A stretch of 64,000 bases of DNA from Amycolatopsis pithecellobii (GTDB taxonomy: Bacteria; Actinomycetota; Actinomycetes; Mycobacteriales; Pseudonocardiaceae): NCBI RefSeq assembly GCF_009707865.1, contig NZ_WMBA01000014.1, positions 1-64,000 on the forward strand. Reading direction: 5' to 3'. A model generated the notes under the pieces. That model had not been told where the DNA came from, ran no database searches, and saw only the letters and a list, made by a program, of their open reading frames with translations. The position numbers and the translations under genes are program-made. Below, in pieces: positions 1 through 64,000 of this stretch; position 1 is the stretch's first letter; each line of letters begins with the position of its first letter.

Positions 1-7
1 CGGCGGA

Positions 8-241
8 CTATCTCCCGACGAACACGAAGAGGCATGGCGCATCCGGCAACAGACCGGACCGGCTAGGCTCCCGGCCGAGCCGGACGAATCCTGATAACCA
101 AGTCTCCGGCAAAGCGGGGGAACCACAGGTTGTGCCCATATGGAAGACAAGGGCCGGCCCTTCGAGCGGTCCGGTCGTGACAACCTCGAGTTGCCGGCCT
201 TGGTGGCTCACTACCACCCGTTCGCTGGAATACTGGTGCAT
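8..241 (-). pseudogene. alpha/beta-hydrolase N-terminal stub
   Basis: A 77-codon reading frame starts at an ATG preceded by an AAAGGA ribosome site, 28 bases after the ABC ATPase gene, so it looks like the last gene of that operon. The first 45 residues read like the start of an alpha/beta hydrolase: two beta strands followed by VFHMGTTCGSPA, close to the usual HHGTPGS oxyanion-loop motif. After that the similarity stops and the frame closes without the nucleophile elbow, Asp or His of the family. A frameshift or truncation soon after residue 45 is the simplest reading. The rest of the gene would lie beyond the left edge. The family assignment rests on one motif. Confidence 0.5.
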
Positions 242-269
242 GGCTACAGGTCCTTTCGCTTCCGTGGCC

Positions 270-2159
270 TTATTCCGCGCGCGGGTTCCAGGCCTCACTG
301 CCCGGGATCGCAGCGACAAGCCTTCGGGTGTATTCATGCTGGGGATCGTCCAGGACCTCCGCGGTGAGCCCGGCCTCGACGATCCGGCCCCGATGAAGAA
401 CGACGACCCGCTCTGTCATTTGCCGGACGACGGCAAGATCGTGAGTGATGAAGAGCATGCTGATGCCGGCATGACGTCGAATCGTCCGAAGCAGCTCGAG
501 CACGTGCGCTTGAGCCGATACGTCCAAGGCGGCGACTGGCTCGTCACAGATCAGCAGTCTCGGCTGAACCGCTATCGCACGGGCGATCGCGATGCGTTGT
601 CGCTCGCCGCCGGAAAGAGCGACCGGGCGGATGCCGGCGTAACTGGCGGGTAGCCCAACCTCGGCCAGGAGCGCTGGGACCCGCTCGGACGGGTCGTCGA
701 TTTTTCCCCGGACGGCGAGCGCTTCGCGCAACGTCGCGCCGACGGTCAGGGCGGGGTTGAGTGACGCGTACGGATCCTGGAAGACCATTTGCACGAGACG
801 GTGCAGTTGCCGCGTTCGACGTCGGGAACCGTCGGATTGGTCCACATCATTGATCTCGACCGTCCCGGAATCGGGTCGCGTCAGGCCGGTGATCAGTCGC
901 GCGATCGTCGTCTTTCCCGACCCGGTCTCGCCGACAAGTCCTACCGACTCCCCCTGTCCGACAGTGAAGTTGACCCCATCGAGCGCGACCGCTTCCCGGT
1001 TGCGACCGAAAAGCCGGCTTGATCGAAAGCTCTTGCGCACGTCGGTGACCACCGCTATCGGGGCCGATCCTTCGGTTATTGGCCGGGGTGAGGTGCTGGT
1101 CGTGTTTCGCCCGGAGAGCCGCTCGGTCAATTCGCCGCGGATATGGTCGATCCGAAGGCACGCTGACCTGTGTGACGCGTTGATGGTGGCCAATGGCGGT
1201 CTGCCGGCCACGCAGGGCGACTGCTTCCATTCGCAGCGATCGGCGAATCCACATTGGTCACCGACTTGTTCCGCGCGCGGGACCGCGCCGGGGATCGCGG
1301 CGAGTTTCTCGACATAACGGTCGACCGGAGGTTCCGTCAGCAGCAGACCCAAGCTATAGGGGTGGGCCGGCAGAGCGGCGAGCTGCTGCGCGGGTGCCTG
1401 CTCCACCACGGAGCCGGCGTACATGACTTGGATTCGGTCGCAAACCTCGAATGCGACTCGCAGATCATGGGTGATGAGGATGAGGGACATACCGCGATCT
1501 CGCTGGATTTTGGCCAGCAGCCGCAGGACCTCTGCCTGCGTTGTGACGTCGAGTGCGGTGGTTGGCTCGTCGGCGATCAACAGGCTGGGATCACGCGCCA
1601 GGGCACAGGCAAGGGCAACCCTCTGTCGCATGCCGCCCGACAGCTGAAATGGGTACCGTTCCGCGACGTCGGCTTTCAGGCCGACTTCGCCAAGCCGACG
1701 GCCGATGTCGGCGCCGGCGTCGCTCCGGCTTCGATGCCCGTCGACCCGCATGGACTCAACGAGGTGCGCGCCGACGGTCAGGAGCGGGTTCAAGATGGTG
1801 AATGGATCTTGGAGAAGCAGGCTGATCCGTGTGCCGCGAGTCGAACGTAGGTCTCGCTCCCGCCTGCCGATGATTTCGAGCCCGCCGTAGCTGACGGACC
1901 CGGATGCGTGCAGCCCTTTCGGGAGCAGCCCGGCGAGTGCGCGTGCGGTGAGCGATTTGCCGCTGCCCGATTCGCCGACGATGCCGAGTGTCTGGCCGGA
2001 TTCGACGTGAAAGGACACGTCTCGGACCAGTACTCGTGGGTGCCCTTGTGGTCCGCCGGTGATGGTCAAGCGCTGGACGCTGAGACGGCCATCGTCCGGT
2101 TCAGCGGTCTGAATCGTGGTACCGGTGATCGTGGTTGCGGCGATGCTAACCCTTGTCAT
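270..2159 (-). CDS. Fused dipeptide/oligopeptide ABC transporter ATPase (DppD-DppF type)
   Basis: This 629-residue protein carries two complete ABC ATPase domains in tandem and should energise peptide-like import with the two permeases encoded just upstream. Domain 1 has Walker A GESGSGKS (residues 62-69), signature LSGGMRQR and Walker B LLIADEP, followed by the Cys-containing linker (CGFADRCEW) usual after oligopeptide-type ATPases. Domain 2 has GETGSGKT near residue 410, LSGGERQR and LLICDEP. Two-domain fusions of this kind are common in actinobacterial nickel/peptide importers. The start was placed at the ATG that overlaps the permease stop by four bases (ATGA); a longer frame upstream runs inside the permease gene. 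The substrate cannot be read from the sequence. Confidence 0.93.
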   Translation of the reverse strand: MTRVSIAATTITGTTIQTAEPDDGRLSVQRLTITGGPQGHPRVLVRDVSFHVESGQTLGIVGESGSGKSLTARALAGLLPKGLHASGSVSYGGLEIIGRRERDLRSTRGTRISLLLQDPFTILNPLLTVGAHLVESMRVDGHRSRSDAGADIGRRLGEVGLKADVAERYPFQLSGGMRQRVALACALARDPSLLIADEPTTALDVTTQAEVLRLLAKIQRDRGMSLILITHDLRVAFEVCDRIQVMYAGSVVEQAPAQQLAALPAHPYSLGLLLTEPPVDRYVEKLAAIPGAVPRAEQVGDQCGFADRCEWKQSPCVAGRPPLATINASHRSACLRIDHIRGELTERLSGRNTTSTSPRPITEGSAPIAVVTDVRKSFRSSRLFGRNREAVALDGVNFTVGQGESVGLVGETGSGKTTIARLITGLTRPDSGTVEINDVDQSDGSRRRTRQLHRLVQMVFQDPYASLNPALTVGATLREALAVRGKIDDPSERVPALLAEVGLPASYAGIRPVALSGGERQRIAIARAIAVQPRLLICDEPVAALDVSAQAHVLELLRTIRRHAGISMLFITHDLAVVRQMTERVVVLHRGRIVEAGLTAEVLDDPQHEYTRRLVAAIPGSEAWNPRAE

Positions 2160-3022
2160 TGTTGTGTCCCTCGCCGTGAGATGCGCTCGTACACCGCGTC
2201 CCCGAGGAGCGTGGCACTCGCAGCAGTGAGGATGAGTAGTACGGCCGGCGCGATCGACAGCCAGGGGTTCTGGCCGATCAGCTGTTGGCCGTCGGCGAGC
2301 ATGCCGCCCCAACTCGGCTGATTTGGCGGTACACCCAGGTGGAGAAAGCTCAGCGAGACGAAGCCGATGAGCGCGATGACGAAATCGAGAAGGAAGGTCG
2401 CGACGACAGTCGGCATGATATTCGGCAGGACGTGCCTGATCAGGATTCGTGTCGAGCCATGGCCGAGTGTTCGAGCAGCCTCGATGTAGGGCATGCGCAC
2501 CACGACGAGTGCCGCGCTCCGGGTCAGCCGGATCTCATAGGGAAGGGACAGTACCAACAGGACCCCCACGGTGAACCAATATCCGCCCCCGACAACCCCG
2601 ACGACCACGACGGCGATAAGAAGGGCCGGCAGGGCAAGGATAAGATCAGCACACCGGGTCACTACCGCGTCGATGACGCCGCCGCGGTACGCCGCGACCA
2701 TGCCGGCGCCACACCCGATCAGCACGCAGCCGACGGCGACGGCCAGCGGTCCGAGCAACGCCGGCCGGGTGCCGGCGATGAGCTGGGACAACACGTCGCG
2801 GCCCAGCTGGTCGGTGCCGAGAAGATGCGCATGACCAGGCAGCGTCACACTCAGCAGAGGATCCTGTGTGAACGGGTTTTGCGGCGCCAGCAGGGTTCCG
2901 GTCGCCATCGTGACCAGCCCGGCCACGAGGATCGCGCCGCACAGCGAGGGAATCACGAGGCGATGCTTATCGCGACCGCGTGGCGATAGAGCGCCTGCGG
3001 GGCGGGCGATGTCGGTGGTCAT
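2156..3022 (-). CDS. ABC transporter permease (DppC type)
   Basis: A 288-residue inner-membrane permease of the binding-protein-dependent peptide family. It has an N-terminal membrane segment after a short charged leader (VIPSLCGAILVAGLVT), the family loop GTDQLGRDVLSQLIAG, several further hydrophobic helices and the cytoplasmic EAA loop (EAARTLGHGSTRILIRHVLPN) that contacts the ATPase. It pairs with the DppB-like permease four bases upstream, and its stop overlaps the ATPase start (ATGA), so the three are translated together. The length is normal for the family. Confidence 0.92.
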   Translation of the reverse strand: MTTDIARPAGALSPRGRDKHRLVIPSLCGAILVAGLVTMATGTLLAPQNPFTQDPLLSVTLPGHAHLLGTDQLGRDVLSQLIAGTRPALLGPLAVAVGCVLIGCGAGMVAAYRGGVIDAVVTRCADLILALPALLIAVVVVGVVGGGYWFTVGVLLVLSLPYEIRLTRSAALVVVRMPYIEAARTLGHGSTRILIRHVLPNIMPTVVATFLLDFVIALIGFVSLSFLHLGVPPNQPSWGGMLADGQQLIGQNPWLSIAPAVLLILTAASATLLGDAVYERISRRGTQQ

Positions 3023-3026
3023 ATGT

Positions 3027-3983
3027 TCACCTCCGCACTCCGTCGCGCGTTCGTGGATCGAGAATGAGCGTCACCACATCCACCAGGAGGTTGATGCAGA
3101 CAACAAAGAGCGCGATGAAAAAGGCCAGGCCCTGAACGACGGGAATGTCTTTCGATTCGACGGATTGGACCATCAACTGCCCGACCCCACCGAGAGCGAA
3201 CACCGATTCCACCAAAACGGCCCCGGAAACCAGATGGATGGCGAGAAGGCCACCTGTGTTCACCACGGGTGCGGCCGCGTTTCGCAGTACGTAGTGCAGC
3301 GTTATCCTCCGAAGGTTGAGGCCACGGGCGCGGGCGAAGGTCACATAGTCCTGGTCTACGACGTCGCCCACAGCCGCGCGTGTTTGCCGCACGATAAGCG
3401 CGATCATCCCGACGGCCAATGCGACGGCAGGCAGCGTGAGATGTTCGACGCGATCGGTGAAGTCACCGTTTCCGCCACCGTACACGGGAAAGATCGAGAC
3501 CAGTACGCCGAACAGGTAGCTGAGAAGGATCGACACCACGAAGCCCGGTGCGCTCATTCCGAGTACGGACAGACCCGACGTCGCCCGGTCGAACAGCGAC
3601 CCTTGACGTATTCCGGCGACAATGCCGATGGTGATTCCCAGGGCGAGTACGAGCACCAGGGCATAGAGGGCCAGCTGAAGTGTGATCGTCAGGTGCGAGG
3701 CGATGTCGCTGGTGACCGTCTGACCGGATTGGATCGAGCGACCGAAATCGCCGCTGAGTGCACTTTTCGCCCAGTCCCAGTATTGGACCAAAAAGGGACT
3801 GTCGAGGTGGTACTGCGCGGTGACCTGTTCGATCGCCTCTGGCGTGGCCGGCCGGGCACCGAGCAGTGTGGCGACTACCGATCCGGGGCTGGCGGCCAGC
3901 AGGCTGAACACGAGAAAACTGACCAACACCATGATCCCGATGACCCAGGCCAATCGTCGAGCCACAAATGTCATGAACGACAT
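3027..3983 (-). CDS. ABC transporter permease (DppB type)
   Basis: A 318-residue membrane permease, first of the two permease genes of the importer. It begins with the typical RRLAWVIGIMVLVSFLVF first helix followed by a periplasmic loop, has six predicted helices and an EAA-type loop (ARARGLNLRRITLHYVLRNA). It lies 34 bases after the solute-binding protein gene and 4 bases before the second permease gene, so SBP-B-C-ATPase form one operon. Function is inferred from family and gene order. Confidence 0.92.
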   Translation of the reverse strand: MSFMTFVARRLAWVIGIMVLVSFLVFSLLAASPGSVVATLLGARPATPEAIEQVTAQYHLDSPFLVQYWDWAKSALSGDFGRSIQSGQTVTSDIASHLTITLQLALYALVLVLALGITIGIVAGIRQGSLFDRATSGLSVLGMSAPGFVVSILLSYLFGVLVSIFPVYGGGNGDFTDRVEHLTLPAVALAVGMIALIVRQTRAAVGDVVDQDYVTFARARGLNLRRITLHYVLRNAAAPVVNTGGLLAIHLVSGAVLVESVFALGGVGQLMVQSVESKDIPVVQGLAFFIALFVVCINLLVDVVTLILDPRTRDGVRR

Positions 3984-4017
3984 GGGATTTCACCATCATT
4001 TCACGTTCATTCGGTTT

Positions 4018-5628
4018 CTAGTTGGCGGTGAGCTGTTCGGACCACGTGCCGTTGGTCTGAAGGTCGAGGATGCTCTGGTTCTGGGTGAGAGAAAACTCGC
4101 CGGCGACAACGAGAACCCGATCTGGAGCCTGCAGAGGTATGTACGGCAAATCGTTGGCAATCGCGGTGAGAATGGTCTTGACGGCCTGCCAGCGAACTGC
4201 CTTGTCAGACGATTCCTGTAGCTGCTTGTCCGCCGCCTCGACAGCTGCGGTGGTCCAGTTCGCCGTGTTGAAGGCTCCGGGCCGGATGTTGCCCGCCGCC
4301 GTCGTGGCGACGAGCATGGAGCCCGCGTCGGGCCCCGCACTCGTGAAGGGGAGAAGTTGCAGTCCCAGGTCCTTGTGCGCGTAGACGGCTGCGATCCACT
4401 GTTTCTGAGTCACCGGCTTCGGGGTGATCGTCACGCCGATCTTGGCCATGTTCTGCTGGAGGTTCAGCACGGTGAGCTCGGCAAAGGGCGCGGTCGAGTC
4501 ATAGCTGACGGCGAGTTGGAAGCCGTTCGGATATGCGGACTGAGCTAATTCCTGCTTGGCCTTGGCAAGGTCGAATGAGTACTGCGGCAGCCCATTGAGA
4601 AACGCATCTTCGTCGGCCTTGGCTGGACTGACGTCCGCGAGCTGGTCCGTCGTACTCAATCCGGGTAGCAGTTTCGCATAGTTGCCATACGCTGCCGTTG
4701 TTATTCCGGCTTTGTCGAGCGAGTGGGCGATTGCCCGCCGCACATGGAGATCGTTGAGCGGCGCCGCTTGGGTATCGAGTGAAATATAGTTCACCGAGAT
4801 ATTCGCTTGCAGCGGGTACAGCTTCGCGCCGGAAATTTGCTGGTACTGCCCGGCTGTCTTGAGGTTGGCGACGAGGTTTGCCTGCATCGAGCCGGATCGC
4901 ATGGCCAGCTGTGCGGTATTGTCGTCACTCACGGGCACCATGACGATCTTGCTCACCTTCGGCTTTGCCCCCCAGTAGTTGGGGTTGGCCGCCAAAGTCA
5001 CGGCCTGTTGGGTATTGCCGGCGAACATATACGGACCGGTGCCAATAGGGGCAGCGCCCGGTGCGCCGAGGTCGTTCGCATGCGCCTTGGCGAACGCCGC
5101 CTGCTGCACGAAAATGGTCGTTGCGAGCAAGCTCCGCATCTGTCCATCTGGATGAGATAATTTGACCGTGACCTGCAGGGGCCCGCTGACACTCACGCTG
5201 CCGAATGAGATGAGGTCGGCAGCGAGCTGCGAGGACCCTGTTGCGTCGTGTTCGATGCTCCACGCCACGTCATCCGCGGTGAGCGGCGTTCCGTCGGAGA
5301 ATTTGACGCCGCCGCGGATCGTGTAGACGAGCGTGGTGTCGTCGGGCTGCTGGACCGCGGTCGCCAATTGGGGCGAGAGGTCTCCCGTCGCCGAAATTGT
5401 TTCCAGCTTCTGCGTCACCAGTGCCACATAGGTGGTGGTGCTTTGATCATAATCCTTGGGTATATCGAGGGAGATCGGAGGAGCCGGAATTCCCATCGTG
5501 AAGGTCGATGGATCATGAGCCGCGGATGAACCCGAAGATCCCGTACAGGCAACAGAAGTCAGCCCAGTTATCACACAGACAGCGAGCACGCCGAGAATGC
5601 CGGCGCCCTTGCGATTGGGGCGCATCAT
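4018..5628 (-). CDS. ABC transporter solute-binding lipoprotein (peptide/nickel family 5)
   Basis: A 536-residue extracellular binding protein. A lipoprotein signal (GILGVLAVCVITGLTSVAC) ends in the lipobox Cys at about residue 28, so the mature protein is lipid-anchored. The body has the SBP family 5 pattern (SDGTPLTADDVAWSIEH; VRRAIAHSLDKAGI). The start was set at the ATG just before RPNRKG, which gives a proper signal peptide and has an AGAGAGA-rich ribosome site; a longer frame would add 30 Arg/Pro-rich residues. It is the first gene of the importer operon and defines its ligand, probably a small peptide or peptide-like compound. Confidence 0.92.
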   Translation of the reverse strand: MMRPNRKGAGILGVLAVCVITGLTSVACTGSSGSSAAHDPSTFTMGIPAPPISLDIPKDYDQSTTTYVALVTQKLETISATGDLSPQLATAVQQPDDTTLVYTIRGGVKFSDGTPLTADDVAWSIEHDATGSSQLAADLISFGSVSVSGPLQVTVKLSHPDGQMRSLLATTIFVQQAAFAKAHANDLGAPGAAPIGTGPYMFAGNTQQAVTLAANPNYWGAKPKVSKIVMVPVSDDNTAQLAMRSGSMQANLVANLKTAGQYQQISGAKLYPLQANISVNYISLDTQAAPLNDLHVRRAIAHSLDKAGITTAAYGNYAKLLPGLSTTDQLADVSPAKADEDAFLNGLPQYSFDLAKAKQELAQSAYPNGFQLAVSYDSTAPFAELTVLNLQQNMAKIGVTITPKPVTQKQWIAAVYAHKDLGLQLLPFTSAGPDAGSMLVATTAAGNIRPGAFNTANWTTAAVEAADKQLQESSDKAVRWQAVKTILTAIANDLPYIPLQAPDRVLVVAGEFSLTQNQSILDLQTNGTWSEQLTAN

Positions 5629-5948
5629 CGATATTCGTCTCTCTCTGGGGGCGGGAGGCGTCTTACCTGACGGATCGGGATGAGGACCGTGAACGCCTCG
5701 CAGTCTCAGGCCTGACACCGTCTACCTCCCGACCGCAAGATTGTCCGACACTGTAGTTGGACGCGATCGTCGTATACTCACGCACCGCAGCGGTCACGTC
5801 AAGCCCGAAAACCCGCACCGCTGGGTAGCGAGACCGACTTGGGAGGAACGCTGACCGCCTGCATCGATCCGTCACCGTCAGCAGTTCAGGAGTGTGTCGT
5901 GCGCAGGCGGCACCCGTACGGCACTATGCCGTCGACGATGAGGCGCTG
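5629..5948 (-). promoter_or_regulatory. Promoter region of the peptide importer operon
   Basis: No gene is supported in this stretch between the importer and the upstream GntR gene. It is less GC-rich than its surroundings and, read on the minus strand, contains a TATAC element around 5775 and a GACA/TGTC-rich segment at 5742-5760 that could be a GntR operator. This is position-based inference only. Confidence 0.35.
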
Positions 5949-5964
5949 ACCGGCGTGCGCCGGT
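5949..5964 (-). terminator. Possible terminator hairpin after the GntR gene
   Basis: Perfect 7-base arms ACCGGCG/CGCCGGT with a 2-base loop lie about 50 bases beyond the GntR stop codon. The stem can be extended with a bulge (CTGA/TCAG). There is no T-run, which is usual for actinobacterial terminators. It would separate the GntR gene from the importer operon. Confidence 0.45.
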
Positions 5965-6013
5965 TCAGCAAGCGCTCTTGCGAACGCTTCTGTTGATCGT
6001 GCTCACTGCCCGA

Positions 6014-6730
6014 TCATTCATGCTGGTGGTAGTGATCTTCCAGCGCTGCAATGAGTTTCGATGCCTTTCCCGACATGGCGGCATCAAGGAGCAGCAGGTG
6101 GCGGGCAGCGTGGTCCTGACTGGCGGACTGACCGCGCCGCAACAGCGGGATCACCATCAGCGACAGCAAAGGCTCCTGGCTCTTCCACGCATCGAACAGC
6201 TTGCTCCGAGGCTGGTGCCCCATCAGCGTCGCATGAAAGGACCGATCCAGGTCCAGCAGTTCGTCCAGGTCGTCCGGCACGCGCAGCCCGCGCATGCGTT
6301 CGGCTGTATCGCGTAGCTCCCGCTCGACCGATGCCTCAAGGGGAAGCTGCGTGTGCCGGGCCGCGCGCCCCTCGAGAACAGCAAACACCTCACCGATCTC
6401 GATGACGTCGTCGTCGCTGAAGTAGCGCACTCGATGCCCGGAACCGGCGACGAACTCGACGAGCCCGGTCGAAGCCAAGCGAGTGAGTGCTTCACGGATC
6501 GTGCCCCGGCTGACCGAAAAGTCCTCGGCGAGCCGCGTCTCGACCAGATGACGGCCCGGGTCCAGAGTCCCCCGGGTGATCTCCCGGCGAAGGCGCCGCA
6601 CAACTTGGTCCACGAGGGTGTCTCGCCTCGCGGTGGGCGGCGCCAGGGTACGTTCCAGCGTCGGCTCAGCGCGGTGAGACGGCCGGTTGCCCAAGACGTT
6701 GCCTCCATTGCGCGTAGGACTTCGCCGCAA
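6014..6730 (-). CDS. GntR-family transcriptional regulator (FadR/FCD subfamily)
   Basis: A 238-residue DNA-binding regulator. Residues about 35-105 form the GntR winged helix (LVDQVVRRLRREITRGTLDPGR, then VSRGTIREALTRLASTGLVE), followed by an alpha-helical FCD ligand-binding domain with the expected His residues (LDRSFHATLMGH, DHAARHLL). It is encoded just upstream of, and in the same direction as, the peptide importer, and most likely controls it in response to a carboxylate or amino-acid-like ligand. A TATACT element at 6772-6777 (minus strand) could be its -10 box. Confidence 0.9.
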   Translation of the reverse strand: MRRSPTRNGGNVLGNRPSHRAEPTLERTLAPPTARRDTLVDQVVRRLRREITRGTLDPGRHLVETRLAEDFSVSRGTIREALTRLASTGLVEFVAGSGHRVRYFSDDDVIEIGEVFAVLEGRAARHTQLPLEASVERELRDTAERMRGLRVPDDLDELLDLDRSFHATLMGHQPRSKLFDAWKSQEPLLSLMVIPLLRRGQSASQDHAARHLLLLDAAMSGKASKLIAALEDHYHQHE

Positions 6731-6781
6731 GCCCAGGCGAGTAAGGCTTGACGTTACACGATCACCACTGAAGTATAGGAC

Positions 6782-6815
6782 CCCTCTGTCGAACAGGGCT
6801 GTCGGATAGGCCGAC
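6782..6815 (-). terminator. Possible terminator after the MFS gene
   Basis: Two adjacent small inverted repeats follow the MFS stop codon on the minus strand: GTCGG/CCGAC (6801-6815) and CCCT-TGT/ACA-GGG (6782-6798). Their position at the end of the lipid cassette suits a terminator, but the stems are short. Confidence 0.35.
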
Positions 6816-6820
6816 GAGGA

Positions 6821-7999
6821 TCAACTCCTGAACAGAGCCGCGGCACCGATGAGCAGAAGTACCGCGATCGCCAGGAACGGAACCGCGGTACCGGCGGTGT
6901 AGAGCCAGGCGGCCAGCACAGGGCCGACAGCGAAGGCAACACCCGCGGCAGCCGCTATGGCACCCGCGGTGCGGGTGTGCCGCGGCTCGTTGTCGGCCCG
7001 CGATACGAACTCGTAGCAGGACGGCAAGGCGCAGCCAATCCCGATGGCGGCCACGATGGCCCCGATCAGAATCCACGGCAGGGTTCGCGCGAACGCGAGC
7101 GGCAGGACGCCCGCGAGGGTCAGGGCCAGCCCGGCTTGCAACATCCGGCCGGCCGGTAGCGCCGGCCGGGACATGGTGACCAGTTGGGCCAGCAGAAACG
7201 GTGCGCTCCCCGCGACCAGCACCCACGCGGCGGTCCGGCCCGCATCATCGCTGGAGAGGCCAAGCCGGTCGGTGAGCAGAAACCCGGCGGTGACCTGGGT
7301 GGTCGCGACGAACAACAACAACGACGTGATCACCAGCAGATACGGCCAAACACCGCGGACGAATGGCCCCCACGACGATGACGAACGCTGCTCGTAATTC
7401 GTCTGCTCGCCGTGGTCCATGCGCGCCACCAAAGCGGTCGCCACGGCGAGCGGAGCCAGAGGCGCCAGCAGCAGGACGATCAGCCCATGCGCGCTGGTGA
7501 TCCCGTCCAGCAAAGGTCCGGCGAGGACACCGAAACCCTGGGCCGCGGTGATCACGGCGGCGGCACGACCCCGCTCGCCGGCAGCGGTGGAATCGGCGAG
7601 CACGAATGCGGGCCCGGAGACCGCGACGGCCGCCATGGCGAGGCCGAACAACACGCCTCGCGTCAGCAGCACACCGGCGAAACCCACCCAGCGGCTTCCC
7701 GGACCCCAGCTCACGATCAGGGTGAACACGACCGAGCTCAGCACGATGCCGATCAGCCCGGCGACCAGTACGCGCCTGCTGCCCCACCGGCGCGCCGCGA
7801 AGGTCCACAGTGGATTGGAAAGCAGGAAGACGCAACCGGATACCGTGATGACCAAGCCCATCCACAGCTTGTCGACGCCGAGACGAACAGCCAGCGGAAG
7901 CAATTCGGGAAAAACCGATTGCTGTGCGGTGTAACCGAACGCCATCGCCGCGCCCACCAGCGCGAAGCGTGCGGCGGGTCGCGTTCCCAGGCCGGTCAT
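6821..7999 (-). CDS. MFS transporter, probable product exporter
   Basis: A 392-residue membrane protein with about 12 hydrophobic helices and the MFS layout of two six-helix halves separated by a hydrophilic loop (around RMDHGEQTNYEQRSS). It is the last gene of the cassette that starts with the acyl-AMP ligase at 14742; its ATG overlaps the condensation-gene stop by four bases. That coupling suggests it exports the product of the cassette. MFS membership is clear, while substrate and direction are inferred from context. Confidence 0.87.
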   Translation of the reverse strand: MTGLGTRPAARFALVGAAMAFGYTAQQSVFPELLPLAVRLGVDKLWMGLVITVSGCVFLLSNPLWTFAARRWGSRRVLVAGLIGIVLSSVVFTLIVSWGPGSRWVGFAGVLLTRGVLFGLAMAAVAVSGPAFVLADSTAAGERGRAAAVITAAQGFGVLAGPLLDGITSAHGLIVLLLAPLAPLAVATALVARMDHGEQTNYEQRSSSSWGPFVRGVWPYLLVITSLLLFVATTQVTAGFLLTDRLGLSSDDAGRTAAWVLVAGSAPFLLAQLVTMSRPALPAGRMLQAGLALTLAGVLPLAFARTLPWILIGAIVAAIGIGCALPSCYEFVSRADNEPRHTRTAGAIAAAAGVAFAVGPVLAAWLYTAGTAVPFLAIAVLLLIGAAALFRS

Positions 8000-9288
8000 A
8001 CGGCGAGGGCGAGCACGTCGGACAGCCGTGTGTCCGGCGTGGTGATGAGCTGATCCAACGACGACAGCATTCCCTCCTGGTGCCGGGCGAGCTGAAATTC
8101 GTCGTAGAGCCGGGAATTGACTTCGTACTCCAGCAGCAGGTCGCGGGTCGCCTCGCCGTAACAGTTAACGCGGAAGTTCGACGCGGGACCGGTTGCGAGG
8201 ACACGGAACTCCGACTCGCAACCGGTGAAATGGGCCTGGTCCCCGAAGGCGATCACGTTGACGAACGTGCGCAATGTCGGGGAATTGGGCACCTGGTCCA
8301 GGTGGGCTCGCTGGTGCCTGATCGCCTCACCGAGCCGCTCGCCCACCTGCCCGAGCAGATCGGTGAACGTGCGCTCCGACCGGACATCGATGCGCAGCGG
8401 CAACTCGCTGGCCAGGTTCGCCGGAGTCTTCACCGCGGCGAGCGTTGATCTGTTGGCGGCCAGCAGGCCGATCACGACGTCCGGTGAGTCCGTCAGAACG
8501 CTCAACCGGCATGCCGTGATCGCCATGACCAGCACTGGCCATCGCACGCCCGTCCGGGCGGACAGTTCGAGGAACGCGGCCCGCGACTTGTCGGAGACAG
8601 GAGCCACCGAACGCAACGGGCTGGGCCCGGCCGGTAGGTCGTGCGAGGCGAAACCGGACCACGAGACAGGCGTGGACAAAACGTGCCGCCAGTAGTCCGC
8701 ATCCCGCTGCGCCCGTGGCGAACTTGCGTAGGCGTCGTCCTCAGCCACCAATTGGGCAAGGCCGGCAAATCCGCCAGGTGGTGCTGGTTCACCTGTGACG
8801 AGGGCGTTGTAGTGCTGTGCGACGCGAAGCAGATATCGATGCGCACCATAGGCATCCAGCGCAATGTGGTGGTACCGGAAAAAGAGGAACCATTCACGCT
8901 CACCCGTTTTGATCAGCGTTTGCGAGCACACCTGGTCGCCCCCGCGTAGCTCGAATGGCACGGCGAGCGCGGATTTCATCCAGTCGATCGCCGCGGCCTC
9001 GTCCGGCAGGTCGACCGACGACAGCGGAACGGGGCCCGCCGCGACGACGGTCTGCCAGGGTTGCCCGTCCTGCTCGTGGAAGATCACCCGCAGCGCTTCG
9101 GTTTCCGAATATGCGGCGGCAATTGCGGCTGTAAGCGCTTTCTCACGGAGACCACCGGTGAGCCGGAAATACCCGCCGCAGTTGTACTGCGGGTTGGCGG
9201 GATCTTCGTGGTGCGCGATCCACTGCTGCTGCTGGGCGGGCAGCAGCGGCAAAGGAGTGTCCGGTGCGGGAATGGCCATGCTATTCAC
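7996..9288 (-). CDS. Free-standing condensation-domain acyltransferase
   Basis: A 430-residue single condensation domain (NRPS C / PapA / WES superfamily fold). The catalytic motif is HHIALDAYG near residue 140, matching HHxxxD but with Ala in place of the usual Gly after Asp. The N-terminus (LPLLPAQQQQWIAHHEDP) matches the C1 core. No adenylation or thiolation domain is attached, so it should take an acyl chain from the free carrier protein encoded immediately upstream and pass it to an amine or alcohol. The GTG start overlaps the carrier-protein stop by eight bases; an ATG nine bases further in is an alternative. The acceptor is unknown. Confidence 0.85.
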   Translation of the reverse strand: MNSMAIPAPDTPLPLLPAQQQQWIAHHEDPANPQYNCGGYFRLTGGLREKALTAAIAAAYSETEALRVIFHEQDGQPWQTVVAAGPVPLSSVDLPDEAAAIDWMKSALAVPFELRGGDQVCSQTLIKTGEREWFLFFRYHHIALDAYGAHRYLLRVAQHYNALVTGEPAPPGGFAGLAQLVAEDDAYASSPRAQRDADYWRHVLSTPVSWSGFASHDLPAGPSPLRSVAPVSDKSRAAFLELSARTGVRWPVLVMAITACRLSVLTDSPDVVIGLLAANRSTLAAVKTPANLASELPLRIDVRSERTFTDLLGQVGERLGEAIRHQRAHLDQVPNSPTLRTFVNVIAFGDQAHFTGCESEFRVLATGPASNFRVNCYGEATRDLLLEYEVNSRLYDEFQLARHQEGMLSSLDQLITTPDTRLSDVLALAV

Positions 9289-9553
9289 GTTCGCTGCGAA
9301 TGAAATCGGTCAGGAACGACGCGAGCTTGCGGATCGACGGGTAGTCCCAGACCACGGTGACGTCGGGAAGGACGTCGAACGCGTCCTCGATCTCGGTGAT
9401 GACGGCGAATGCCGCCACGGAGTCGAGACCGTAGTCGCTCAGCGGGCTGTCCGGGTCGATTTCGGTCTCCGGTCGCTCGGCATACCGCGCGACGGCCTTC
9501 GTGAGCCATGCGATCATGCCCTCGACCGTGGGCACCTCATGCGTCCTGGTCAT
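9281..9553 (-). CDS. Stand-alone acyl carrier protein
   Basis: A 90-residue phosphopantetheine-binding carrier protein. The attachment serine sits in YGLDSVAAF near residue 45, flanked by the expected helices (MIAWLTKAVARY before, VITEIEDAFDV after). The ATG chosen has GAGG six bases upstream; a second ATG four codons earlier lacks such spacing. It is encoded between the two dehydrogenase-like genes and the condensation gene, so it probably carries the fatty acyl chain while that chain is activated, desaturated and transferred. Confidence 0.9.
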   Translation of the reverse strand: MTRTHEVPTVEGMIAWLTKAVARYAERPETEIDPDSPLSDYGLDSVAAFAVITEIEDAFDVLPDVTVVWDYPSIRKLASFLTDFIRSERE

Positions 9554-9590
9554 CAAACACCTCATCCTGTAGTCGCTGGAACATGGCGGG

Positions 9591-11300
9591 TCAGGCCTCG
9601 AAGACGGGATGGCCGGACAACCCGAGGTCGATGTTGCCGGCGCACCGGTCGAGGAGTTCGGTGAACAAGCGATCCTCGACCTTGCCGGGTAGCTGCCCCG
9701 GTGAGCGGCCGCCGGCAAGCTTGGTCAGCGCGGCTACCGCCCAGGCCGACAACCAGTCGCCACTGCGCTCCCTGTTGTGGCGCCACGTCTCCAGACACAC
9801 ACCCGCCAGCGACAGGCGAGCGTAGCGGTCCACGATCCGGGCGGCCGACGGCGGGGCGTCCACACCGAAGTCCGATGTGGACAGTGCGGTGGCCGCGGCG
9901 CGAAGTTCTCGTCCTTCCGTGGCAAGGGACTCCGCCGGCGTCCGGATCAGCCGCCCGTCAGGTGTGGTGTCACCGGTCAGCGCGGCCAGCCCCGTCGACA
10001 GGCCGCCGAAGAGATGGTCGCGTCCGTTGCCGGTCACTCGCAGCTTGGCGAATTCGAGCGGCGGAAGGTCGGCCCCGACGGCGAACAAGTTTTCGTCCGC
10101 GGCATCTTCGGTACCCCAGGATCGCCGGGCGAGCAGCGGAAACTGGGGCAACAGGGTCATCCGGCAAGCGGCCCTGCTGATGTGGACCACGCCGATCGCC
10201 CGGATGTCGCGCATGAGCTTCTGGAAGATGGCGGTGGGTCCCGCACGCAGGTACGAGTGGGCTCCGAGGATCATCGCCAGTTGATTCATGGCGTCCAGGA
10301 GCAGGGTCGGCAGCTGGTACTTGACCGTGGCGGCGTGCAGCGCACCCTCACCCGGGTAGACGTGCAACGACCGTGCCGCCGAGGTCGAGAAGGCGTCCGC
10401 GGCGACCAGCGTGACGAAGACGTCAACCAGTTTGGACTTCAGATGCGGTAAGTCGATCGCCGCTTTGCCGTACAGGGTCCGGCCGAGCAGATGCCTGACC
10501 GTGCAGCGCAGAGCGGTGTCGACGACCGTGGTCATCATGGCCGGCAACGCGATCCTGGTCAGCTGGAACGCTTTCATCGTGTTTTCGGTGCCGCGTCCGA
10601 GGCGGCCGAGCACCCGGTCCTCGTCCACTGGTGCCGCGTGAAACGCGATGCCACCGAGATGGACGCCACGCAGGCCGACCGTGCCGAACCTGGGCAGTGA
10701 CCTCACCCGTGCGCCGGTGAGGTCGGGACCTCGCAGCAGCAACTGCGAATGTGCCTGGGCCGGCTGGGTTCCGCCGGTCGCCGCGAACAACACCAGTGCT
10801 TCGGCGCGGTCGACGTCGGCGATGACCTCCTTGCGCCCGTCGAGAATCAGCCGGTCGCCGGCCGGCCGCGCGGTGAACTCGGCGGCGGTGAATTCGTTGC
10901 CGTGCTCGAGTTCGTGGTAAGCGCAAGCCAGCCGGTGACCGGCGAGGAGCGTTTCGGCGACGTAGCGCCGCTGGTCGTCGTCACCGGCGAGCCAGACACA
11001 AACACTGGCCAGCAGCGAAGGGGTGAGGTAACCGGCGTTGAGGCCCGGATCGCGACGGCTCACGGCCCGGCCGACGGCGATGAGGTCGTCGAGGCGCGTG
11101 AAACGACCGCCGAGCTCGTACGGTACCAGTTCGGCGTTCATCCCGAACTCGTCGAGCGCCCGCTCTCCAGGCGCGAACCTCTCACCGCGCTCGTCGACGG
11201 CGAGAATTTCCTGAAATCCCAACGGGTTCGCTGAGTCGAAGGGATCGCCGAACTTCCGCTCCAGCACGGCGACCCGGTCGAGTGCGGACGCGGTCACCAC
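9591..11300 (-). CDS. Acyl-CoA/acyl-ACP dehydrogenase-like flavoprotein (first of pair)
   Basis: A 569-residue protein with an acyl-CoA dehydrogenase core (N-terminal helices, a mid beta domain with AYHELEHGNEF, a C-terminal helical domain with LRAGPTAIFQKLMRD) and a C-terminal extension of about 150 residues. At the position where many family members have the catalytic Glu of an EGT/EGS motif it reads VVHISRA, so it may lack the general base and act as a partner subunit. GTG GTG starts follow AGGAGG with good spacing; the second overlaps the upstream stop as GTGA. Neighbours suggest it works on an acyl chain bound to the small ACP. Confidence 0.82.
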   Translation of the reverse strand: MVTASALDRVAVLERKFGDPFDSANPLGFQEILAVDERGERFAPGERALDEFGMNAELVPYELGGRFTRLDDLIAVGRAVSRRDPGLNAGYLTPSLLASVCVWLAGDDDQRRYVAETLLAGHRLACAYHELEHGNEFTAAEFTARPAGDRLILDGRKEVIADVDRAEALVLFAATGGTQPAQAHSQLLLRGPDLTGARVRSLPRFGTVGLRGVHLGGIAFHAAPVDEDRVLGRLGRGTENTMKAFQLTRIALPAMMTTVVDTALRCTVRHLLGRTLYGKAAIDLPHLKSKLVDVFVTLVAADAFSTSAARSLHVYPGEGALHAATVKYQLPTLLLDAMNQLAMILGAHSYLRAGPTAIFQKLMRDIRAIGVVHISRAACRMTLLPQFPLLARRSWGTEDAADENLFAVGADLPPLEFAKLRVTGNGRDHLFGGLSTGLAALTGDTTPDGRLIRTPAESLATEGRELRAAATALSTSDFGVDAPPSAARIVDRYARLSLAGVCLETWRHNRERSGDWLSAWAVAALTKLAGGRSPGQLPGKVEDRLFTELLDRCAGNIDLGLSGHPVFEA

Positions 11301-12976
11301 GGAGAGTCCTCCTGATCGCGGGCAAAGAGGGTCAGACGCTCATCGACTGTCAGTGCGTGCTCGGCCAGAGTGGCGAAGACCTCGTCATCTCCGTGCCTGC
11401 CTGGCACCAGCCGCTCCACGACCAGTTCCAGGCAGCCGCGCAGCAAAGTCCATGTTCGGCCGTCGTCGGGGCGACTCGCGAGGATCAACAGGCACGCGGC
11501 GCCCGCGACGCACAGCTCGTAAAGCTCGGCAAGGGCGAAGGCGTGTGCCCCGGGCATGCCGGAGGCGGGGCGGTAAGCCTCGATGGCGGCGTGGGTCCGC
11601 GCGCAGGCGGCTTCGAAGTCCGCCAGCACGTGCGTCAGGCGGCCGCCGCTGTCCAGCTCACGAACGCGGTGCAGCAACCCCGGCACGGCAAGCGTCAGGC
11701 CGCACCCTGACGCCGAGATCAGCGTCAGTTTGTCATAGGCGATTTCGGGCAAGGGACCGGTGACCAAAGTGGACAGCCGGTCGGCTGCCGACGGGTCGAC
11801 CGCACCGTATCCGCGTCCCAGTCTGGTGAACTGACTGATCAGCAGTTGCCGGTTCACCAGTGTGCTGCCGTCGAAAATGGCGACCAGCCGGTGGTCGCGT
11901 TCCAGCTTGGCGAACTCCCCGTGCTCGAAGACGCCGGTCAGGTAGCCCCGGGCACCCAGCAGTTCGGCGACCTGCTCGATCGCCTCCTGCACGATCGTCG
12001 GGACAAAGGCCTTGCACACCGCGGAAAACACACTCATCTCGCGGGGCAGTACGTGAATGGCACGGGTGGCGACGGCGGTGACCGCCTCGGCCAGCAACAG
12101 TCGCGCGGCGGCACGTCCGATCGTGTCGCGTGCCAGCGGCATCTCAGCCACCGGCCTGCCATACAACCGGCGCCGGCGGGCGAACCGCGTCGCGAGGCGG
12201 ATCGCGTGGTCCCCGGCCCCCAGCGACAGCGCGGCGCAGGCGGTGCGGGTGAGCTGAAGCGCCTTCAACACCGTCTCACCGGCCTTACCGGGTTCGCCGA
12301 TCAGGGCGGTGGCGGGGAGCGGGGCGTCGTGGAACGAGAGACCACTGATGTCGGCGCCGCGGATCCCGTGTGTCGGGATCTTGTCCAAGGGCTCGACGTG
12401 GCGCGGAGCCAGTTCGCGCTTGTCGACCAGGAACAGGCTGAACCCGCGTGGACCGCCCTCGGCCGAGGTGCGTGCCAGCACGCATGCCAACTGCGCCCGG
12501 GTGGCGTTGTTGATCAGCCACTTCGTCCCGTCGAGCCGCCAGCCGTCGGTCGTCCGCTCGGCGGACACCTCGCCCGCGAGAAGGTCGCTGCCATGGCCCT
12601 GTTCGGTGAGGCCCCAGCAGACGATGGCACCGTCGATGATCTGCCGCGCGAGCCACTCGGCCGTCTCCGGCGATCCGGAGACCCACACCGACACCGCGCC
12701 GAGGAAAGTCTTGCCGTGCGCGATGGCGACGGTGAGATCCTGGCGCGCGACGGCCCGCAGCATGGCCACCACCTCCGGGAAAGCAACCAGACGTCCGCCG
12801 AACCGAACCGGCACGTAGTACGCCGGCAGGCCGGCGTCGTCCAGCGCCCGGCACGCTGCTGTGGGGATGACCTCGGCCGCGTCCAGCCGGGCGAGCTCTT
12901 CCGGGGCGAACGGTCCATCAGCGCGCCACTGTCCGAGCATCTCTTCCAGCGCCGTCACTGCCGAACCGGCGCTCAC
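11294..12976 (-). CDS. Acyl-CoA/acyl-ACP dehydrogenase-like flavoprotein (second of pair)
   Basis: A 560-residue acyl-CoA dehydrogenase-family protein. The middle domain shows the FAD/substrate loop CWGLTEQGHGSD and the strand W-L-D-GTKWLINNA; the C-terminal domain has ARGYLTG followed by IFDGSTLVNRQLL, where Asp takes the place of the usual catalytic Glu. A C-terminal extension resembles that of the neighbouring paralog. The GTG start overlaps the stop of the ligase gene (GTGA). Two adjacent dehydrogenases with an acyl ligase and an ACP recall the fatty-acyl tailoring genes of ramoplanin and enduracidin clusters, where such enzymes are thought to introduce double bonds. Confidence 0.84.
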   Translation of the reverse strand: MSAGSAVTALEEMLGQWRADGPFAPEELARLDAAEVIPTAACRALDDAGLPAYYVPVRFGGRLVAFPEVVAMLRAVARQDLTVAIAHGKTFLGAVSVWVSGSPETAEWLARQIIDGAIVCWGLTEQGHGSDLLAGEVSAERTTDGWRLDGTKWLINNATRAQLACVLARTSAEGGPRGFSLFLVDKRELAPRHVEPLDKIPTHGIRGADISGLSFHDAPLPATALIGEPGKAGETVLKALQLTRTACAALSLGAGDHAIRLATRFARRRRLYGRPVAEMPLARDTIGRAAARLLLAEAVTAVATRAIHVLPREMSVFSAVCKAFVPTIVQEAIEQVAELLGARGYLTGVFEHGEFAKLERDHRLVAIFDGSTLVNRQLLISQFTRLGRGYGAVDPSAADRLSTLVTGPLPEIAYDKLTLISASGCGLTLAVPGLLHRVRELDSGGRLTHVLADFEAACARTHAAIEAYRPASGMPGAHAFALAELYELCVAGAACLLILASRPDDGRTWTLLRGCLELVVERLVPGRHGDDEVFATLAEHALTVDERLTLFARDQEDSPW

Positions 12977-14742
12977 GACCCAGCCCCTTCGGAAACGAGG
13001 CTCTGCAACCTGGCCGTCAGGTCCAGGTACAGCGGGGTGGTCTCGTCCTGCAGGAAGCGGCGGCACATTTCCGCACGCTGGATCTTGCCGCTGGTGGTGC
13101 GGGGCACCCCGCCAGGACGTAAGAGCAGCATGCCGTCGAGTTCGACCCCGAACTCCCTGGACACCATCAACCTGACGGAGGAGACAAGTCCGGCGAACTC
13201 CTCCGCTGGCGTGCCGGCCTCGACTTCATGAGCCAGCACGAGCAGTTCGCCGGCGGTGGGGTGGGACACCCCGAACGCGGCACCGACCCTGGCAGCCAGT
13301 CGCGGCTGCTGCGCCCGCGCCGCCTCTTCGATGTCATGGGGGTGCAGGTTCATACCCCGGACGACGATGATTTCCTTCATCCGGCCAACGATGTACAGCT
13401 CGCCGTCATCCACGAGCCCGAGGTCGCCGGTGCGCAGGAAACGCCTTTCACCGTCGGCGGTCATGCCCCCGAACGTGGCCTCCGTCAACTCCGGTGCGTT
13501 CCAGTAGCCTTGGGCAACGCTACCGCCCCGGACCCAGATTTCCCCGATCTCGCCTTCGGCGAGCACGGACCGGGATTCCGGGTCGACAATGCGGACATCC
13601 ACGTCATCACAGCGGCCGCAACTCACCAGGGAATGACCGGCGGCGCCCGCGGGCGAATCCGGCTTTCTGACCACCGGGCGCCTGCGCGCCGAACCGGTCA
13701 CCAGCAGCGTTGATTCCGCCAGTCCGTATGCCGGTGCGAAGGATTCGGGACGAAACCCGGCGGTCTTGAAGCGAGTGGTGAAACGCTCTACGACTGTGGC
13801 GGAAACGGCCTCGGATCCGTTCAGGGCCACTTCCCACCGGGACAGGTCGAGCCCGGCGAGCTGCTCGTCCGTCACACGGCGGGTGCACAGCTCGTAAGCG
13901 AAGTTCGGTGCCGCGGCGACCGCGATCCCCAGCTCGTCGATCATGCGGAGCCACAGGTACGGGCGGCGCAGGAAGGTCATCGGGTCCATCGCGACCGAGG
14001 TACCGCCGAGGATGATGGGCGTGAGCAACTGCCCGATAAGGCCCATGTCGTGGTAGTTGGGCAGCCAGCCACCGACGCGGACCCCGGGTGCGAGATCCAG
14101 CGCTCGCGCGATGGCGGCGATGTTGGCCAGGAGGTTTCCGTGGCTGAGCATCACGCCCTTCGGCAGACCGGTGGAGCCCGACGTGTACTGGAGCACGGCA
14201 AGGGTGTCCGCGTCGTTGTCGGCCAACTCGTCGTCGGCCAGGCCGGGATGCTCACTGTGCTCGACGTCGAGAACCGGCAGTGGCAAGCCCTCCTCGCCGA
14301 GCCAGGCCGACACGTGGACCGCGGACTTCGAGGTGGTCAGGACGGCCGAGACCCCCGCGTCGACGGCTATCGCGGCGATCCTGCGGCGCTCGTGCGCGAA
14401 GCGTCCCGGAACCGGGACGGGAACGGCGATCCTGCCGCTGTAGAAGCACCCGAAAAGCGCGCCGGTGAAGGAAACGCCAGGTGGCAGGCACAACAGCACC
14501 CGGTCGCCGGGTTCTCCCTGAGCCGACAACCACTGGCCGACCCGTCTCGCCCGGAGATCGACCTCGGCCGCGCTGAACGATACCGCTCCCCCGCTGCCGG
14601 CGTCGTATTCGCACAGCACCGGAGCGGCAGGCCCCTCCGAGACCCGCCGCCTCAAGGCCATCTCAAGGCTTGACAGCAGAGGGTCTTTCTCACCGACATG
14701 TTCGGGACTTGTTTTTCCGTGTGGCGGAACCACAATCGCCAT
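12973..14742 (-). CDS. Fatty acyl-AMP ligase (FAAL)
   Basis: A 589-residue adenylate-forming enzyme predicted to activate a fatty acid with ATP and load it on the ACP. It shows the P-loop-like YTSGSTGLPKGVMLSHGN (about residue 195), the FAAL/long-chain signature YHDMGLIGQLLTPI, the YGLAEST motif, RTGDLG and the C-terminal lysine motif TTSGKIQR. YHDMGLIG and gene context favour a FAAL over a CoA ligase. It is the first gene of the cassette ligase-dehydrogenase-dehydrogenase-ACP-condensation-MFS, with stop/start overlaps between most members. Confidence 0.9.
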   Translation of the reverse strand: MAIVVPPHGKTSPEHVGEKDPLLSSLEMALRRRVSEGPAAPVLCEYDAGSGGAVSFSAAEVDLRARRVGQWLSAQGEPGDRVLLCLPPGVSFTGALFGCFYSGRIAVPVPVPGRFAHERRRIAAIAVDAGVSAVLTTSKSAVHVSAWLGEEGLPLPVLDVEHSEHPGLADDELADNDADTLAVLQYTSGSTGLPKGVMLSHGNLLANIAAIARALDLAPGVRVGGWLPNYHDMGLIGQLLTPIILGGTSVAMDPMTFLRRPYLWLRMIDELGIAVAAAPNFAYELCTRRVTDEQLAGLDLSRWEVALNGSEAVSATVVERFTTRFKTAGFRPESFAPAYGLAESTLLVTGSARRRPVVRKPDSPAGAAGHSLVSCGRCDDVDVRIVDPESRSVLAEGEIGEIWVRGGSVAQGYWNAPELTEATFGGMTADGERRFLRTGDLGLVDDGELYIVGRMKEIIVVRGMNLHPHDIEEAARAQQPRLAARVGAAFGVSHPTAGELLVLAHEVEAGTPAEEFAGLVSSVRLMVSREFGVELDGMLLLRPGGVPRTTSGKIQRAEMCRRFLQDETTPLYLDLTARLQSLVSEGAGS

Positions 14743-14791
14743 GGTTCAAAACGTAGCGGCCATCGCCGACATCAGCGCTGCCCCGAGAAAA

Positions 14792-14828
14792 TCCTTGAGG
14801 TCTTCTTGAGAATCGGTGTGCTCAAGGA
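14792..14828 (-). promoter_or_regulatory. Inverted repeat upstream of the acyl-AMP ligase gene
   Basis: Eight-base arms TCCTTGAG/CTCAAGGA are separated by 21 bases, with an extra CTTGAG copy between them at 14805-14810. The repeat lies 50-86 bases upstream of the ligase start, a good place for an operator or activator site of the lipid cassette. The surrounding 14743-15093 stretch holds no gene I can support; a 64-codon minus-strand frame at 14746-14940 has no recognisable features, and 14985-15060 is distinctly AT-rich. Confidence 0.4.
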
Positions 14829-15093
14829 CCACAATGCGGCCCACGAGGTAATTTCGTGCATTCGGACCGATTTTTTGGGCAGCCACCGAGTCACGGGTGT
14901 GGCTCAGTGGCTGGACGGCATGACCGGTGCATGCTCGCACCAGCTGGACCGACGCCGAGGGCCTCGGGCCGCATAATCAAGGAGGCCCTTTATTCTGGCT
15001 AATCTGAAAATTGCAGCAGATCGTTGCTCTGCTTCCCGGCTTATAAAAAGGATTGTTTCAAGGTCGGCCTCCGTCGAAGATAAGTGAACCGCC

Positions 15094-15465
15094 CTACGGC
15101 CGCGGCACCGTTGGGGACACGATGTCTCCGGCCAGTGGAGCGACCGCGGCGAGGATCTGGTCCACCAGGTTCTGCGGCACCCCGGCATCGAGCAGTGACT
15201 CCGACAGCAGTGTGGCCACCCGGTCGAACTGCGCCTGCCCGATACCGCGACCGCGATGGGCGTCCCGCATGCTCAGACCCGCATAGTGGTCCGGACCACC
15301 CAAGGCTCCGGCGAAGAACTCGACCTGTTTGCCCTTCAACCGGTTCAGGTTGGCACCGGCGAAGTAGGGCGCGAGCTCACTGTCCGCGAGGACGCGGATG
15401 TAGAACTCATCGACGACCGCACTGAGGGCCTCCTGGCCACCGATCTGGTCGTAAATGCTGGTCAA
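15094..15465 (-). CDS. Truncated hemoglobin (group I, GlbN-like)
   Basis: A 123-residue 2-over-2 globin. It begins TSIYDQIGG, has the B10 region VVDEFYIRVLAD, the glycine-rich GGPDHY turn, and the proximal histidine in MRDAHRGRGI. Group I truncated globins are known to oxidise nitric oxide to nitrate. The start is a TTG with GGAG eight bases upstream, and it overlaps the DivIVA-gene stop as TTGA, which fixes it. It is third in an operon with a flavohemoglobin, pointing to nitric oxide or oxygen chemistry. Confidence 0.9.
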   Translation of the reverse strand: MTSIYDQIGGQEALSAVVDEFYIRVLADSELAPYFAGANLNRLKGKQVEFFAGALGGPDHYAGLSMRDAHRGRGIGQAQFDRVATLLSESLLDAGVPQNLVDQILAAVAPLAGDIVSPTVPRP

Positions 15466-16097
15466 GGTCGTCTCCGATCCCGTTGGGTGAATTGTTCCGG
15501 CAGCTGTGCGAGCTTGTCGACTTCCTGAGCGAACGCGTCCGACGCCGCGTGCAGCTGGACCTGCACGGCATGACAGAAGGCGCGCAGCCACGCGAGCCTG
15601 CGTTCCATCTCCTCGATTTCCGCGGCATGCCGGTCGTCGCGGGAGGTGTGCTGCGCCCGCGCCACCTCCTGAGCCGCGATTTCCGCCTGCTGTTCGGCAT
15701 CCGACAGCAGTTCCATTGCCTGGCGACGGGCATCGCCGGTCAGCCTGCGGCACTGCGCCTCCGCCTGCGCGATGTACGCCTCGGCCTGCAACTGCGCCTC
15801 GGACAGCAGGTTCACCGCCTCCACGTCCGGCTTCCTCTGCAGCCGGCCCGGGTCGACGTTCTCGCCCTGGCTGCGGTACCAGTCACGGAGCCGGTCGATC
15901 TCCGCGCGCAGCCGCGCGTTCTCCGCCTCGCTTGCCGCGATCTCCTCGGCCAGCCGGTGCTGGAACAGTTCGACCTCGTCGGGGTCGACACCGCGGCGGC
16001 CCAACGGGGTCCTGCTGAACGTGATGCCGCGGATGCGCTCGGGGGTGAGCACCCGCCGGACCGCGGGTGGCCGCTGGTCACCTGCCTGAAGTGTCAT
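15462..16097 (-). CDS. DivIVA-domain coiled-coil protein
   Basis: A 211-residue protein whose N-terminus has the DivIVA pattern LTPERIRGITFSRTPLGRRG followed by DPDEVELFQHRLAEE, then a long charged coiled coil (about residues 45-200) rich in Ala, Glu, Gln and Arg. DivIVA-type proteins mark poles and septa or scaffold other proteins at the membrane. Here it is encoded between two globin genes, 11 bases after the flavohemoglobin gene and overlapping the truncated hemoglobin gene by four bases. A role in positioning or scaffolding the globins is inference from the operon. Confidence 0.82.
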   Translation of the reverse strand: MTLQAGDQRPPAVRRVLTPERIRGITFSRTPLGRRGVDPDEVELFQHRLAEEIAASEAENARLRAEIDRLRDWYRSQGENVDPGRLQRKPDVEAVNLLSEAQLQAEAYIAQAEAQCRRLTGDARRQAMELLSDAEQQAEIAAQEVARAQHTSRDDRHAAEIEEMERRLAWLRAFCHAVQVQLHAASDAFAQEVDKLAQLPEQFTQRDRRRP

Positions 16098-16108
16098 GCT
16101 GGGTCGTC

Positions 16109-17269
16109 CTATCCCCTCTTCAGAACGTCGATCCCGGCCCCCACCGGGTCCTGATAACCGCTGAAGTCCTCGCAGCGGACGCGTTCGGCGCCGATGCCGG
16201 CCGCGTAGAGCAGCTCACAGGTCCCCGCCACCATTGCCGGTGAACCGCATACGTAGATTTCCTGATCCGCCCACGGCCCGTACCGCACGGCGATCTCCCC
16301 GACCATGCCCCTTGCCCCGGAGAACCGGACGTCGTCGGACACGACCGGGGTCACCCGCAGGCTCGGCAGCGCGTTGTCGAGCGCCCGCAGCGCCGGGGCG
16401 TCGTAGAAGTCCCGCGCCGTACGGGCGCCGAGAAACAGATGTGCCTTACGGGGCACCGGTTCCTGGGCGATCTGGCCGAGCAGCGCCTTCATCGGCGCGA
16501 ACCCGGTGCCTCCGCAGATCAGCACGATGTCGCGGCCATGGTCGAGCGTGAGCCGCGACCCGACCGGGGATCCCAGCCGCAGCATGTCACCGGTGGTGAT
16601 GCCTTGGACCAGCGCCGAGCTGACCGCCCCACCATCGACCATCCGGACGTGCAGTTCGACGAGGTTGTCCTCGCGCGGTGGCCGGGCGGGCGTGTAATAC
16701 CGCCAGATCCGGGGCCGTAGCTCGGTTTCCACCGCGATGCTCTGCCCCGGCAGCCAGGTCAACGGATGATCCGTGCGCACGGTCAGCACCGCGGTGTCGA
16801 GGGTGCGCCGCTCGTGTCCGAGGACCTCGGCGTTCCACCACGGCGGTGAACTGCGCTCGTCTTCGCCGGCGGCGGTCGTCATGACGTCGGCCACCAGCTT
16901 GTACGCGGCGGTCCAGTCGGCGGCCAGGTCCGGCGTCCACTCGTCGCGCAGAAAGTGTTCGAGCGTGGCGAGCAACGCCTGTCCCACCGCGGGATAGTGC
17001 TCGCTGGTGACCGCGAACTTGCGGTGGTCACGCCCCAGTTGCCGCAGGAACGGGACCGCGCTGTCGAGGTCGTCGACGTGGGACACGACCCGGCCCAGCG
17101 CGCGGACCAGCTTGTCCCGCTGGGCCGACATGCCGGCGGGAAACATCTGGCGCAGGTGCGGATTGGCCAGGAACAGCGTCGAATAGAAGAACAATGGCAC
17201 TCCGCCGCCGAAATCCGCGACCGTGTTCCAGCTGCTGCGCAGCCGAGCGGTATCCACCGTCGTGCTCAT
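16109..17269 (-). CDS. hmp: Flavohemoglobin (nitric oxide dioxygenase)
   Basis: A 386-residue fusion of a globin domain (about residues 1-135) and a ferredoxin-reductase-like FAD/NAD(P)H domain. The globin part shows the distal Gln context MSAQRDKLVRAL and the proximal His in RDHRKFAVTSEHY; the reductase part shows RYYTPAR (FAD), LICGGTGFAP (pyridine nucleotide) and YVCGSPAMV. Such proteins convert nitric oxide to nitrate with O2 and NAD(P)H. The ATG with AGAAGGGAA directly upstream was chosen; the frame extends 36 codons further without family similarity. It heads the operon with the DivIVA and truncated hemoglobin genes. Confidence 0.92.
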   Translation of the reverse strand: MSTTVDTARLRSSWNTVADFGGGVPLFFYSTLFLANPHLRQMFPAGMSAQRDKLVRALGRVVSHVDDLDSAVPFLRQLGRDHRKFAVTSEHYPAVGQALLATLEHFLRDEWTPDLAADWTAAYKLVADVMTTAAGEDERSSPPWWNAEVLGHERRTLDTAVLTVRTDHPLTWLPGQSIAVETELRPRIWRYYTPARPPREDNLVELHVRMVDGGAVSSALVQGITTGDMLRLGSPVGSRLTLDHGRDIVLICGGTGFAPMKALLGQIAQEPVPRKAHLFLGARTARDFYDAPALRALDNALPSLRVTPVVSDDVRFSGARGMVGEIAVRYGPWADQEIYVCGSPAMVAGTCELLYAAGIGAERVRCEDFSGYQDPVGAGIDVLKRG

Positions 17270-17353
17270 TTCCCTTCTGGGACCCCCGGGGGCAAAGCGG
17301 TTGCGCAGCAGCGTAAGCGGCGGGCAATTTGCATTCAAGGGTTTGCCAGATCC

Positions 17354-17368
17354 GGAAAAAATTTTTCC
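17354..17368. promoter_or_regulatory. AT-rich palindrome upstream of the globin operon
   Basis: The 204-base gap between the flavohemoglobin start and the TetR stop contains the palindrome GGAAAAAATTTTTCC, 85-99 bases upstream of the flavohemoglobin start, and a second small one, ATGCGTCGCAT, at 17429-17439. The gap is much more AT-rich than its surroundings. Either could be an operator for a nitric-oxide- or oxygen-responsive regulator; no known consensus was matched. Confidence 0.35.
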
Positions 17369-17473
17369 TTGATCCATACCAACATGGCCAAGGGCAACGT
17401 AGTGGTACAGACCTTTAATGAAGGTGATATGCGTCGCATTTTTCGGGGCCGCGCCGATCTTGCGGTCGGAGCC

Positions 17474-18112
17474 CTACGGCGTGGTGGCATGGATGCCGGC
17501 CAAGACGATGTCGACGATCTTCTCCGCCACCTCGCGGGTGAAGGGGTGGCGTCGCCGGTTGATGTAGAGGTACACCGGCCCGGACAGCAGTTCGGTGAGG
17601 AAGTAGCTGTCAACAGGGGGAATCTCTCCCTTGTCGACGGCGCTGTCGAATCGCTTCCGGGCGGTGGCGAGCCGTTGGTCGTAAACAACCCGGACCGCCT
17701 CATCGAGTTCCGTGTTCCCGGGAGCCGCGACGGCGGCCTGCATCAGGGCCCGGCCGGTCGAGCTCGACAGACGCTCGGAGAACACGATCAAGAAGTCGAC
17801 CAGATCGCGGCGAAGGTTGCCGGAGTCGTGGAGAGGTGCCGAGTCCTCCGCGTACTGCAGCAGCGCGTCGCGGACGAGTTCGGCGCGGTCCGGCCAGTTG
17901 CGGTAGACGCTGTTCTTGTTGACTCCGGCGAGTTCGGCGATCTCCTCGTAACGCAGGCCGGCCACGCCGTTCCGGGCAACGAGCTCCGTCGTCGCCGCGA
18001 GGATCTGTGACCGTACCCGGGCATTACGACCGCCCGGTCGCGCTGCTGGTCGCGCGCCGGCACTGGTCGTCTCCGTGGCCTCCACGTTCTCCGGCACGCC
18101 TCCGATTTTCAC
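17474..18112 (-). CDS. TetR-family transcriptional regulator
   Basis: A 212-residue regulator. The helix-turn-helix lies at about residues 35-80: RSQILAATTELVARNG, then EEIAELAGVNKNSVYRNWPDRAELV. The remainder is the helical ligand-binding domain. The GTG start has GAGGGG five bases upstream; two later in-frame GTGs (18097, 18085) are alternatives. It is transcribed away from the cupin/hydrolase gene, and a 29-base near-perfect inverted repeat lies between them. Repression of the 18182-23065 genes is therefore likely. Confidence 0.9.
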   Translation of the reverse strand: MKIGGVPENVEATETTSAGARPAARPGGRNARVRSQILAATTELVARNGVAGLRYEEIAELAGVNKNSVYRNWPDRAELVRDALLQYAEDSAPLHDSGNLRRDLVDFLIVFSERLSSSTGRALMQAAVAAPGNTELDEAVRVVYDQRLATARKRFDSAVDKGEIPPVDSYFLTELLSGPVYLYINRRRHPFTREVAEKIVDIVLAGIHATTP

Positions 18113-18150
18113 ATCCGCCCCTCGGTGGACATCACGGTGGATCAAGGCTA

Positions 18151-18179
18151 CCTTAAAGAGACGATCGGTCTCTTTAAGG
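18151..18179. promoter_or_regulatory. TetR operator in divergent promoter
   Basis: Perfect 12-base arms CCTTAAAGAGAC/GTCTCTTTAAGG flank a 5-base centre (GATCG). The repeat ends two bases before the GTG of the cupin/hydrolase gene and begins 38 bases from the TetR start, so a bound dimer would block both transcription and the ribosome site. Size and symmetry fit TetR-family operators. Confidence 0.82.
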
Positions 18180-18181
18180 AT

Positions 18182-19378
18182 GTGAGCGTTGTGCAGTCCA
18201 CCTATCCGAGCGCCCCGGGCGACACCCTGGTGTTCGAGAACGACCGGGTGCGCGTCTGGTCGATGACGCTCGAGCCGGGCGGCATGTTCGACTTCCACCA
18301 GCACCACTACGACCACGTGGTCTTGTGGCCGGACAGCGGGCAGGCCGTGGCGCAGAACCTCGGCGACCCCGACTGGGGAATCTCACTGGCGGCCGAGCCG
18401 GGCTTCGTGCTGTTCCAGACGGTCGGCACCGCGGAGCCCCTCACCCCGCACCGCATCCGCAACGTGGGTGACACGGCGGTCACGCACTACATCATCGAGT
18501 TGATCAGCGAGCGATCGCCGAGTGAGCAGCGCCTGCCCGGGGAGACCAACGGCCGCGGCACGTTCGTCTACTCCGGGGGGGCAGCAGTGACCACTGCGAT
18601 GAAGACGGTCAAGGCCGGCGAGATCGAGATCGCCTACGCGGAGTCCGGTGCCGGCGAGCCGGTGATTCTGCTGCACGGCGGCGAAAGCACCCACATCCAG
18701 TACGACACGTTCCGGCCCCAGCTCGGTGACGGGATCCGTGCGATCGCCTACGACCAGCGCGATTCCGGAGCGTCGGTCAACCCGCCCCACCCCTACGGCA
18801 TTCCCGACCTTGCCGAGGACTGCGCCGCGCTCATCAGGGGACTCGGGTACGAACGAGCGCACATCTTCGGATCCTCCTTCGGCGGCTTCATCGCCCTCCA
18901 GGTCGCGGTATCGGTACCCGACGTCGTGCAATCGCTGACGGTCGGCGCGACCTTCTCCGACGCCACGGCCCTGCAAGCACCGGTGGCTTCCGAGATCGTC
19001 GAACTGTCGCCGTCGCAGCGCGATGCGCAGATGCTCGCCTTCGCCCTGTCCGAACGCGGGCAAGCGGACGAGAAGGTGGTGGCCGAACTCAAGTCGGTAT
19101 TGGTCCACCGCTCACCGGAGGCGGATGCGCGGCGACTGGCCGCGATCCCAGGCTTCGACGTCACCAACCGCCTACCCGAAATCACGGCGCCCACCCTGCT
19201 CATCTACGGCGAAGACGACCCCGCGGCTCGTCCCGAAGTCGGACGAAAGATCGCCGACGCGATTCCCCGGGCGAGGCTGGAGGTGATTCCGGGGGCGCGC
19301 CACGGAATCACGATGGAGTTCGCCCGGGAAACCGCCCAGTTGCTCCGCGATTTCGTGCTGGCCCACCCGTCGCAGTAG
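18182..19378 (+). CDS. Cupin domain joined to an alpha/beta hydrolase
   Basis: A 398-residue open frame. Residues about 1-130 are a cupin (DTLVFENDRVRVWSMTLEPGG; HQHHYDHVVLW with clustered His). Residues about 140-398 are an alpha/beta hydrolase: HGGES, nucleophile GSSFGG, acid in YGEDDPAA, and His in PGARHGIT. The join falls at a run of seven G (18575-18581). With six G the cupin would end at a TGA (18588-18590) overlapping a GTG start (18587) as GTGA, the usual arrangement for two coupled genes, so this may be two genes merged by an indel or sequencing error. The start is uncertain; GTG 18182 or 18191, both just after the operator. Confidence 0.78.
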   Translation: MSVVQSTYPSAPGDTLVFENDRVRVWSMTLEPGGMFDFHQHHYDHVVLWPDSGQAVAQNLGDPDWGISLAAEPGFVLFQTVGTAEPLTPHRIRNVGDTAVTHYIIELISERSPSEQRLPGETNGRGTFVYSGGAAVTTAMKTVKAGEIEIAYAESGAGEPVILLHGGESTHIQYDTFRPQLGDGIRAIAYDQRDSGASVNPPHPYGIPDLAEDCAALIRGLGYERAHIFGSSFGGFIALQVAVSVPDVVQSLTVGATFSDATALQAPVASEIVELSPSQRDAQMLAFALSERGQADEKVVAELKSVLVHRSPEADARRLAAIPGFDVTNRLPEITAPTLLIYGEDDPAARPEVGRKIADAIPRARLEVIPGARHGITMEFARETAQLLRDFVLAHPSQ

Positions 19379-19386
19379 GAGTCCAG

Positions 19387-19902
19387 ATGACTGAAGACCG
19401 TGCAGAGGTCGCACCGAACAACGGCCGTTGGACACCGCCTGACTGGCGGGCGATGTCCGGCGATGAGCTTCGGGACCATCTTGAACAGATGGATGCGCTG
19501 GCAGCGTCTTATCAGCATGTCTACGAGCGCAACCGCGACGGCACGCTCGAAGACAGGATCGCGACGATGGACAAGCTGATTCCGAGCGATGCGGCACGGG
19601 TGTGGCGCAGCTACAATGTCCCTGGCCAGGGGCAAGAGGTGACCTGGTCAGTGCACGAGGAGGGCTTGCGGTCGCTCTACGAGGTCTACACCGATATCCA
19701 CCATGAGGGCGTGACCTACCAGCCTTTCCCGGGTGGCTTCGTGTTCCAGTGCATCTATTCCTTCACCGCCCCGGATGGGACCGAGGTCAGGTTCCCGGCG
19801 GCATTGGTCTGGTACATCAACAGCGCTGGGCAGGTTGTGCACATCAACGAGCACTTCGAGTCGCACAACGCCGACAAATGGTTTGCCGTCCTGGAATCCT
19901 GA
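19387..19902 (+). CDS. SnoaL/NTF2-like protein
   Basis: A 171-residue protein whose C-terminal 120 residues suit the NTF2/SnoaL cone fold: helical start (DELRDHLEQMDALAASYQHVYERNRDG), then strands with YEVYTDIHHEG, VFQCIYSFTAPDGTEVRFP and VVHINEHFE. Members act as small ketosteroid-isomerase- or cyclase-like enzymes. It follows the cupin/hydrolase gene by 8 bases and precedes an FAD monooxygenase gene, so a role in modifying the same hydrophobic substrate is plausible. The specific reaction is unknown. Confidence 0.68.
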   Translation: MTEDRAEVAPNNGRWTPPDWRAMSGDELRDHLEQMDALAASYQHVYERNRDGTLEDRIATMDKLIPSDAARVWRSYNVPGQGQEVTWSVHEEGLRSLYEVYTDIHHEGVTYQPFPGGFVFQCIYSFTAPDGTEVRFPAALVWYINSAGQVVHINEHFESHNADKWFAVLES

Positions 19903-19948
19903 TACGGCGGGTCATGAGTTGTTTACGTATTACCTTTCTGGAGAACGC

Positions 19949-21064
19949 ATGAAAATTCTTGTCTCCGGCGCGGGCGTCGCCGGTCTCTCACTCGGGCGTG
20001 ACCTCGGGATGCGAGGTCATCACGTCACCATCGTCGAGCGGGCCGATCGGCTCCGGGGCAACGGTTCGCCCATCGACGTCCGCGGCGATGCGATCGAAGT
20101 CGCCGAGAAGATGGGCATCCTGTCCGCGGTCCGCGACGCGCGTATCCGGATGACCGAGCAGGTGCATTTCGTCGACGAAAACGGCGTGGCCTACGGCCGG
20201 TTGCCCGACGATATCGGCGATTCGCCCGACGACATCGAGATCGCCCGCGAGGACCTGTCCCGGATTCTGGCCGACACGCTGCCCGAGATCGTGGACCTGC
20301 GGCTGAGCGAGTCGGTGAACTCGATCGCCGAGCACGACGACCGGGTGGATGTCGGGTTCGCTTCCGGCAATTCGGAGAGCTTCGATCTCGTCCTCGGCGC
20401 CGACGGTATGCACTCGGCGGTGCGGCGGCTCGTGTTCGGTCCGGAGCAGGACTGGATCCGGCATCTCGGTTTCTACACCGCCATCACCGACATGCCCGGT
20501 GAGGCCGATGCCGAAGCCGAGCGGATCAATCCCATGTACAGCTATCCCGGGCACATGGCCGGGATAGCCCGGTTCAAGAACAAAGCAATCGGTCTGCTGA
20601 TGTTCGCGTCGGATCCTCTCGACTACGACTACCACGACGTCGAAGCTCAGAAGCAAATCCTGTTCGACCAGTTCGGCGAGTGTCGTTCGTGGAAGGTTCA
20701 GACCATCCTCGACGCGGTGCGCGCCGATCCCGATATCTACTTCGATTCGATCAGCCAGATCCACCTGCCCACCTGGCACCGGGGCCGGGTCGCGCTCGTC
20801 GGCGATGCCGCCCATTGCGCTTCCCCTCTCGCGGGCCGGGGCACGTCACTGGCGATGACCGGGGCTCAGTTCCTCGCTGAGGAGCTCGACCGATCGGACG
20901 GAGACCACGTCACGGCGTTCCCGCGATACGAGGCCCGCCAACGGCCTTATGTCGAATTCGCCCAGGGCACCGTCAAAGGTGGTGGTGCGCTTCTCGTGCC
21001 ACCCACCGAGGAAGCGATCGTCGCACGGAACCAGCTGCTCCAGCCGGTCGCGGTCGGTCAGTAA
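19949..21064 (+). CDS. FAD-dependent aromatic-type monooxygenase
   Basis: A 371-residue class A flavoprotein monooxygenase of the PHBH fold. It shows GAGVAGLSLG at the N-terminus (FAD ADP moiety), the DG-type motif GADGMHSAVR in the middle and GRVALVGDAAHCASPLAGRGT towards the C-terminus. No thioredoxin-like C-terminal extension is present, so it is of the shorter type. The ATG has GGAG five bases upstream. Clustered with SnoaL, cupin and hydrolase genes under TetR control, it probably hydroxylates an aromatic or polyketide-like compound for degradation or tailoring. Confidence 0.9.
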   Translation: MKILVSGAGVAGLSLGRDLGMRGHHVTIVERADRLRGNGSPIDVRGDAIEVAEKMGILSAVRDARIRMTEQVHFVDENGVAYGRLPDDIGDSPDDIEIAREDLSRILADTLPEIVDLRLSESVNSIAEHDDRVDVGFASGNSESFDLVLGADGMHSAVRRLVFGPEQDWIRHLGFYTAITDMPGEADAEAERINPMYSYPGHMAGIARFKNKAIGLLMFASDPLDYDYHDVEAQKQILFDQFGECRSWKVQTILDAVRADPDIYFDSISQIHLPTWHRGRVALVGDAAHCASPLAGRGTSLAMTGAQFLAEELDRSDGDHVTAFPRYEARQRPYVEFAQGTVKGGGALLVPPTEEAIVARNQLLQPVAVGQ

Positions 21065-21067
21065 GCG

Positions 21068-23065
21068 ATGGGGCCCGATACCGTTCCAGACCCGTACCGC
21101 TGGCTGGAGGACGACAGCGAGGAGACCCGCCAATGGCAGGCGGAACAAGCAGCGCTGGCGGCCCGCTATGTGCGGGACAGCGGACAGCCGGACGCGGTGC
21201 GCGAGTCGGTGCTGCGGCATCGGGCCCCACGCTTCGCCGACGTTCCGGTACAGACCAAGTCCGGATGGTTCCGATCCGAGGTTGTGGCGGGCGTGACCCG
21301 CGTCGTGGTCGGGCGCGAGCCATATCGGGACGAACGGATCGTCGTCGAATTCCCCGCCGGGGAACCCGGCGCGGAGCCGCCCTCCCTGCCATGGTTCGCA
21401 CCGTCCCCGGACGGCGAGGTGCTGGCCATCGGGATCTGCCGGGACGGCAGCGAACACAACCAGATCGCGTTGTACGACGTGCGCACCGGCGCGCGGCTCC
21501 CGGACTGCATCGACCGTGTCCTGCACGACGGCTGGGTCGGTGGCGTCATGTGGCTTCCCGACTCCGCGGCGTTCTTCTATCTGGCCCTCGTCGGTCCGCT
21601 GTCCGATTTCCGGCAGGAGGTCTTCTACCACCGGCTCGGGGAACCTGCCGCGACGGAGCCGGAGAAGATCCCGCTGCCGGAGGACTTCCGGGAGTACATC
21701 CTCGTCCAGATTTCCGACGACGGACGCTGGGCAACCGCGGTGGCCGGCCGCCGCGCACCCGTTGCGCTCGCTCGCTGCCGGCTGTCCGCCACGGGACGGG
21801 CGTGGGAGCCGTTCGTCACCGTGGCGGACAGCGCGTTTTACGGACACATCGTCGGTGACGATTACATCGCGGTGACGACGGTCGGCGCCGACCGAGGACG
21901 AATAGTTTCGGTCGCGATGGATTCCGTCGCCCCGGCCGATCCCGGAACGTGGCGCGAAATCGTCGGAGAGTCGGCTGCGGTCGTCCGCGGAACTACCCGC
22001 GTGGGCAAGGAACTGTACGTGTCGGAATGGGTCGACACCTACTCGCGCGTTCGGGTGCTCTCGCCGGACGGCGCCGAGGTGTGCCGTCTGGAACTTCCCG
22101 GCAAGGGTGCGATCGGCGAGCAGGCCCAACCGTTGATGCAACTGGTGGCTCGCGCCGGCCAGGAGTACTTCGTTTTTCCGTTCGCGACTTTCACGGCGTC
22201 GTGGGGTGTCTATCGGCATGACCGCGCCACCAACCGGCTCGACGTGCTGCGCGAACCGGCGGTGCGGCTCGACGGGGTGACCGTGGAGGACCGGTGGGCG
22301 ACGTCGGCGGACGGGACTCGCGTCCCGTACCACGTCGTCTCGCGGTCCGATGTGGACGGACGGCCGGACCGGCCGACGCTGGTCTACGCCCACGGTGGGT
22401 TCAACGTCGGTCTTTCGCCGGTCTACCAGATGCAGGCGGGGGTGATCGTCGACGCGGGTGGGGCCTACGTGCACGCACACCTGCGCGGCGGGGGCGAGTT
22501 CGGCCTCGCCTGGTGGAACGGAGGGCGCCGCGACCGCAAGCAAAACACGTACGACGATCTCTATGCAGTCGCCGAAGACCTCATCGCGAGCGGTACCACG
22601 TCGAGTTCCGCGCTCGGGTTGACGGGCTTTTCCAACGGAGGACTCACCGCGTGCGTCGCGGTGACCCAGCGACCGTCGCTGTGGCGGGTAGTGGTTCCCC
22701 GGGTACCGATCACCGATCTCCTCGGCGCATTCCGGTCGTCATATCTCAGCGTCACGGTGCGGGAGTTCGGCGATACGGCCGATGTCGAGCACCTCCTGTC
22801 GATATCGCCGTATCACCTTGTCCGTGCTGGCACCGGCTATCCGGCTGTGTACGTCGATGCCGGCGCCAACAACCCGCGGTGCCCGCCGTGGCAGGCCCGG
22901 AAATGGGCCGCCCGGATGCAGGCGGCACAGGCGGGGACCGCGCCGATCCTGCTGCATATCTGGAACGACGCGGGACACGGCTGGGCCACGCCCGTCGAGG
23001 TCGAAATCGCGCAGGAGACCGAATGGCTGGCATTCGCTCTGAACGAACTCGGTGTCCGCCTGTGA
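21068..23065 (+). CDS. Prolyl-oligopeptidase (S9) family protein with altered triad
   Basis: A 665-residue protein with an N-terminal beta-propeller-like half and a C-terminal alpha/beta-hydrolase half. The start DPYRWLEDDSEETRQWQ is typical of S9 prolyl oligopeptidases, the nucleophile Ser is in GFSNGGLTA, and His is in DAGHGWATP. Where the family usually reads N-D-P-R with the catalytic Asp, this protein has NNPRCPPWQARK, so the Asp is replaced by Asn (AAC for GAC). Activity may be reduced or lost, unless this is a sequence error. The start lies three bases after the monooxygenase stop. Confidence 0.86.
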   Translation: MGPDTVPDPYRWLEDDSEETRQWQAEQAALAARYVRDSGQPDAVRESVLRHRAPRFADVPVQTKSGWFRSEVVAGVTRVVVGREPYRDERIVVEFPAGEPGAEPPSLPWFAPSPDGEVLAIGICRDGSEHNQIALYDVRTGARLPDCIDRVLHDGWVGGVMWLPDSAAFFYLALVGPLSDFRQEVFYHRLGEPAATEPEKIPLPEDFREYILVQISDDGRWATAVAGRRAPVALARCRLSATGRAWEPFVTVADSAFYGHIVGDDYIAVTTVGADRGRIVSVAMDSVAPADPGTWREIVGESAAVVRGTTRVGKELYVSEWVDTYSRVRVLSPDGAEVCRLELPGKGAIGEQAQPLMQLVARAGQEYFVFPFATFTASWGVYRHDRATNRLDVLREPAVRLDGVTVEDRWATSADGTRVPYHVVSRSDVDGRPDRPTLVYAHGGFNVGLSPVYQMQAGVIVDAGGAYVHAHLRGGGEFGLAWWNGGRRDRKQNTYDDLYAVAEDLIASGTTSSSALGLTGFSNGGLTACVAVTQRPSLWRVVVPRVPITDLLGAFRSSYLSVTVREFGDTADVEHLLSISPYHLVRAGTGYPAVYVDAGANNPRCPPWQARKWAARMQAAQAGTAPILLHIWNDAGHGWATPVEVEIAQETEWLAFALNELGVRL

Positions 23066-23073
23066 GGCGCGCT

Positions 23074-24282
23074 ATGGCAGACGAAGACGTGCAATCACTC
23101 GTCGAAGAGCTCGCCGAGCAGTTGCAGCGCTCGGTGGCGATCGATGATCCGTCCGTCCGGCTTATCGCGGTCAGCCGCCACTTCGGCGACCAGGATCCGC
23201 TCAGAGTGACCGCGGTGCTGAACCGCTCGCTTCCGGACGAGCTCAGCCGCCCGCTGCTGGAACTCGGCATCTCGACGTGGACCGAGCCGGGGCGGGTCGA
23301 GGTCCCTGGCTTGAAGGCCCGGCTCTGCGCCCCGGTGCGGTCCGCCGGTTATCTCCTCGGATTCCTGTGGCTGATCGACGACGGACCTGCCCGCCTCAGC
23401 GAACACGAAATCGAGATGGCGGCTCGGACCGCGGCCCGTGCCGGGGTCGTGCTCCACCGCAACCTGCTTGTGCGCGAACGCTCCAGGGCCCGCCGCAATT
23501 CGATTCTGCGCGAGCTGGTGTCCGCCGACGAGGAAACCAGGGCGGCGGCCGCGGAGGAGTTGCGCGCCGAGCAGCTGTTCGGTGGACAGCCGATGTGCTA
23601 CCAGGTCATCGCCGCGCAGCACTTTCCTGAGGCAGGGCAGGACATGGCCGTGGAAGTGGCCGTCGAGGACGGATTGCGTGCCCTGCCGGAAGGCGCCGGG
23701 CTGGTCTTCGCACACCGATCGCGCGCCTGGCTGTTGCTCGCCCGGCCGGAGGAACCCACGACGCAGCTTCTCCACGCCGTCGGGCGACGTATGACGACGC
23801 GATTCCGCGCTCTCAGCGGCCCGCACGCCCGGTTGGCCGTGGGTATCGGCGCGCCGGTGACGGATCTCGGGCTGGTGGCCACCTCCTACCGCCAGGCGCT
23901 GCTCGCCGTGCGCGCGGCGCGGCTCGTCCCGGCCCTCGGCGAGGTGGCTCGATGGGGATACCTCGGCCCGTACGACATCCTGCTGCGCATGCCGAGCGAC
24001 GAGCTGGTGCGGGCGGCCGACGTGCCGGCGTTGGCGAAGCTCCACGATCAGCCGGTACTCGCGGGAACCCTGGAGTCCTTTCTGGACAATGCCGGCGACG
24101 TGAAGCGCACGGCGGACCTGGTCTGCGTGCACCGCGGCACGCTCTACCACCGGCTCCGGCGCATCGAGCAGCTGACCGGCTGCAGCCTCGACGACGGCGA
24201 CGATCGTCTGATGCTGCACCTGGGGCTCAAACTGCGCAGGCTCGCGGCCGCCGACCGCTGCCACGACGAGCCGCGAGCCTAG
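23074..24282 (+). CDS. PucR/CdaR-family transcriptional regulator
   Basis: A 402-residue regulator. An N-terminal sensory part is followed by a GGDEF-like middle region, and the C-terminal PucR helix-turn-helix reads TLESFLDNAGDVKRTADLVCVHRGTLYHRLRRIEQLTG (about residues 325-365; given here as landmarks from TLESF to RLRRIEQL). Such proteins usually activate catabolic operons in response to a substrate. It is nine bases after the S9 gene, and converges on the amine-oxidase-like gene. It may control the catabolic set to its right. Confidence 0.87.
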   Translation: MADEDVQSLVEELAEQLQRSVAIDDPSVRLIAVSRHFGDQDPLRVTAVLNRSLPDELSRPLLELGISTWTEPGRVEVPGLKARLCAPVRSAGYLLGFLWLIDDGPARLSEHEIEMAARTAARAGVVLHRNLLVRERSRARRNSILRELVSADEETRAAAAEELRAEQLFGGQPMCYQVIAAQHFPEAGQDMAVEVAVEDGLRALPEGAGLVFAHRSRAWLLLARPEEPTTQLLHAVGRRMTTRFRALSGPHARLAVGIGAPVTDLGLVATSYRQALLAVRAARLVPALGEVARWGYLGPYDILLRMPSDELVRAADVPALAKLHDQPVLAGTLESFLDNAGDVKRTADLVCVHRGTLYHRLRRIEQLTGCSLDDGDDRLMLHLGLKLRRLAAADRCHDEPRA

Positions 24283-24290
24283 CCGTGGCG

Positions 24291-25583
24291 TCATCCCATG
24301 ACAGTGCCGGAGCTGGCTGCATTGAGGGGCCGCCGGCGGGAGAACGCGCCGAGGTCGATCATGGCGCCGGTGTGCTCGGCGACGAACCGCACGGGAGCGG
24401 CGTCGTGGTCGGCGCCGTTCTCGACCTGGCTGATGATCTCGTTCATGAACCGGCCGATGATCGGCGCGTTCTTGAACTGGTTGCCGCTGGTGCCGATGGC
24501 CACGTAGTAACCGTCGAGCTCGGTGCGGTCGTAGATCGGGGTCCAGTCGTCCGCGACGTCGTAGACGCCGACGACCCCACGGGCGCGGTTCGGCACCGTC
24601 AGCTCGGGCAGTCGCCGGGCGGCACGTGTCACCTGTGCCTCGAACACCGCCATCGTCGGAGCCGGATTCGCCTCCTCGGGCGACTCGAGCCACTGGAACG
24701 GATCACATTCCGGCTCGGTACCGCCGATGAGCAAGGCGCCGCCGGTCTCGCCGCGCACATAGGTACCCAGGTCCATGTCGGCGATGGTGATCCCGTCCGC
24801 GGTGAAGTCCTGGGGAGCGGCCACATGCGCCACCTCTTGCCTCATCGGGCGGACGCGCACGGTGAAGTCGGAGCCGACGCCGGCCAGCGCGTTGACCTGT
24901 CCCGACCACGGGCCGGCCGCATTCACCACGATGCCGCAGTCGATACGGGTGCCGTCGTCCAGTACGACCGTGCCGACCCGGTCTTTCCGGCGCTCGATGC
25001 TGGATACCACACGGCGCAGGAGGAACTCGGCGCCGCGCTGCCGCGCTGCTGTGGCCAGGTTCTGGGCCGCCAGTTGCGGATCGTTGACGTATCCGGCGTC
25101 GGGCGTGAACACGGCACCGAGGCGATCGTCGGCATCGTCCCAGAATCGGTCGTCGGCGATCGGCTTCGGCGGCCAGTATCGGCCGACATCGATTCCGGGG
25201 ACGCTGTCGGCGAGCCGGGACGCGTCCCACTCCTGATAGGGGATGGCCGCTCGGTCGAACAGCGGCAGGTAGGTGTGCCGGGGTGCGATGGCAACGTCCA
25301 GCATGGCCAGGCCGGTGCGGACGTAGCGAGCGAAGCCGGCCGGATCCTCGACCTCGAGGTGGTCCCGCCAGTTCTCCCACGCGAATCGCGACTCCCAGGA
25401 CGCCGCGACGCCCGCCCAGGTGGAGAAATTGAACCGGACGACCGCACTGGACGAGCTGGTCGATCCGTGCCCGATACCGCCGGCCTTGTCCACGACGAGC
25501 ACACTGTGGCCGTTGCGGGCAAGCTCCAGAGCGATCGACGAGCCCACCACTCCGGCTCCGATGATGACGACGTCGGATTGCAT
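24291..25583 (-). CDS. FAD-dependent amine/amino-acid oxidase-like protein (DAO family)
   Basis: A 430-residue flavoprotein of the DAO (glycine/sarcosine oxidase or dehydrogenase beta-subunit) family. N-terminal IGAGVVGSSIALELARNG binds FAD; HGSTSSSSAVVR is the usual Ser/Thr-rich loop; VVNAAGPWSGQVN and GTSGNQFKNAPIIGRFMNE are typical family motifs near the middle and C-terminus. It would oxidise a C-N bond. The ATG was chosen at the FAD motif; the longer upstream frame runs through the divergent promoter and into the amidohydrolase gene on the other strand. Confidence 0.87.
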   Translation of the reverse strand: MQSDVVIIGAGVVGSSIALELARNGHSVLVVDKAGGIGHGSTSSSSAVVRFNFSTWAGVAASWESRFAWENWRDHLEVEDPAGFARYVRTGLAMLDVAIAPRHTYLPLFDRAAIPYQEWDASRLADSVPGIDVGRYWPPKPIADDRFWDDADDRLGAVFTPDAGYVNDPQLAAQNLATAARQRGAEFLLRRVVSSIERRKDRVGTVVLDDGTRIDCGIVVNAAGPWSGQVNALAGVGSDFTVRVRPMRQEVAHVAAPQDFTADGITIADMDLGTYVRGETGGALLIGGTEPECDPFQWLESPEEANPAPTMAVFEAQVTRAARRLPELTVPNRARGVVGVYDVADDWTPIYDRTELDGYYVAIGTSGNQFKNAPIIGRFMNEIISQVENGADHDAAPVRFVAEHTGAMIDLGAFSRRRPLNAASSGTVMG

Positions 25584-25694
25584 AAGGCAACTCTGCCGGA
25601 TGGCAGCGAAACGCACATCGGACAGCGGTAACGAATTCCGGTCCGGTCGTGCGACAGCTGGCGAAGATCGATCCACCGAAAGGATGTTGAGCTG

Positions 25695-26930
25695 ATGGCC
25701 CGTTCTCTCCACCTCGGTCACCTGTACGACGCCACCCTCGACGATCCGGCCGAGCACGTCACCGTGACGATCGACGGGGATCGGTTCGGTGCGGTCACGA
25801 CGCGGTCGGACGATCGCCTTGGGGATGAGGATCTCGACCTCAGCCCGTACTTCGGCCTGCCCGGTCTCATCGACGCTCACACTCACCTGGGGCAGGCACT
25901 TCCCGTCGCCGCGATCAGAGACGAGGGATTGCTCTCCATCGCGAGTGTGGCGGCCGGCATTTTCCAGAACTGCGAGCTCGCACTGGACGCCGGGGTGACC
26001 ACGGCGCGTGACCTGGCGGGCCTGGACGGCGGAATAGTGCAGGCCATCGATTCGGGTGTGGTTCGCGGGCCACGGATTTACCCGTCCGGACCTGCCCTCG
26101 CGCAAACCGGCGGTCACGGCAGCGGCCACACTCCCTACCGGATGACCGACGCCGCGCTGTGCATTCCCGGTCTGTTCCAGCGTGCGCTGGTCTGCGATGG
26201 TCCCGACGGTGTCCGGCTCGCCGCCCGGACCGCGTTGCGTCGAGGTGCGACGCAACTCAAGGTGTACGGAAGCGGCGGCGTCGTCTCGTTCGCGGACGGA
26301 CCCCGAGATGTCCACTTCACCATCGAGGAATTGAAGGCGGCCGTCGAAGAGGCCGCTGCCCGCCACACCTATGTGACCTCTCATGCGCACAACTCCGAGG
26401 CCATCCGGCGCGGTATCGCCGCCGGCGTCACCTGCTTCGAGCACGGCACCTACCTCGACGAGCCGACAGCCGAACTCATGGCGAATGCGGGCGCATCCCT
26501 GGTGCCGACATTCATGGTTCTCGAGGTCATGCGCCGGCGCAGCGAGAGTTGGGGCATCGGGCCCGGACTTCTCGAGAGAATGGCCGGGGTCGGCGAGGCG
26601 ATGCAAAAAGCCTTATCGCTGGCGAGGGACGCCGGAGTGCGAATCGGTTCGGGGTCGGACTTGCTCGGACCACAGCAAATCGGCCGGGCCTTCGAAATCG
26701 AACTCAAGACCCGGATCATCGGATTCCGGGACGCACTGCGCGCAGCCACCATCGGGAACGCCGAGATCATGGGCCTTGCTGCCGATCTCGGTACCGTCGA
26801 ATCGGGAAAGCTCGCAGACCTCATCGTCGTGGACGGCAACCCCTTCGAGGATCCGGCCGTACTGACCGATCCGGACAAGATCAAGGTCGTGATCAAGTCC
26901 GGTGTGGTCGTGAAGGACATCCGGTCATAG
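25695..26930 (+). CDS. Metal-dependent amidohydrolase (imidazolonepropionase/prolidase-like)
   Basis: A 411-residue amidohydrolase-superfamily enzyme. Metal ligands and catalytic residues are visible in order: GLIDAHTHLGQ (HxH), carbamylation-type Lys in QLKVYGSGG, His in TSHAHN and EHGTYLD, and Asp in GSGSDLLG. The C-terminus returns to the small beta domain (VESGKLADLIVVDGNPFEDP). Members cleave cyclic amides or Xaa-Pro-type peptides. It is divergent from the amine-oxidase-like gene across a 111-base promoter gap. An AAAGGA site precedes the ATG. Confidence 0.9.
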   Translation: MARSLHLGHLYDATLDDPAEHVTVTIDGDRFGAVTTRSDDRLGDEDLDLSPYFGLPGLIDAHTHLGQALPVAAIRDEGLLSIASVAAGIFQNCELALDAGVTTARDLAGLDGGIVQAIDSGVVRGPRIYPSGPALAQTGGHGSGHTPYRMTDAALCIPGLFQRALVCDGPDGVRLAARTALRRGATQLKVYGSGGVVSFADGPRDVHFTIEELKAAVEEAAARHTYVTSHAHNSEAIRRGIAAGVTCFEHGTYLDEPTAELMANAGASLVPTFMVLEVMRRRSESWGIGPGLLERMAGVGEAMQKALSLARDAGVRIGSGSDLLGPQQIGRAFEIELKTRIIGFRDALRAATIGNAEIMGLAADLGTVESGKLADLIVVDGNPFEDPAVLTDPDKIKVVIKSGVVVKDIRS

Positions 26931-26941
26931 TGGACCGGATT

Positions 26942-27703
26942 TTACGAAGACTCCGGTGCCACTGCGGCGACCGCGCGGATGGGGCTGCCGGTCCCGTCGG
27001 CGAAAGGCAACGGCAAGCCGCAGAACAGGAAACGGTGTGCGGGGATCCGGTCGACGCCGGTGAGGTTTTCGATGATTCCGATCGGTTCCCGGTAGCCGAC
27101 CTCAGCAGAGAGTACGTGCGGCTTCAGGAAGTTGGTGTGGACAGTGGCGAACTCGACGGTGTCGGGTGACTCGACGCTGACGCTGTCGAGTCCGACCGTG
27201 CGGACGCGCTTGTCGCGCAGCCACTCCGCACCGGACCGGGAAAGTCCGACCAGTCGCTGCACGTAGCGTTGCGGATCCTCGTCCGCGACGCGTGACCATC
27301 CTGTGTGCAGCAGGACGATGTCGCCAGGCTCAAGCGCGCCGGACCCCGCCGCGGCGTCGAGGTCGTCGGCGGTGATGGAACCGTCTCGTTCGGTCGCCGC
27401 CGAACAGTCGAGCCAGACGGCCGGCCCGAACCCGTAGGCCAGCGGCATGGCGTCGATGGTCTGGGCCGACTCCGAATCGGCGTGCCAGATCGCGTCCATG
27501 TGGGTGCCGGAGTGGCCGTTGATCAGCCAGAAATCGTTGACGAAGGAAACGCGGTCGCCGTTGTAGGGATTCCGGCGTGCGGTTTCCGCATAGCTCTGGT
27601 GGGTGTGGGTCCCCGACAGGTGCACCGGATTCCTGCCGTGCGCGGGCAGCGCGGGCATCTGTTCGTGCAAGCGCAAAGTCAGGTCGACGAGGTGATGGTT
27701 CAC
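26942..27703 (-). CDS. Cyclase family protein (kynurenine-formamidase-like)
   Basis: A 253-residue metal-dependent hydrolase. The family metal-binding motif is INGHSGTHMDAIWHAD (HxGTHxDxxxH), and the later HTGWSR region is also present. Relatives hydrolyse formyl-kynurenine or cyclic amides, or act on polyketides. The GTG start has GGGAGAA upstream; the longer frame is antisense-like through the transporter gene. It is 38 bases after the MHS transporter gene in the same direction. With the amidohydrolase and DAO proteins it suggests breakdown of an N-containing ring or amide. Confidence 0.87.
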   Translation of the reverse strand: MNHHLVDLTLRLHEQMPALPAHGRNPVHLSGTHTHQSYAETARRNPYNGDRVSFVNDFWLINGHSGTHMDAIWHADSESAQTIDAMPLAYGFGPAVWLDCSAATERDGSITADDLDAAAGSGALEPGDIVLLHTGWSRVADEDPQRYVQRLVGLSRSGAEWLRDKRVRTVGLDSVSVESPDTVEFATVHTNFLKPHVLSAEVGYREPIGIIENLTGVDRIPAHRFLFCGLPLPFADGTGSPIRAVAAVAPESS

Positions 27704-27741
27704 GGTGGCGGTTCTCCCGAATCCGAGTGGTGGCAAAGGTT

Positions 27742-29082
27742 TCAGAGTGTCCGGCGGAAGGTCTCGCGGGCGAAGAAGATCGCCACCACGGAGACCGCAC
27801 ACAGGGCGGCGGTGAGCACCGCGGCGGGGATCCAGTTCCGCGTGTCTCCCCCGGCCAGGGCCAGCGCGACGACCGGCGCGAAGCCTGCGACCAACTGGCT
27901 GATCTGGAGCCCCACGGCCGTTCCCGTGTACCGCACACGTGTTTCGAACATCTCGACGAAGAAGGCCGGATAGACCCCGTTGGCCATGGTGTAGAACAGG
28001 GTGAGGCCGATGACGGCGATGAAGATCGCCACCGGACTCGCGGCGGAGATCGCGTCGAGATACCCGAAGATCCCGGCCATACATCCGAGGCAGCCCACCA
28101 GCATGACGGGTCGGCGGCCGAAACGATCGGACAGGATTCCGGCCAGGGGCTGGAGCCCGATGGCGATGGTGTTGATCAGAATGGAGACCGCGAGCATGAG
28201 CGACGACGGAAGTCGCATCGGGCCGGTTGCGAAGGTGAGCGCGAAGACGGAGACCATGGTGTTGACGGTGGTGAACAAAGCGCAGGCGGCGACCCGGAGC
28301 ACGGCCGGGGCCTGGTGGCGCAGCAACTCCCAGAGCGGAAGTCTGGGAATTGCCTGGTCACTCCCTCTGTCGGCGGCTTCCACCTGCTCGACGAACACCT
28401 CGGGTTCCTCGATGGAGCGCCGGAAAAAGTAGGCGACGCCGAGGACGAAAAGGCTGAGCCAGAACGGAATTCGCCAACCCCATGCGAGCAGCGCCGCGTG
28501 TGGCATGCCGGCTACGCCGATGAAGACCAGGCCGGCGACGACGAACCCGGCGTTCGGTCCGTTGATCGCCCAGGAGCCGAAGACCCCACGGCGGCGCGCG
28601 GGAGCGTGTTCCACAACCAGCACACTCGATCCGGCGATCTCGCCCCCTGCCGACACGCCCTGCAGGAGCCGGAGCGCGACGAGGAGGATCGGCGCCCACA
28701 CGCCGGCGGTCGCGAACGTCGGCAGGCACCCGATGAGGAACGTGGACGTACCCATGAGCACGACGGTGGCGAGCAACACCCGTTTGCGTCCGTACCGGTC
28801 ACCGAGGTGCCCGAGGACTATTCCGCCGAGCGGGCGCGCCACGTAGGCCACCCCGAACGTCGCCAGGCTGAGCAGTATCGCGCTCGATCCGTCGCCCCCG
28901 AACATGATGTGGCTGAACACCAGCGAGGACGCCGTCAAGAAGATCCCGAAGTCGTAGTATTCCAAGGTGCCGCCCAGGAAAGCGGCCAGCGCGGCCTTGC
29001 GTGCCCGCTTCGCGGCCGGCGTGTGCCGCGCCGAGGCGGGAGGCGCGGGCACGCTCACCGCCGGTGATTCGTTGCCGTTCAT
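27742..29082 (-). CDS. MFS transporter, metabolite:H+ symporter (MHS) family
   Basis: A 446-residue, 12-helix transporter. It shows the family start FLGGTLEYYDFGIFLTAS and the loop motif GHLGDRYGRKRVLL between helices 2 and 3, plus the repeat GILSDRFGRRPVML in the second half. MHS carriers import organic acids, betaines or shikimate-like compounds with protons. The ATG has AAGGAGG upstream. Located between the cyclase and hydrolase genes, it likely imports the substrate of this catabolic set. Confidence 0.9.
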   Translation of the reverse strand: MNGNESPAVSVPAPPASARHTPAAKRARKAALAAFLGGTLEYYDFGIFLTASSLVFSHIMFGGDGSSAILLSLATFGVAYVARPLGGIVLGHLGDRYGRKRVLLATVVLMGTSTFLIGCLPTFATAGVWAPILLVALRLLQGVSAGGEIAGSSVLVVEHAPARRRGVFGSWAINGPNAGFVVAGLVFIGVAGMPHAALLAWGWRIPFWLSLFVLGVAYFFRRSIEEPEVFVEQVEAADRGSDQAIPRLPLWELLRHQAPAVLRVAACALFTTVNTMVSVFALTFATGPMRLPSSLMLAVSILINTIAIGLQPLAGILSDRFGRRPVMLVGCLGCMAGIFGYLDAISAASPVAIFIAVIGLTLFYTMANGVYPAFFVEMFETRVRYTGTAVGLQISQLVAGFAPVVALALAGGDTRNWIPAAVLTAALCAVSVVAIFFARETFRRTL

Positions 29083-29114
29083 GGCGAACCTCCTTGTTCT
29101 GCCGGGAAATGCCG

Positions 29115-29846
29115 TCAACGTGAGGTGAAGTGTCCGGTCCGATCAGCCAGCCAGGCGTCGAGCAGCGCCAAGAAGGCGTCAGCGTCCTCACGGAAGTAGG
29201 AATGGCCGGACCCCTGGACGGTGTGCACGGTCAGGCCCCGCCGGGCGAGATCGGCGGCATGCTCAGGGACGATGAACTCACTCGGGTCTGAGGCGAGCAC
29301 CAATGACGGCATGCTCGCCCGTTCCGGTGACAGGTCGAATCCGCCTCCCGGCACGAGGCCGGCGACTACGCCCGGGTCGGCTCTCCACATGGAGTCCCAG
29401 CGCAGGCGGACATCGTGTTCAGGCCATCGCGGACCCAGGCTCGCCTGCAGCTGCGCTTGGTCTGTCCACTTCAGCCAGCTGCTCCACAGCGCCCGGTTGC
29501 GTTCGTGTCCGGGGGCGTCGATTCGCCATGCCGGGTCGAGGTACACGACCGTGCCGGGCCGGAGAATCTCGGCGACCATGCCGAGTGCGAGCCCGCCCAG
29601 CGAGTGTCCCAAGGCGAGGGCCGGGAAGGAGGGCAGGGTGTCGAGCAGGTCCATCGCCCAGTCGTGCGGCGAGTACCGGCCCCGTGGGCTCCGGCCATGG
29701 CCGCGAAGGTCGGGCGCAAGAACCCGGTAACCGCGATCGGCGAGCGCCGGACCGACCCGGTACCAGCTCGTCGAATCGCTGAACAGACCGTGCACGAGGA
29801 CGGCGATCTGTGTTCCCGTGCCCCATTCACGGACCGTGAGCTTCAC
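29115..29846 (-). CDS. Alpha/beta hydrolase
   Basis: A 243-residue serine hydrolase with an intact set of family features: LVHGLFSDS oxyanion loop, PDLRGHGRS, nucleophile in LGHSLGG, acid in ASDPSEFI and His in GSGHSYF. The GTG start has GGAG seven bases upstream; a TTG two codons earlier is too close to that site. It is 32 bases upstream of the MHS transporter gene. A 172-base promoter gap separates it from the divergent flavoprotein gene at 30019. The substrate is unknown. Confidence 0.86.
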   Translation of the reverse strand: MKLTVREWGTGTQIAVLVHGLFSDSTSWYRVGPALADRGYRVLAPDLRGHGRSPRGRYSPHDWAMDLLDTLPSFPALALGHSLGGLALGMVAEILRPGTVVYLDPAWRIDAPGHERNRALWSSWLKWTDQAQLQASLGPRWPEHDVRLRWDSMWRADPGVVAGLVPGGGFDLSPERASMPSLVLASDPSEFIVPEHAADLARRGLTVHTVQGSGHSYFREDADAFLALLDAWLADRTGHFTSR

Positions 29847-30018
29847 TGGCAATCTCCGTCTCTCGGTCGCCGGGACCTGTTGTCGACCGCGATGCTCGCA
29901 GTGCCGAACCGCTGCTGCCTACATCCGATTGCCGCCCAGTGGCAGCCGATTCCTCCAGGGTCCGCCGGCCACGGGTGACACTCGAGCGAAGCCCGTCCCC
30001 GCATGAAAGGAACGCAGA

Positions 30019-31269
30019 GTGATCACCAGCGGAGAGGTGGACGTCGTGGTGGCCGGCGGCGGCCCGGCCGGTGTCGCCGCCGCCGTCGGTGCCGCCCGTG
30101 CAGGCGCCCAGGTGCGCCTGGTGGAGCGGCACGGCTTCTTGGGGGGCACCGCCGTCGCCGCGTCGGTGCTGACCTATTGCGGCTTCTTCGACCGCAGCCA
30201 CACGCAGATCGTGGCCGGAGCAGGTCAGCTCTTCCTCGACCATCTCGCCGCGGCCGATCTCTATCGCACGCATGTGACCCAGGAGTCGGGCAACAAGGTC
30301 GTCCTGCTCGACGCCGAGACCACCAAGGCCGCACTCGACGCGCTCGTTCTCGAACACGGCGTGCGGGTCGGGCTGCACTGCGCCGTCATCGCGGCGGTGG
30401 CGCAGGACGGCTTGCTCAGCGAGGTCGAGGTGCTGCACAACGGCGAACGAGAGCGCATCAGCGCGGCCGGGTTCGTCGACGCCACCGGCGACGGGGCACT
30501 GTTGACCGCAACCGGTGCCGCGACCACTGTCCGTCCACCCGGGCAACGCCAGGCCAGCACGCTGGTCATGCGCTTCGGCGGAGTCCGTGACGACGCAGAC
30601 CTCGGCACCGGCGCCATGCGCGAAGCCGTCCGGGCTTACCGCGCCGCCTACGACGTCGACCTGCCTCGCGATCACGGCGCGATGGTGCGGCTGCCGATCA
30701 CCGGCGAGGTCATGGTGCTCGCCGCGGATCACCACGCCGACGTCCTCGAGGTGGAGGGGCACACACGCGCCGAGATGGACGGCCGCCGGGCCGCCGCGCA
30801 CTACCTGCGTGCGCTGCGCGCGGGCATGTCCGGCTGGCAGGACAGCTACCTCGCGGCTACCGGTCCCGACCTCGGTGTCCGGGAGACCCGGCACATGATC
30901 GGCCGCAGCCGGCTTTCCGGCGACGACGTCGCCGCGGCTCGTCGACGGCCGGACGACGTCGTGGCCCGCGGCGGATGGCCGATGGAGGACCATGCGAAAC
31001 CGGGAACGACCGCCTACCGGCGAATCCGGGGCGACACCTGGTACGACATCCCGTACGGCGCGCTGAGGTCGGCCGATCACGACAACCTCTGGGCCGCGGG
31101 CCGGCTCATCGACGCCGACGCCCAGGCCTACGCATCGGTGCGCGTGATGGGAACGGCCTTCGCCACCGGACACGCCGCCGGTGTCGCGGCCGCACTGCAC
31201 GCGACGGGCCGGCCTGACGGATGCGCCGCGGTGCAAGCGGAACTCCGCCGGCAGGGCGCGTTGCTGTGA
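30019..31269 (+). CDS. FAD-dependent oxidoreductase (FAD_oxidored family)
   Basis: A 416-residue flavoprotein. N-terminal AGGGPAGVAAAVGAARAG and ERHGFLGGTA match the FAD-dependent oxidoreductase family of predicted dehydrogenases; FVDATGDGALLTATGA and the C-terminal DAQAYASVRVMGTAFATGHAAG region are also typical. The start is a GTG after AAGGA. It is divergent from the hydrolase gene at 29846 and converges on the TauD gene, with a strong hairpin between them. Substrate unknown. Confidence 0.82.
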   Translation: MITSGEVDVVVAGGGPAGVAAAVGAARAGAQVRLVERHGFLGGTAVAASVLTYCGFFDRSHTQIVAGAGQLFLDHLAAADLYRTHVTQESGNKVVLLDAETTKAALDALVLEHGVRVGLHCAVIAAVAQDGLLSEVEVLHNGERERISAAGFVDATGDGALLTATGAATTVRPPGQRQASTLVMRFGGVRDDADLGTGAMREAVRAYRAAYDVDLPRDHGAMVRLPITGEVMVLAADHHADVLEVEGHTRAEMDGRRAAAHYLRALRAGMSGWQDSYLAATGPDLGVRETRHMIGRSRLSGDDVAAARRRPDDVVARGGWPMEDHAKPGTTAYRRIRGDTWYDIPYGALRSADHDNLWAAGRLIDADAQAYASVRVMGTAFATGHAAGVAAALHATGRPDGCAAVQAELRRQGALL

Positions 31270-31286
31270 GGGAGCGCGGAATCGTG

Positions 31287-31316
31287 CGTCCCCGGCCACC
31301 ATCGCGGCCGGGGACG
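31287..31316. terminator. Bidirectional terminator hairpin
   Basis: An 11-base perfect stem (CGTCCCCGGCC/GGCCGGGGACG) with an 8-base loop sits between two convergent genes, 17 bases after the flavoprotein stop and 6 bases before the TauD stop. It lacks T-runs but is very stable and can serve both strands. Confidence 0.82.
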
Positions 31317-31322
31317 ACCACC

Positions 31323-32252
31323 TCAGCTCACGTCGGCGGTGGTGCGGGGAAAGATTCCGCCTTGCGCGGCGGTGTCGCGGGTGCCGAGACCAAACCTTTC
31401 CGGCAGTGCCCGGCTGTCCGGCAGGCGCAGCCACAGCCGCAGAAGGTGCCGGCGGCGTTCCGGCTCCGGAAAGTCCTCGAAGGCGGTCCGCGAGTGCAGG
31501 ACGCTGTAATTGGAGAGAAACTGGATGTCCCCCGGCGCGAAGTCCATATCGAGCCGTACCCCGTCCTCGGCGGCGATCTGCTGCATGAGTTCGAGCGCCT
31601 CTTCCGCCGCCGCGCTGAGGGGCTGGACCCCGTCGAAGCGCTGGGCCTTGTCGATGAGCGGTTGGGAGATGTACGCGCTCAGCCTGCCGCCGTACGTCGT
31701 GTACACCGGCGATTCGTAGTACGGGATGGTGCTTCCGGGCGGCTGTTCGCCGCGGTAGTCGAACGCATAGCTTTCGTGCAGGAGTGCGACGAGATCGGGC
31801 CGGCGACGTACCAGTTCATTGTGGACGGTCACCGCGCTGGCGAGGGTACTCGGCCCGCCGGCCCGCGCGGGACGCAGGCACAGGAGGCCGACCGAATCGG
31901 AGTGGTCGGTGTGGTAGTAGAGACGGTCGTTCGTCGCGTACCCGCGGACCGTCGGTTCCGCGAAGTCGGCCCCGGTGTCGCGGACATGGCCGATCAACTC
32001 GCCTGCGGCGTTCTGCGACACCGGCCGGCCGAGCCGGCTTCCCAGCAGCCGGAAGGCCTGGGTGGCACGTTCTTCGGACCACCGGTCCACCGGCAGTCCA
32101 CGGATCAGGAAGAACCCGCGGCCGTGCTCCAGCTCCCGGCCGAGGTCGCGCAGCACGTCACCGAGCGAGGCAAGATCGACCTCGGTGGCCGGCAGGTCCG
32201 GCCGGCGGTCGAGCTCCCGCTCGAGCACGAGGATGTCGAGCTCGTTGGTCAT
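31323..32252 (-). CDS. TauD/TfdA-family Fe(II)/2-oxoglutarate dioxygenase
   Basis: A 309-residue non-heme iron oxygenase. The facial triad is visible as YHTDHSDS (His-x-Asp) and the distal His in YSVLHSRTAFED, followed by the 2-oxoglutarate-binding Arg in RRRHLLRLWLR. These enzymes hydroxylate small acids and often start catabolism of sulfonates, phenoxy acids or betaines. The ATG has AAGGAGACGAG directly upstream; the longer frame overlaps the decayed IclR gene on the other strand. It is divergent from that IclR remnant, which was probably its regulator. Confidence 0.87.
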   Translation of the reverse strand: MTNELDILVLERELDRRPDLPATEVDLASLGDVLRDLGRELEHGRGFFLIRGLPVDRWSEERATQAFRLLGSRLGRPVSQNAAGELIGHVRDTGADFAEPTVRGYATNDRLYYHTDHSDSVGLLCLRPARAGGPSTLASAVTVHNELVRRRPDLVALLHESYAFDYRGEQPPGSTIPYYESPVYTTYGGRLSAYISQPLIDKAQRFDGVQPLSAAAEEALELMQQIAAEDGVRLDMDFAPGDIQFLSNYSVLHSRTAFEDFPEPERRRHLLRLWLRLPDSRALPERFGLGTRDTAAQGGIFPRTTADVS

Positions 32253-32304
32253 CTCGTCTCCTTGTCTTCGGCTGGCGCCGGGAGTCGGTGCCAGTGCCGA
32301 CGCT

Positions 32305-32961
32305 ATGACCGCGATGTCGTCACGAGTGAGTATTCGCGCCCGCTCAGTGGGAAAGCTCGATGCCGTCCTCGGCTGACAGGGTGCGCTGACGCTCAGCGAG
32401 ATCAGCCGTGCGTCGGGGATTCCGGTCAGCACGGTGGGAAGGCTGGTGGCGCACCTGGCGAAGGTGGCCGGGCGGCGGAGTGTGATCGGTGCGACGCCGG
32501 TCGGCGACCAGGTTCCGTTGCATGCCACGGCAAGCGGGAAGGTGTTCCTGGCGTTCTCGGAACCGCGCCTGCTGCGAAACACCATCGAGGCGGGCCTGCG
32601 GCGCTACACCCGATGGACCATTGTGGACGGTCGCAGGCTGGCGGCCGCGGTGGCGACCGTCCGGCACATCGGCGTCGCGCATTCCCGCGAGGAACGGCGC
32701 CCGGGGGTGAGTGCGGTGGGGGCGCCGATCATCGTGGACGGGCGGCTCATCGGCACCCTCGCCATCGTGGGTCCGGCCACCACCGACCTTCGCCGCTACG
32801 AACGACGTCTGGTGGCCGCGTCCGCCCGGGTGGCGAGGGGATTTCTGTCGGTGGTGCGCCGGAACTGCGCGGAGGGCGGCACCCGTCTGCCACTGAGTAG
32901 CAACCCGTGCTTGGCACCCGGGGACCCATGGGACGACTGTGGACGCGGAAAACACCCATGA
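32305..32961 (+). pseudogene. Decayed IclR-family regulator
   Basis: Reading one frame from the ATG at 32305 gives SVGKLDAVLG, then a TGA at 32374-32376, then QGALTLSEISRASGIPVSTV, which is the IclR winged helix. The frame goes directly from RLVAHLA to KVAGRRSVIGATPVGDQ and HATASGKVFLAF, which belong to the effector-binding domain; about 70 residues that normally lie between (wing end, linker, first half of the sensor domain) are missing. The stop plus the deletion make a working regulator unlikely. A GTG at 32434 could still give a 175-residue sensor-only fragment. It is placed as a divergent regulator of the TauD gene. Confidence 0.78.
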
Positions 32962-32977
32962 CAGCAAGGGGAGAAAC

Positions 32978-33892
32978 ATGGTTCGGGACACCGCCGAGTC
33001 GGTAGGACTGGACGACGTCGAGCTGGCTTACCGCGTCGTCGGCGACGGACCGGAACTGGTCATCCTGCTCCACGGATGGCCTCAGACTGGTGCGTGCTGG
33101 CGCCATGTCATGGCGCCACTCAGCCGCGGCCGTACCGTCGTCGCACCGGATTTGCGTGGTTACGGTGCCTCGGGGCTGGCACAGTCGGGAGCGTATGACA
33201 AACGCTCCACCGCAGCCGATCTGAGCGGCCTCATCCGGCACCTGGGGTTCTCCTCGGCGGCGGTGATCGGCCACGGCCGGGGCGCCCGCGTCGCGCACCG
33301 GTGGGCCCTCGATCACCCGGCAGAGGTCGATGCGCTGGTGCTGGTGGACATCGTGCCGACCAGGGTCGTCATGAACTCGTTCGACCGCCACTCGGCGAGC
33401 GAGTTGTGGCACTGGTTTTTTCACCGGAACTCTGAGCTGGCGACGAAACTGGTCTCCGGGAATGTCGAGGCGTACCTCCGCTATTTCTTCGCCCGCGTGC
33501 TCGAATCCGGTGCGGTGGACGCGGAAACCTTCAAGCACTACGTCGACGCGTTCAGCGATCCGGGGCATCTGCAAGCGTCCTTTGAGGACTATCGGCCGGA
33601 CTTCTCGACCGATCTTGCACTCGACGAAGCGGATCATGCCAAGGGGCTGCGGGTACAGGCGCCGCTGCTGCTCCTGTGGGGTGCCGAGGGCGGACTCGGC
33701 GGGACCGATGTCGTGCGCATCTGGCAAGAGCACCACGCCGATCCGTCTGCGGTGAGCGGTCATCCCGTCCCCGGCGGTCACTACGTTCCCGAAGAAGCAC
33801 CCCGGGAAGTCGTGCACGCCGTCGAGGCCTTTCTCGGCCAGGCAAGCACCTACGCCAAGCCCAGCCTTCGTGAGCGTGTCTCAAAGTCGTAG
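32978..33892 (+). CDS. Haloacetate-dehalogenase-like alpha/beta hydrolase lacking its nucleophile
   Basis: A 304-residue alpha/beta hydrolase resembling haloacetate dehalogenases and epoxide hydrolases: HGWPQTGACWR oxyanion loop, PDLRGYGAS, and His in PGGHYVPEE. The nucleophile elbow, normally GHDRGAR with the catalytic Asp, reads GHGRGAR here (GGC in place of GAC). Without the Asp the classical reaction cannot proceed, so the protein is either inactive, does something else, or carries a sequence error. The ATG follows AAGGGGAG. It overlaps no neighbour and lies 16 bases after the IclR remnant. Confidence 0.85.
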   Translation: MVRDTAESVGLDDVELAYRVVGDGPELVILLHGWPQTGACWRHVMAPLSRGRTVVAPDLRGYGASGLAQSGAYDKRSTAADLSGLIRHLGFSSAAVIGHGRGARVAHRWALDHPAEVDALVLVDIVPTRVVMNSFDRHSASELWHWFFHRNSELATKLVSGNVEAYLRYFFARVLESGAVDAETFKHYVDAFSDPGHLQASFEDYRPDFSTDLALDEADHAKGLRVQAPLLLLWGAEGGLGGTDVVRIWQEHHADPSAVSGHPVPGGHYVPEEAPREVVHAVEAFLGQASTYAKPSLRERVSKS

Positions 33893-33917
33893 CCGGTTGA
33901 TCCCGCACTCCACCGCG

Positions 33918-34254
33918 TCATTTGTAGGTGTCCCGCGGTTCAAGCCAGTACCAATGCCGACCTTCATGACGCAGGAGGTTTTCAAGCAGAGCAGAGAAAC
34001 TGGTTGCGATTATGGGCGATGAACCAACTATTCCATGTTTTTCATGGATTTGATTCACGCAATTCGCCCGGCGGAACGATCGAAATTGCGTAGTCCGCAC
34101 CCAGGTACAGATCAACGCCTCCGGTCAGCGTGGAGAAATCTACCAGGTCATCAGGCAGTCGATGCTGAGCCCGGATCACAGACATCCCGGCAGGCGGACG
34201 GACGACACAGCGCTCCGTCCGAAATGCCCACTCCAGGAGTTCCTGCCCGGCCAT
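33918..34254 (-). pseudogene. Degraded SMI1/KNR4 (SUKH)-like gene
   Basis: Two out-of-frame pieces can be read on the minus strand. The N-terminal piece (34254-34042) has LPDDLVDFSTLTGGVDLYLGA and YAISIVPPGELRESNP, then stops. A second frame overlapping its end continues with HEKHGIVGSSPIIATSFSAL and RHEGRHWYWLEP, the C-terminal pattern of actinobacterial SMI1/KNR4 proteins. About 50 residues that should lie between are absent. The DNA is lower in GC than its neighbours. SUKH proteins are often immunity proteins of polymorphic toxins, but no toxin gene is seen nearby. Family recognition is by pattern only. Confidence 0.6.
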
Positions 34255-34296
34255 GAAACCGTCCCTCCGTCTGTCACGGCAACAAATCCGGAGGCG

Positions 34297-34962
34297 TCAG
34301 GACCGGCGGCGTCCGAGGCGCCGCACCACGATTTTCTCGGTTCCCGTCCGGTGTGTGTCGAGCTCCTTGAGCAAACGCCTCCGGTCCCCCGCCTTCACCG
34401 CGTCGAGGATGGCCTTGTGCTCCACCACCAGGCGGCGCGTGGTCTCGGGCTCGTACAGGTACATCGAGCGATAGAAATCGGACATGTACCACAACCGCCG
34501 CAGCTCCTGCCGCACCAGCGACAGCGGTGACGCGTCAAAAACCGAGAAGTGGAACTGCTGGTTCAGGCGCTGGAATTCCTCGGGTTCGTCGGCGCGGACG
34601 GCCGCCGTCATCGCGGTGTGCAACCGTCCCATGGCCGCGGTGTCGACGTCGGCGAGGTCCACCGACTTCACCAGTTCGGTCTCCAGCAACCGGCGCATGA
34701 GGTAGATCTCCGCGAGATCCTCACTGTTGAACCGCGCAACGGTGTACCCCGTGTTCGACTTGTGCTCGAGGACACCCTCGGACTGCAGGCGTGACAGCGC
34801 CTCGCGTACGGGGATACGGCTCACCCCCAGCGCTTCCGCCAGCGCGGCCTGCTGCACCTTCTGTCCCGGCAACAGCTCACCGCTCAATACCATCGCACGG
34901 ATCGCAGTGAGACACTTGTCGACACCGGAGCCCGTAGTCACCGCGTCGGCACTCTTGCCCAT
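34297..34962 (-). CDS. GntR-family transcriptional regulator (FadR/FCD subfamily)
   Basis: A 221-residue regulator: winged helix in residues 15-80 (AIRAMVLSGELLPGQKVQQAA, then GVSRIPVREALSRLQSEGVLE) and an FCD helical domain with metal/ligand His positions (FQRLNQQFHFSVFDA; VVEHKAILDAVKAGD). It is divergent from the acyl-CoA dehydrogenase operon across 198 bases that contain a GTATAC-like site. FCD regulators of this type commonly sense carboxylates or acyl-CoAs, which suits the neighbouring genes. Confidence 0.9.
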   Translation of the reverse strand: MGKSADAVTTGSGVDKCLTAIRAMVLSGELLPGQKVQQAALAEALGVSRIPVREALSRLQSEGVLEHKSNTGYTVARFNSEDLAEIYLMRRLLETELVKSVDLADVDTAAMGRLHTAMTAAVRADEPEEFQRLNQQFHFSVFDASPLSLVRQELRRLWYMSDFYRSMYLYEPETTRRLVVEHKAILDAVKAGDRRRLLKELDTHRTGTEKIVVRRLGRRRS

Positions 34963-35095
34963 GCCTTCTCCTCAACGCCGCACGAGGGCTGTTGCCGCAA
35001 GTTGGATAACACTTTGCATCCACATCCTACAGACTCCCCCCGCCGGCGAAAGCCGGGCGCGGCGGATTTCGAGCAGCCACCTTCGGCCTAGATTT

Positions 35096-35115
35096 TGCAT
35101 ACTCCTTGATATACA
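35096..35115. promoter_or_regulatory. GntR-type operator candidate (TGCATAC-n-ATATACA)
   Basis: An AT-rich element with TGCATAC and ATATACA 13 bases apart lies 46-65 bases upstream of the GTG of the acyl-CoA dehydrogenase operon and 134 bases from the divergent GntR start. The same arrangement (TGCATAC..ATATAC) recurs at 43440-43459, and related palindromes occur at 53438 and 58975. FadR/GntR proteins typically bind GTATAC-like half-sites. Confidence 0.5.
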
Positions 35116-35160
35116 GTCGGCCCAAGCCCGGTACGACGCGAAAGTGAGGGGCTGATCGAC

Positions 35161-36324
35161 GTGGATCTGGAGTTCGACGCCCGGAGCGAGCGGTTCCGCC
35201 AGGAGGTGTCGAGCTGGCTCGACGAGAACGCCCCGCGCGGCCGGGTTTCCCCACCGGCCACCGCGGACGGGTTGCGGCAACACCTCGCCTGGGAGCGCCG
35301 CCTGTTCGAGGCGGGCTATTCCGCGCCGGGCTGGCCGCGACGGTTCGGCGGTCTCGGCCTCGATCTTTGGGGCGAGACGGTGTTCGACGAGGAGTACGTC
35401 CGCAGACGGCTGCCGGAGCGGCTGAACAAGATGGCACTCATCCACGGCGCGCGCACGGTGCTCGTGCACGGAACCGAGGAGCAGCAACAGGACTGGCTGC
35501 CCGGAGTGCTCGATTGTTCGGACATCTGGTGCCAGGGTTTCTCCGAACCGGACGCGGGCAGCGACTTGGCAGGCGTGCGCACCACCGGGCGTCTCGACGG
35601 TAACGAGATCGTCCTCAATGGACAGAAGACCTGGACGTCCAACGGGGCCATCGCCACGCACATGTATGCACTCGTACGGACCGATCCCGAAGCGCCGAAA
35701 CACCGCGGGATCAGCTTTCTCGTTTTCGACCTGCGGCGGCCCGGCGTCGAGATCCGGCCGATGCGCCAGCTCCACGGTCACTCGGGGTTCGCGGAAGTGT
35801 TCTTCACCGATGTCCGCGTCCCGCTGACGAGTGTGGTCGGCGAGCTGAACGACGGGTGGCGCGTGGCCCAGACGGCGCTGCGGCTCGAGCGAGGGTCCGC
35901 GCGGGGCAGTCACACCCGGCTCGTGGCCGCGCTGGACGCGCTGACCAAGGCGGTCGACGCAGCCGGTGCCGACCGGGGGCTGCGGGAGCGCGCCGGTTCC
36001 CTGCGCGCGTGGGTGTTCGCGTACGTCCGTGCCACCTACGCGCTGATCGACACGGTCGACCGCGGTGGCGACGACGGCGTGGTCGCCAGCGTGAACAAGC
36101 TCTGCCTGTCCGAGATCCAGACCGCGATCCACGAGCTGTGGCTCGAAGTGCTGGGCGAGGAAGCCGAACTGGCCGGCGAATTCGGGCCGTACGGCGAATT
36201 GCTCGGGATGCGACGGGACTACTGGCACTCGCGCGCACAGGAGATTTTCGCGGGCAGCAGCGAAATCCAGCGGAACATCATCGCCGAGCGCGGCCTCGGC
36301 CTGCCCCGTGAGGTGTCCCGATGA
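35161..36324 (+). CDS. Acyl-CoA dehydrogenase (FadE-like, first of a pair)
   Basis: A 387-residue flavoprotein with the three ACAD domains. Characteristic segments are GFSEPDAGSDLAGVRT (middle domain), KTWTSNGAIATHMYALVRT and the C-terminal EIFAGSSEIQRNIIAERGLGLP. This C-terminal form is typical of actinobacterial ACADs that form alpha2beta2 complexes with an adjacent partner, as in steroid side-chain oxidation. Its stop overlaps the partner start (ATGA). It opens the operon with a GTG start. Confidence 0.9.
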   Translation: MDLEFDARSERFRQEVSSWLDENAPRGRVSPPATADGLRQHLAWERRLFEAGYSAPGWPRRFGGLGLDLWGETVFDEEYVRRRLPERLNKMALIHGARTVLVHGTEEQQQDWLPGVLDCSDIWCQGFSEPDAGSDLAGVRTTGRLDGNEIVLNGQKTWTSNGAIATHMYALVRTDPEAPKHRGISFLVFDLRRPGVEIRPMRQLHGHSGFAEVFFTDVRVPLTSVVGELNDGWRVAQTALRLERGSARGSHTRLVAALDALTKAVDAAGADRGLRERAGSLRAWVFAYVRATYALIDTVDRGGDDGVVASVNKLCLSEIQTAIHELWLEVLGEEAELAGEFGPYGELLGMRRDYWHSRAQEIFAGSSEIQRNIIAERGLGLPREVSR

Positions 36325-37334
36325 ACACCGGTTTCTCCATCGAGCAAGCGGAACTGCGCACGAGCATCCGGCGGCTGCTGGAAGACGTGGCGCCGTCCTC
36401 GGTGCTGCGGCAGCTGTGGGACACCGAGACCGGCCGGAGTCCGCGGGTGTGGAAAGGCCTCGCCGAAATCGGCGTGCCGGCACTGCTCGTGCCGCCGGAG
36501 TACGGCGGCCTCGGGGCCGACGAGCTCGACCTGTTCCCGGTTCTCGAGGAGGCCGGTCGCGCCGCGCTGCCCGACGCCGTCCTGGAATCGTGCATGCTCG
36601 CTCCCCTCCTGCTCGCGGGGTCTGCCGACGATGACCTCAAACGGCGCTGGCTGCCCGCACTGGCCGCGGGAGAGGCTCGCGCGACCGTCGCGTTCGGCAG
36701 CCTCCGAGCGGTTCCGGATGCGCACCTGAGCGATGTCGTCCTTGCTGTAGAAGGAGAACAGGCCGTCGCCTACGAGCGCGCCGACGTCACCGCGCGACCG
36801 GTTCCGTCGATGGATCCCTCCCGCAGACTGTCCGAAGTCACCGTGCGAGCCGGGAGCGGTCGCCCGGTCGATGACGCACCGGTGGCACTGGCACGGGCTG
36901 CCCGGCTGGCGGGCTCGGCGGTTCTCCTGGGCGGTGCCGGAGCCAGACTGGTCGAATTCGCGGTCGCCTACGCGAAGGTGCGCGAGCAGTTCGGCCGGCC
37001 GATCGGGTCGTTCCAGGCGATCAAGCACCAGCTCGCCACCGCGCACAGCCGGAACGCACTGGCCCGGCACGCCGCGGTGGGAGCGATGTACGAACTGGCG
37101 CACCGGGCCGCGTCGAGCTACGACACCGCCGTGCTGGCGCATCTGTGCGCGCTCGAAGCGGCGCGGGAAAGCAACCGGGTGAGCCTTCAAGTCCACGGCG
37201 GCATCGGTTTCACTTGGGAGCACGACCTGCAGATCTGGCTCAATTACGGCAAGTCGCTGGAACTCGGGTACGGCACCTGGCGCGAGACGGCCTACGCGGC
37301 GGGCGCCCCACGAAGCGAAGGAGGAACCCGATGA
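36321..37334 (+). CDS. Acyl-CoA dehydrogenase (FadE-like, second of a pair)
   Basis: A 337-residue, slightly short ACAD-family protein, weaker in the middle domain but with the typical C-terminal parts VREQFGRPIGSFQAIKHQLA and VHGGIGFTWEHDLQIWL. Short partners of this kind join a canonical ACAD to form heterotetramers in which only one subunit type completes each active site. The coupling by ATGA overlaps with both neighbours supports a complex. It likely dehydrogenates a CoA-bound side chain. Confidence 0.88.
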   Translation: MNTGFSIEQAELRTSIRRLLEDVAPSSVLRQLWDTETGRSPRVWKGLAEIGVPALLVPPEYGGLGADELDLFPVLEEAGRAALPDAVLESCMLAPLLLAGSADDDLKRRWLPALAAGEARATVAFGSLRAVPDAHLSDVVLAVEGEQAVAYERADVTARPVPSMDPSRRLSEVTVRAGSGRPVDDAPVALARAARLAGSAVLLGGAGARLVEFAVAYAKVREQFGRPIGSFQAIKHQLATAHSRNALARHAAVGAMYELAHRAASSYDTAVLAHLCALEAARESNRVSLQVHGGIGFTWEHDLQIWLNYGKSLELGYGTWRETAYAAGAPRSEGGTR

Positions 37335-38092
37335 ACGGCAACAGCAGGCTGACCGGCCGTCGCGCCGTCGTGACCGGTGCGGGCCAGGGCATCGGCCGCG
37401 CGGTCGCGGAGCGGTTCGCCCGCGAGGGCGCGAAAGTCACGGTCGTCGACGTCAACGAGGCCGGACTGAAAGAAGTCGTGTCCGCAATCGCGGCCGAGGG
37501 CGGCGACGCGCTCGCAGTCGCGTGCGACGTGACCCGGCGGGACGAGGTGTTCGCGGCCGCGGCACGGGCGGCGGAAGCTTTCGGCCCCGTCGACGTCCTC
37601 GCCTGCATCGCAGGCATCACCCGGCCGGCGATGCTCCCGCAGATGACCGAGGAGCATTGGGACGCGGTGCTCGACACCCATTTGAAAGGCAGCCTGTTCT
37701 GGTTGCAGGCGGTGCTCGGCCCCATGCGTGACGCGGGCTCCGGGAAGATCATCCTCACCACGTCCGCGGCCGGACTGCTCGGCACGATCGGCCAGGTCAA
37801 CTACGCGGTCGCGAAGGCGGGCATGCTGGGCATGACGCGATCGGCCGCCCGCGAGCTCGCCCGCTACGGGATCACCGTCAACGCCGTGGCACCGGCGGCG
37901 TCGACGCCGATGACGCACACCATCCGCACCGACGAGCGGTTCGCGGACAAGTATCTCGACGAGGTTCCCCTGCGCCGCTGGGCCGAGCCCGCGGAAGTGG
38001 CCGGCACCTACGTCCATCTCGCCGGCGCTGACGCGGATTACGTGACAGGCCAAGTCCTTTCGGTCGACGGCGGCCGCGCGATGGTGCGCTGA
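37331..38092 (+). CDS. SDR-family oxidoreductase
   Basis: A 253-residue classical short-chain dehydrogenase: cofactor loop GAGQGIGRA, acidic residue after beta 2 (VVDVN, favouring NAD), active-site Ser in TTSAAG and YAVAKAG for Tyr/Lys. The ATG overlaps the ACAD stop (ATGA). It probably oxidises a hydroxyacyl-CoA or an alcohol formed by the Mo hydroxylase that follows. Confidence 0.9.
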   Translation: MNGNSRLTGRRAVVTGAGQGIGRAVAERFAREGAKVTVVDVNEAGLKEVVSAIAAEGGDALAVACDVTRRDEVFAAAARAAEAFGPVDVLACIAGITRPAMLPQMTEEHWDAVLDTHLKGSLFWLQAVLGPMRDAGSGKIILTTSAAGLLGTIGQVNYAVAKAGMLGMTRSAARELARYGITVNAVAPAASTPMTHTIRTDERFADKYLDEVPLRRWAEPAEVAGTYVHLAGADADYVTGQVLSVDGGRAMVR

Positions 38093-38145
38093 CCGCATTC
38101 GCGGTACCCGGTTCCGGATTCATCTCTCGGAGGTCAACGACGACC

Positions 38146-40545
38146 ATGAGCGCACCACTCACCCCTCCCCGACTGTCGCATGTGGACGGACCGCTGCGGC
38201 GGGACGGCGATGTGATCGTGTCGGGGCACGCGGTCTATCTCGACGATGTGGCGCTACCGGGCATGCTGCACGCGGCGATCCTGCGCAGCCCACATCCCCA
38301 CGCGCGGATCCGGTCGGTGGACACCTCGGCGGCCCTGCGGTGCGCCGGGGTGCACGCCGCGGTTTCCGGCGAGGACCTGCGCGGCGAATCCGATCCGGTC
38401 CCCCACTACTTCGACCCCGGCCTGTTCGGGTTCAACACGGCCGATTTCTTCGCGCTGGCCGTGGACAAGGTGAGATGGGTCGGTGAACCGGTCGCCGCCG
38501 TGGTCGCGGACTCGCTCGCCAACGCCGAAGCCGCGCTGGCCGCGATCGCGGTGGAGTACGACGTGCTGCCGTCGGTCATCGAGCCGGACGACGCGCTGGC
38601 GGACGACGCGGTGCGGGTGTTCGACCACTGGGACCGCAATGTGCTCGGTGTTCTTCCCTTCGCCCAAGGCGACGCGGCGGGCACGCTCGCCGGCGCGCCG
38701 CACCGGCTCCGGGAGCGCATCACCGTCGGACGCCACCAGGGCGTGCCGCTCGAGCCACGGGGATACATCGGCTCCTGGGATCCGCGGGGCCGCCTGGAGC
38801 TGTGGGCCTCGACGCAAAGCCCGCACCTGGTGCGCACGGGCCTTGCCCGCATCCTGCACCTCCCGGAGGAGCGGATCCGCGTCGTGGCCCCGCGGATGGG
38901 CGGCGGGTTCGGCCACAAGTTCAACGGCTACTCCGAGGAACTGCTCGTGTGCCTGCTGAGCAAGCTGACCGGCGCTGCAGTCAAATGGGTCGAAACCCGG
39001 GCGGATTCGCTTCTGGTCGGCGCTCGCGAGTTCTCCCACGACGTCGAGGCCGGGTTCGACGACGAAGGCATGCTGATCGCGTTCACCGACCGGATGCTCG
39101 CGAACATCGGCTGCCTGGCCTCGTGGGGCGGCTGGGGCATGGCGTTCATGGCCGGCCTGACCTTCCCCGGGCCGTACGTATGCGGCGACTACGCGATCGA
39201 AGTCCTGCCCGTGGTCACCAACAAGGCCCCATGGAACGGATATCGAGGGTACGGAAAGGAACAGGCGGCGGTCGTCCTCGAGCGCGTGATGGAGGTGATC
39301 GCCGCACGACTGGACCTCGATCCCGCCGAGGTCCGGCGGCGGAACATGCGGCCGGCGGACAGTTTTCCGTTGTGGGCGGCGGGAAAGCACCTCGACTCCG
39401 GCGATCACCGGGGCGCGCTGGACAAGGTCGTGCGCCTGTCGCGTTACCACGAGTTGCGGGGTGGCCAAGCGCCCGGAGCCACCCGGCTTCGCGGTGTCGG
39501 CATCGGGTTCGAACTGACGCCGGAAGGCGGCGAGCTGCTCGGCACGTCGGTGCGCGGGCACGACACGTCCACGGTGCGCGTGCATCCCGGCGGGACCGTC
39601 ACCGTGCTCACCGGCGTGACGAGCCCTGGCACCGGCAACGAGACGTCCATCGCCTACCTGGTGGCGCGCGAACTCGGTATCGGCATCGACCAGGTCGACG
39701 TCGTGCAGGGCGACACGGACCGGTGCCCGTTCGGCTACGGCAACTTCTCCAGCCGCTCGCTCAACAGCGGTGGCGCCGCCGCGGTGCTCGCCGCACGGGA
39801 GATCCGGGCACGCCTGGCGGCGGTGGCCGCCGCGGATTTCGGTTGCGAGGAAAGCGAAGTGGCCGCTCGCGACGGCCTGCTGGTCAGTGTGCGCGACGAA
39901 GAGCTGTCCATCCCGTTCGCCGAACTGGTGCTGCGGGTTTATCAGCACGGTTCCAGCGATCCCGGCGTCGGCCAGGCACTGCTGGAGGTGACCAAGGTCG
40001 AAGGGCCGCACAACTTTCACCACGATCCGGGGCAAAGCGGGCTCACCAACGCCTATCCGATGTACTCGTCCACGGCCGCCGTCGCGGTCGTCGACGTGGA
40101 CGCCGAAACCGGGGTCGTCGCGGTCACCGGCCTGTTCGCCGTCGGCGACTGCGGCACGATCGTCAACCGCAACTTCGTCAACAGCCAGCTGTACGGCGCA
40201 CTCGCGCAGGGCGCGGGCGGTGCGTTGTGGGAGCACAGCCCCTACGACGCGGGCACCGGCGAACCGCTGGCACGGACGTTCAAGCACTATCTGCTGCCCC
40301 GTGCGCCCGATCTGCCCGCCATGGTCGTGGCGCACCAGGAAACCCCTTCCCCGTTCACGCTCATGGGCACCAAGGGGGCGGGTGAAAGCGGGGTCGGCGC
40401 GGGAATGGCGGCGCTGGTCAACGCCGTCAACGACGCCTTGCGGCCACTCGGTGCGTCCGTCACGGACCTTCCCCTCGATCCGCCGCGCGTCCTGCGGGCG
40501 ATCGACGAGGCGCGGGCCCGGCAATCAGTGCGGGAGGACGCATGA
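38146..40545 (+). CDS. Molybdenum hydroxylase large subunit (xanthine dehydrogenase/CoxL superfamily)
   Basis: A 799-residue molybdopterin-cytosine-dinucleotide-type catalytic subunit. It shows GHAVYLDDV...HAAILRSPHPHARI at the N-terminus, the pterin-binding MGGGFGHKFNGY, the active-site approach PWNGYRGYGKEQ, and the catalytic Glu in TKGAGESGVGAG near the C-terminus. It lacks the AYxCSFR loop of true CO dehydrogenase, so it should hydroxylate an organic substrate with water as oxygen source. It forms a complex with the FAD and 2Fe-2S subunits encoded downstream with ATGA overlaps. GGAGG precedes the ATG. Confidence 0.9.
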   Translation: MSAPLTPPRLSHVDGPLRRDGDVIVSGHAVYLDDVALPGMLHAAILRSPHPHARIRSVDTSAALRCAGVHAAVSGEDLRGESDPVPHYFDPGLFGFNTADFFALAVDKVRWVGEPVAAVVADSLANAEAALAAIAVEYDVLPSVIEPDDALADDAVRVFDHWDRNVLGVLPFAQGDAAGTLAGAPHRLRERITVGRHQGVPLEPRGYIGSWDPRGRLELWASTQSPHLVRTGLARILHLPEERIRVVAPRMGGGFGHKFNGYSEELLVCLLSKLTGAAVKWVETRADSLLVGAREFSHDVEAGFDDEGMLIAFTDRMLANIGCLASWGGWGMAFMAGLTFPGPYVCGDYAIEVLPVVTNKAPWNGYRGYGKEQAAVVLERVMEVIAARLDLDPAEVRRRNMRPADSFPLWAAGKHLDSGDHRGALDKVVRLSRYHELRGGQAPGATRLRGVGIGFELTPEGGELLGTSVRGHDTSTVRVHPGGTVTVLTGVTSPGTGNETSIAYLVARELGIGIDQVDVVQGDTDRCPFGYGNFSSRSLNSGGAAAVLAAREIRARLAAVAAADFGCEESEVAARDGLLVSVRDEELSIPFAELVLRVYQHGSSDPGVGQALLEVTKVEGPHNFHHDPGQSGLTNAYPMYSSTAAVAVVDVDAETGVVAVTGLFAVGDCGTIVNRNFVNSQLYGALAQGAGGALWEHSPYDAGTGEPLARTFKHYLLPRAPDLPAMVVAHQETPSPFTLMGTKGAGESGVGAGMAALVNAVNDALRPLGASVTDLPLDPPRVLRAIDEARARQSVREDA

Positions 40546-41357
40546 TCCGCGAGACGCTGCGTTACCACCGGCCGGATTCCCTGGCGGAAGCGACCGCGCT
40601 CCTCGCCGAGCACGCCGGTGACATCCGGGTGCTCGGCGGCGGCACCTCGCTCATCCCCTGCCTGACGCGTGGCGAGATCGACGTCGGCCATCTGCTGGAC
40701 CTGCGCGGCCTTGGTCTCGGCACGATCCGGGAGGTGCCGGACGGCGCCGAAATCGGCGCGATGGTCACCTATGCGGACGTGCTCGCCTCGCCCGTGATCG
40801 CCGAACGGGTGCCGCTCGTCGCGCGGGTCGCCCGCGGTATCACCGGCGGCAGGCAGATCACCCAGCAAGGGACTCCGGTCGGATCGGCCTGCTTCAACTT
40901 CCCCACCACCGACGCGCCGGGCATGTTCGCCGCTCTGCGCGCCCGCTTCCAGGTCGCGGGCCCGTCCGGAACACGACAGGTATCCGCCGCCGACTTCTTC
41001 GTCGACGCCTATCGCATCGGCCTCGAACCCGGGGAACTGGTGACCGGTGTACTGGTTCCCACGACGAAACGCGGCGGCTACTGCAAGATCAAGCACGCCA
41101 GCGGTTCCTGGCCGATCGCGACCGCCGCCGCGGTCTTCGACGGCGCGGCGGACGGACGGCTGCGAGTCGCGCTGGGTGCGGTCCAAGCGGTGCCGCTGGT
41201 CGTGACCGCCGACGACCCGGGGCAGCTGGCCGAGCGGGTGCGAGACGCCATCGACGCGCCATGGGCCGATGTCCTGGCTCCCGCGGACTACCGGGTACGC
41301 GTCGCGCCGGTCGTGGCGCGCCGTGCCGTCGACGAACTGCTGGAGGTTCTGCCATGA
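40542..41357 (+). CDS. Molybdenum hydroxylase FAD subunit (CoxM-like)
   Basis: A 271-residue FAD-binding subunit of the vanillyl-alcohol-oxidase/CoxM fold. FAD loops are visible as VLGGGTSLIPCL near residue 28 and GGRQITQQGTPVGSACF in the middle, and the C-terminal CoxM domain has KIKHASGSWPIATAAAVF. It passes electrons from the Fe-S subunit to its acceptor. Both ends overlap neighbours as ATGA. About 60 percent of positions in the core motifs match the paralog at 60956-61768 by eye. Confidence 0.9.
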   Translation: MIRETLRYHRPDSLAEATALLAEHAGDIRVLGGGTSLIPCLTRGEIDVGHLLDLRGLGLGTIREVPDGAEIGAMVTYADVLASPVIAERVPLVARVARGITGGRQITQQGTPVGSACFNFPTTDAPGMFAALRARFQVAGPSGTRQVSAADFFVDAYRIGLEPGELVTGVLVPTTKRGGYCKIKHASGSWPIATAAAVFDGAADGRLRVALGAVQAVPLVVTADDPGQLAERVRDAIDAPWADVLAPADYRVRVAPVVARRAVDELLEVLP

Positions 41358-41857
41358 GTCCATCGAGCGAGCCCACAGCGCAGCGGCGCCGGATCGCGCT
41401 GACCGTCAACGGCAGGCAGGAGAACGTCGAGATCACCGACGGCGAACTGCTGGTCGACGTGCTGCGCCGCCGGTTGCGGCTGAGGGGAACGCACGCGGGT
41501 TGCTACAACGGGGATTGCGGAGCCTGCACGGTCCGGGTCGGCGAGACGATCGCGAAATCGTGTCTGCTGCTGGCGGCCAGTGTGGACGGTGACGCGATCA
41601 CCACACTCGAGGGCTTTTCCGGCACCGAAGGGCTCAGCGAACTGCAACAGGTGTTGTGGGAGCGCGACGCGTTCCAATGTGGATTCTGCGTCGCCGGTCA
41701 TGTGTTCGCGCTGGACGACATGCTCGCGCGTATTCCCGAGCCGGCCGAGGCGGACGTGCGTGAGGCGTTGATCGGCAACCTCTGCCGGTGCACGGGGTAC
41801 GTCAACCTGGTCGGCGCGGTGCTGGAGGTCGCCGACCGGCGGCGAAAGCGCGAGTAG
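41354..41857 (+). CDS. Molybdenum hydroxylase 2Fe-2S subunit (CoxS-like)
   Basis: A 167-residue iron-sulfur subunit with both [2Fe-2S] centres: plant-type CYNGDCGACTVRV with a later Cys in KSCLLLA, and the alpha-helical centre FQCGFC plus NLCRCTGY. The length is normal. It ends the three-gene hydroxylase operon and is followed by a convergent thiolase-fold gene 15 bases away. Confidence 0.93.
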   Translation: MSPSSEPTAQRRRIALTVNGRQENVEITDGELLVDVLRRRLRLRGTHAGCYNGDCGACTVRVGETIAKSCLLLAASVDGDAITTLEGFSGTEGLSELQQVLWERDAFQCGFCVAGHVFALDDMLARIPEPAEADVREALIGNLCRCTGYVNLVGAVLEVADRRRKRE

Positions 41858-41872
41858 GTGCTTCACCCCGCT

Positions 41873-43030
41873 TCACCGTGTCGATGCGCCGCCGAGGAGC
41901 GTGGTGACCTGTGTGGACAGCACACCACCGTTTCCGTGCACCAGCGCCACATTCGCGTCCGGCACCTGACGTTCCCCGCACTCGCCGCGCAGTTGCCGCA
42001 CGGCTTCGATGATCAGGAAGATGCCGAACATCCCGGGATGGCCGTAGGACAGGCCGCCACCGGAGGTATTGACCGCCAGCCGGCCGCCCGGCGCGATCCC
42101 GCCTCCGGTGACGAATCCGCCCCCGTCCCCTTTCGCGCAGAAGCCGAGGTCTTCGAGAAAGAGGATCGTGTTGATGGTGAAGGCGTCATACAGTTCGGCA
42201 ACGTCCACATCGGACGGTTTCAGCCCGGCCGCGGCAAAGGCGCGTTCTCCCGACGCCCTGGCGCCGGTGGTCGTCAGGTCGGGCATCTGCGAGATGTGCC
42301 GATGAGTGTGGGCCTCGGCGCAGCCGAGCAGATACACCGGCGGCCTGCGCAGTGTTTTCGCCCGCGCCTTCGACGTGACCAGCACCGCGCCGCCGCCGTC
42401 GGTGACCAGGCAGCAGTCGCGTACGGTGAGCGGACTCGAGACCATCGGCGATGAGAGAACGTCTTCGACGGTGAGCGGACCGCGTTTGAAGGCCGCCGGA
42501 TTGAGCTGCGCCCAGCGCCGGGCGGCGACGGCGACTTCGGCCAGTTGTTCGCGCGTGGTACCGAATTCGTGCATGTGACGCGCTGCCGCGAGCGCATACG
42601 CGGTCACCGGCATGCGGGGACCGAACGGCGTTTCATCGGACTTCACGAGAGCCGGACCCGACGTGACGAGCCCCGAAGACGACGATCGCTGGGTGCTCCC
42701 GTAGGTGATCAGGGCGACCTCGCAGAGTCCCGCCTCGATCGCCGATGCGGCGTGCTGGAGGTAGCCGACGAACGAGGCGCCGCCGATCGCGGTCGAATCC
42801 GTGTACGACGGCTGGATGCCGAGATATTCGGCGACGGCGGACGGCGGGAGATCGAAAAACGCGGAATGGCACAGCACTCCGTCGATGTCGTTCTTCGTCA
42901 GCCCGGCGTCGGCGAGCGCGCGGGCGGTCGCCTGCCCGATCAGATCGAGCGCCGACAGGCCGGGGCCGACCTGACCGAGGTCGGATTCGGCGACGCCGAC
43001 GATCGCGGCGGGCTCAGGGGTTTCCGGCAT
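41873..43030 (-). CDS. Thiolase-fold protein lacking the nucleophilic Cys (Ltp2-like, possible retro-aldolase)
   Basis: A 385-residue thiolase-superfamily protein of the SCPx/Ltp type. The segment that carries the reactive Cys in true thiolases reads STAIGGASFVGYL, with no Cys. C-terminal motifs AELYDAFTINTILFLEDLGFCAKG, GGRLAVNTSGG (given as landmarks) and VALVHGNGG match Ltp2-type proteins, which in steroid degradation act with a DUF35 partner as retro-aldolases rather than thiolases. A DUF35 gene ends one base before this start, strongly supporting that reading. Substrate unknown. Confidence 0.84.
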   Translation of the reverse strand: MPETPEPAAIVGVAESDLGQVGPGLSALDLIGQATARALADAGLTKNDIDGVLCHSAFFDLPPSAVAEYLGIQPSYTDSTAIGGASFVGYLQHAASAIEAGLCEVALITYGSTQRSSSSGLVTSGPALVKSDETPFGPRMPVTAYALAAARHMHEFGTTREQLAEVAVAARRWAQLNPAAFKRGPLTVEDVLSSPMVSSPLTVRDCCLVTDGGGAVLVTSKARAKTLRRPPVYLLGCAEAHTHRHISQMPDLTTTGARASGERAFAAAGLKPSDVDVAELYDAFTINTILFLEDLGFCAKGDGGGFVTGGGIAPGGRLAVNTSGGGLSYGHPGMFGIFLIIEAVRQLRGECGERQVPDANVALVHGNGGVLSTQVTTLLGGASTR

Positions 43031-43444
43031 TCATGCCTCCGGGGTGAACAGGGGAAGCGGTGTCTCGTCGCGGGTCGCGACCTGGCCGCGCACCCGCATG
43101 CCGATCGCGAAAGCGTCGACGGGAGCGCCGACGAGGTTGCTCATGATCCGAGGGCCGTCGTCGAGGTCGATCAGCGCGACAACGCGAGGGTCCTCGCCGC
43201 GCCGGTGCACGACGGAGAGGGAATGGACGGTTCCGCCGGGTGAGGCCCGCCGCCAGGAGAGCTCGGTGGCGCCGCAGTGCGGGCAGAGCACCCGAGGCGG
43301 AAAGAAGGCCTTCCGGCACGCCCGGCACACCGGGAGGGCGAACACGCCGCGACCGAGCAATGCGTCATCAGTGGCCTCCGGCGGGAGGTCGCCGACCAGC
43401 TCTTTGGCCTCGAGCGGATCGTCGTCGGCGTGTTGACTGTGCAT
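43031..43444 (-). CDS. DUF35 OB-fold/zinc-ribbon acyl-CoA-binding protein
   Basis: A 137-residue protein with a rubredoxin-like zinc ribbon (CRACRKAFFPPRVLCPHCG, four Cys) and an OB fold (TVHSLSVVHRR, RIMSNLVG). DUF35 proteins bind acyl-CoA and partner with thiolase-fold or MaoC proteins. It is directly upstream of the Ltp2-like gene and the two should form one enzyme. Its ATG lies within the GTATAC-type motif at 43440-43459. Confidence 0.9.
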   Translation of the reverse strand: MHSQHADDDPLEAKELVGDLPPEATDDALLGRGVFALPVCRACRKAFFPPRVLCPHCGATELSWRRASPGGTVHSLSVVHRRGEDPRVVALIDLDDGPRIMSNLVGAPVDAFAIGMRVRGQVATRDETPLPLFTPEA

Positions 43445-43459
43445 ACATTTGAATATACC
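43440..43459. promoter_or_regulatory. Operator candidate between divergent DUF35 and cupin genes
   Basis: TGCATAC and ATATACC spaced as at 35096-35115 (14 of 20 positions identical to that site). The divergent starts are only 23 bases apart, so this element overlaps the DUF35 start codon and would affect both directions. Confidence 0.45.
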
Positions 43460-43467
43460 TTCAGGCG

Positions 43468-43590
43468 ATGACCGAGCACCAGACGCCCGAACGCCAGGTC
43501 GCTCCGATCAGGCCGATCGTCACCGGGGTCACGAGCGAAGGACTGTCCACTGTGGTCAGTGACGGTCCGTGCGCGGCTCGCCGACGATGA
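43468..43590 (+). pseudogene. Truncated cupin N-terminus (tandem remnant)
   Basis: A 40-codon frame with ATG start whose translation (TPERQVAPIRPIVTGVTSEG, then STVVSDG) closely matches the N-terminus of the complete cupin gene that follows (TPERERKLVPVRRVVTGHDESG, STVLSDE). It ends at a TGA overlapping the next ATG (ATGA). It looks like the leftover of a tandem duplication or a deletion inside a former upstream copy. It could still serve as a leader peptide coupling translation into the cupin. Confidence 0.68.
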
Positions 43591-44162
43591 CGCCTGAACG
43601 AGAGCGGAAACTCGTCCCGGTGCGCCGGGTCGTGACCGGCCACGACGAGTCCGGCCGGTCGACCGTGCTCAGCGACGAATTCTCGCCACACACAATGACT
43701 TTCCCCGGCGTGCCCGACTACGGTCAGACGGATCTGTGGCGGACGAGGGTGCCCGCGGACAACACGACTTCCGGCGAGTCGTGCGAGAACCCGACGATGG
43801 CGCCACCGGACGGGGGTGTGGTTTTCCGGGTGGTGCAGATCCCGCCGGACCACCTGTTCCTGGCCGATTTCGACCGGACGGCCATGTTCGGCGGCCTCCC
43901 GGACGGCAAGCATGCGGTCGGCGACCACGAAGTCCGCAACGCGACCATGCACCGGACCAGGAGCGTGGACTTCGCGGTCGTACTCGACGGCGAGGTGCAT
44001 GCGGTCCTCGAGGACGGCGAGGTGCTGCTGCGGCGGGGCGACACGCTGATCCAGCGCGGCACCTTGCACGGCTGGAGCAACCGGACCGACTCGAACTGTC
44101 AGATCGCGTTCGTCCTCGTGGACGCCGGGCCGTCGGACGCCGGTGAGGAGCAGCAGCCATGA
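43587..44162 (+). CDS. Cupin-domain protein
   Basis: A 191-residue protein with a C-terminal cupin barrel: MHRTRSVDFAVVLDGEVHAVLEDGE, then RGDTLIQRGTLHGWSNRTD, with the His residues expected for a metal site. It has a near twin at 59885-60442. In both places it is encoded with a molybdenum hydroxylase and an SDR, so both probably act in the same kind of pathway. The ATG overlaps the preceding 40-codon frame, and its stop overlaps the ligase start (ATGA). Exact reaction unknown. Confidence 0.82.
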   Translation: MTPERERKLVPVRRVVTGHDESGRSTVLSDEFSPHTMTFPGVPDYGQTDLWRTRVPADNTTSGESCENPTMAPPDGGVVFRVVQIPPDHLFLADFDRTAMFGGLPDGKHAVGDHEVRNATMHRTRSVDFAVVLDGEVHAVLEDGEVLLRRGDTLIQRGTLHGWSNRTDSNCQIAFVLVDAGPSDAGEEQQP

Positions 44163-45727
44163 CAGCTGCGATCAGCCCGTTCGCGGGGCTCAACGTCCCG
44201 TGGTTGCTCGAGACCCGCGCGCGGGACCGGCGGAACCACGCCTTCGTCATCTGGCAGCCAGTCGAAGGGCCCGCGCAGACCTGGACATACGGCCGGTTCG
44301 CGGACCGCGTGGACGCGCTGGCCGCCGGGTTCGAACGGCGGGGCGTGCGGCCCGGCGACACCGTGCTCATCCACCTCGAGAACTGCGTCGAGTTCCTGCT
44401 GGCCTGGTTCGCGTGCGCGAGGACAGGCGCGGTGGCGGTCACGACCAACGCTCGCGCGACCGCGAAGGAGATGTCCTATTTCGCGGGACATTCGAGGGCG
44501 GTCGCGGCGATCACACAGCCGTCACTCGCCGGAACGGTCGCCTCGGCCTGTCCGGGCCTGCGCTGGATCGCCGTCACGGCACATGATGCCGGTGCCGAAC
44601 CCGCGCGGGCAGACCGCCCGGACGGCGCCGATTCGTTCGACGCGCTCTTCGCGGAGGACGTACCTCCCGCGCGGCGAGCACAGGATCCGGCCGAGACCTG
44701 CAGCGTCCAGTTCACGTCCGGCACGACGGCCCGCCCGAAGGGTGTGGTCTGGTCGCACGCGAATGCCTTGTGGGGCGCCAGGATCAACGCGCAACACGAG
44801 GCACTGCGCCCGGACGACGTCCACCTGGTCTACTCGCCGTTGTTCCACACCAACGCCCTCTCCTACTCGCTGCTCGCCACCTTGTGGGCCGGGGCCACCG
44901 CGGTACTGGTGCCACGGTTCTCCGCCAGCCGCTTCTGGGACGTCGCGGTGCGCCACCGGTGCACCTGGGGCTCGATGAACTCCTTCACCACACGGGCGTT
45001 GCTCGACCAGGACGTGCCACCGGACCATTCTTTCCGACTGTGGGGCACACCCCTGTCCGACTCGCCCGCACTGGCGAAGTTCGGCATCAAGACGATCGGC
45101 TGGTGGGGTATGACCGAGACGATCTCCCACGGGATCGTCGGCGACCCCTACACCGTCGTTCGGCCGGTGGGAGTGGGTCGCGCGGCCCCGGAATACGCGA
45201 TCCGCGTCATCGGAGAAGACGGGCACCCGACTCCGGTCGGCGAAACCGGCGGCCTCCTGATCGGCGGAGTACGGGGCCTGTCGCTGTTCAAGGAGTACCT
45301 CCACGACGAGAGCACGACGCGCGCGAGTTTCGACGAATCCGGCTACTTCATCACCGGTGATCGCGTGCAGGTCCTCGAAAACGGCGTGCTGGGCTTCAGC
45401 GGCCGGGCCAAGGACCTCCTCCGGGTCGGCGGCGAGAACGTCGCCGCACTGGAAATCGAGCGAGTCGCGCTTGGGGTCGCGGGCGTGCGCGAGGCGGCTG
45501 TCGTGGCGAAATCGCATCCGATGCTCGACGAGGTGCCGGTCATGTTCGTCATCCCGACCGGGGGCGTCGGCAACGCCGACGGGCACCTCGTGGACGAGAT
45601 TTTGGCGGCGTGCCGGCGCGATCTCGCCGCGTTCAAGGTGCCCCGTGAAATCCGGCTGCTGGACGAGTTCCCGCGGGCGGCTCTGGACAAAGTGGCGAAG
45701 AGCGAACTAGCCAAGACGCTGGAATGA
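44159..45727 (+). CDS. Acyl-CoA synthetase (AMP-binding, CaiC-like)
   Basis: A 522-residue adenylate-forming ligase: FTSGTTARPKGVVWSHAN (P-loop, near residue 185), GWWGMTET, GYFITGDR and the C-terminal ALDKVAKSEL with the catalytic Lys. It resembles crotonobetaine/carnitine- and small-carboxylate-CoA ligases. It would activate the pathway acid for the ACADs encoded nearby. The ATG overlaps the cupin stop. Confidence 0.9.
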   Translation: MTAAISPFAGLNVPWLLETRARDRRNHAFVIWQPVEGPAQTWTYGRFADRVDALAAGFERRGVRPGDTVLIHLENCVEFLLAWFACARTGAVAVTTNARATAKEMSYFAGHSRAVAAITQPSLAGTVASACPGLRWIAVTAHDAGAEPARADRPDGADSFDALFAEDVPPARRAQDPAETCSVQFTSGTTARPKGVVWSHANALWGARINAQHEALRPDDVHLVYSPLFHTNALSYSLLATLWAGATAVLVPRFSASRFWDVAVRHRCTWGSMNSFTTRALLDQDVPPDHSFRLWGTPLSDSPALAKFGIKTIGWWGMTETISHGIVGDPYTVVRPVGVGRAAPEYAIRVIGEDGHPTPVGETGGLLIGGVRGLSLFKEYLHDESTTRASFDESGYFITGDRVQVLENGVLGFSGRAKDLLRVGGENVAALEIERVALGVAGVREAAVVAKSHPMLDEVPVMFVIPTGGVGNADGHLVDEILAACRRDLAAFKVPREIRLLDEFPRAALDKVAKSELAKTLE

Positions 45728-45738
45728 GGAGACGAACA

Positions 45739-46692
45739 ATGCGATGGACGAACTACCGGACAGCGGACGCCACGGACACCGACAAGTTCGGACTCGTGCA
45801 GGACGACAAGGTGCACGGTCTCCGTTCCGCGTCCGGCCTGACCGAACTGCTGGGTGACGACGGCGCGAAGCTGCGTAACGCCGCGGCGGAAGCGATCGAC
45901 TCTCCGCTCGAAGTGCTCCCGCTGGACGAGGTACGACTCCGCCCGCTGCTCGCGCAGCCGTCGTCGATCAGGGACTTCTCGTCCTTTCTCCAGCACTACC
46001 GGACGAGCATCATCAACCTCGGCCAGCAGTTCGACGAGAAGTTGTTGCAGCTGCCGATCTTCTACTACACGAACAACACGAACATGGTCGGGGACGGCGA
46101 CGAGGTCAGCATCCCCGGGCAGGCCACGAACATGGATTACGAGCTCGAAATCGCTTGCGTGGTCGGCAAAGCCGGCATCGACCTCACCCCTGAAGAGGCT
46201 GAGCGGCACATCGCCGGGTACTGCATCCTCAACGACTGGAGCGTCCGCGACGTGCTCGCGGAGGAACTCGGCCGCGCTCCGATGCCCGCCAAGGGCAAGG
46301 ACGCCGGAATCGGCCTCGGCCCGTTCCTCGTGACCCCGGACGAGCTCGAGGACCGCCGTTCCGGGCACGGATTCGACCTCGCGATGACGGCGTCGGTGAA
46401 CGGGAAGGTGTACACACAGGGGAATTGGGCGTCGATCAACTGGAGCTTCGGCGAAATGCTTTCCTACGCCTCGCGCAACGTCTGGCTCAGGCCCGGCGAC
46501 GTCATCGGCGGTGGCACCGTCGGCGGTGGGTGCATCCTCGAACTGGGCGGCACTCACGGGCGCGACAAGTACCCCTGGCTTCGCGACGGCGACGAGGTGA
46601 CCGTCGAAATCGAGCGACTCGGCAAGATGACCAATCGCCTTCGCCGCGGCAAAACCCCGGTACCGCTGGCTCCGCGGACGATGGACTTCTGA
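45739..46692 (+). CDS. Fumarylacetoacetate-hydrolase (FAH) family protein
   Basis: A 317-residue FAH-fold protein: metal-site acids in MDYELEIACVVGKAG, GYCILNDWSVRDVLAEE, GIGLGPFLVTPDEL and GGTVGGGCILELGG. Family members hydrolyse, hydrate or decarboxylate 2-oxo acids. The ATG follows GAGGAG. It lies 11 bases after the ligase gene and probably handles a diketo or 2-oxo acid released during ring or side-chain breakdown. Confidence 0.88.
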   Translation: MRWTNYRTADATDTDKFGLVQDDKVHGLRSASGLTELLGDDGAKLRNAAAEAIDSPLEVLPLDEVRLRPLLAQPSSIRDFSSFLQHYRTSIINLGQQFDEKLLQLPIFYYTNNTNMVGDGDEVSIPGQATNMDYELEIACVVGKAGIDLTPEEAERHIAGYCILNDWSVRDVLAEELGRAPMPAKGKDAGIGLGPFLVTPDELEDRRSGHGFDLAMTASVNGKVYTQGNWASINWSFGEMLSYASRNVWLRPGDVIGGGTVGGGCILELGGTHGRDKYPWLRDGDEVTVEIERLGKMTNRLRRGKTPVPLAPRTMDF

Positions 46693-46726
46693 GCCCGCCG
46701 ATGCCGCCGCGCGAGGAGACGGGATC

Positions 46727-47035
46727 ATGCCGGTAGTCATGGCAACTCTGAAGCCATTGCCCGAACACCGCGCTGAGGTCATGGCCGCCCTCAGAACCCT
46801 CGTGGCCGCCGCGCACACCGAGGAGGGCGTCGAACGTTTCGCCCTCCTCGACGGCGGCGCCGACGTGTTCGTGATCATCGAAAAATGGGTGGATCGAAAC
46901 GCCTGGGAAGCGCATACGCGGTCCGCGGCCTCACAACAGGCCAACAAGGCGGTCGCCGGCAAACTGCGGGAAGCTCCCGCCCACCTGTTCCTGACCCCGA
47001 TCCCAGCCGGCGACGACCGGCTCGGCCGGCTGTGA
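46727..47035 (+). CDS. Antibiotic-biosynthesis-monooxygenase (ABM) domain protein
   Basis: A 102-residue dimeric alpha-beta barrel protein (VMATLKPLPEHRAEVMAAL; GVERFALLDGGADVFVIIEKW; ANKAVAGKL). ABM-fold proteins include cofactor-free quinone monooxygenases and small stress proteins. It is 34 bases after the FAH gene with GAGGAG upstream of the ATG, and is the last gene before the transposase remnant. Function unknown. Confidence 0.83.
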   Translation: MPVVMATLKPLPEHRAEVMAALRTLVAAAHTEEGVERFALLDGGADVFVIIEKWVDRNAWEAHTRSAASQQANKAVAGKLREAPAHLFLTPIPAGDDRLGRL

Positions 47036-47088
47036 CTTCCTCGCGAAACCCGTGCTGCGCAACCTGGGAACCCGATCGTAGTCACATA

Positions 47089-47724
47089 GCCGTTGCGGGT
47101 GAGGGAAACCGAGCCGGCCGGTGCGGGTTCTCTGGCGCGTTCGGTGGCGGCGACGATGGTGAGGAAGGCGTGAGCAAGCATGGCGAGGATGGTCCAGCGT
47201 CGGACTTGGTGCTGGTCCAGGCCGGTCACGCCTTTGCTGGTTTGGAAGGATTCCTCGACGCGCCATCGGGTTCCGGCCACCCGCACCACAACCACCGATG
47301 CCCCCCTTGGTGTGCCGAGGTCGATGTCGATCAGGGCCCAGTCGTAGCAGCGATGTCCTTTCGCACCGGTGCCGGCCGAAAGCCGTTGCCACACGTGTTT
47401 GGGCAACCGCGAGGCCAGTTCGCCGGGGCGGAATGTGCCGGCTCCGGTGGTCACTCGGCGGTCGCGTCCGATGGCCAGCACGTAGCCGAGGTCCCCGGCA
47501 TACTCCGCGATCGTCCAGCAATTCTTCCGCGGCAACTCAGATATCAAGCCCAGCAACAACTTCTCCGCCCGCCGGCGCGGCTCAACCCTGGAGAATCGCC
47601 GCGCGATCCGCCCCGTGAGCTCATCGAACATCCCCCGCCACCGGACAGGGTCTATGTTGACGCCTGCGGCCGCCAGCCGATCTCGGGAAGTCCACCCAAC
47701 CAGGCACCCCTCACCAGCCCACAT
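47089..47724 (-). mobile_element. IS701-like transposase remnant
   Basis: A continuous frame of about 212 codons joins separate parts of a DDE transposase. The N-terminal part (RWRGMFDELTGRIARRFSR, RRRAEKLLLGLISELPRKN, TIAEYAGD) jumps directly to LGYVLAIGRDRRVTTGAGT and ends with the late motif VAGTRWRVEESFQTSKGVTG and ILAMLAHAFLTIVA. The central catalytic part is missing and so is the normal C-terminus after LTRN; no stop appears where one would be expected. It is therefore a deletion derivative. I could not identify terminal inverted repeats. It sits between the 35-47 kb block and the 49.9-64 kb block. Confidence 0.78.
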
Positions 47725-47743
47725 CACGAATCCGGCGGGAGTA

Positions 47744-48658
47744 CTAGTGCGTCGGTACGAGTGTGCGGAGTTCGTCGAGCATCTCGATCTGGACACCCAC
47801 CTCCTCAGCGGAAGGGAACGCGAACGAGACCGCTTCGATGCCTCGCCCCTGCAGCTTCTCGATATCGTCGGCGATCTGCTTGGGTGCCCCGCCGAGGAAC
47901 GGCCGGTCTCCGCTCGCCGGCCTGGCTGTCATGGGGTTGTTCGACTGGGCCGTCACCGTGAGGACGGTTGGATCGCGATCGAGACGCTCGGCGCCCTGCC
48001 GAAATCTGGCCGCCTGCGCTGTCACGGCGTCCAGCGAGGACGCCACGGGCGTGATGCCGTCCGCGATCCGGGCCGCACGGTCGATCCCGGCGTCGGTGAA
48101 GGCGCCGATGACGATGGGTATGGTGCCGCGCACCGGCTTCGGGTTGATCTCGGATGCCTCGATCGAGTAGAAGCGGCCGTCGTACTCGACGGGGTCGGGG
48201 CCCCAGACGGCGCGTACCGCGGCGACCATGTCGTCCAGACCGGCTCCGCGGCGCTTCCAGGGAACGTTGGCGGTCGCGAACTCCTGAGGGATGGAGCCCT
48301 GCCCGAACCCGGCGATCACTCGGCCGCCGCTGAACTGGTCGAGCGTGGCGAGGCGGCGGGCCAGCACCACCGGCGTGTGCAGCAGCGCGCTGATGATGCT
48401 GGTGCCTAGGGTGATACGGCTGGTGAGCGCCGCGACGTGGCTCAGGGTCTGCAGGGGTTCGTAGGTGGTGTGGTAGATCTCGGGCGCGCGTTGGAGGGTG
48501 CCGTCAGGGCCGGGCCAGAGCGGAGCCATCGGGCGCAGCAGGCGTTCGTAGGTCCAGAGAGAGTCGTAGCCGAGACGCTCGGCCGCCTGCGCCATGACGG
48601 TGATGTTGGCCGGCGACGCGTGCGGACCCGAGACGGGCAGCATGATTCCTAGCTTCAC
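47744..48658 (-). CDS. Luciferase-like (LLM) flavin-dependent oxidoreductase
   Basis: A 304-residue TIM-barrel oxidoreductase of the LLM class using FMN or F420. Typical segments are the LGIMLPVSGP start, AERLGYDSLWTYERLL, RITLGTSIISALLHTPVVLARRLATLD and GGRVIAGFGQG. The GTG start gives the standard N-terminus; an ATG 12 codons earlier is possible. A MarR-type inverted repeat lies 42-73 bases upstream, and a MarR gene follows upstream on the same strand. Substrate unknown. Confidence 0.87.
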   Translation of the reverse strand: MKLGIMLPVSGPHASPANITVMAQAAERLGYDSLWTYERLLRPMAPLWPGPDGTLQRAPEIYHTTYEPLQTLSHVAALTSRITLGTSIISALLHTPVVLARRLATLDQFSGGRVIAGFGQGSIPQEFATANVPWKRRGAGLDDMVAAVRAVWGPDPVEYDGRFYSIEASEINPKPVRGTIPIVIGAFTDAGIDRAARIADGITPVASSLDAVTAQAARFRQGAERLDRDPTVLTVTAQSNNPMTARPASGDRPFLGGAPKQIADDIEKLQGRGIEAVSFAFPSAEEVGVQIEMLDELRTLVPTH

Positions 48659-48699
48659 GAGGACTTCTCTTTCTGCTGGAGGGAGATCGATCATAAGAA

Positions 48700-48731
48700 C
48701 ACTTCAAGGTTGAAGTCAAGGTTGAAGTGTC
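48700..48731. promoter_or_regulatory. MarR operator candidate upstream of the LLM gene
   Basis: Nine-base arms ACACTTCAA/TTGAAGTGT surround a third copy of TTGAAGT, giving CTTCAA-GG-TTGAAG within the same element. Such nested inverted repeats suit a MarR-family dimer, and a MarR gene starts nearby. It lies between the MarR stop and the LLM start. Confidence 0.65.
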
Positions 48732-48770
48732 ATCTCGGCAGAAACCAGGTGGTACCGGAGCGTTCGGTAG

Positions 48771-49256
48771 CTACAGCGAGGCGCGTTGGGAGCCGGGCGG
48801 CCAGGAGTGCTGCGGGTCGACGCGGGCTGCGACCTGGCGGCCGATGTCGCGCAGCCCCGTCACCTGGTCGGCGCTGAGCGCGTCGAACACGTACCGCCGC
48901 ACCGTCTCGACGTGAGCGGGGGCAGCTTGCTCGACCACGGCCATCCCGGCATCGGTGAGCATCGCCTCGGTGATGCGGCCGTTCTCCGCAGCGGGCTCAC
49001 GGATGAGCCAGCCACGCTGCTCGAGACGCTTGGCGACGTTGGAGAGCCTGGACGGAGATCCGTTGGCGTACTGCGCCAAGGTTGTCATCGTCATCCGCCG
49101 ACCCGGCGACATGGACAGGGAACCGAGGACGACGTACTCGAAGAAGGTGATGCCACTGTCGCGCTGCAGCTGCGCATCAATCTCACCTGGCAGCTTGAGC
49201 ATCAACCAGGACAGAGACATCCAGGCGTCACGTTCGTCAGGGGAGAGCCAACGCAT
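48771..49256 (-). CDS. MarR-family transcriptional regulator
   Basis: A 161-residue winged-helix regulator: FEYVVLGSLSMSPGRRMTMTTLA, then NGSPSRLSNVAKRLEQRGWLIREP (recognition helix) and NGRITEAMLTDAG (wing). It most likely represses the LLM oxidoreductase gene downstream through the inverted repeat at 48700-48731. The ATG at 49256 gives a family-typical length; earlier in-frame GTGs are possible. Confidence 0.88.
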   Translation of the reverse strand: MRWLSPDERDAWMSLSWLMLKLPGEIDAQLQRDSGITFFEYVVLGSLSMSPGRRMTMTTLAQYANGSPSRLSNVAKRLEQRGWLIREPAAENGRITEAMLTDAGMAVVEQAAPAHVETVRRYVFDALSADQVTGLRDIGRQVAARVDPQHSWPPGSQRASL

Positions 49257-49896
49257 TTCGTTCGAGCCGACCACGATGCCGAGCGTACCGGCCGACCACT
49301 TACGGAACGGCGGACCGATGCCGCTTTGGCACACAGATGTGAGCGCGACCGCCCTGCCCTGCCGAGCATCGATCAGCACGATGGCACCGGATAAGACGCG
49401 CTGACGTCGCTTAGTGCCTCGTGGCCAGGCCACGGCGCGTCTACCAGATCCGTCCGGTCACGCGCGCGTGACCGCTCCGCGTGGTCGCGCGGGGCGCGTT
49501 CGTCGGTCGCGCCGCACGTACGTTCGGTGTGGGACTCGGCATCGGCCAGAACCCGGAACGCGTTCCCATGGTCGCAACCCGGGCCAGCGACCGCTCGGTC
49601 CTCGGTGTCATCGACGGCGGTGATGGTTCCAGGGCTCGGATGACGTTTGCGTAGGCGTCGCCACGTACGCCCTTCTACCCACCGGGCCGCAACGGGTTTG
49701 TCAGGGTCGGTGATCTGGTGCCGGTCGGGGTAGGCCAGTGCGGGCCGCATCGGCAGCCTCCACGCTTCGCGGGGGAACCCTGGGGCCGAGACCCGGTGTG
49801 CTGTTCAGAGGACATCCCTCGCTCGATGAGGCATTCGTCCGCGCCGCGACAGTCTCCGCTACGGGAACCTTGAGGCAACGATCTACAGCTGTAGTA
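49257..49896. other. Gene-poor interval, no supported gene
   Basis: Nothing here can be called with confidence. A 125-codon minus-strand frame (49750-49373) begins with MRPALAYPDRHQITDPDKP and VAARWVEGRTWRRLRKRHP, which has the look of a real protein for about 45 residues and then turns into low-complexity shadow-like sequence; it may be a fragment of a transposase or another decayed gene. Small palindromes occur at 49459-49470 (CACGCGCGCGTG) and 49883-49894 (CTACAGCTGTAG), the latter just after the beta-propeller stop and possibly a terminator. Confidence 0.4.
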
Positions 49897-50988
49897 CTAG
49901 CCGGGCGTGATCAGCGCCATGCCGTGCGTCCCGCCGTAGGCGCCGCCGGCATTGTTGTCCAGATCGCCGGCATGCACGCAGGCCCCGACATCGATCTGGC
50001 TGACCAGGCCGCTGCCCAGGTTGGCGACCCACGCCGTCGCGTTGTCACGGGTCGCGCGCACGGTCATCGGTTGCGGGCCCACGTCGACGACCCCGACGAG
50101 CGTCATGGCGGCCCCGTCGACGATATGCAGCTTGCCGTTGTTGCGCGGCAGCGTCTTCAAGTCGATGGACGGGTCCGCCGGCCGCTCGCGGTTGTTCATG
50201 CCGGTCACGTAGACCCGCTGACCGTGACCCGCGCGAATGCCGATCTGATCATTGTCGAACTCGATCTCGTCGACGATTTTGCCGGACTCGACGTCGATTT
50301 TGACGACGCGCGGCACCGGATCGCCTTCCCTGCGCTCCGGACGGAAGAAATGCCCACTGGCAAGGTCGACGTCGACGCGCATGCGCGGGGTGACCGCATA
50401 GACGAAATCCCCGTCGGGCGAGGCGTCGATCTCCTCCGCACCGCCAGGAACGTCGATCGTGCCTTCGACGCGCCGGCCCACCAGATCGATCACGGTGATG
50501 ACCGGCGCCTCCTTGTGGGTCAGGAAAACCTTGCGGCCGGGCACCAGCGCGAGCCAGTGGCAGTTCCTGGCCTCGGTCCGGATATTCGCTTCGACCTCGT
50601 GCGTCTCGGCGTTCACGAGCACCACGCCGTTGCGGCCATCGACGTTCTCGACACCTGTGATGATCAGGTCGAGTTCGGAGTCGTACTCGACGTCGTGCGG
50701 CGCGTAAAAGGGCGCGATATCGATGACCGACTCGACGCGGTGCCTGTCGATGTCGATCACCGAGATCTCGTGCGCCTTCGGGACATCCTGGTCGTAGACG
50801 CCGTGCCGGTACGTATGGGCCACGTAGGCACGCCGCCGCGACGGGTCGTACGCGATTTCGTGCGGTTCGGCGAGCAGGTCGTCGATCGTCGCGATCTTCG
50901 CGCCGGTCGAGAGGTCGAAGAAATCCAGGTTCTTCGCGGTCGAACTGCTGACGAGAAGCAACGTGCCAGGTTCGAATGTCGGTGCCAT
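49897..50988 (-). CDS. YVTN-type beta-propeller protein
   Basis: A 363-residue protein made of repeated four-stranded propeller blades with the pattern xxVIDxxxxxVxxxI, for example HEISVIDIDRHRVESVIDI, APVITVIDLVGRRVEGTIDV and KLHIVDGAAMTLVGVVDVG. No signal peptide or haem motif (CxxCH) is visible, so it appears cytoplasmic. Relatives include lactonase-like and cytochrome-d1-like proteins. It ends the operon-like row that starts with the SDR at 53397. Function unknown; a lactonase or scaffold role is possible. Confidence 0.8.
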   Translation of the reverse strand: MAPTFEPGTLLLVSSSTAKNLDFFDLSTGAKIATIDDLLAEPHEIAYDPSRRRAYVAHTYRHGVYDQDVPKAHEISVIDIDRHRVESVIDIAPFYAPHDVEYDSELDLIITGVENVDGRNGVVLVNAETHEVEANIRTEARNCHWLALVPGRKVFLTHKEAPVITVIDLVGRRVEGTIDVPGGAEEIDASPDGDFVYAVTPRMRVDVDLASGHFFRPERREGDPVPRVVKIDVESGKIVDEIEFDNDQIGIRAGHGQRVYVTGMNNRERPADPSIDLKTLPRNNGKLHIVDGAAMTLVGVVDVGPQPMTVRATRDNATAWVANLGSGLVSQIDVGACVHAGDLDNNAGGAYGGTHGMALITPG

Positions 50989-51020
50989 GGTGCACTCCTC
51001 CGTGCGGCCGCGGCCGCTGG

Positions 51021-52544
51021 TCAGTCGTTACGCGGAAATCCGAGTTCGAGGCCGCCCTGCTGTCGCCGGGCCGGGTCGCTCCACCGGGTCGTGACGACCT
51101 TGCCGCGCGTGAAGAAGTGCACTCCCTCGGTGCCGTGCGCGTGCGTGTCCCCGAACAACGAATTCTTCCAGCCACCGAAGGAGTAGTAGGCGACGGGAAC
51201 CGGGACCGGAACGTTCACGCCGATCATGCCGACCTTGACGTCCGCCTCGAAGCGCCGGGCCGCCCCTCCGTCGTTGGTGAACACGGCGGTGCCGTTGCCG
51301 TACGGATTGGAATTGATCACCGCGATCGCTTCGTCATACGAGTCGACGCGGATGACCGACAGCACCGGCCCGAAGATTTCCTCGCGATAGATCTCCATTC
51401 CTGTCGAAACGTGGTCGAAGAGAGTCGGGCCGAGCCAGAAACCACCTTCGGCGCCGCGGGCGACCGCGGTGCGCCCGTCGATGACCACCTTGGCACCGGC
51501 ACGTTCACCGGACTCGATGAACGACGCGACACGGTCCCGGTGCGCCCGCGTCACGAGCGGGCCCATGTCGGCTTCTCGCTCCGACGACGCCGGCGAACTG
51601 CCATCGCCGATCACCAGCGTTCGGGTCCGGTCCGCGATACGTGCCACAAGCTCGTCACCGGCGGAGCCCACCGCGACGACGACGCTGATGGCCATGCAAC
51701 GCTCACCGGCGCTCCCGTAGCCGGCGCTGACCGCGGCGTCCGCGGCCAGCTCGAGATCGGCGTCCGGCAACACCACCATGTGGTTCTTGGCTCCGCCGAG
51801 TGCCTGCACCCGCTTGCCGTGTTTGGCCGCCTCTTCGTAGACGTACTGGGCGATCGGCGTCGATCCGACGAAGCTGATCGCCTCCACGTCCGGGCTCCGC
51901 AGCAGCGCGTCAACGGCTTCCTTGTCGCCCTGAAGCACATTGAACACACCGTCGGGCAGGCCGGCCTCCTTCCACAGCCGGGCAATCCAGATGGCTGCCG
52001 ACGGGTCCTTTTCGCTCGGTTTGAGTACCACCGTGTTCCCTGCCGCGATCGCGATCGGGAAAAACCACATCGGGACCATTGCGGGAAAGTTGAACGGCGA
52101 AATGATGCCGACGACGCCGAGTGGATCGCGTTTGGAGTGCACGTCGACGCCTGTCGACACACCTTCGGAATGGCCGCCCTTGAGCAAATGGGCGATACCA
52201 CAGGCGAATTCGACGACTTCCTGCCCTCTGGCGATCTCTCCCTCCGCGTCGGAGAACACTTTTCCGTGTTCCGCGGTGATCAGCGCGGCGAGTTCCGCCC
52301 TGCGGGCGTTGAGCAGTTCGCGGAACGCGAAGACCACGCGGGTCCGGCGGGCCAGCGAAGTCGCGCGCCATTGCGCCGTCGCTGCTTTCGCCTTCGCGAT
52401 GACGTACTCGGCATCGCTCGCCGAAGCCAGTGTCAGGCGCCCGGTGACCTGCCCGGTCGCCGGGTTCGTCACGTCGGACCGTCGATCACTGGTTCCGCTG
52501 TACGGCGCACCACCTGCCCAGTGCGTGATGGTGGTAGTCGTCAT
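51021..52544 (-). CDS. mmsA: CoA-acylating methylmalonate-semialdehyde dehydrogenase-like protein
   Basis: A 507-residue aldehyde dehydrogenase. The catalytic Cys is in YGSAGERCMAISV, the cofactor region has GIISPFNFPAMVPMWFFPIA and KPSEKDPS, and the C-terminus EGVHFFTRGKVVTTRW is typical of the MmsA branch. MmsA enzymes turn a semialdehyde into an acyl-CoA. The ATG with TTTCGCGAAAGGACATACAAG-type upstream sequence (AAAGGA) was chosen. It probably works after the SDR encoded upstream, in alcohol-to-aldehyde-to-CoA-ester order. Confidence 0.89.
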   Translation of the reverse strand: MTTTTITHWAGGAPYSGTSDRRSDVTNPATGQVTGRLTLASASDAEYVIAKAKAATAQWRATSLARRTRVVFAFRELLNARRAELAALITAEHGKVFSDAEGEIARGQEVVEFACGIAHLLKGGHSEGVSTGVDVHSKRDPLGVVGIISPFNFPAMVPMWFFPIAIAAGNTVVLKPSEKDPSAAIWIARLWKEAGLPDGVFNVLQGDKEAVDALLRSPDVEAISFVGSTPIAQYVYEEAAKHGKRVQALGGAKNHMVVLPDADLELAADAAVSAGYGSAGERCMAISVVVAVGSAGDELVARIADRTRTLVIGDGSSPASSEREADMGPLVTRAHRDRVASFIESGERAGAKVVIDGRTAVARGAEGGFWLGPTLFDHVSTGMEIYREEIFGPVLSVIRVDSYDEAIAVINSNPYGNGTAVFTNDGGAARRFEADVKVGMIGVNVPVPVPVAYYSFGGWKNSLFGDTHAHGTEGVHFFTRGKVVTTRWSDPARRQQGGLELGFPRND

Positions 52545-52563
52545 CTTGTATGTCCTTTCGCGA

Positions 52564-53397
52564 CTAGAACTTGGCGTGCCAGCCGCCGTCGACCGGAAGT
52601 TCGATGCCCGTGACGAACCGGGATTCGTCGCTGGCGAGCCAGAGCACGGCATTGGTGATGTCCTCCGACTCGACCCACGGAGTGGGCAGCAACGCGAGCG
52701 CTCGCATGGTCCCGCGTACGTCGTCCACGGTCGGGTTTTCCAGGTCGGGCCGGAAAAGGCGGAAGGTCGCCTGGTTCATGGCCAGCGGCGTGTTCACCGT
52801 CCCCGGTAACACCGCGTTGACCCGGATGTTGAACTCGCCGGCCTCGTTCGCCAAGGTGCGCATCAAGCCGACGACCCCGTGCTTGGCGGCCACGTACGCC
52901 GACGTGTGGCGAAGTCCCCGGATACCGCCGAGCGAACTGGTGAGGACGATGGACCCGCCGCCACCGTCGATGAGGGCCGGCATCGCGGCGCGCACGGTCT
53001 TCCACACACCGAGGAGGTTCACGTCGAGAACGGTGCGCCACACGTCCTCGTGCGTATGCCAGACAGTCCCGCGTTCCCCGCCGATTCCCGCGTTCGCGCA
53101 GACCGTCGTCAACGACCCGAAATTGCCGAGCGCCAGCTGGACGGCCGCGTCGAGCTGGCCGGAGTCGCGGACATCCGCCACCATCGTCTCGATCCGGCCG
53201 CCTTCGGCCTTGACGAGCCGCGCGGTCTCGTCGAGGTCGTCGGGAGTCGGCAGTGGATAGTCGATGTGGTCGTAGGTCGTGCAGGCGTCGAGCGCCACGA
53301 TGGCCGCGCCCTCCTGAGCCAGCCGGACCGCGTGCGCCCTTCCTTGCCCGCGTGCGGCCCCCGTGATCAGCGCGACCTTTCCCGTCATCCGCCCCAT
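52564..53397 (-). CDS. Mycofactocin-type SDR family oxidoreductase (first)
   Basis: A 277-residue SDR with the cofactor loop GAARGQGRAHAVRLAQEG and a long insertion after beta 2 (ALDACTTYDHIDYPLPTPDDL), features of the mycofactocin-coupled SDR group that keep NAD bound. Catalytic residues are in LTSSLGG and SAYVAAKHG. The ATG follows GAGGAGG. Mycofactocin biosynthesis genes are not in the window. A double GTATAC-like palindrome lies about 40 bases upstream. Confidence 0.87.
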   Translation of the reverse strand: MGRMTGKVALITGAARGQGRAHAVRLAQEGAAIVALDACTTYDHIDYPLPTPDDLDETARLVKAEGGRIETMVADVRDSGQLDAAVQLALGNFGSLTTVCANAGIGGERGTVWHTHEDVWRTVLDVNLLGVWKTVRAAMPALIDGGGGSIVLTSSLGGIRGLRHTSAYVAAKHGVVGLMRTLANEAGEFNIRVNAVLPGTVNTPLAMNQATFRLFRPDLENPTVDDVRGTMRALALLPTPWVESEDITNAVLWLASDESRFVTGIELPVDGGWHAKF

Positions 53398-53437
53398 TGC
53401 CGCCTCCTCGTCGAGTATCGATCCCCGTCTTCCACAA

Positions 53438-53459
53438 ATGTATACATTCATGTAGACAT
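53438..53459. promoter_or_regulatory. Double palindrome upstream of SDR gene
   Basis: ATGTATACAT (53438-53447) and ATGTAGACAT (53450-53459) are two adjacent 10-base near-palindromes separated by TC, 41-62 bases upstream of the SDR ATG at 53397. The pattern resembles GntR/FadR operators and is related to the sites at 35096, 43440 and 58975. Confidence 0.6.
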
Positions 53460-53466
53460 TTTCAAG

Positions 53467-54300
53467 TCACGGAATTCCCTGACCACCGTCGACGGGAACC
53501 ACGGTTCCCGTCACGAAGCGGGCGTCGTCCGACGACAGGTACAGAACGGTGCGCGTGATATCGTCCGGCTCGAGGTAGGGCTGCCCCATGGGGTTCTGAC
53601 TGGTCGCGAGCGCCTCGAAGTCCTCTTTGGACGGAGAGTCGACGCCAGGAAAGTAGACTCCGTACACAAAGGGATTGATGATCATGTCGGTGTTCACGTT
53701 GCCCGGTGCGATCAGGTTGACGCGAATCCCGTGTGCTCCCAGCTCCCGCGCGGCCGTCCTGACCATTCCGACAAGGCCGTGCTTCGCCGCCACGTACGGC
53801 GAGAGGTTCGCGAGCCCCTTGAGGGAAGCGCCCGACCCGGTGACGGTCACCACGCCACGGACGCCGTCCTCGATCATGGCTGCCACGCCGTATTTGAGGA
53901 CCCGCCAGGCACCGATCAGATCGATGTCGACGACATCGCGGTAGGTGTCGTCGTCGATTTCCCACGACGGCGCGAAATGTCCGATGATGCCGGCGTTGGC
54001 GAGCACGACGTCGATGTGCCCGAAGCGGTCCCGTGCCCGCCTGAACACGTCCGCGACTTGAGCCGCGTCGCGGACGTCCGCCTGCACGAACAGAGCCTCG
54101 CTCCCCAGCGCCTCGACCTTACCGGCGGTCTCGGCCAGATCATCCGGCGAGGCGAGCGCGATGGGCGTGCTCTCGACGGGGCCACAGATGTCGAAACCGA
54201 CGACGTTGGCGCCCTCCGCCGCGAATCCCAGTGCATGCGAACGCCCCTGGCCCCGGGCCGCGCCCGAGATCACCACGGTCTTTCCTTCGAATCGTTTCAC
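53467..54300 (-). CDS. Mycofactocin-type SDR family oxidoreductase (second)
   Basis: A 277-residue paralog of the SDR at 52564-53397: GAARGQGRSHALGFAAEG loop, FDICGPVESTPIALASPDDL insertion, catalytic VTGSGASLKG and SPYVAAKHG, and the C-terminal PVDGGQGIP. The start is a GTG directly before KRFEGKTVVISG. It lies 21 bases after the cyclase gene. Together with the first SDR it suggests oxidation of more than one alcohol in the same pathway. Confidence 0.88.
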   Translation of the reverse strand: MKRFEGKTVVISGAARGQGRSHALGFAAEGANVVGFDICGPVESTPIALASPDDLAETAGKVEALGSEALFVQADVRDAAQVADVFRRARDRFGHIDVVLANAGIIGHFAPSWEIDDDTYRDVVDIDLIGAWRVLKYGVAAMIEDGVRGVVTVTGSGASLKGLANLSPYVAAKHGLVGMVRTAARELGAHGIRVNLIAPGNVNTDMIINPFVYGVYFPGVDSPSKEDFEALATSQNPMGQPYLEPDDITRTVLYLSSDDARFVTGTVVPVDGGQGIP

Positions 54301-54321
54301 GCGACAACTCCCGTCCGAGAT

Positions 54322-55278
54322 CTATTTGACGGCCACGGCGTTGGCCATCGAGGCGATCCCGCCCTCCTTGTTCATCAGGGCACTCACCACCTGGCAGCTG
54401 TACCGTTCGTCGTCCGCGCAGTCGGCGGCGAGCCGGTCGAGGTCCCAGAGCTCACCGATCGGGATCCCGAGCAGGGGAATGAGTGCGGTATGCAGGAAAC
54501 GCTCCTCCGCCGCATCGGGATCCTCCATCAGCACCCCCGGATCGGCCTTCGGCGGCCAGACCTCAAGGCCCATGTTGTCCCCGGCGATGAGACTCGGATG
54601 CAGATCCCACAGCACCTGTGCCATCTCCTCGCCCTGGGCCAGTCCCGGCATGCGGAGCTCGGTGGTGAACGCCTCGCGTCCGGCCGGCCCGAGCCCGCGG
54701 TACCAGGTGAGGAATCCGGTGCGAATCAACAGGATGTCGCCCGGCTCGACGGTGCTTCCCTGTGCGTCGAGGGTGGCGACCAGATCGTGCGGGGTGATGG
54801 GGTCCGTGGTCCCGTGCGCCAGCGGACGTCCCTGCCGCTCCCGCCACGCGGCCACGTCAGCGAGTACGCCGCGCGTGGCGATCCCCCGCCGTGCCCAGTG
54901 ATGGATGCCGTGCTGCTCGCGGTCCAAGCCGTTGTAGAAGCCCAGCTTCGGGTGTTTCACATGGGCGAAACCGTCCACTTGCGAACTCGCCTGAGGGTTG
55001 AACAGGTTGTACTCGTCGTCGTTCCCCAGCCCCTCCGCGACGGGTACGACGCGATAGTCGAGAGCCGGACGGCCGCTCAGCGGCGGGTCAGGAAGCTCGA
55101 GCTCAAGGTTCAGCGGAAAGACGAATCCTTTGTGGACTTCCGCGGCACCCGCCCTCGTCCGATCCTCCGTGATGAGGTTGAGCGCGCCGAAGCGGTCGTC
55201 CGGCCCCCACAGTCCCCACGACGAACGTGTCCCGTCGCGGACCGGCAGCTCGGCGTATTTCGGGAGTGCGGTACTCAT
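54322..55278 (-). CDS. Cyclase family protein with variant metal motif
   Basis: A 318-residue cyclase/dehydrase-family protein: RSSWGLWGPDDRFGALNLITEDR at the N-terminus (landmark WGPDDRFGALN), the active-site segment QASSQVDGFAHVKHP in place of the classical HxGTHxD, GDILLIRTGFLTWYRG and AGDNMGLEVWP. The substitution of the first His pair is characteristic of a subgroup of this family rather than obvious damage. The ATG overlaps the permease stop (ATGA), so it is co-translated with the sugar-type importer. Confidence 0.85.
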   Translation of the reverse strand: MSTALPKYAELPVRDGTRSSWGLWGPDDRFGALNLITEDRTRAGAAEVHKGFVFPLNLELELPDPPLSGRPALDYRVVPVAEGLGNDDEYNLFNPQASSQVDGFAHVKHPKLGFYNGLDREQHGIHHWARRGIATRGVLADVAAWRERQGRPLAHGTTDPITPHDLVATLDAQGSTVEPGDILLIRTGFLTWYRGLGPAGREAFTTELRMPGLAQGEEMAQVLWDLHPSLIAGDNMGLEVWPPKADPGVLMEDPDAAEERFLHTALIPLLGIPIGELWDLDRLAADCADDERYSCQVVSALMNKEGGIASMANAVAVK

Positions 55279-56327
55279 GAAGATTCCTTTCGAGACTGAC
55301 GCGAGCGCCGCATCAGCATCCGCCCGCCCGAGAGCCGGTCGCCGAAAACGGCGAGCACCAAGATCGCGCCGGTCAGCACCTGCTGCCAGAAACTCGGGAT
55401 CCCGGCAAGGCTGAGACCGTTCTGCAGCACTCCGATGAACACCACGCCCAGCACGGTGCCGCCGACGCCGCCCGCCCCGCCGGCGAGGCTTGCGCCACCG
55501 AGGAAAACCGCCGCAATCGCCATCAACGGGAGGGCCGGGTCGACGGTGGGAGAAGCGACGCCGATCTGCCCGACCAGCAGCAGACCACCGATCGCCGAGC
55601 ACAGGCCCGCCCCCGCGAAGACTCCGATCACGACTCGTTCGACACGAATACCGGACAGCCGCGCGGCGGCTTCGTTTCCCCCCACGGCATAGACGTCCCG
55701 GCCGTACATCGTGAAGTTCTGGATGTACGCCGCGACGAGCACGACCACTGCCGTGACCCAGATCGGTGCCGGTATCCCGAGGACATCGTCACGTGCGACG
55801 GCGTCGACCAGGCCGCTGGTCACGAAGACCGACTTGGTGTCGGACCAGAGATTGACCACGCCGGTGAATGCCGTCATCGAAGCGAGCGTGACGACCAGGA
55901 AGGACAATCGCAGCCTGCCGACGAGAAATCCGTTCACCAGGCCGCCCAGCGCCGTCCCGAACACCAGCATCAGCACGACGGCCGACCAGCCCGGCAGACC
56001 GGCATCCAGTGCCTTGCCCAGCAGGTAACCGGACAACGTGGCGATCGCCGCGACCGACAGATCCGCCGCGCCGCTGAGCAGGACGAACGTCTGGCCGATG
56101 GAGATAACGGCGAGCACCGACGTACCGACCAGCAGGTTGATCAGGTTGTCGCCATCGAGAAACATCGGTTGTGTGATGGCGAAAACGGCGATCAGCACGA
56201 TGTCCACCACCAGGACCGGTCTTGCCCGGCGCGAGGAATTCCAGATCCTGCCACGAATGTCCGCGTAGCCGCGCTGGTTCGAAACCGCGCCGACAGTGGT
56301 GGATTCGGTCTCAGTCGACTGGCTCAT
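55275..56327 (-). CDS. Ribose-type ABC transporter permease (RbsC-like)
   Basis: A 350-residue membrane permease of the BPD_transp_2 family: about ten helices including FLDGDNLINLLVGTSVLAVISIGQT, LSGAADLSVAAIATLSGYLLG, the SFLVVTLASM and GRDVYAVGGNEAAARLSGI loops, and a Gly-rich last part (GGASLAGGAGGVGGTVLGV). The ATG follows AGGGAGG and overlaps the ATPase gene end by 17 bases. It serves the importer with the frameshifted ATPase and the lipoprotein. Confidence 0.9.
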   Translation of the reverse strand: MSQSTETESTTVGAVSNQRGYADIRGRIWNSSRRARPVLVVDIVLIAVFAITQPMFLDGDNLINLLVGTSVLAVISIGQTFVLLSGAADLSVAAIATLSGYLLGKALDAGLPGWSAVVLMLVFGTALGGLVNGFLVGRLRLSFLVVTLASMTAFTGVVNLWSDTKSVFVTSGLVDAVARDDVLGIPAPIWVTAVVVLVAAYIQNFTMYGRDVYAVGGNEAAARLSGIRVERVVIGVFAGAGLCSAIGGLLLVGQIGVASPTVDPALPLMAIAAVFLGGASLAGGAGGVGGTVLGVVFIGVLQNGLSLAGIPSFWQQVLTGAILVLAVFGDRLSGGRMLMRRSRQSRKESS

Positions 56328-57842
56328 GCGCACCCTCCCTCGACAAACGCGTGACGAGGCCGAGCGTGGCCTCACCCGCACTCACTTCGGCCACCACGCG
56401 CCGCCGGGCCATCACCAGGATCCGGTCGCACACGCCGAGCAGCTCTTCGTTCTCCGACGAGCTGACCAATACGGCCGCGCCGGCATCAGCCACCTCCCGG
56501 AGGAGGGCATGGATTTCCATTTTCGCTCCGACGTCCACGCCGCGAGTCGGTTCGTCGAGAAGCAGGATGTGCTTGTCGTCGGCCAGCCACTTTCCCAGAC
56601 TGACTTTCTGCTGGTTGCCACCGCTGAGAGTGCCGACAGGCGCACGCGGGGATTTCATGCGAAGCCGCGTCTGCGTGACGAGTTTGCCGATCAGGTCCTG
56701 TTCACGGCCGACGGCCGGTCTCATCCAGCGCTTTCTGGCCAGCGTCCCGACCATGCTCGCATTGCCACGAATGCTCATGGACAACACCAATCCGCGCCCT
56801 TTGCGATCGGGTGGGAGATAAGCCACGCCCGCATCGATCGCCGCACGGGCATTTTTCGGTTCGAACGATTCCCCGCGGACCGAAACAGTCCCTGCCGAGA
56901 CCGGGCGCTCACCGAAAAGACTTTCGAGCAATTCGCTTCGGCCGGCACCTTCCAGCCCGCAAGACCGACGATCTCGCCGTACCGGACGGAAAGGCTGACG
57001 TCCTGGAATGCGTTCGGCGCGGACAGCTCCGACACTTCGAGCGCCGTGGCGCCGAGGACCGGTTCCCGCCTGCTCGACAATTCCTGATCGCGGGAGGCTT
57101 TCACCGCACCGAGCATGGCGGTGACCAACGTTTCCGGTGACTGCGTCGCGGCAGGCCCGGAGTAGGCGACCTCGCCGTCTCTGAGAATGGTGATCCGGTC
57201 GGCGATCGCGAACACCTCGGGCATCCGATGCGAAACGAAGATGACGACAACGCCTTCGCCTCGCAGTTCACCGATCGTCCTCAGCAAGGCCTCGGCCTCG
57301 TCGGCGGCCAGTGAACTGGTGGGCTCGTCGAGGATCAGGATCCTCGCCCTCATCGACAGCGCCCGTGCGATCTCGACGATCTGAAGCTGATCCGCACGCA
57401 GTTCCCGCGCGGGTGTCCGAGGATCGATGCGGGCGCCGAGCCGGTTCAGACACCGGCGTGCCATGGCCATGGACGCGCCGCGGTCGACGCCCCACCAGCG
57501 CCGGTCGAGTCTGCCCAGCATGACGTTCTCCCCCGCGGTGAGATCCATGGCGATCGAGGTCTCCTGGGAGACCATGCAGATACCATGCGCGATCGCGTCC
57601 GCGGGGCTGCGGAAGACGACCCGGCGCCCGTCGAGGAAGATCTCGCCCTCTTCGGGAACCGCCTGTCCCGAAAGGACACCGAGCAGGGTCGATTTGCCCG
57701 AGCCGTTTTCCCCGCCCAGCGCATGGACCTCTCCCGGCGCCGCGACCGTGAGACCGGCGTCCTTCAATGCCACCAAGCTGCCGTAACTCTTACGTATGCC
57801 CCGCAGTTCCAGTACCGGGTGTCGGGTATTCATGTTGTTCAT
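56311..57842 (-). pseudogene. Ribose-type ABC transporter ATPase (RbsA-like), frameshifted
   Basis: Two overlapping frames together make a normal RbsA-type protein of about 510 residues. The first (from ATG 57842, GGAGG upstream) has Walker A GENGSGKST, LILDEPTSSLAADE and runs to GEIVGLAG, then reads nonsense. The second frame continues GLEGAGRSELLESLFG and includes LSGGNQQK and LLLDEPTRGVDVGA. The break is at about 56953-56957, where one base (GGGC-TGG, expected GGGCCTGG) seems missing. Either the importer is inactive or this is a sequencing error. Confidence 0.85.
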
Positions 57843-57874
57843 GGTTCCGAGCCTCCACATGCGACAGACGAGAC

Positions 57875-58948
57875 TCAGCCGACGACGGGCACGCTCTCGT
57901 AGTTGTCCTTGGTCACCAGCGTCCCGCCACCAGTGGTGACGATCCGCGGCAACGTTCCCTGGGCGGTTCCGGCAAAGTACGCGGCCTGGGCCGCGAACCT
58001 GCCGAGGTCCTCCCAGTCCCACCGGACGCTGCAACTGCCGTTCTTCGTGGAGACGGCCTGATAGCCGTTCTTGTCGTAGTCGTTGGCGCACACGAAGACC
58101 TGCCGCCTGTTCAGCTGACGCGCGGCTACCAGTACGCCCGAGGTCACCGCGTCGGTGAAGGAAACGACGGCCTGGATGTCCGGATTGCGTTGCAGCATCC
58201 CGGTTCCGGCGACCTGGCCCGCGTTGACGGTCAGCTCGGACACGTCCGCGCGCTGTGCGATCTTGAGCCCGAACTGTTCGGCCCAGTACGCGGTGCGGTC
58301 GACGCCGTACTTGACCGAGTCACTCGGCACACCGTATCCGAGCACACCAATCTCGGCGCCCTTCGGCAGGTTCATGGCCAGGTGTTGGGCTTTTTCGAAG
58401 GCCGCGCGGTCCAGCCCGAACGTCACGTCACTGACGACGCCGGGAAGCAGCGGCCTTGTCGTGTCTCCCGGGGAGCCGATGGTGATCACGGCGATGCCCG
58501 CGGCCTTCGCGTCGAGGAAGGCGGGCGCCATCGCGGTTTCGACCAGCGGCTGGACGATGATCGCCTGGACGTGCTGGGCGACGAGTTGCTTGAACTGGTT
58601 CAGCTGCTTCTGCGGATCCCCTCCCGCGTCGAGGAGAGTGACCTTGCCCCCGAGGTCTTCGATCGTCTTGCGCGCCTGGTCTGCCGCGAGCGCGACGCCG
58701 GGCACCTGGCATGCGGCACAGGCGATCCCGACGTCGACCGGAGCACCGGTCCGCACGGGGTCCGGGTACCGCGTCGGCAGGTTCGCTTCCGGTCCCGGGT
58801 ACGGCACGGCGGCGGTCAACGCCTTCGGACCGTCACCTGCCGGCTGCGCCGCCCCACCGGACTTGCCGCAAGCGGCGACGGACATCGACAGCGCGGCAAC
58901 AAGAACGCCGGCGGCGAATCGGCGGATCTTGGCAGTTCGAGTGGACAT
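57875..58948 (-). CDS. Sugar-type ABC transporter substrate-binding lipoprotein
   Basis: A 357-residue periplasmic-binding-protein-1-like lipoprotein. The signal peptide ends in the lipobox SMSVAACG at about residue 27. The body has the type I SBP pattern: QARKTIEDLGGKVTLLDAGGDPQKQLNQFKQLVAQHVQAIIV (landmark GGDPQKQLNQ), AGIAVITIGSPGD and AVVSFTDAVTSGVL. First gene of the importer operon, with an inverted repeat 27-48 bases upstream. The ligand may be a non-sugar compound, given its neighbours. Confidence 0.89.
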   Translation of the reverse strand: MSTRTAKIRRFAAGVLVAALSMSVAACGKSGGAAQPAGDGPKALTAAVPYPGPEANLPTRYPDPVRTGAPVDVGIACAACQVPGVALAADQARKTIEDLGGKVTLLDAGGDPQKQLNQFKQLVAQHVQAIIVQPLVETAMAPAFLDAKAAGIAVITIGSPGDTTRPLLPGVVSDVTFGLDRAAFEKAQHLAMNLPKGAEIGVLGYGVPSDSVKYGVDRTAYWAEQFGLKIAQRADVSELTVNAGQVAGTGMLQRNPDIQAVVSFTDAVTSGVLVAARQLNRRQVFVCANDYDKNGYQAVSTKNGSCSVRWDWEDLGRFAAQAAYFAGTAQGTLPRIVTTGGGTLVTKDNYESVPVVG

Positions 58949-58974
58949 CTTCGTCTCTCTGTTCGCTCGGACCC

Positions 58975-58996
58975 GTATGCATTCTTAATTGCATAC
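58975..58996. promoter_or_regulatory. Inverted repeat upstream of the sugar-type importer
   Basis: GTATGCA (58975-58981) and TGCATAC (58990-58996) form perfect 7-base arms with an 8-base AT-rich spacer, 27-48 bases upstream of the binding-protein start. The half-site TGCATAC is the same as in the elements at 35096 and 43440, suggesting one regulator for these promoters. Confidence 0.62.
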
Positions 58997-59078
58997 AAAA
59001 AGATAGGCATCAAAGTATGGCAGGGGCACCGGATCGTCAAGGGCGCCAGGTGTCGGTTCGGTATCTCTGGCTTTCGCC

Positions 59079-59888
59079 TCAGTACATGATCATGCCGGCG
59101 GTGACGTTCACGTCCTGGCCGGTCATGTGCCGCGCGTGGTCGGACGCGAGGAACAAGGCCACGTTCAACACGCTCTCGGGGGCGACCTGCGTGTGCAGCG
59201 GCGAAAGGGCCAGAACCTGTTGTTTCGCCTCGTCGACCGTGATCCCGCGGGCTTTCGCCTGTGCGGCGAACACCTCGTCGACCCGCTCACCGGCGACGTT
59301 CGCCGGCAGGATGCAGTTCACCCGGATGCCGCTCGGCCCCAATTCCAGCGCCAGTGTCCTGGTCATCCCGATCATGCCCATTTTCGTGGCCGCATATGAG
59401 GACCGTTGCGCGAACGGCGTCTTTCCGTTGACGGAACCGATGTTCACGATCGCCCCGCCGCCGCGGCGCCTCATGGCCGGGACAACACCCCGGATCGCCA
59501 GGAAGGCGCTGGTGAGATTGACCGCGATCGTCTCGTTCCAGCCCTCCAGCGGGGTCTCCTCGATGGGAGCCGTCGGCCCGGGGATACCGACATTGTTGAC
59601 GAGGACGTCGACACCGCCGAATTCCCGCATCATGGCGTCGAGCATCGCGTCGACCTCAGCGGGTTTCGCCAGATCCGCGGCGAAAGCGCGGCCTTCGTGC
59701 CCGGCGCCGGCGATTTCGTGCTCCAGATCCTTGAGCTCCGCTTCGCGACGGGCCACGAACATGGTTCTGGCGCCGGCGGCGGCGAAACCCTTCACCAATA
59801 CGCGGCCGATACCGCGCGAGGCACCCGTGACGAGCACGACCTTGTCCGCGTAGCCGACCGGCAGGACCGGCACGCCGACAGGTGTCAC
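59079..59888 (-). CDS. SDR-family oxidoreductase
   Basis: A 269-residue classical SDR: GASRGIGRVLVKGFAAAG cofactor loop with FVARRE after beta 2 (Arg pair suggests NADP), NNVGIPGP, active-site Ser in NIGSVNG and SSYAATKMG for Tyr/Lys. The GTG start overlaps the cupin stop (GTGA) with GAGGG upstream. Last gene of the operon Mo hydroxylase L-M-S, cupin, SDR. Confidence 0.88.
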   Translation of the reverse strand: MTPVGVPVLPVGYADKVVLVTGASRGIGRVLVKGFAAAGARTMFVARREAELKDLEHEIAGAGHEGRAFAADLAKPAEVDAMLDAMMREFGGVDVLVNNVGIPGPTAPIEETPLEGWNETIAVNLTSAFLAIRGVVPAMRRRGGGAIVNIGSVNGKTPFAQRSSYAATKMGMIGMTRTLALELGPSGIRVNCILPANVAGERVDEVFAAQAKARGITVDEAKQQVLALSPLHTQVAPESVLNVALFLASDHARHMTGQDVNVTAGMIMY

Positions 59889-60442
59889 TTCTTGCCCTCG
59901 GTGGGCGGTCGCAACTCGTCGACGAGGACGAACGCGATCAGGCAGTCCTCCGAACCGCGGTTGCTCCACCCGTGCACGGTGCCACGCTGGACCAGCGTGT
60001 CACCGGCGGTCAGCTTCACCTCTCCGGTCTCGAGCAGGGCGTAGATCTCACCGGAGACGACGACGGCGAAGTCGACGCTCGTCGTCCGGTGGAACGTCCC
60101 GTTCCCGATCGACGCGCCTTCGGTGACGTGCGCCGTGCCTGGCATGGAGCCGAAAGCGGCGTCCCGGTCGAAATCGTCGATGAACAGCGAGTCGGGCGGG
60201 AACTGCGAGAGCCGGAAGACCGCGCCCCCCTTGGGCGGCTCCACTTCGAACGGCGTGTAACAAGGCTCAGCGGGGTCGGCGTTGTCCGCGGGAACCCCCG
60301 TGCGCCAGATATCGGTGGCGCCGTAGTCGGGCACACCGGGAAAGGCGAAGGTGAAAGGGCAGATCTCGTCACTCGCGACGGTCGAGCGGCCGTCGGCGTC
60401 GACTCCGGTCACGACCCGCCGGACCGGCTTGAGTCCCCTCAT
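59885..60442 (-). CDS. Cupin-domain protein, paralog of 43587-44162
   Basis: A 185-residue protein aligning along its length with the cupin at 43587-44162: LKPVRRVVTGVDADGRSTV, FPGVPDYGATDIWRTGVPAD, TFHRTTSVDFAVVVSGEIYA and RGTVHGWSNRG. Conserved His residues could bind a metal. The ATG overlaps the 2Fe-2S subunit stop (ATGA) and follows AAGGGA. Encoded within the second Mo hydroxylase operon, it likely has the same job there as its twin in the first. Confidence 0.84.
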   Translation of the reverse strand: MRGLKPVRRVVTGVDADGRSTVASDEICPFTFAFPGVPDYGATDIWRTGVPADNADPAEPCYTPFEVEPPKGGAVFRLSQFPPDSLFIDDFDRDAAFGSMPGTAHVTEGASIGNGTFHRTTSVDFAVVVSGEIYALLETGEVKLTAGDTLVQRGTVHGWSNRGSEDCLIAFVLVDELRPPTEGKK

Positions 60443-60954
60443 GAATTCCGTCCCTTCTCTTGACGACGCCGGGCGGCGAGCCTGGCCGCCTCGACGATGT
60501 TCACATAACCCGTGCAACGACAGAGGTTCCCTTGCAGGGCAAGGCGAATCTCGGCTTCGGATGGTTCTTCGGCGGTATCGAGGAGATCGTCGATCGCGAA
60601 CAGCTGGCCCGCGACGCAGAATCCACATTGGAACGCATCAGAGTCCCAGAACGCCTGCTGCACGTCCCCGAGCTCACCTTCGGGCGCGATGCCCTCGATG
60701 GTGGTGATTTCGGCCCCGTCGACGCTGGCGGCGAGTACCAGACACGATTTGGTGATGCGGCTGTCGACACGCACGGTGCACGCGCCACAGTCACCGTTGT
60801 AGCACCCGATGCGAGTGCCGGTCAGGTGCAGCTCGGCGCGAATCACGTCGGCGAGAAGCTGCCTGTCTTCGATCACGACCCGTCGCGGGCGGCCGTTGAC
60901 CGTGAGCCGTATCGTGCGGCCCGGTGGCTCGTCACAGCCCGTCGATGCGGTCAT
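60439..60954 (-). CDS. Molybdenum hydroxylase 2Fe-2S subunit (CoxS-like), second copy
   Basis: A 171-residue iron-sulfur subunit with plant-type CYNGDCGACTVRV, later Cys in KSCLVLA, and the alpha-helical cluster FQCGFCVAG plus NLCRCTGY. Highly similar to the copy at 41354-41857. It starts one base beyond the FAD-subunit stop and overlaps the cupin start. Confidence 0.93.
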   Translation of the reverse strand: MTASTGCDEPPGRTIRLTVNGRPRRVVIEDRQLLADVIRAELHLTGTRIGCYNGDCGACTVRVDSRITKSCLVLAASVDGAEITTIEGIAPEGELGDVQQAFWDSDAFQCGFCVAGQLFAIDDLLDTAEEPSEAEIRLALQGNLCRCTGYVNIVEAARLAARRRQEKGRNS

Positions 60955-60955
60955 G

Positions 60956-61768
60956 TCACACTCCCAAAAGCTCGTTGACGGCGCGGCGCGCCACGGCGGC
61001 CGCGATCGCCGCGCGGTACTCGCCGGGGGCGAGTACGTCGGACCAGGGCGCGGTGATGGCGGCATCCACGCGCATTTTCAATTCGGCCGGATCGTGCGGA
61101 TCATCCAGCTGAACAATAACGGGAACGGCCTGGACGGCACCCAATGTGACGCGCACACCGCGCGCGTCGTCCCGGACGGCACTGGCGGTGACGATGGGCC
61201 ACGAACCGGTGCTGTGCTTGACTTTGCAGTAACCGCCGGTCCGCTGGGGCGTCATCCGCATCGCCCGCACGAACTCTCCTGCCCGGAGATCGACCGCGAA
61301 GGCATCCACCAGGAAAGCGGTCAGCGGTACCGAACGAAGCCCGTCCGGGCCGTGAATTTCGACCACTGCGCCGAGCGCCGCCAGTGCACCCCGCGCGTCG
61401 GCACTCGGGAAGGCGAAGCACGCGGCGCCGACCAGCGTTGCCTGTTGGGTGAGCTGGCGCCCGCCTGTCACGCCTTGGGCCATCCTCGGCAACAGCGGCA
61501 GCTGCGCACGGAGTAATGCCGAATCCAGCACGTCGGCGTAAGTCACCCGTGCCCCGATCTCGATCGCTCCGCCGACCGTGCCGATACCGGCCAGTCCGAG
61601 ATCCTTGAGGTCCACCACATTCTCGACCTCCGTCACGTGCCGGCCCATCCGCGGGAGCAGCTGGGTACCACCACCCAGCACGGCGACATTTCCGTGATGT
61701 GCCAGCAAAATCTCACTGGTCTCGGTCAGCGAACGTGGCCGGTGGTACCGCAACCGTGTCCGGATCAT
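60956..61768 (-). CDS. Molybdenum hydroxylase FAD subunit (CoxM-like), second copy
   Basis: A 270-residue FAD subunit: VLGGGTQLLPRMG and GGRQLTQQATLVGAACF (FAD loops), KVKHSTGSWPIVTASAV in the C-terminal domain. The arrangement and motifs match the copy at 40542-41357. The ATG overlaps the large-subunit stop (ATGA). Confidence 0.91.
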   Translation of the reverse strand: MIRTRLRYHRPRSLTETSEILLAHHGNVAVLGGGTQLLPRMGRHVTEVENVVDLKDLGLAGIGTVGGAIEIGARVTYADVLDSALLRAQLPLLPRMAQGVTGGRQLTQQATLVGAACFAFPSADARGALAALGAVVEIHGPDGLRSVPLTAFLVDAFAVDLRAGEFVRAMRMTPQRTGGYCKVKHSTGSWPIVTASAVRDDARGVRVTLGAVQAVPVIVQLDDPHDPAELKMRVDAAITAPWSDVLAPGEYRAAIAAAVARRAVNELLGV

Positions 61769-64000
61769 GCGAGCGACACCCCTTCGATCGCGCTCAGCAC
61801 CCTGGGTGGGCTGAGCGGCAGGGAATGCAGTTCGGCCCCGAAGGGAGCGACGGCGTCGTTGACCGCGTTGGTCACCGCGGCCATGGCCACGCCCAGCCCG
61901 CTCTCCCCCGCTCCCTTGCTGCCGAACATGGTGAACGGGGAGGGCGTTTCCTGATGGTCGACACGGAAGGCGGGCAGGTCGGTCGAGCGCGGGAGCAGAT
62001 ATGACTTGAGCGTCCGCGCGAGCGGGTTTCCTTCGCCGTCGTAGGGCAAGTCCTCCCAGAGGACACCACCGACGCCCTGGGACAACGCGCCGAGGAGCTG
62101 GCTGTCGACGAAATTCCGGTTCAGGATCACTCCGCAGTCGCCGACCGCGTAGCATTCCTCGAGGGTCACCACACCCGTGTCGCGGTCGACCCCGACCACG
62201 GCGATCACCGCGGTGCAGGGATAAGCGGGGTAGAAGTTGGTCCGCCCCTGCGCATCCGGCTGATGCTGGAAATTGTGCGGTCCCTCGAGCTTCGTCACCT
62301 CGAGCTGGGCGTGGTTGATACCCGTCGCGGTGGAGCCGTTCTTGAAGATGAACTCGGCGATTTCGGCGAATGACATCGACTTGGTCGCGCTGTGGACGAA
62401 TCCTCCGGCGAATTCGATCTCATCGGCAGGGCACGCCAGCCGGTCCGCCGCGGCAACGGCGAGATGACCGCGGATTTCCCGCGCCGCCGCGGCGGCAGCT
62501 GCCGCACTCGAGGTCGCGGCGCGGCTCCCGAATGATCCGAAGCCGTAGGGACATCGGTCGGTGTCGCCCTGGACCACTTCGACGCGCCGGATATCGATCC
62601 CGAACTCCCGCGCGACCAGATACGCGATGGTCGTTTCGTTGCCGGTGCCGGGATTGGTGACACCAGCGAGTACCGTGACCGCACCACTGGGGTGCACACG
62701 CACGGTCGCGCTGTCATGCCCCCGCGTCAGCGTGCCGATGAGCTCGCCCCCTTCGGGACACAGCTCGAAGCCCACCCCGATGCCGGCCAGCCTGCCTTGC
62801 TGCCGCGCTTCACGTTGCCGGTCCCGAAGCTCGGCGTAGCCCGCGAGATCGAGCACTTTCGTGAGCACGCCGGCGTAGTCGGCGGAGTCGATGTGTTTGT
62901 TGTGGACCCATCCCGGAATGCCGTCGGGGGGCTGGAAATTGCGGAACCGGACGGTCGCCGGATCCAGTCCGAGTTCGGCACCGATCAGGTCCATGACCCG
63001 CTCGAGAACGATGGCCGCCTGCTCCTTGCCGTATCCCCGGGCTCCGGCCCAGGGAGCCTTGTTCGTCACCACCGCCACACCGTCCACCTCGTAGTCGGCG
63101 CATCGGTAGGGGCCGGGGAAGGTGAAGCCGCCCATGGCGGTCAACCCCCAGCCGCTCCACGACGCGAGGCATCCGACGTTGCCGAGCATACGAACCTTGA
63201 GTCCCAGCAGGACACCGCTGTCGTCGAAGCCGAATTCCACGTCGTGGGTGAATTCGCGCGCACCGGCCAGCAACGCCTCCGATCGCGACTCCAGCCATTT
63301 CACCGGCGCCTGCGCAAGCCGGCTCAGGACGCACACGAGGACTTCCTCGGGGTAACCCACGAACTTCTGCCCGAAGGCACCGCCCATGCGCATTCCCGCC
63401 ACCCGGACCCGCTCCTCCGACACACCGAGGACATCGGACAGTCGCGTCCGCAGGATGTGGGGGTTCTGCGTGGAGGCCCAGAGCTCGATTCTGTCCGGCG
63501 TAATCCACGATCCGACGTAGCCACGGTTCTCCATGGGCGCCGCCTGATGCCGCCCCACCGTGATCCTGGTGGACCCGCGATGCCTGGCCGCACGGATCGC
63601 GGTGTCCGGATTCCCTTGCGCGTTCGGCAAATGCCCGATCACGTTGTCCGGCCAGTGCTCGAAAACCCTTGGCGCGTCCGGCCGCAGGGCAGCCTCCACA
63701 TCGAACACCGCGGGCAGTGGCGCGTAATCCACCACGATCGCCGATGCGGCAGCCTCCGCCGTCGCCAGTGAATCCGCGGCGACGGCGGCCACCGGCTCCC
63801 CGACCCAGCGGACCTTGTCCAACGCCAGCACCGGGAACTCCGCGCTGTTACACCCCATCAGCGCGGGGTCCATGAAATGCGGCACCGGCTTGGCCAGCTC
63901 CGCGGCGCGCTCGCCGGTGAGTACGACCTGAACCCCGGGAATCGCTTCAGCTCCGGCGGTATCGATGGAAACAATGCGCGCGTGCGGATGCGGGCTTCGC
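61765..64000 (-). CDS. Molybdenum hydroxylase large subunit, second copy (5' end beyond window)
   Basis: The frame stays open to the right edge and gives about 745 residues; the first visible part (RSPHPHARIVSIDTAGAEA) corresponds to residue 45 or so of the complete copy at 38146, so only the N-terminal 40-50 residues are missing. It shows MGGGAFGQKF-like pterin motif (RMGGAFGQKFVGY), APWAGARGYGKEQ at the substrate side and the catalytic Glu in SKGAGESGLGVA. Like its paralog it lacks the CO-dehydrogenase AYxCSFR loop. First gene of the L-M-S-cupin-SDR operon. Confidence 0.92.
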   Translation of the reverse strand, partial: RSPHPHARIVSIDTAGAEAIPGVQVVLTGERAAELAKPVPHFMDPALMGCNSAEFPVLALDKVRWVGEPVAAVAADSLATAEAAASAIVVDYAPLPAVFDVEAALRPDAPRVFEHWPDNVIGHLPNAQGNPDTAIRAARHRGSTRITVGRHQAAPMENRGYVGSWITPDRIELWASTQNPHILRTRLSDVLGVSEERVRVAGMRMGGAFGQKFVGYPEEVLVCVLSRLAQAPVKWLESRSEALLAGAREFTHDVEFGFDDSGVLLGLKVRMLGNVGCLASWSGWGLTAMGGFTFPGPYRCADYEVDGVAVVTNKAPWAGARGYGKEQAAIVLERVMDLIGAELGLDPATVRFRNFQPPDGIPGWVHNKHIDSADYAGVLTKVLDLAGYAELRDRQREARQQGRLAGIGVGFELCPEGGELIGTLTRGHDSATVRVHPSGAVTVLAGVTNPGTGNETTIAYLVAREFGIDIRRVEVVQGDTDRCPYGFGSFGSRAATSSAAAAAAAAREIRGHLAVAAADRLACPADEIEFAGGFVHSATKSMSFAEIAEFIFKNGSTATGINHAQLEVTKLEGPHNFQHQPDAQGRTNFYPAYPCTAVIAVVGVDRDTGVVTLEECYAVGDCGVILNRNFVDSQLLGALSQGVGGVLWEDLPYDGEGNPLARTLKSYLLPRSTDLPAFRVDHQETPSPFTMFGSKGAGESGLGVAMAAVTNAVNDAVAPFGAELHSLPLSPPRVLSAIEGVSLA

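Follow-up and report, generated by a model that had tools for sequence, protein, structure and literature searches.

What is made by a set of genes that begins like a lipopeptide starter module and ends in a stand-alone condensation (C) enzyme and an exporter is the question raised by a locus of Amycolatopsis pithecellobii, located within the 64,000-nucleotide stretch of DNA analysed here (the window), which forms the start of a contig (C50) taken as 127,563 bases. Six intact open reading frames follow one another on the minus strand from position 14742 to 6821. These are predicted to encode a fatty acyl-AMP ligase (FAAL, 589 aa; 12973..14742; PF00501 (AMP-binding), 3.8e-63), an acyl-ACP dehydrogenase-like flavoprotein (ACAD1, 560 aa from GTG 12976; 11294..12976; PF00441 and PF02770), a second ACAD-like protein (ACAD2, 569 aa; 9591..11300; PF00441, 1.2e-13), a free ACP (90 aa, with the attachment motif GLDSVAA and start ATG 9553; 9281..9553; PF00550 (PP-binding), 1.6e-15), a stand-alone starter-type C enzyme (427 aa, HHIALDAYGA; 7996..9279; Condensation, 8.8e-41) and an MFS exporter (392 aa; 6821..7999; PF07690 (MFS_1), 3.6e-24). 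Their third-position GC ranges from 0.78 to 0.86, and the cassette has neither amino-acid A domains nor carriers besides its ACP. The likely starts are 14742 (FAAL), 12976 (ACAD1), 11300 (ACAD2), 9553 (ACP), 9279 (C) and 7999 (MFS); the ACAD1 frame reaches upstream to 13066, and an alternative GTG start for C lies at 9288. The sequence-only reading of this DNA, which had named a co-directional set of six genes with these functions, is borne out by the open frames and the Pfam domains. Its description of mostly stop/start overlaps is fair, as three junctions overlap (FAAL/ACAD1 by GTGA, C/MFS by ATGA and ACAD1/ACAD2 by 4 or 7 bases), ACP and C are separated by a single base (or overlap if the upstream GTG start is used) and ACAD2 and ACP lie 37 bases apart.

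The same six genes, in the identical order FAAL, ACAD1, ACAD2, ACP, C and MFS, were found in Saccharopolyspora spinosa (locus L009), so that the expected recurrence of the gene order in another genome was confirmed; amino acid identities are 68.7% (FAAL), 69% (ACAD1), 71% (ACAD2), 73% (ACP), 63% (C) and 51-60% (MFS). This synteny indicates that the cassette is more than a coincidence and excludes a chance assembly of unrelated genes, while the value for C, being within the 51-73% range of the other five, suggests that this protein is constrained like its neighbours. The S. spinosa draft sequence breaks the ACAD2 and MFS frames, the latter gene, which adjoins the C gene there too, being split over two frames; an intact S. 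spinosa ACAD2 exists as a protein (P0013). Other window ORFs of at least 100 aa had no match in L009 at 1e-6 except wrong-frame or paralogue-type ones, and the flanks of L009 differ from those of the window, with PrpD, PEP mutase, an ScfR-type regulator and a COX1 gene among them. L083 and L084, which together with L009 cover approximately 24 kb on each side of the cassette, yielded no A (FAAL), ACP or C profile match, and a broken C-A NRPS fragment is located approximately 3 kb downstream of the cassette in L009. This fragment is considered unreliable since misplaced NRPS fragments, i.e. NRPS misassembly, are reported for the S. spinosa draft genome in PMC8788784. The concern that homologous loci might always lie beside NRPS genes thus does not hold for S. 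spinosa, the sole homologous locus that was readable, where only the broken fragment and no intact NRPS was found within about 24 kb on either side.

To the left of the cassette lie a co-directional GntR/FCD regulator (6014..6730, minus strand; PF00392, PF07729) and an oligopeptide ABC transporter, and to the right, i.e. upstream, there are genes for a truncated globin, for a flavohaemoglobin and for hydrolases, with catabolic genes also represented among the proteins sampled. The regulator probably falls outside the six-gene unit: neither it nor the transporter has a counterpart in L009, and both were rejected as cassette members. The same applies to the globin and flavohaemoglobin genes, which are also 351 bases away. 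Contig C50 contains no C domain other than the free C, in agreement with the earlier description of the cassette as lacking NRPS or PKS modules, although a gene beyond the contig start is possible because the edge is 6.8 kb from the cassette, past the transporter operon. Elsewhere in the genome, C domains occur on contigs C62, C64 and C33 and, weakly, on C67, and 38 carrier-domain matches were identified, the NRPS carriers being on contigs other than C50.

With a FAAL, a free ACP and ACADs in adjacent genes, the first part of the cassette has the composition of a lipid-starter module. For the FAAL, the NCBIfam FAAL models were among the top matches, none of them above its own cut-off, and the solved relatives identified by sequence include FadD23, FadD28 and FadD32, which rank below entries titled 'Polyketide synthase' or 'Saframycin Mx1 synthetase B'. 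The GLDSVAA motif of the ACP holds the PPant serine and the genome has one phosphopantetheinyl transferase match; this serine and the HHxxxD motif of the C protein are both intact in the window sequence, in support of the earlier reading. ACAD1 scored above the cut-offs for both Acyl-CoA_dh_1 and Acyl-CoA_dh_M, while the middle domain of ACAD2 remained below its cut-off. In a joint alignment of rows longer than 450 aa (71 of 72 ACAD1 and 69 of 73 ACAD2 rows), the column of the canonical catalytic Glu is occupied by Asp in 71/71 ACAD1 rows and by His in 69/69 ACAD2 rows, the Asp-Glu match being directly visible in the alignments and the His match depending on the joint alignment. Across all 73 ACAD2 rows, His was present in 71, with Thr in L073 and a gap in L076. 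The Asp/His pair is shared with the rotihibin locus of Streptomyces scabiei 87.22 (L030) and with Corallococcus loci.

According to PMC9113097, two ACADs accompany two double bonds in taromycin and malacidin, friulimicin and laspartomycin have one double bond, and no mechanistic studies are reported for these lipopeptide ACADs. Rotihibin, for which both ACADs are present, is reported to have a mono-unsaturated chain with minor -2 Da species. The chain produced by the window enzymes may carry one or two double bonds, since the pair could act either as two enzymes or as a single mixed one.

The C protein is of the starter type by profile, structure comparison and tree. Its closest profile match is the starter C domain of RzmA (RzmA-Cs, 195 bits), compared to 46 bits for SgcC5 and 34.7 bits for OaaC (12kh); comparison of its predicted fold placed RzmA first by VIA-align and CDA C1 first by Foldseek, while OaaC was not among the 50 VIA-align matches listed, a result that carries no evidential weight. 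The earlier worry that the protein could group with inactive or unrelated CoA acyltransferases is not supported by these profile and structure matches to starter C domains, and that candidate assignment, which the motif does not support either, was rejected. The motif itself, HHIALDA, conforms to the (D/H)HxxxD(S/A) pattern of fatty-acid-amide C domains and not to the canonical HHxxxDG of starter domains. Among the eight known members of the free C group, the residue following the catalytic Asp is Ala in seven, Thr in one and Gly in none, whereas 23 of the 25 starter C rows that are linked to modules have Gly; of the NRPS-linked C domains, L038 has Ala and L061 Phe. The set of 25 lacks the rotihibin starter C, for which no match was long enough, and includes three rows with YH for HH (L044, L047 and L080), without which one further comparison comprised 22 of the 25 rows. 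Variants also occur within the free group, namely DHLTLDA in P0133 and HRILLDT, with HR replacing HH, in P0132; both proteins stand outside the trees and were placed with the free C group by 47% and 49% identity, respectively. For comparison, PMC13142362 gives Ser in 42%, Ala in 36% and Gly in 17% of 127 fatty-acid-amide C domains at this position. The position equivalent to the chain-gating R148 of RzmA is Ala in the window protein, and small residues at this site accompanied C8-C10 chains according to PMC7804268.

Two trees of C domains were computed, one quick (SH-aLRT only) and one careful, both without the reference domains RzmA, CDA, VibH and OaaC; a non-starter C domain of L030 that formed a long branch in the quick tree was omitted from the careful one. 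The window free C clade is on a long branch (0.87) in the careful tree, and the change of motif was perhaps a single event, as the free C rows form one clade. As judged from sequence, the window protein is an excised starter-type C domain with a motif like that of the fatty-acid-amide class.

Comparison with known systems places the two parts of the cassette in different company. Rotihibin (RthH-RthK) and corallorazine (Crz3-Crz6) have a FAAL, two ACADs and a free ACP in the order of the window, and the lipid-starter modules of the lipopeptides taromycin (Tar5/Tar6) and malacidin (MlcH/MlcI) are akin to its first four genes; the module was compared here using the rotihibin locus and the Corallococcus loci as partners. 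In PMC8552735, the S. scabiei 87.22 genes are assigned as RthH (FAAL), RthI and RthJ (ACADs) and RthK (ACP), and the chain as cis-2-decenoyl; PMC11342130 gives the corallorazine chain as 2,4-dienoyl. Corallococcus loci L014 and L021 (and L057, which is cut) have the layout described there for corallorazine, from which we infer that they represent the crz cluster. The starter C of lipopeptide clusters, however, is the N-terminus of an NRPS module, in contrast to the window, where it is a separate ORF that is not the first domain of any NRPS and is followed by none.

A different parallel is offered by the gut enzymes OaaA, OaaACP and OaaC (PDB 12KH), which likewise consist of a discrete ligase, an ACP and a stand-alone, starter-related C enzyme with a residue other than Gly after the catalytic Asp; the window, too, combines a discrete activating enzyme, an ACP and a stand-alone C with no amino-acid A-PCP. 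Fatty-acid-amide pathways built from a ligase, an ACP and a free C are already known, but the accessible text of PMC13142362 describes neither desaturases nor an exporter for the OaaC pathway, unlike the window. Furthermore, OaaC is distant in sequence from the window C, its 34.7 bits (a score for a single sequence of the CFAA clade, compared without a tree) contrasting with the 195 bits of RzmA-Cs, and its class mostly has Ser after the Asp. The closest relatives by sequence profile and structure, the starter C of RzmA (7c1l) and CDA C1 (4jn3, 5dua), are NRPS-embedded, use an aminoacyl-PCP acceptor and have HHxxxDG; the window C differs from them in its motif and stand-alone form and probably in its acceptor. 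VibH (1l5a) is a stand-alone C enzyme whose acyl donor is bound to a carrier and whose acceptor is a soluble amine; it shares with the window the combination of a stand-alone C and a carrier, without being the nearest relative. On these comparisons, the best reading is that the cassette would work like the gut fatty-acid-amide pathways, but would be assembled from the lipopeptide-starter module of actinobacteria, with the starter domain of that module cut out to serve as the C enzyme.

When GTDB contigs were scanned with a profile of ACAD2, 72 loci were recovered, of which 60 have all four module genes (FAAL, ACAD1, ACAD2 and ACP), some of the others being cut; L053 and L079 yielded no FAAL even though the DNA covered there extends well upstream. 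A recognisable NRPS ORF was present in the DNA covered at 36 of the 72 loci, which, together with the identity of the first four genes as the known module of rotihibin, corallorazine and taromycin, upholds the lipopeptide-starter parallel drawn in the sequence-only reading. A strong C match outside a recognisable NRPS ORF was detected at six loci (L009, L042, L053, L079, L019 and L047, the C-bearing ORFs of the last two running into the contig end), a weak C-like match only at 12 (among them L027, where the C is cut by the contig end) and no C match at 18. Close ACAD2 carriers (E <=1e-165) amounted to 2 of 390 genomes sampled from the family (the organism itself and G364), 1 of 394 from the class (itself only) and 0 of 392 from Streptomyces, with 0 of 392 again when P0014 was used as the query on a nearly identical draw. 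The relatives from A. pigmentata and from two Streptomyces, NPDC019531 and NBC_01092, are known as proteins only, and for the close ACAD2 relatives P0014 and P0016, from two Streptomyces, no matching free C was among the matches listed (7998 candidates scored). In a quick ACAD2 tree (SH-aLRT only), a window clade of seven and a clade of YcaO-associated loci each received a support of 100 and both sit among NRPS-linked rows; within the former, an adjoining free C is known only for the window and L009. Among the literature matches listed, none described a fitting cassette by title or abstract start, subscription literature being mostly outside the coverage, and the terms 'condensation domain' and 'fatty acid amide' do not occur in the accessible part of the FAAL review PMC11837247.

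The YcaO-associated loci provide a second instance of a free C. Downstream of ACAD1, ACAD2 and ACP, the loci of Streptomyces glaucescens (L042) and S. zaomyceticus (L079) carry a free C with the canonical motif HHI[AV]LDGFGQ, as does L053, where the C frame is broken. Both L042 and L079 contain YcaO and histidine-kinase genes; a PPTase was also identified in L079, and L053 has a response regulator. The free C proteins of L042 and L079 are sister to the NRPS C of L016 in the careful tree and do not belong to the window clade, and joining the two free C groups was rejected by an AU test (p 0.0018), a test made when the quick tree was already known. On this phylogenetic evidence, the YcaO-linked free C arose separately from that of the window.

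Taken together, we consider it somewhat probable that the six genes constitute a self-contained, NRPS-free pathway whose exported product is an amide between a diffusible amine and a 2-enoyl or 2,4-dienoyl chain. In such a pathway, the FAAL would convert a fatty acid to acyl-AMP and load it onto the holo-ACP, ACAD1 and ACAD2 would desaturate the ACP-bound chain, most likely to the 2-enoyl and then the 2,4-dienoyl form, the stand-alone C would transfer it to a small, diffusible acceptor, for which an amine or an amino acid derivative of primary metabolism is the most likely candidate, and the MFS protein would export the resulting N-acyl amide. A soluble acceptor is favoured because the shared unit ends at six genes in two genera and because the motif has shifted as in amine-using free C enzymes. 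Against this were counted the lack of an acceptor gene and the NRPS carriers on other contigs; the derivation of the motif evidence from one clade, with Ala after the Asp also in NRPS-linked L038 and HR in P0132; the single other readable locus, that of S. spinosa, with an NRPS fragment near it; the weak OaaC match; the mono-unsaturated rotihibin chain made with both ACADs; and P0014 and P0016, without a matching free C.

A rival explanation is an ordinary lipopeptide with a split locus, in which the free C would act in trans on the aminoacyl-PCP of a distant NRPS. Starter C domains normally take PCP-bound amino acids, NRPS genes are present on contigs C62, C64 and C33 of the genome in addition to its 38 carrier-domain matches, and the broken fragment near the S. 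spinosa copy could be read in the same way; however, both genera have the unit with its own exporter and with no intact NRPS, and the motif residue of the free group has moved towards that of amine-using C enzymes, so that this explanation is considered unlikely but conceivable. It is improbable that the C protein resembles SgcC5 in forming a lipid ester or in acylating a hydroxyl group or sugar amine, given the low score of that enzyme relative to RzmA-Cs. Of the small unsaturated N-acyl amide or ester originally proposed, the amide is the more likely, the starter C domains that are closest to the window protein being enzymes that form amides. That the cassette is a decaying relic, left after a lipopeptide starter module had been deprived of its NRPS, would be compatible with the long branch of the C clade, the missing second His in P0132, the possible NRPS debris in S. 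spinosa and the broken ACAD2 and MFS frames of the draft, but we regard it as very improbable in view of the six open window genes with their third-position GC, the gene order kept across two genera, the identity of C within the range of the other five proteins and the existence of an intact S. spinosa ACAD2.

If the NRPS-free amide pathway is correct, six small genes would be enough to make and export an unsaturated fatty amide, and the chemistry of the lipopeptide desaturase pair could be followed directly in a simple product, with no need to deduce it from a large lipopeptide. More tentatively, and with somewhat less than even confidence, it is suggested that the enoyl/dienoyl-ACP starter module is portable and has moved out of its NRPS setting on more than one occasion (in the window clade and in the YcaO loci), its starter C becoming a stand-alone N-acyltransferase. 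This would define a new actinobacterial class of polyunsaturated free-amine amides, perhaps including lipidated ribosomal peptides, in which the amide-synthase motif was reached independently of the gut enzymes. The amide pathway, if correct, would also represent a natural case in which a starter C domain has become a free amide synthase, of use in engineering N-acylation, and would provide a genome-mining handle for a class of compounds that NRPS-centred searches may miss.

ACAD1 (11294-12976) and ACAD2 (9591-11300) of the window, the putative desaturase pair, were aligned with their relatives in loci L009 to L080. The column of the catalytic Glu is occupied by Asp in every ACAD1 row (71/71) and by His in every ACAD2 row (69/69), and the compared rows of both proteins carry Thr or Ser at the helix-G position, which we take to be the alternative base site.

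Directly upstream of the cassette, and on the same strand, lie genes for a truncated globin and a flavohaemoglobin (15094-17377), of which no counterpart was found in the Saccharopolyspora spinosa locus L009. Elsewhere in the window, a block at 31323-46692 encodes a TauD-like dioxygenase, an acyl-CoA dehydrogenase, a molybdopterin oxidase subunit, a thiolase-like protein, an AMP-binding ligase and a fumarylacetoacetate-hydrolase-like protein, and is probably catabolic.

Altered condensation motifs were identified in two metagenome relatives of the free C protein, namely HRILLDT in P0132, which may have lost the usual activity, and DHLTLDA in P0133. Additionally, the NRPS starter C domain of L061 (from 8872) displays HHILLDF, with Phe in place of the expected Gly.

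In L036 (6.6-21.7 kb), the annotation places after the four-gene module a KAS III, a pre-ATP-grasp protein and an ornithine/DAP-type decarboxylase, together with a third ACAD, a MATE exporter and a C-like protein; this gene content was annotated in L036 alone, with L020, L025, L026, L037, L039, L043, L045, L049 and L063 assigned to the same type by tree and ORF pattern. In the Lentzea locus L028 (6.4-17.8 kb), the FAAL and ACAD pair adjoin a P450, a luciferase-like monooxygenase, a C-like protein and a lipoxygenase; L031, also from Lentzea, was placed with it by similarity, the annotation deriving from L028 alone.

Finally, an ACAD pair and ACP as in the window accompany a free C of independent derivation in L042 (Streptomyces glaucescens, 2759-10629), L079 (S. 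zaomyceticus, 7354-21647) and L053. No FAAL was seen in the L053 and L079 loci. YcaO and histidine-kinase genes are present in L042 and L079, a PPTase in L079 and a response regulator in L053, and the product of these three loci is possibly a lipidated ribosomal peptide.
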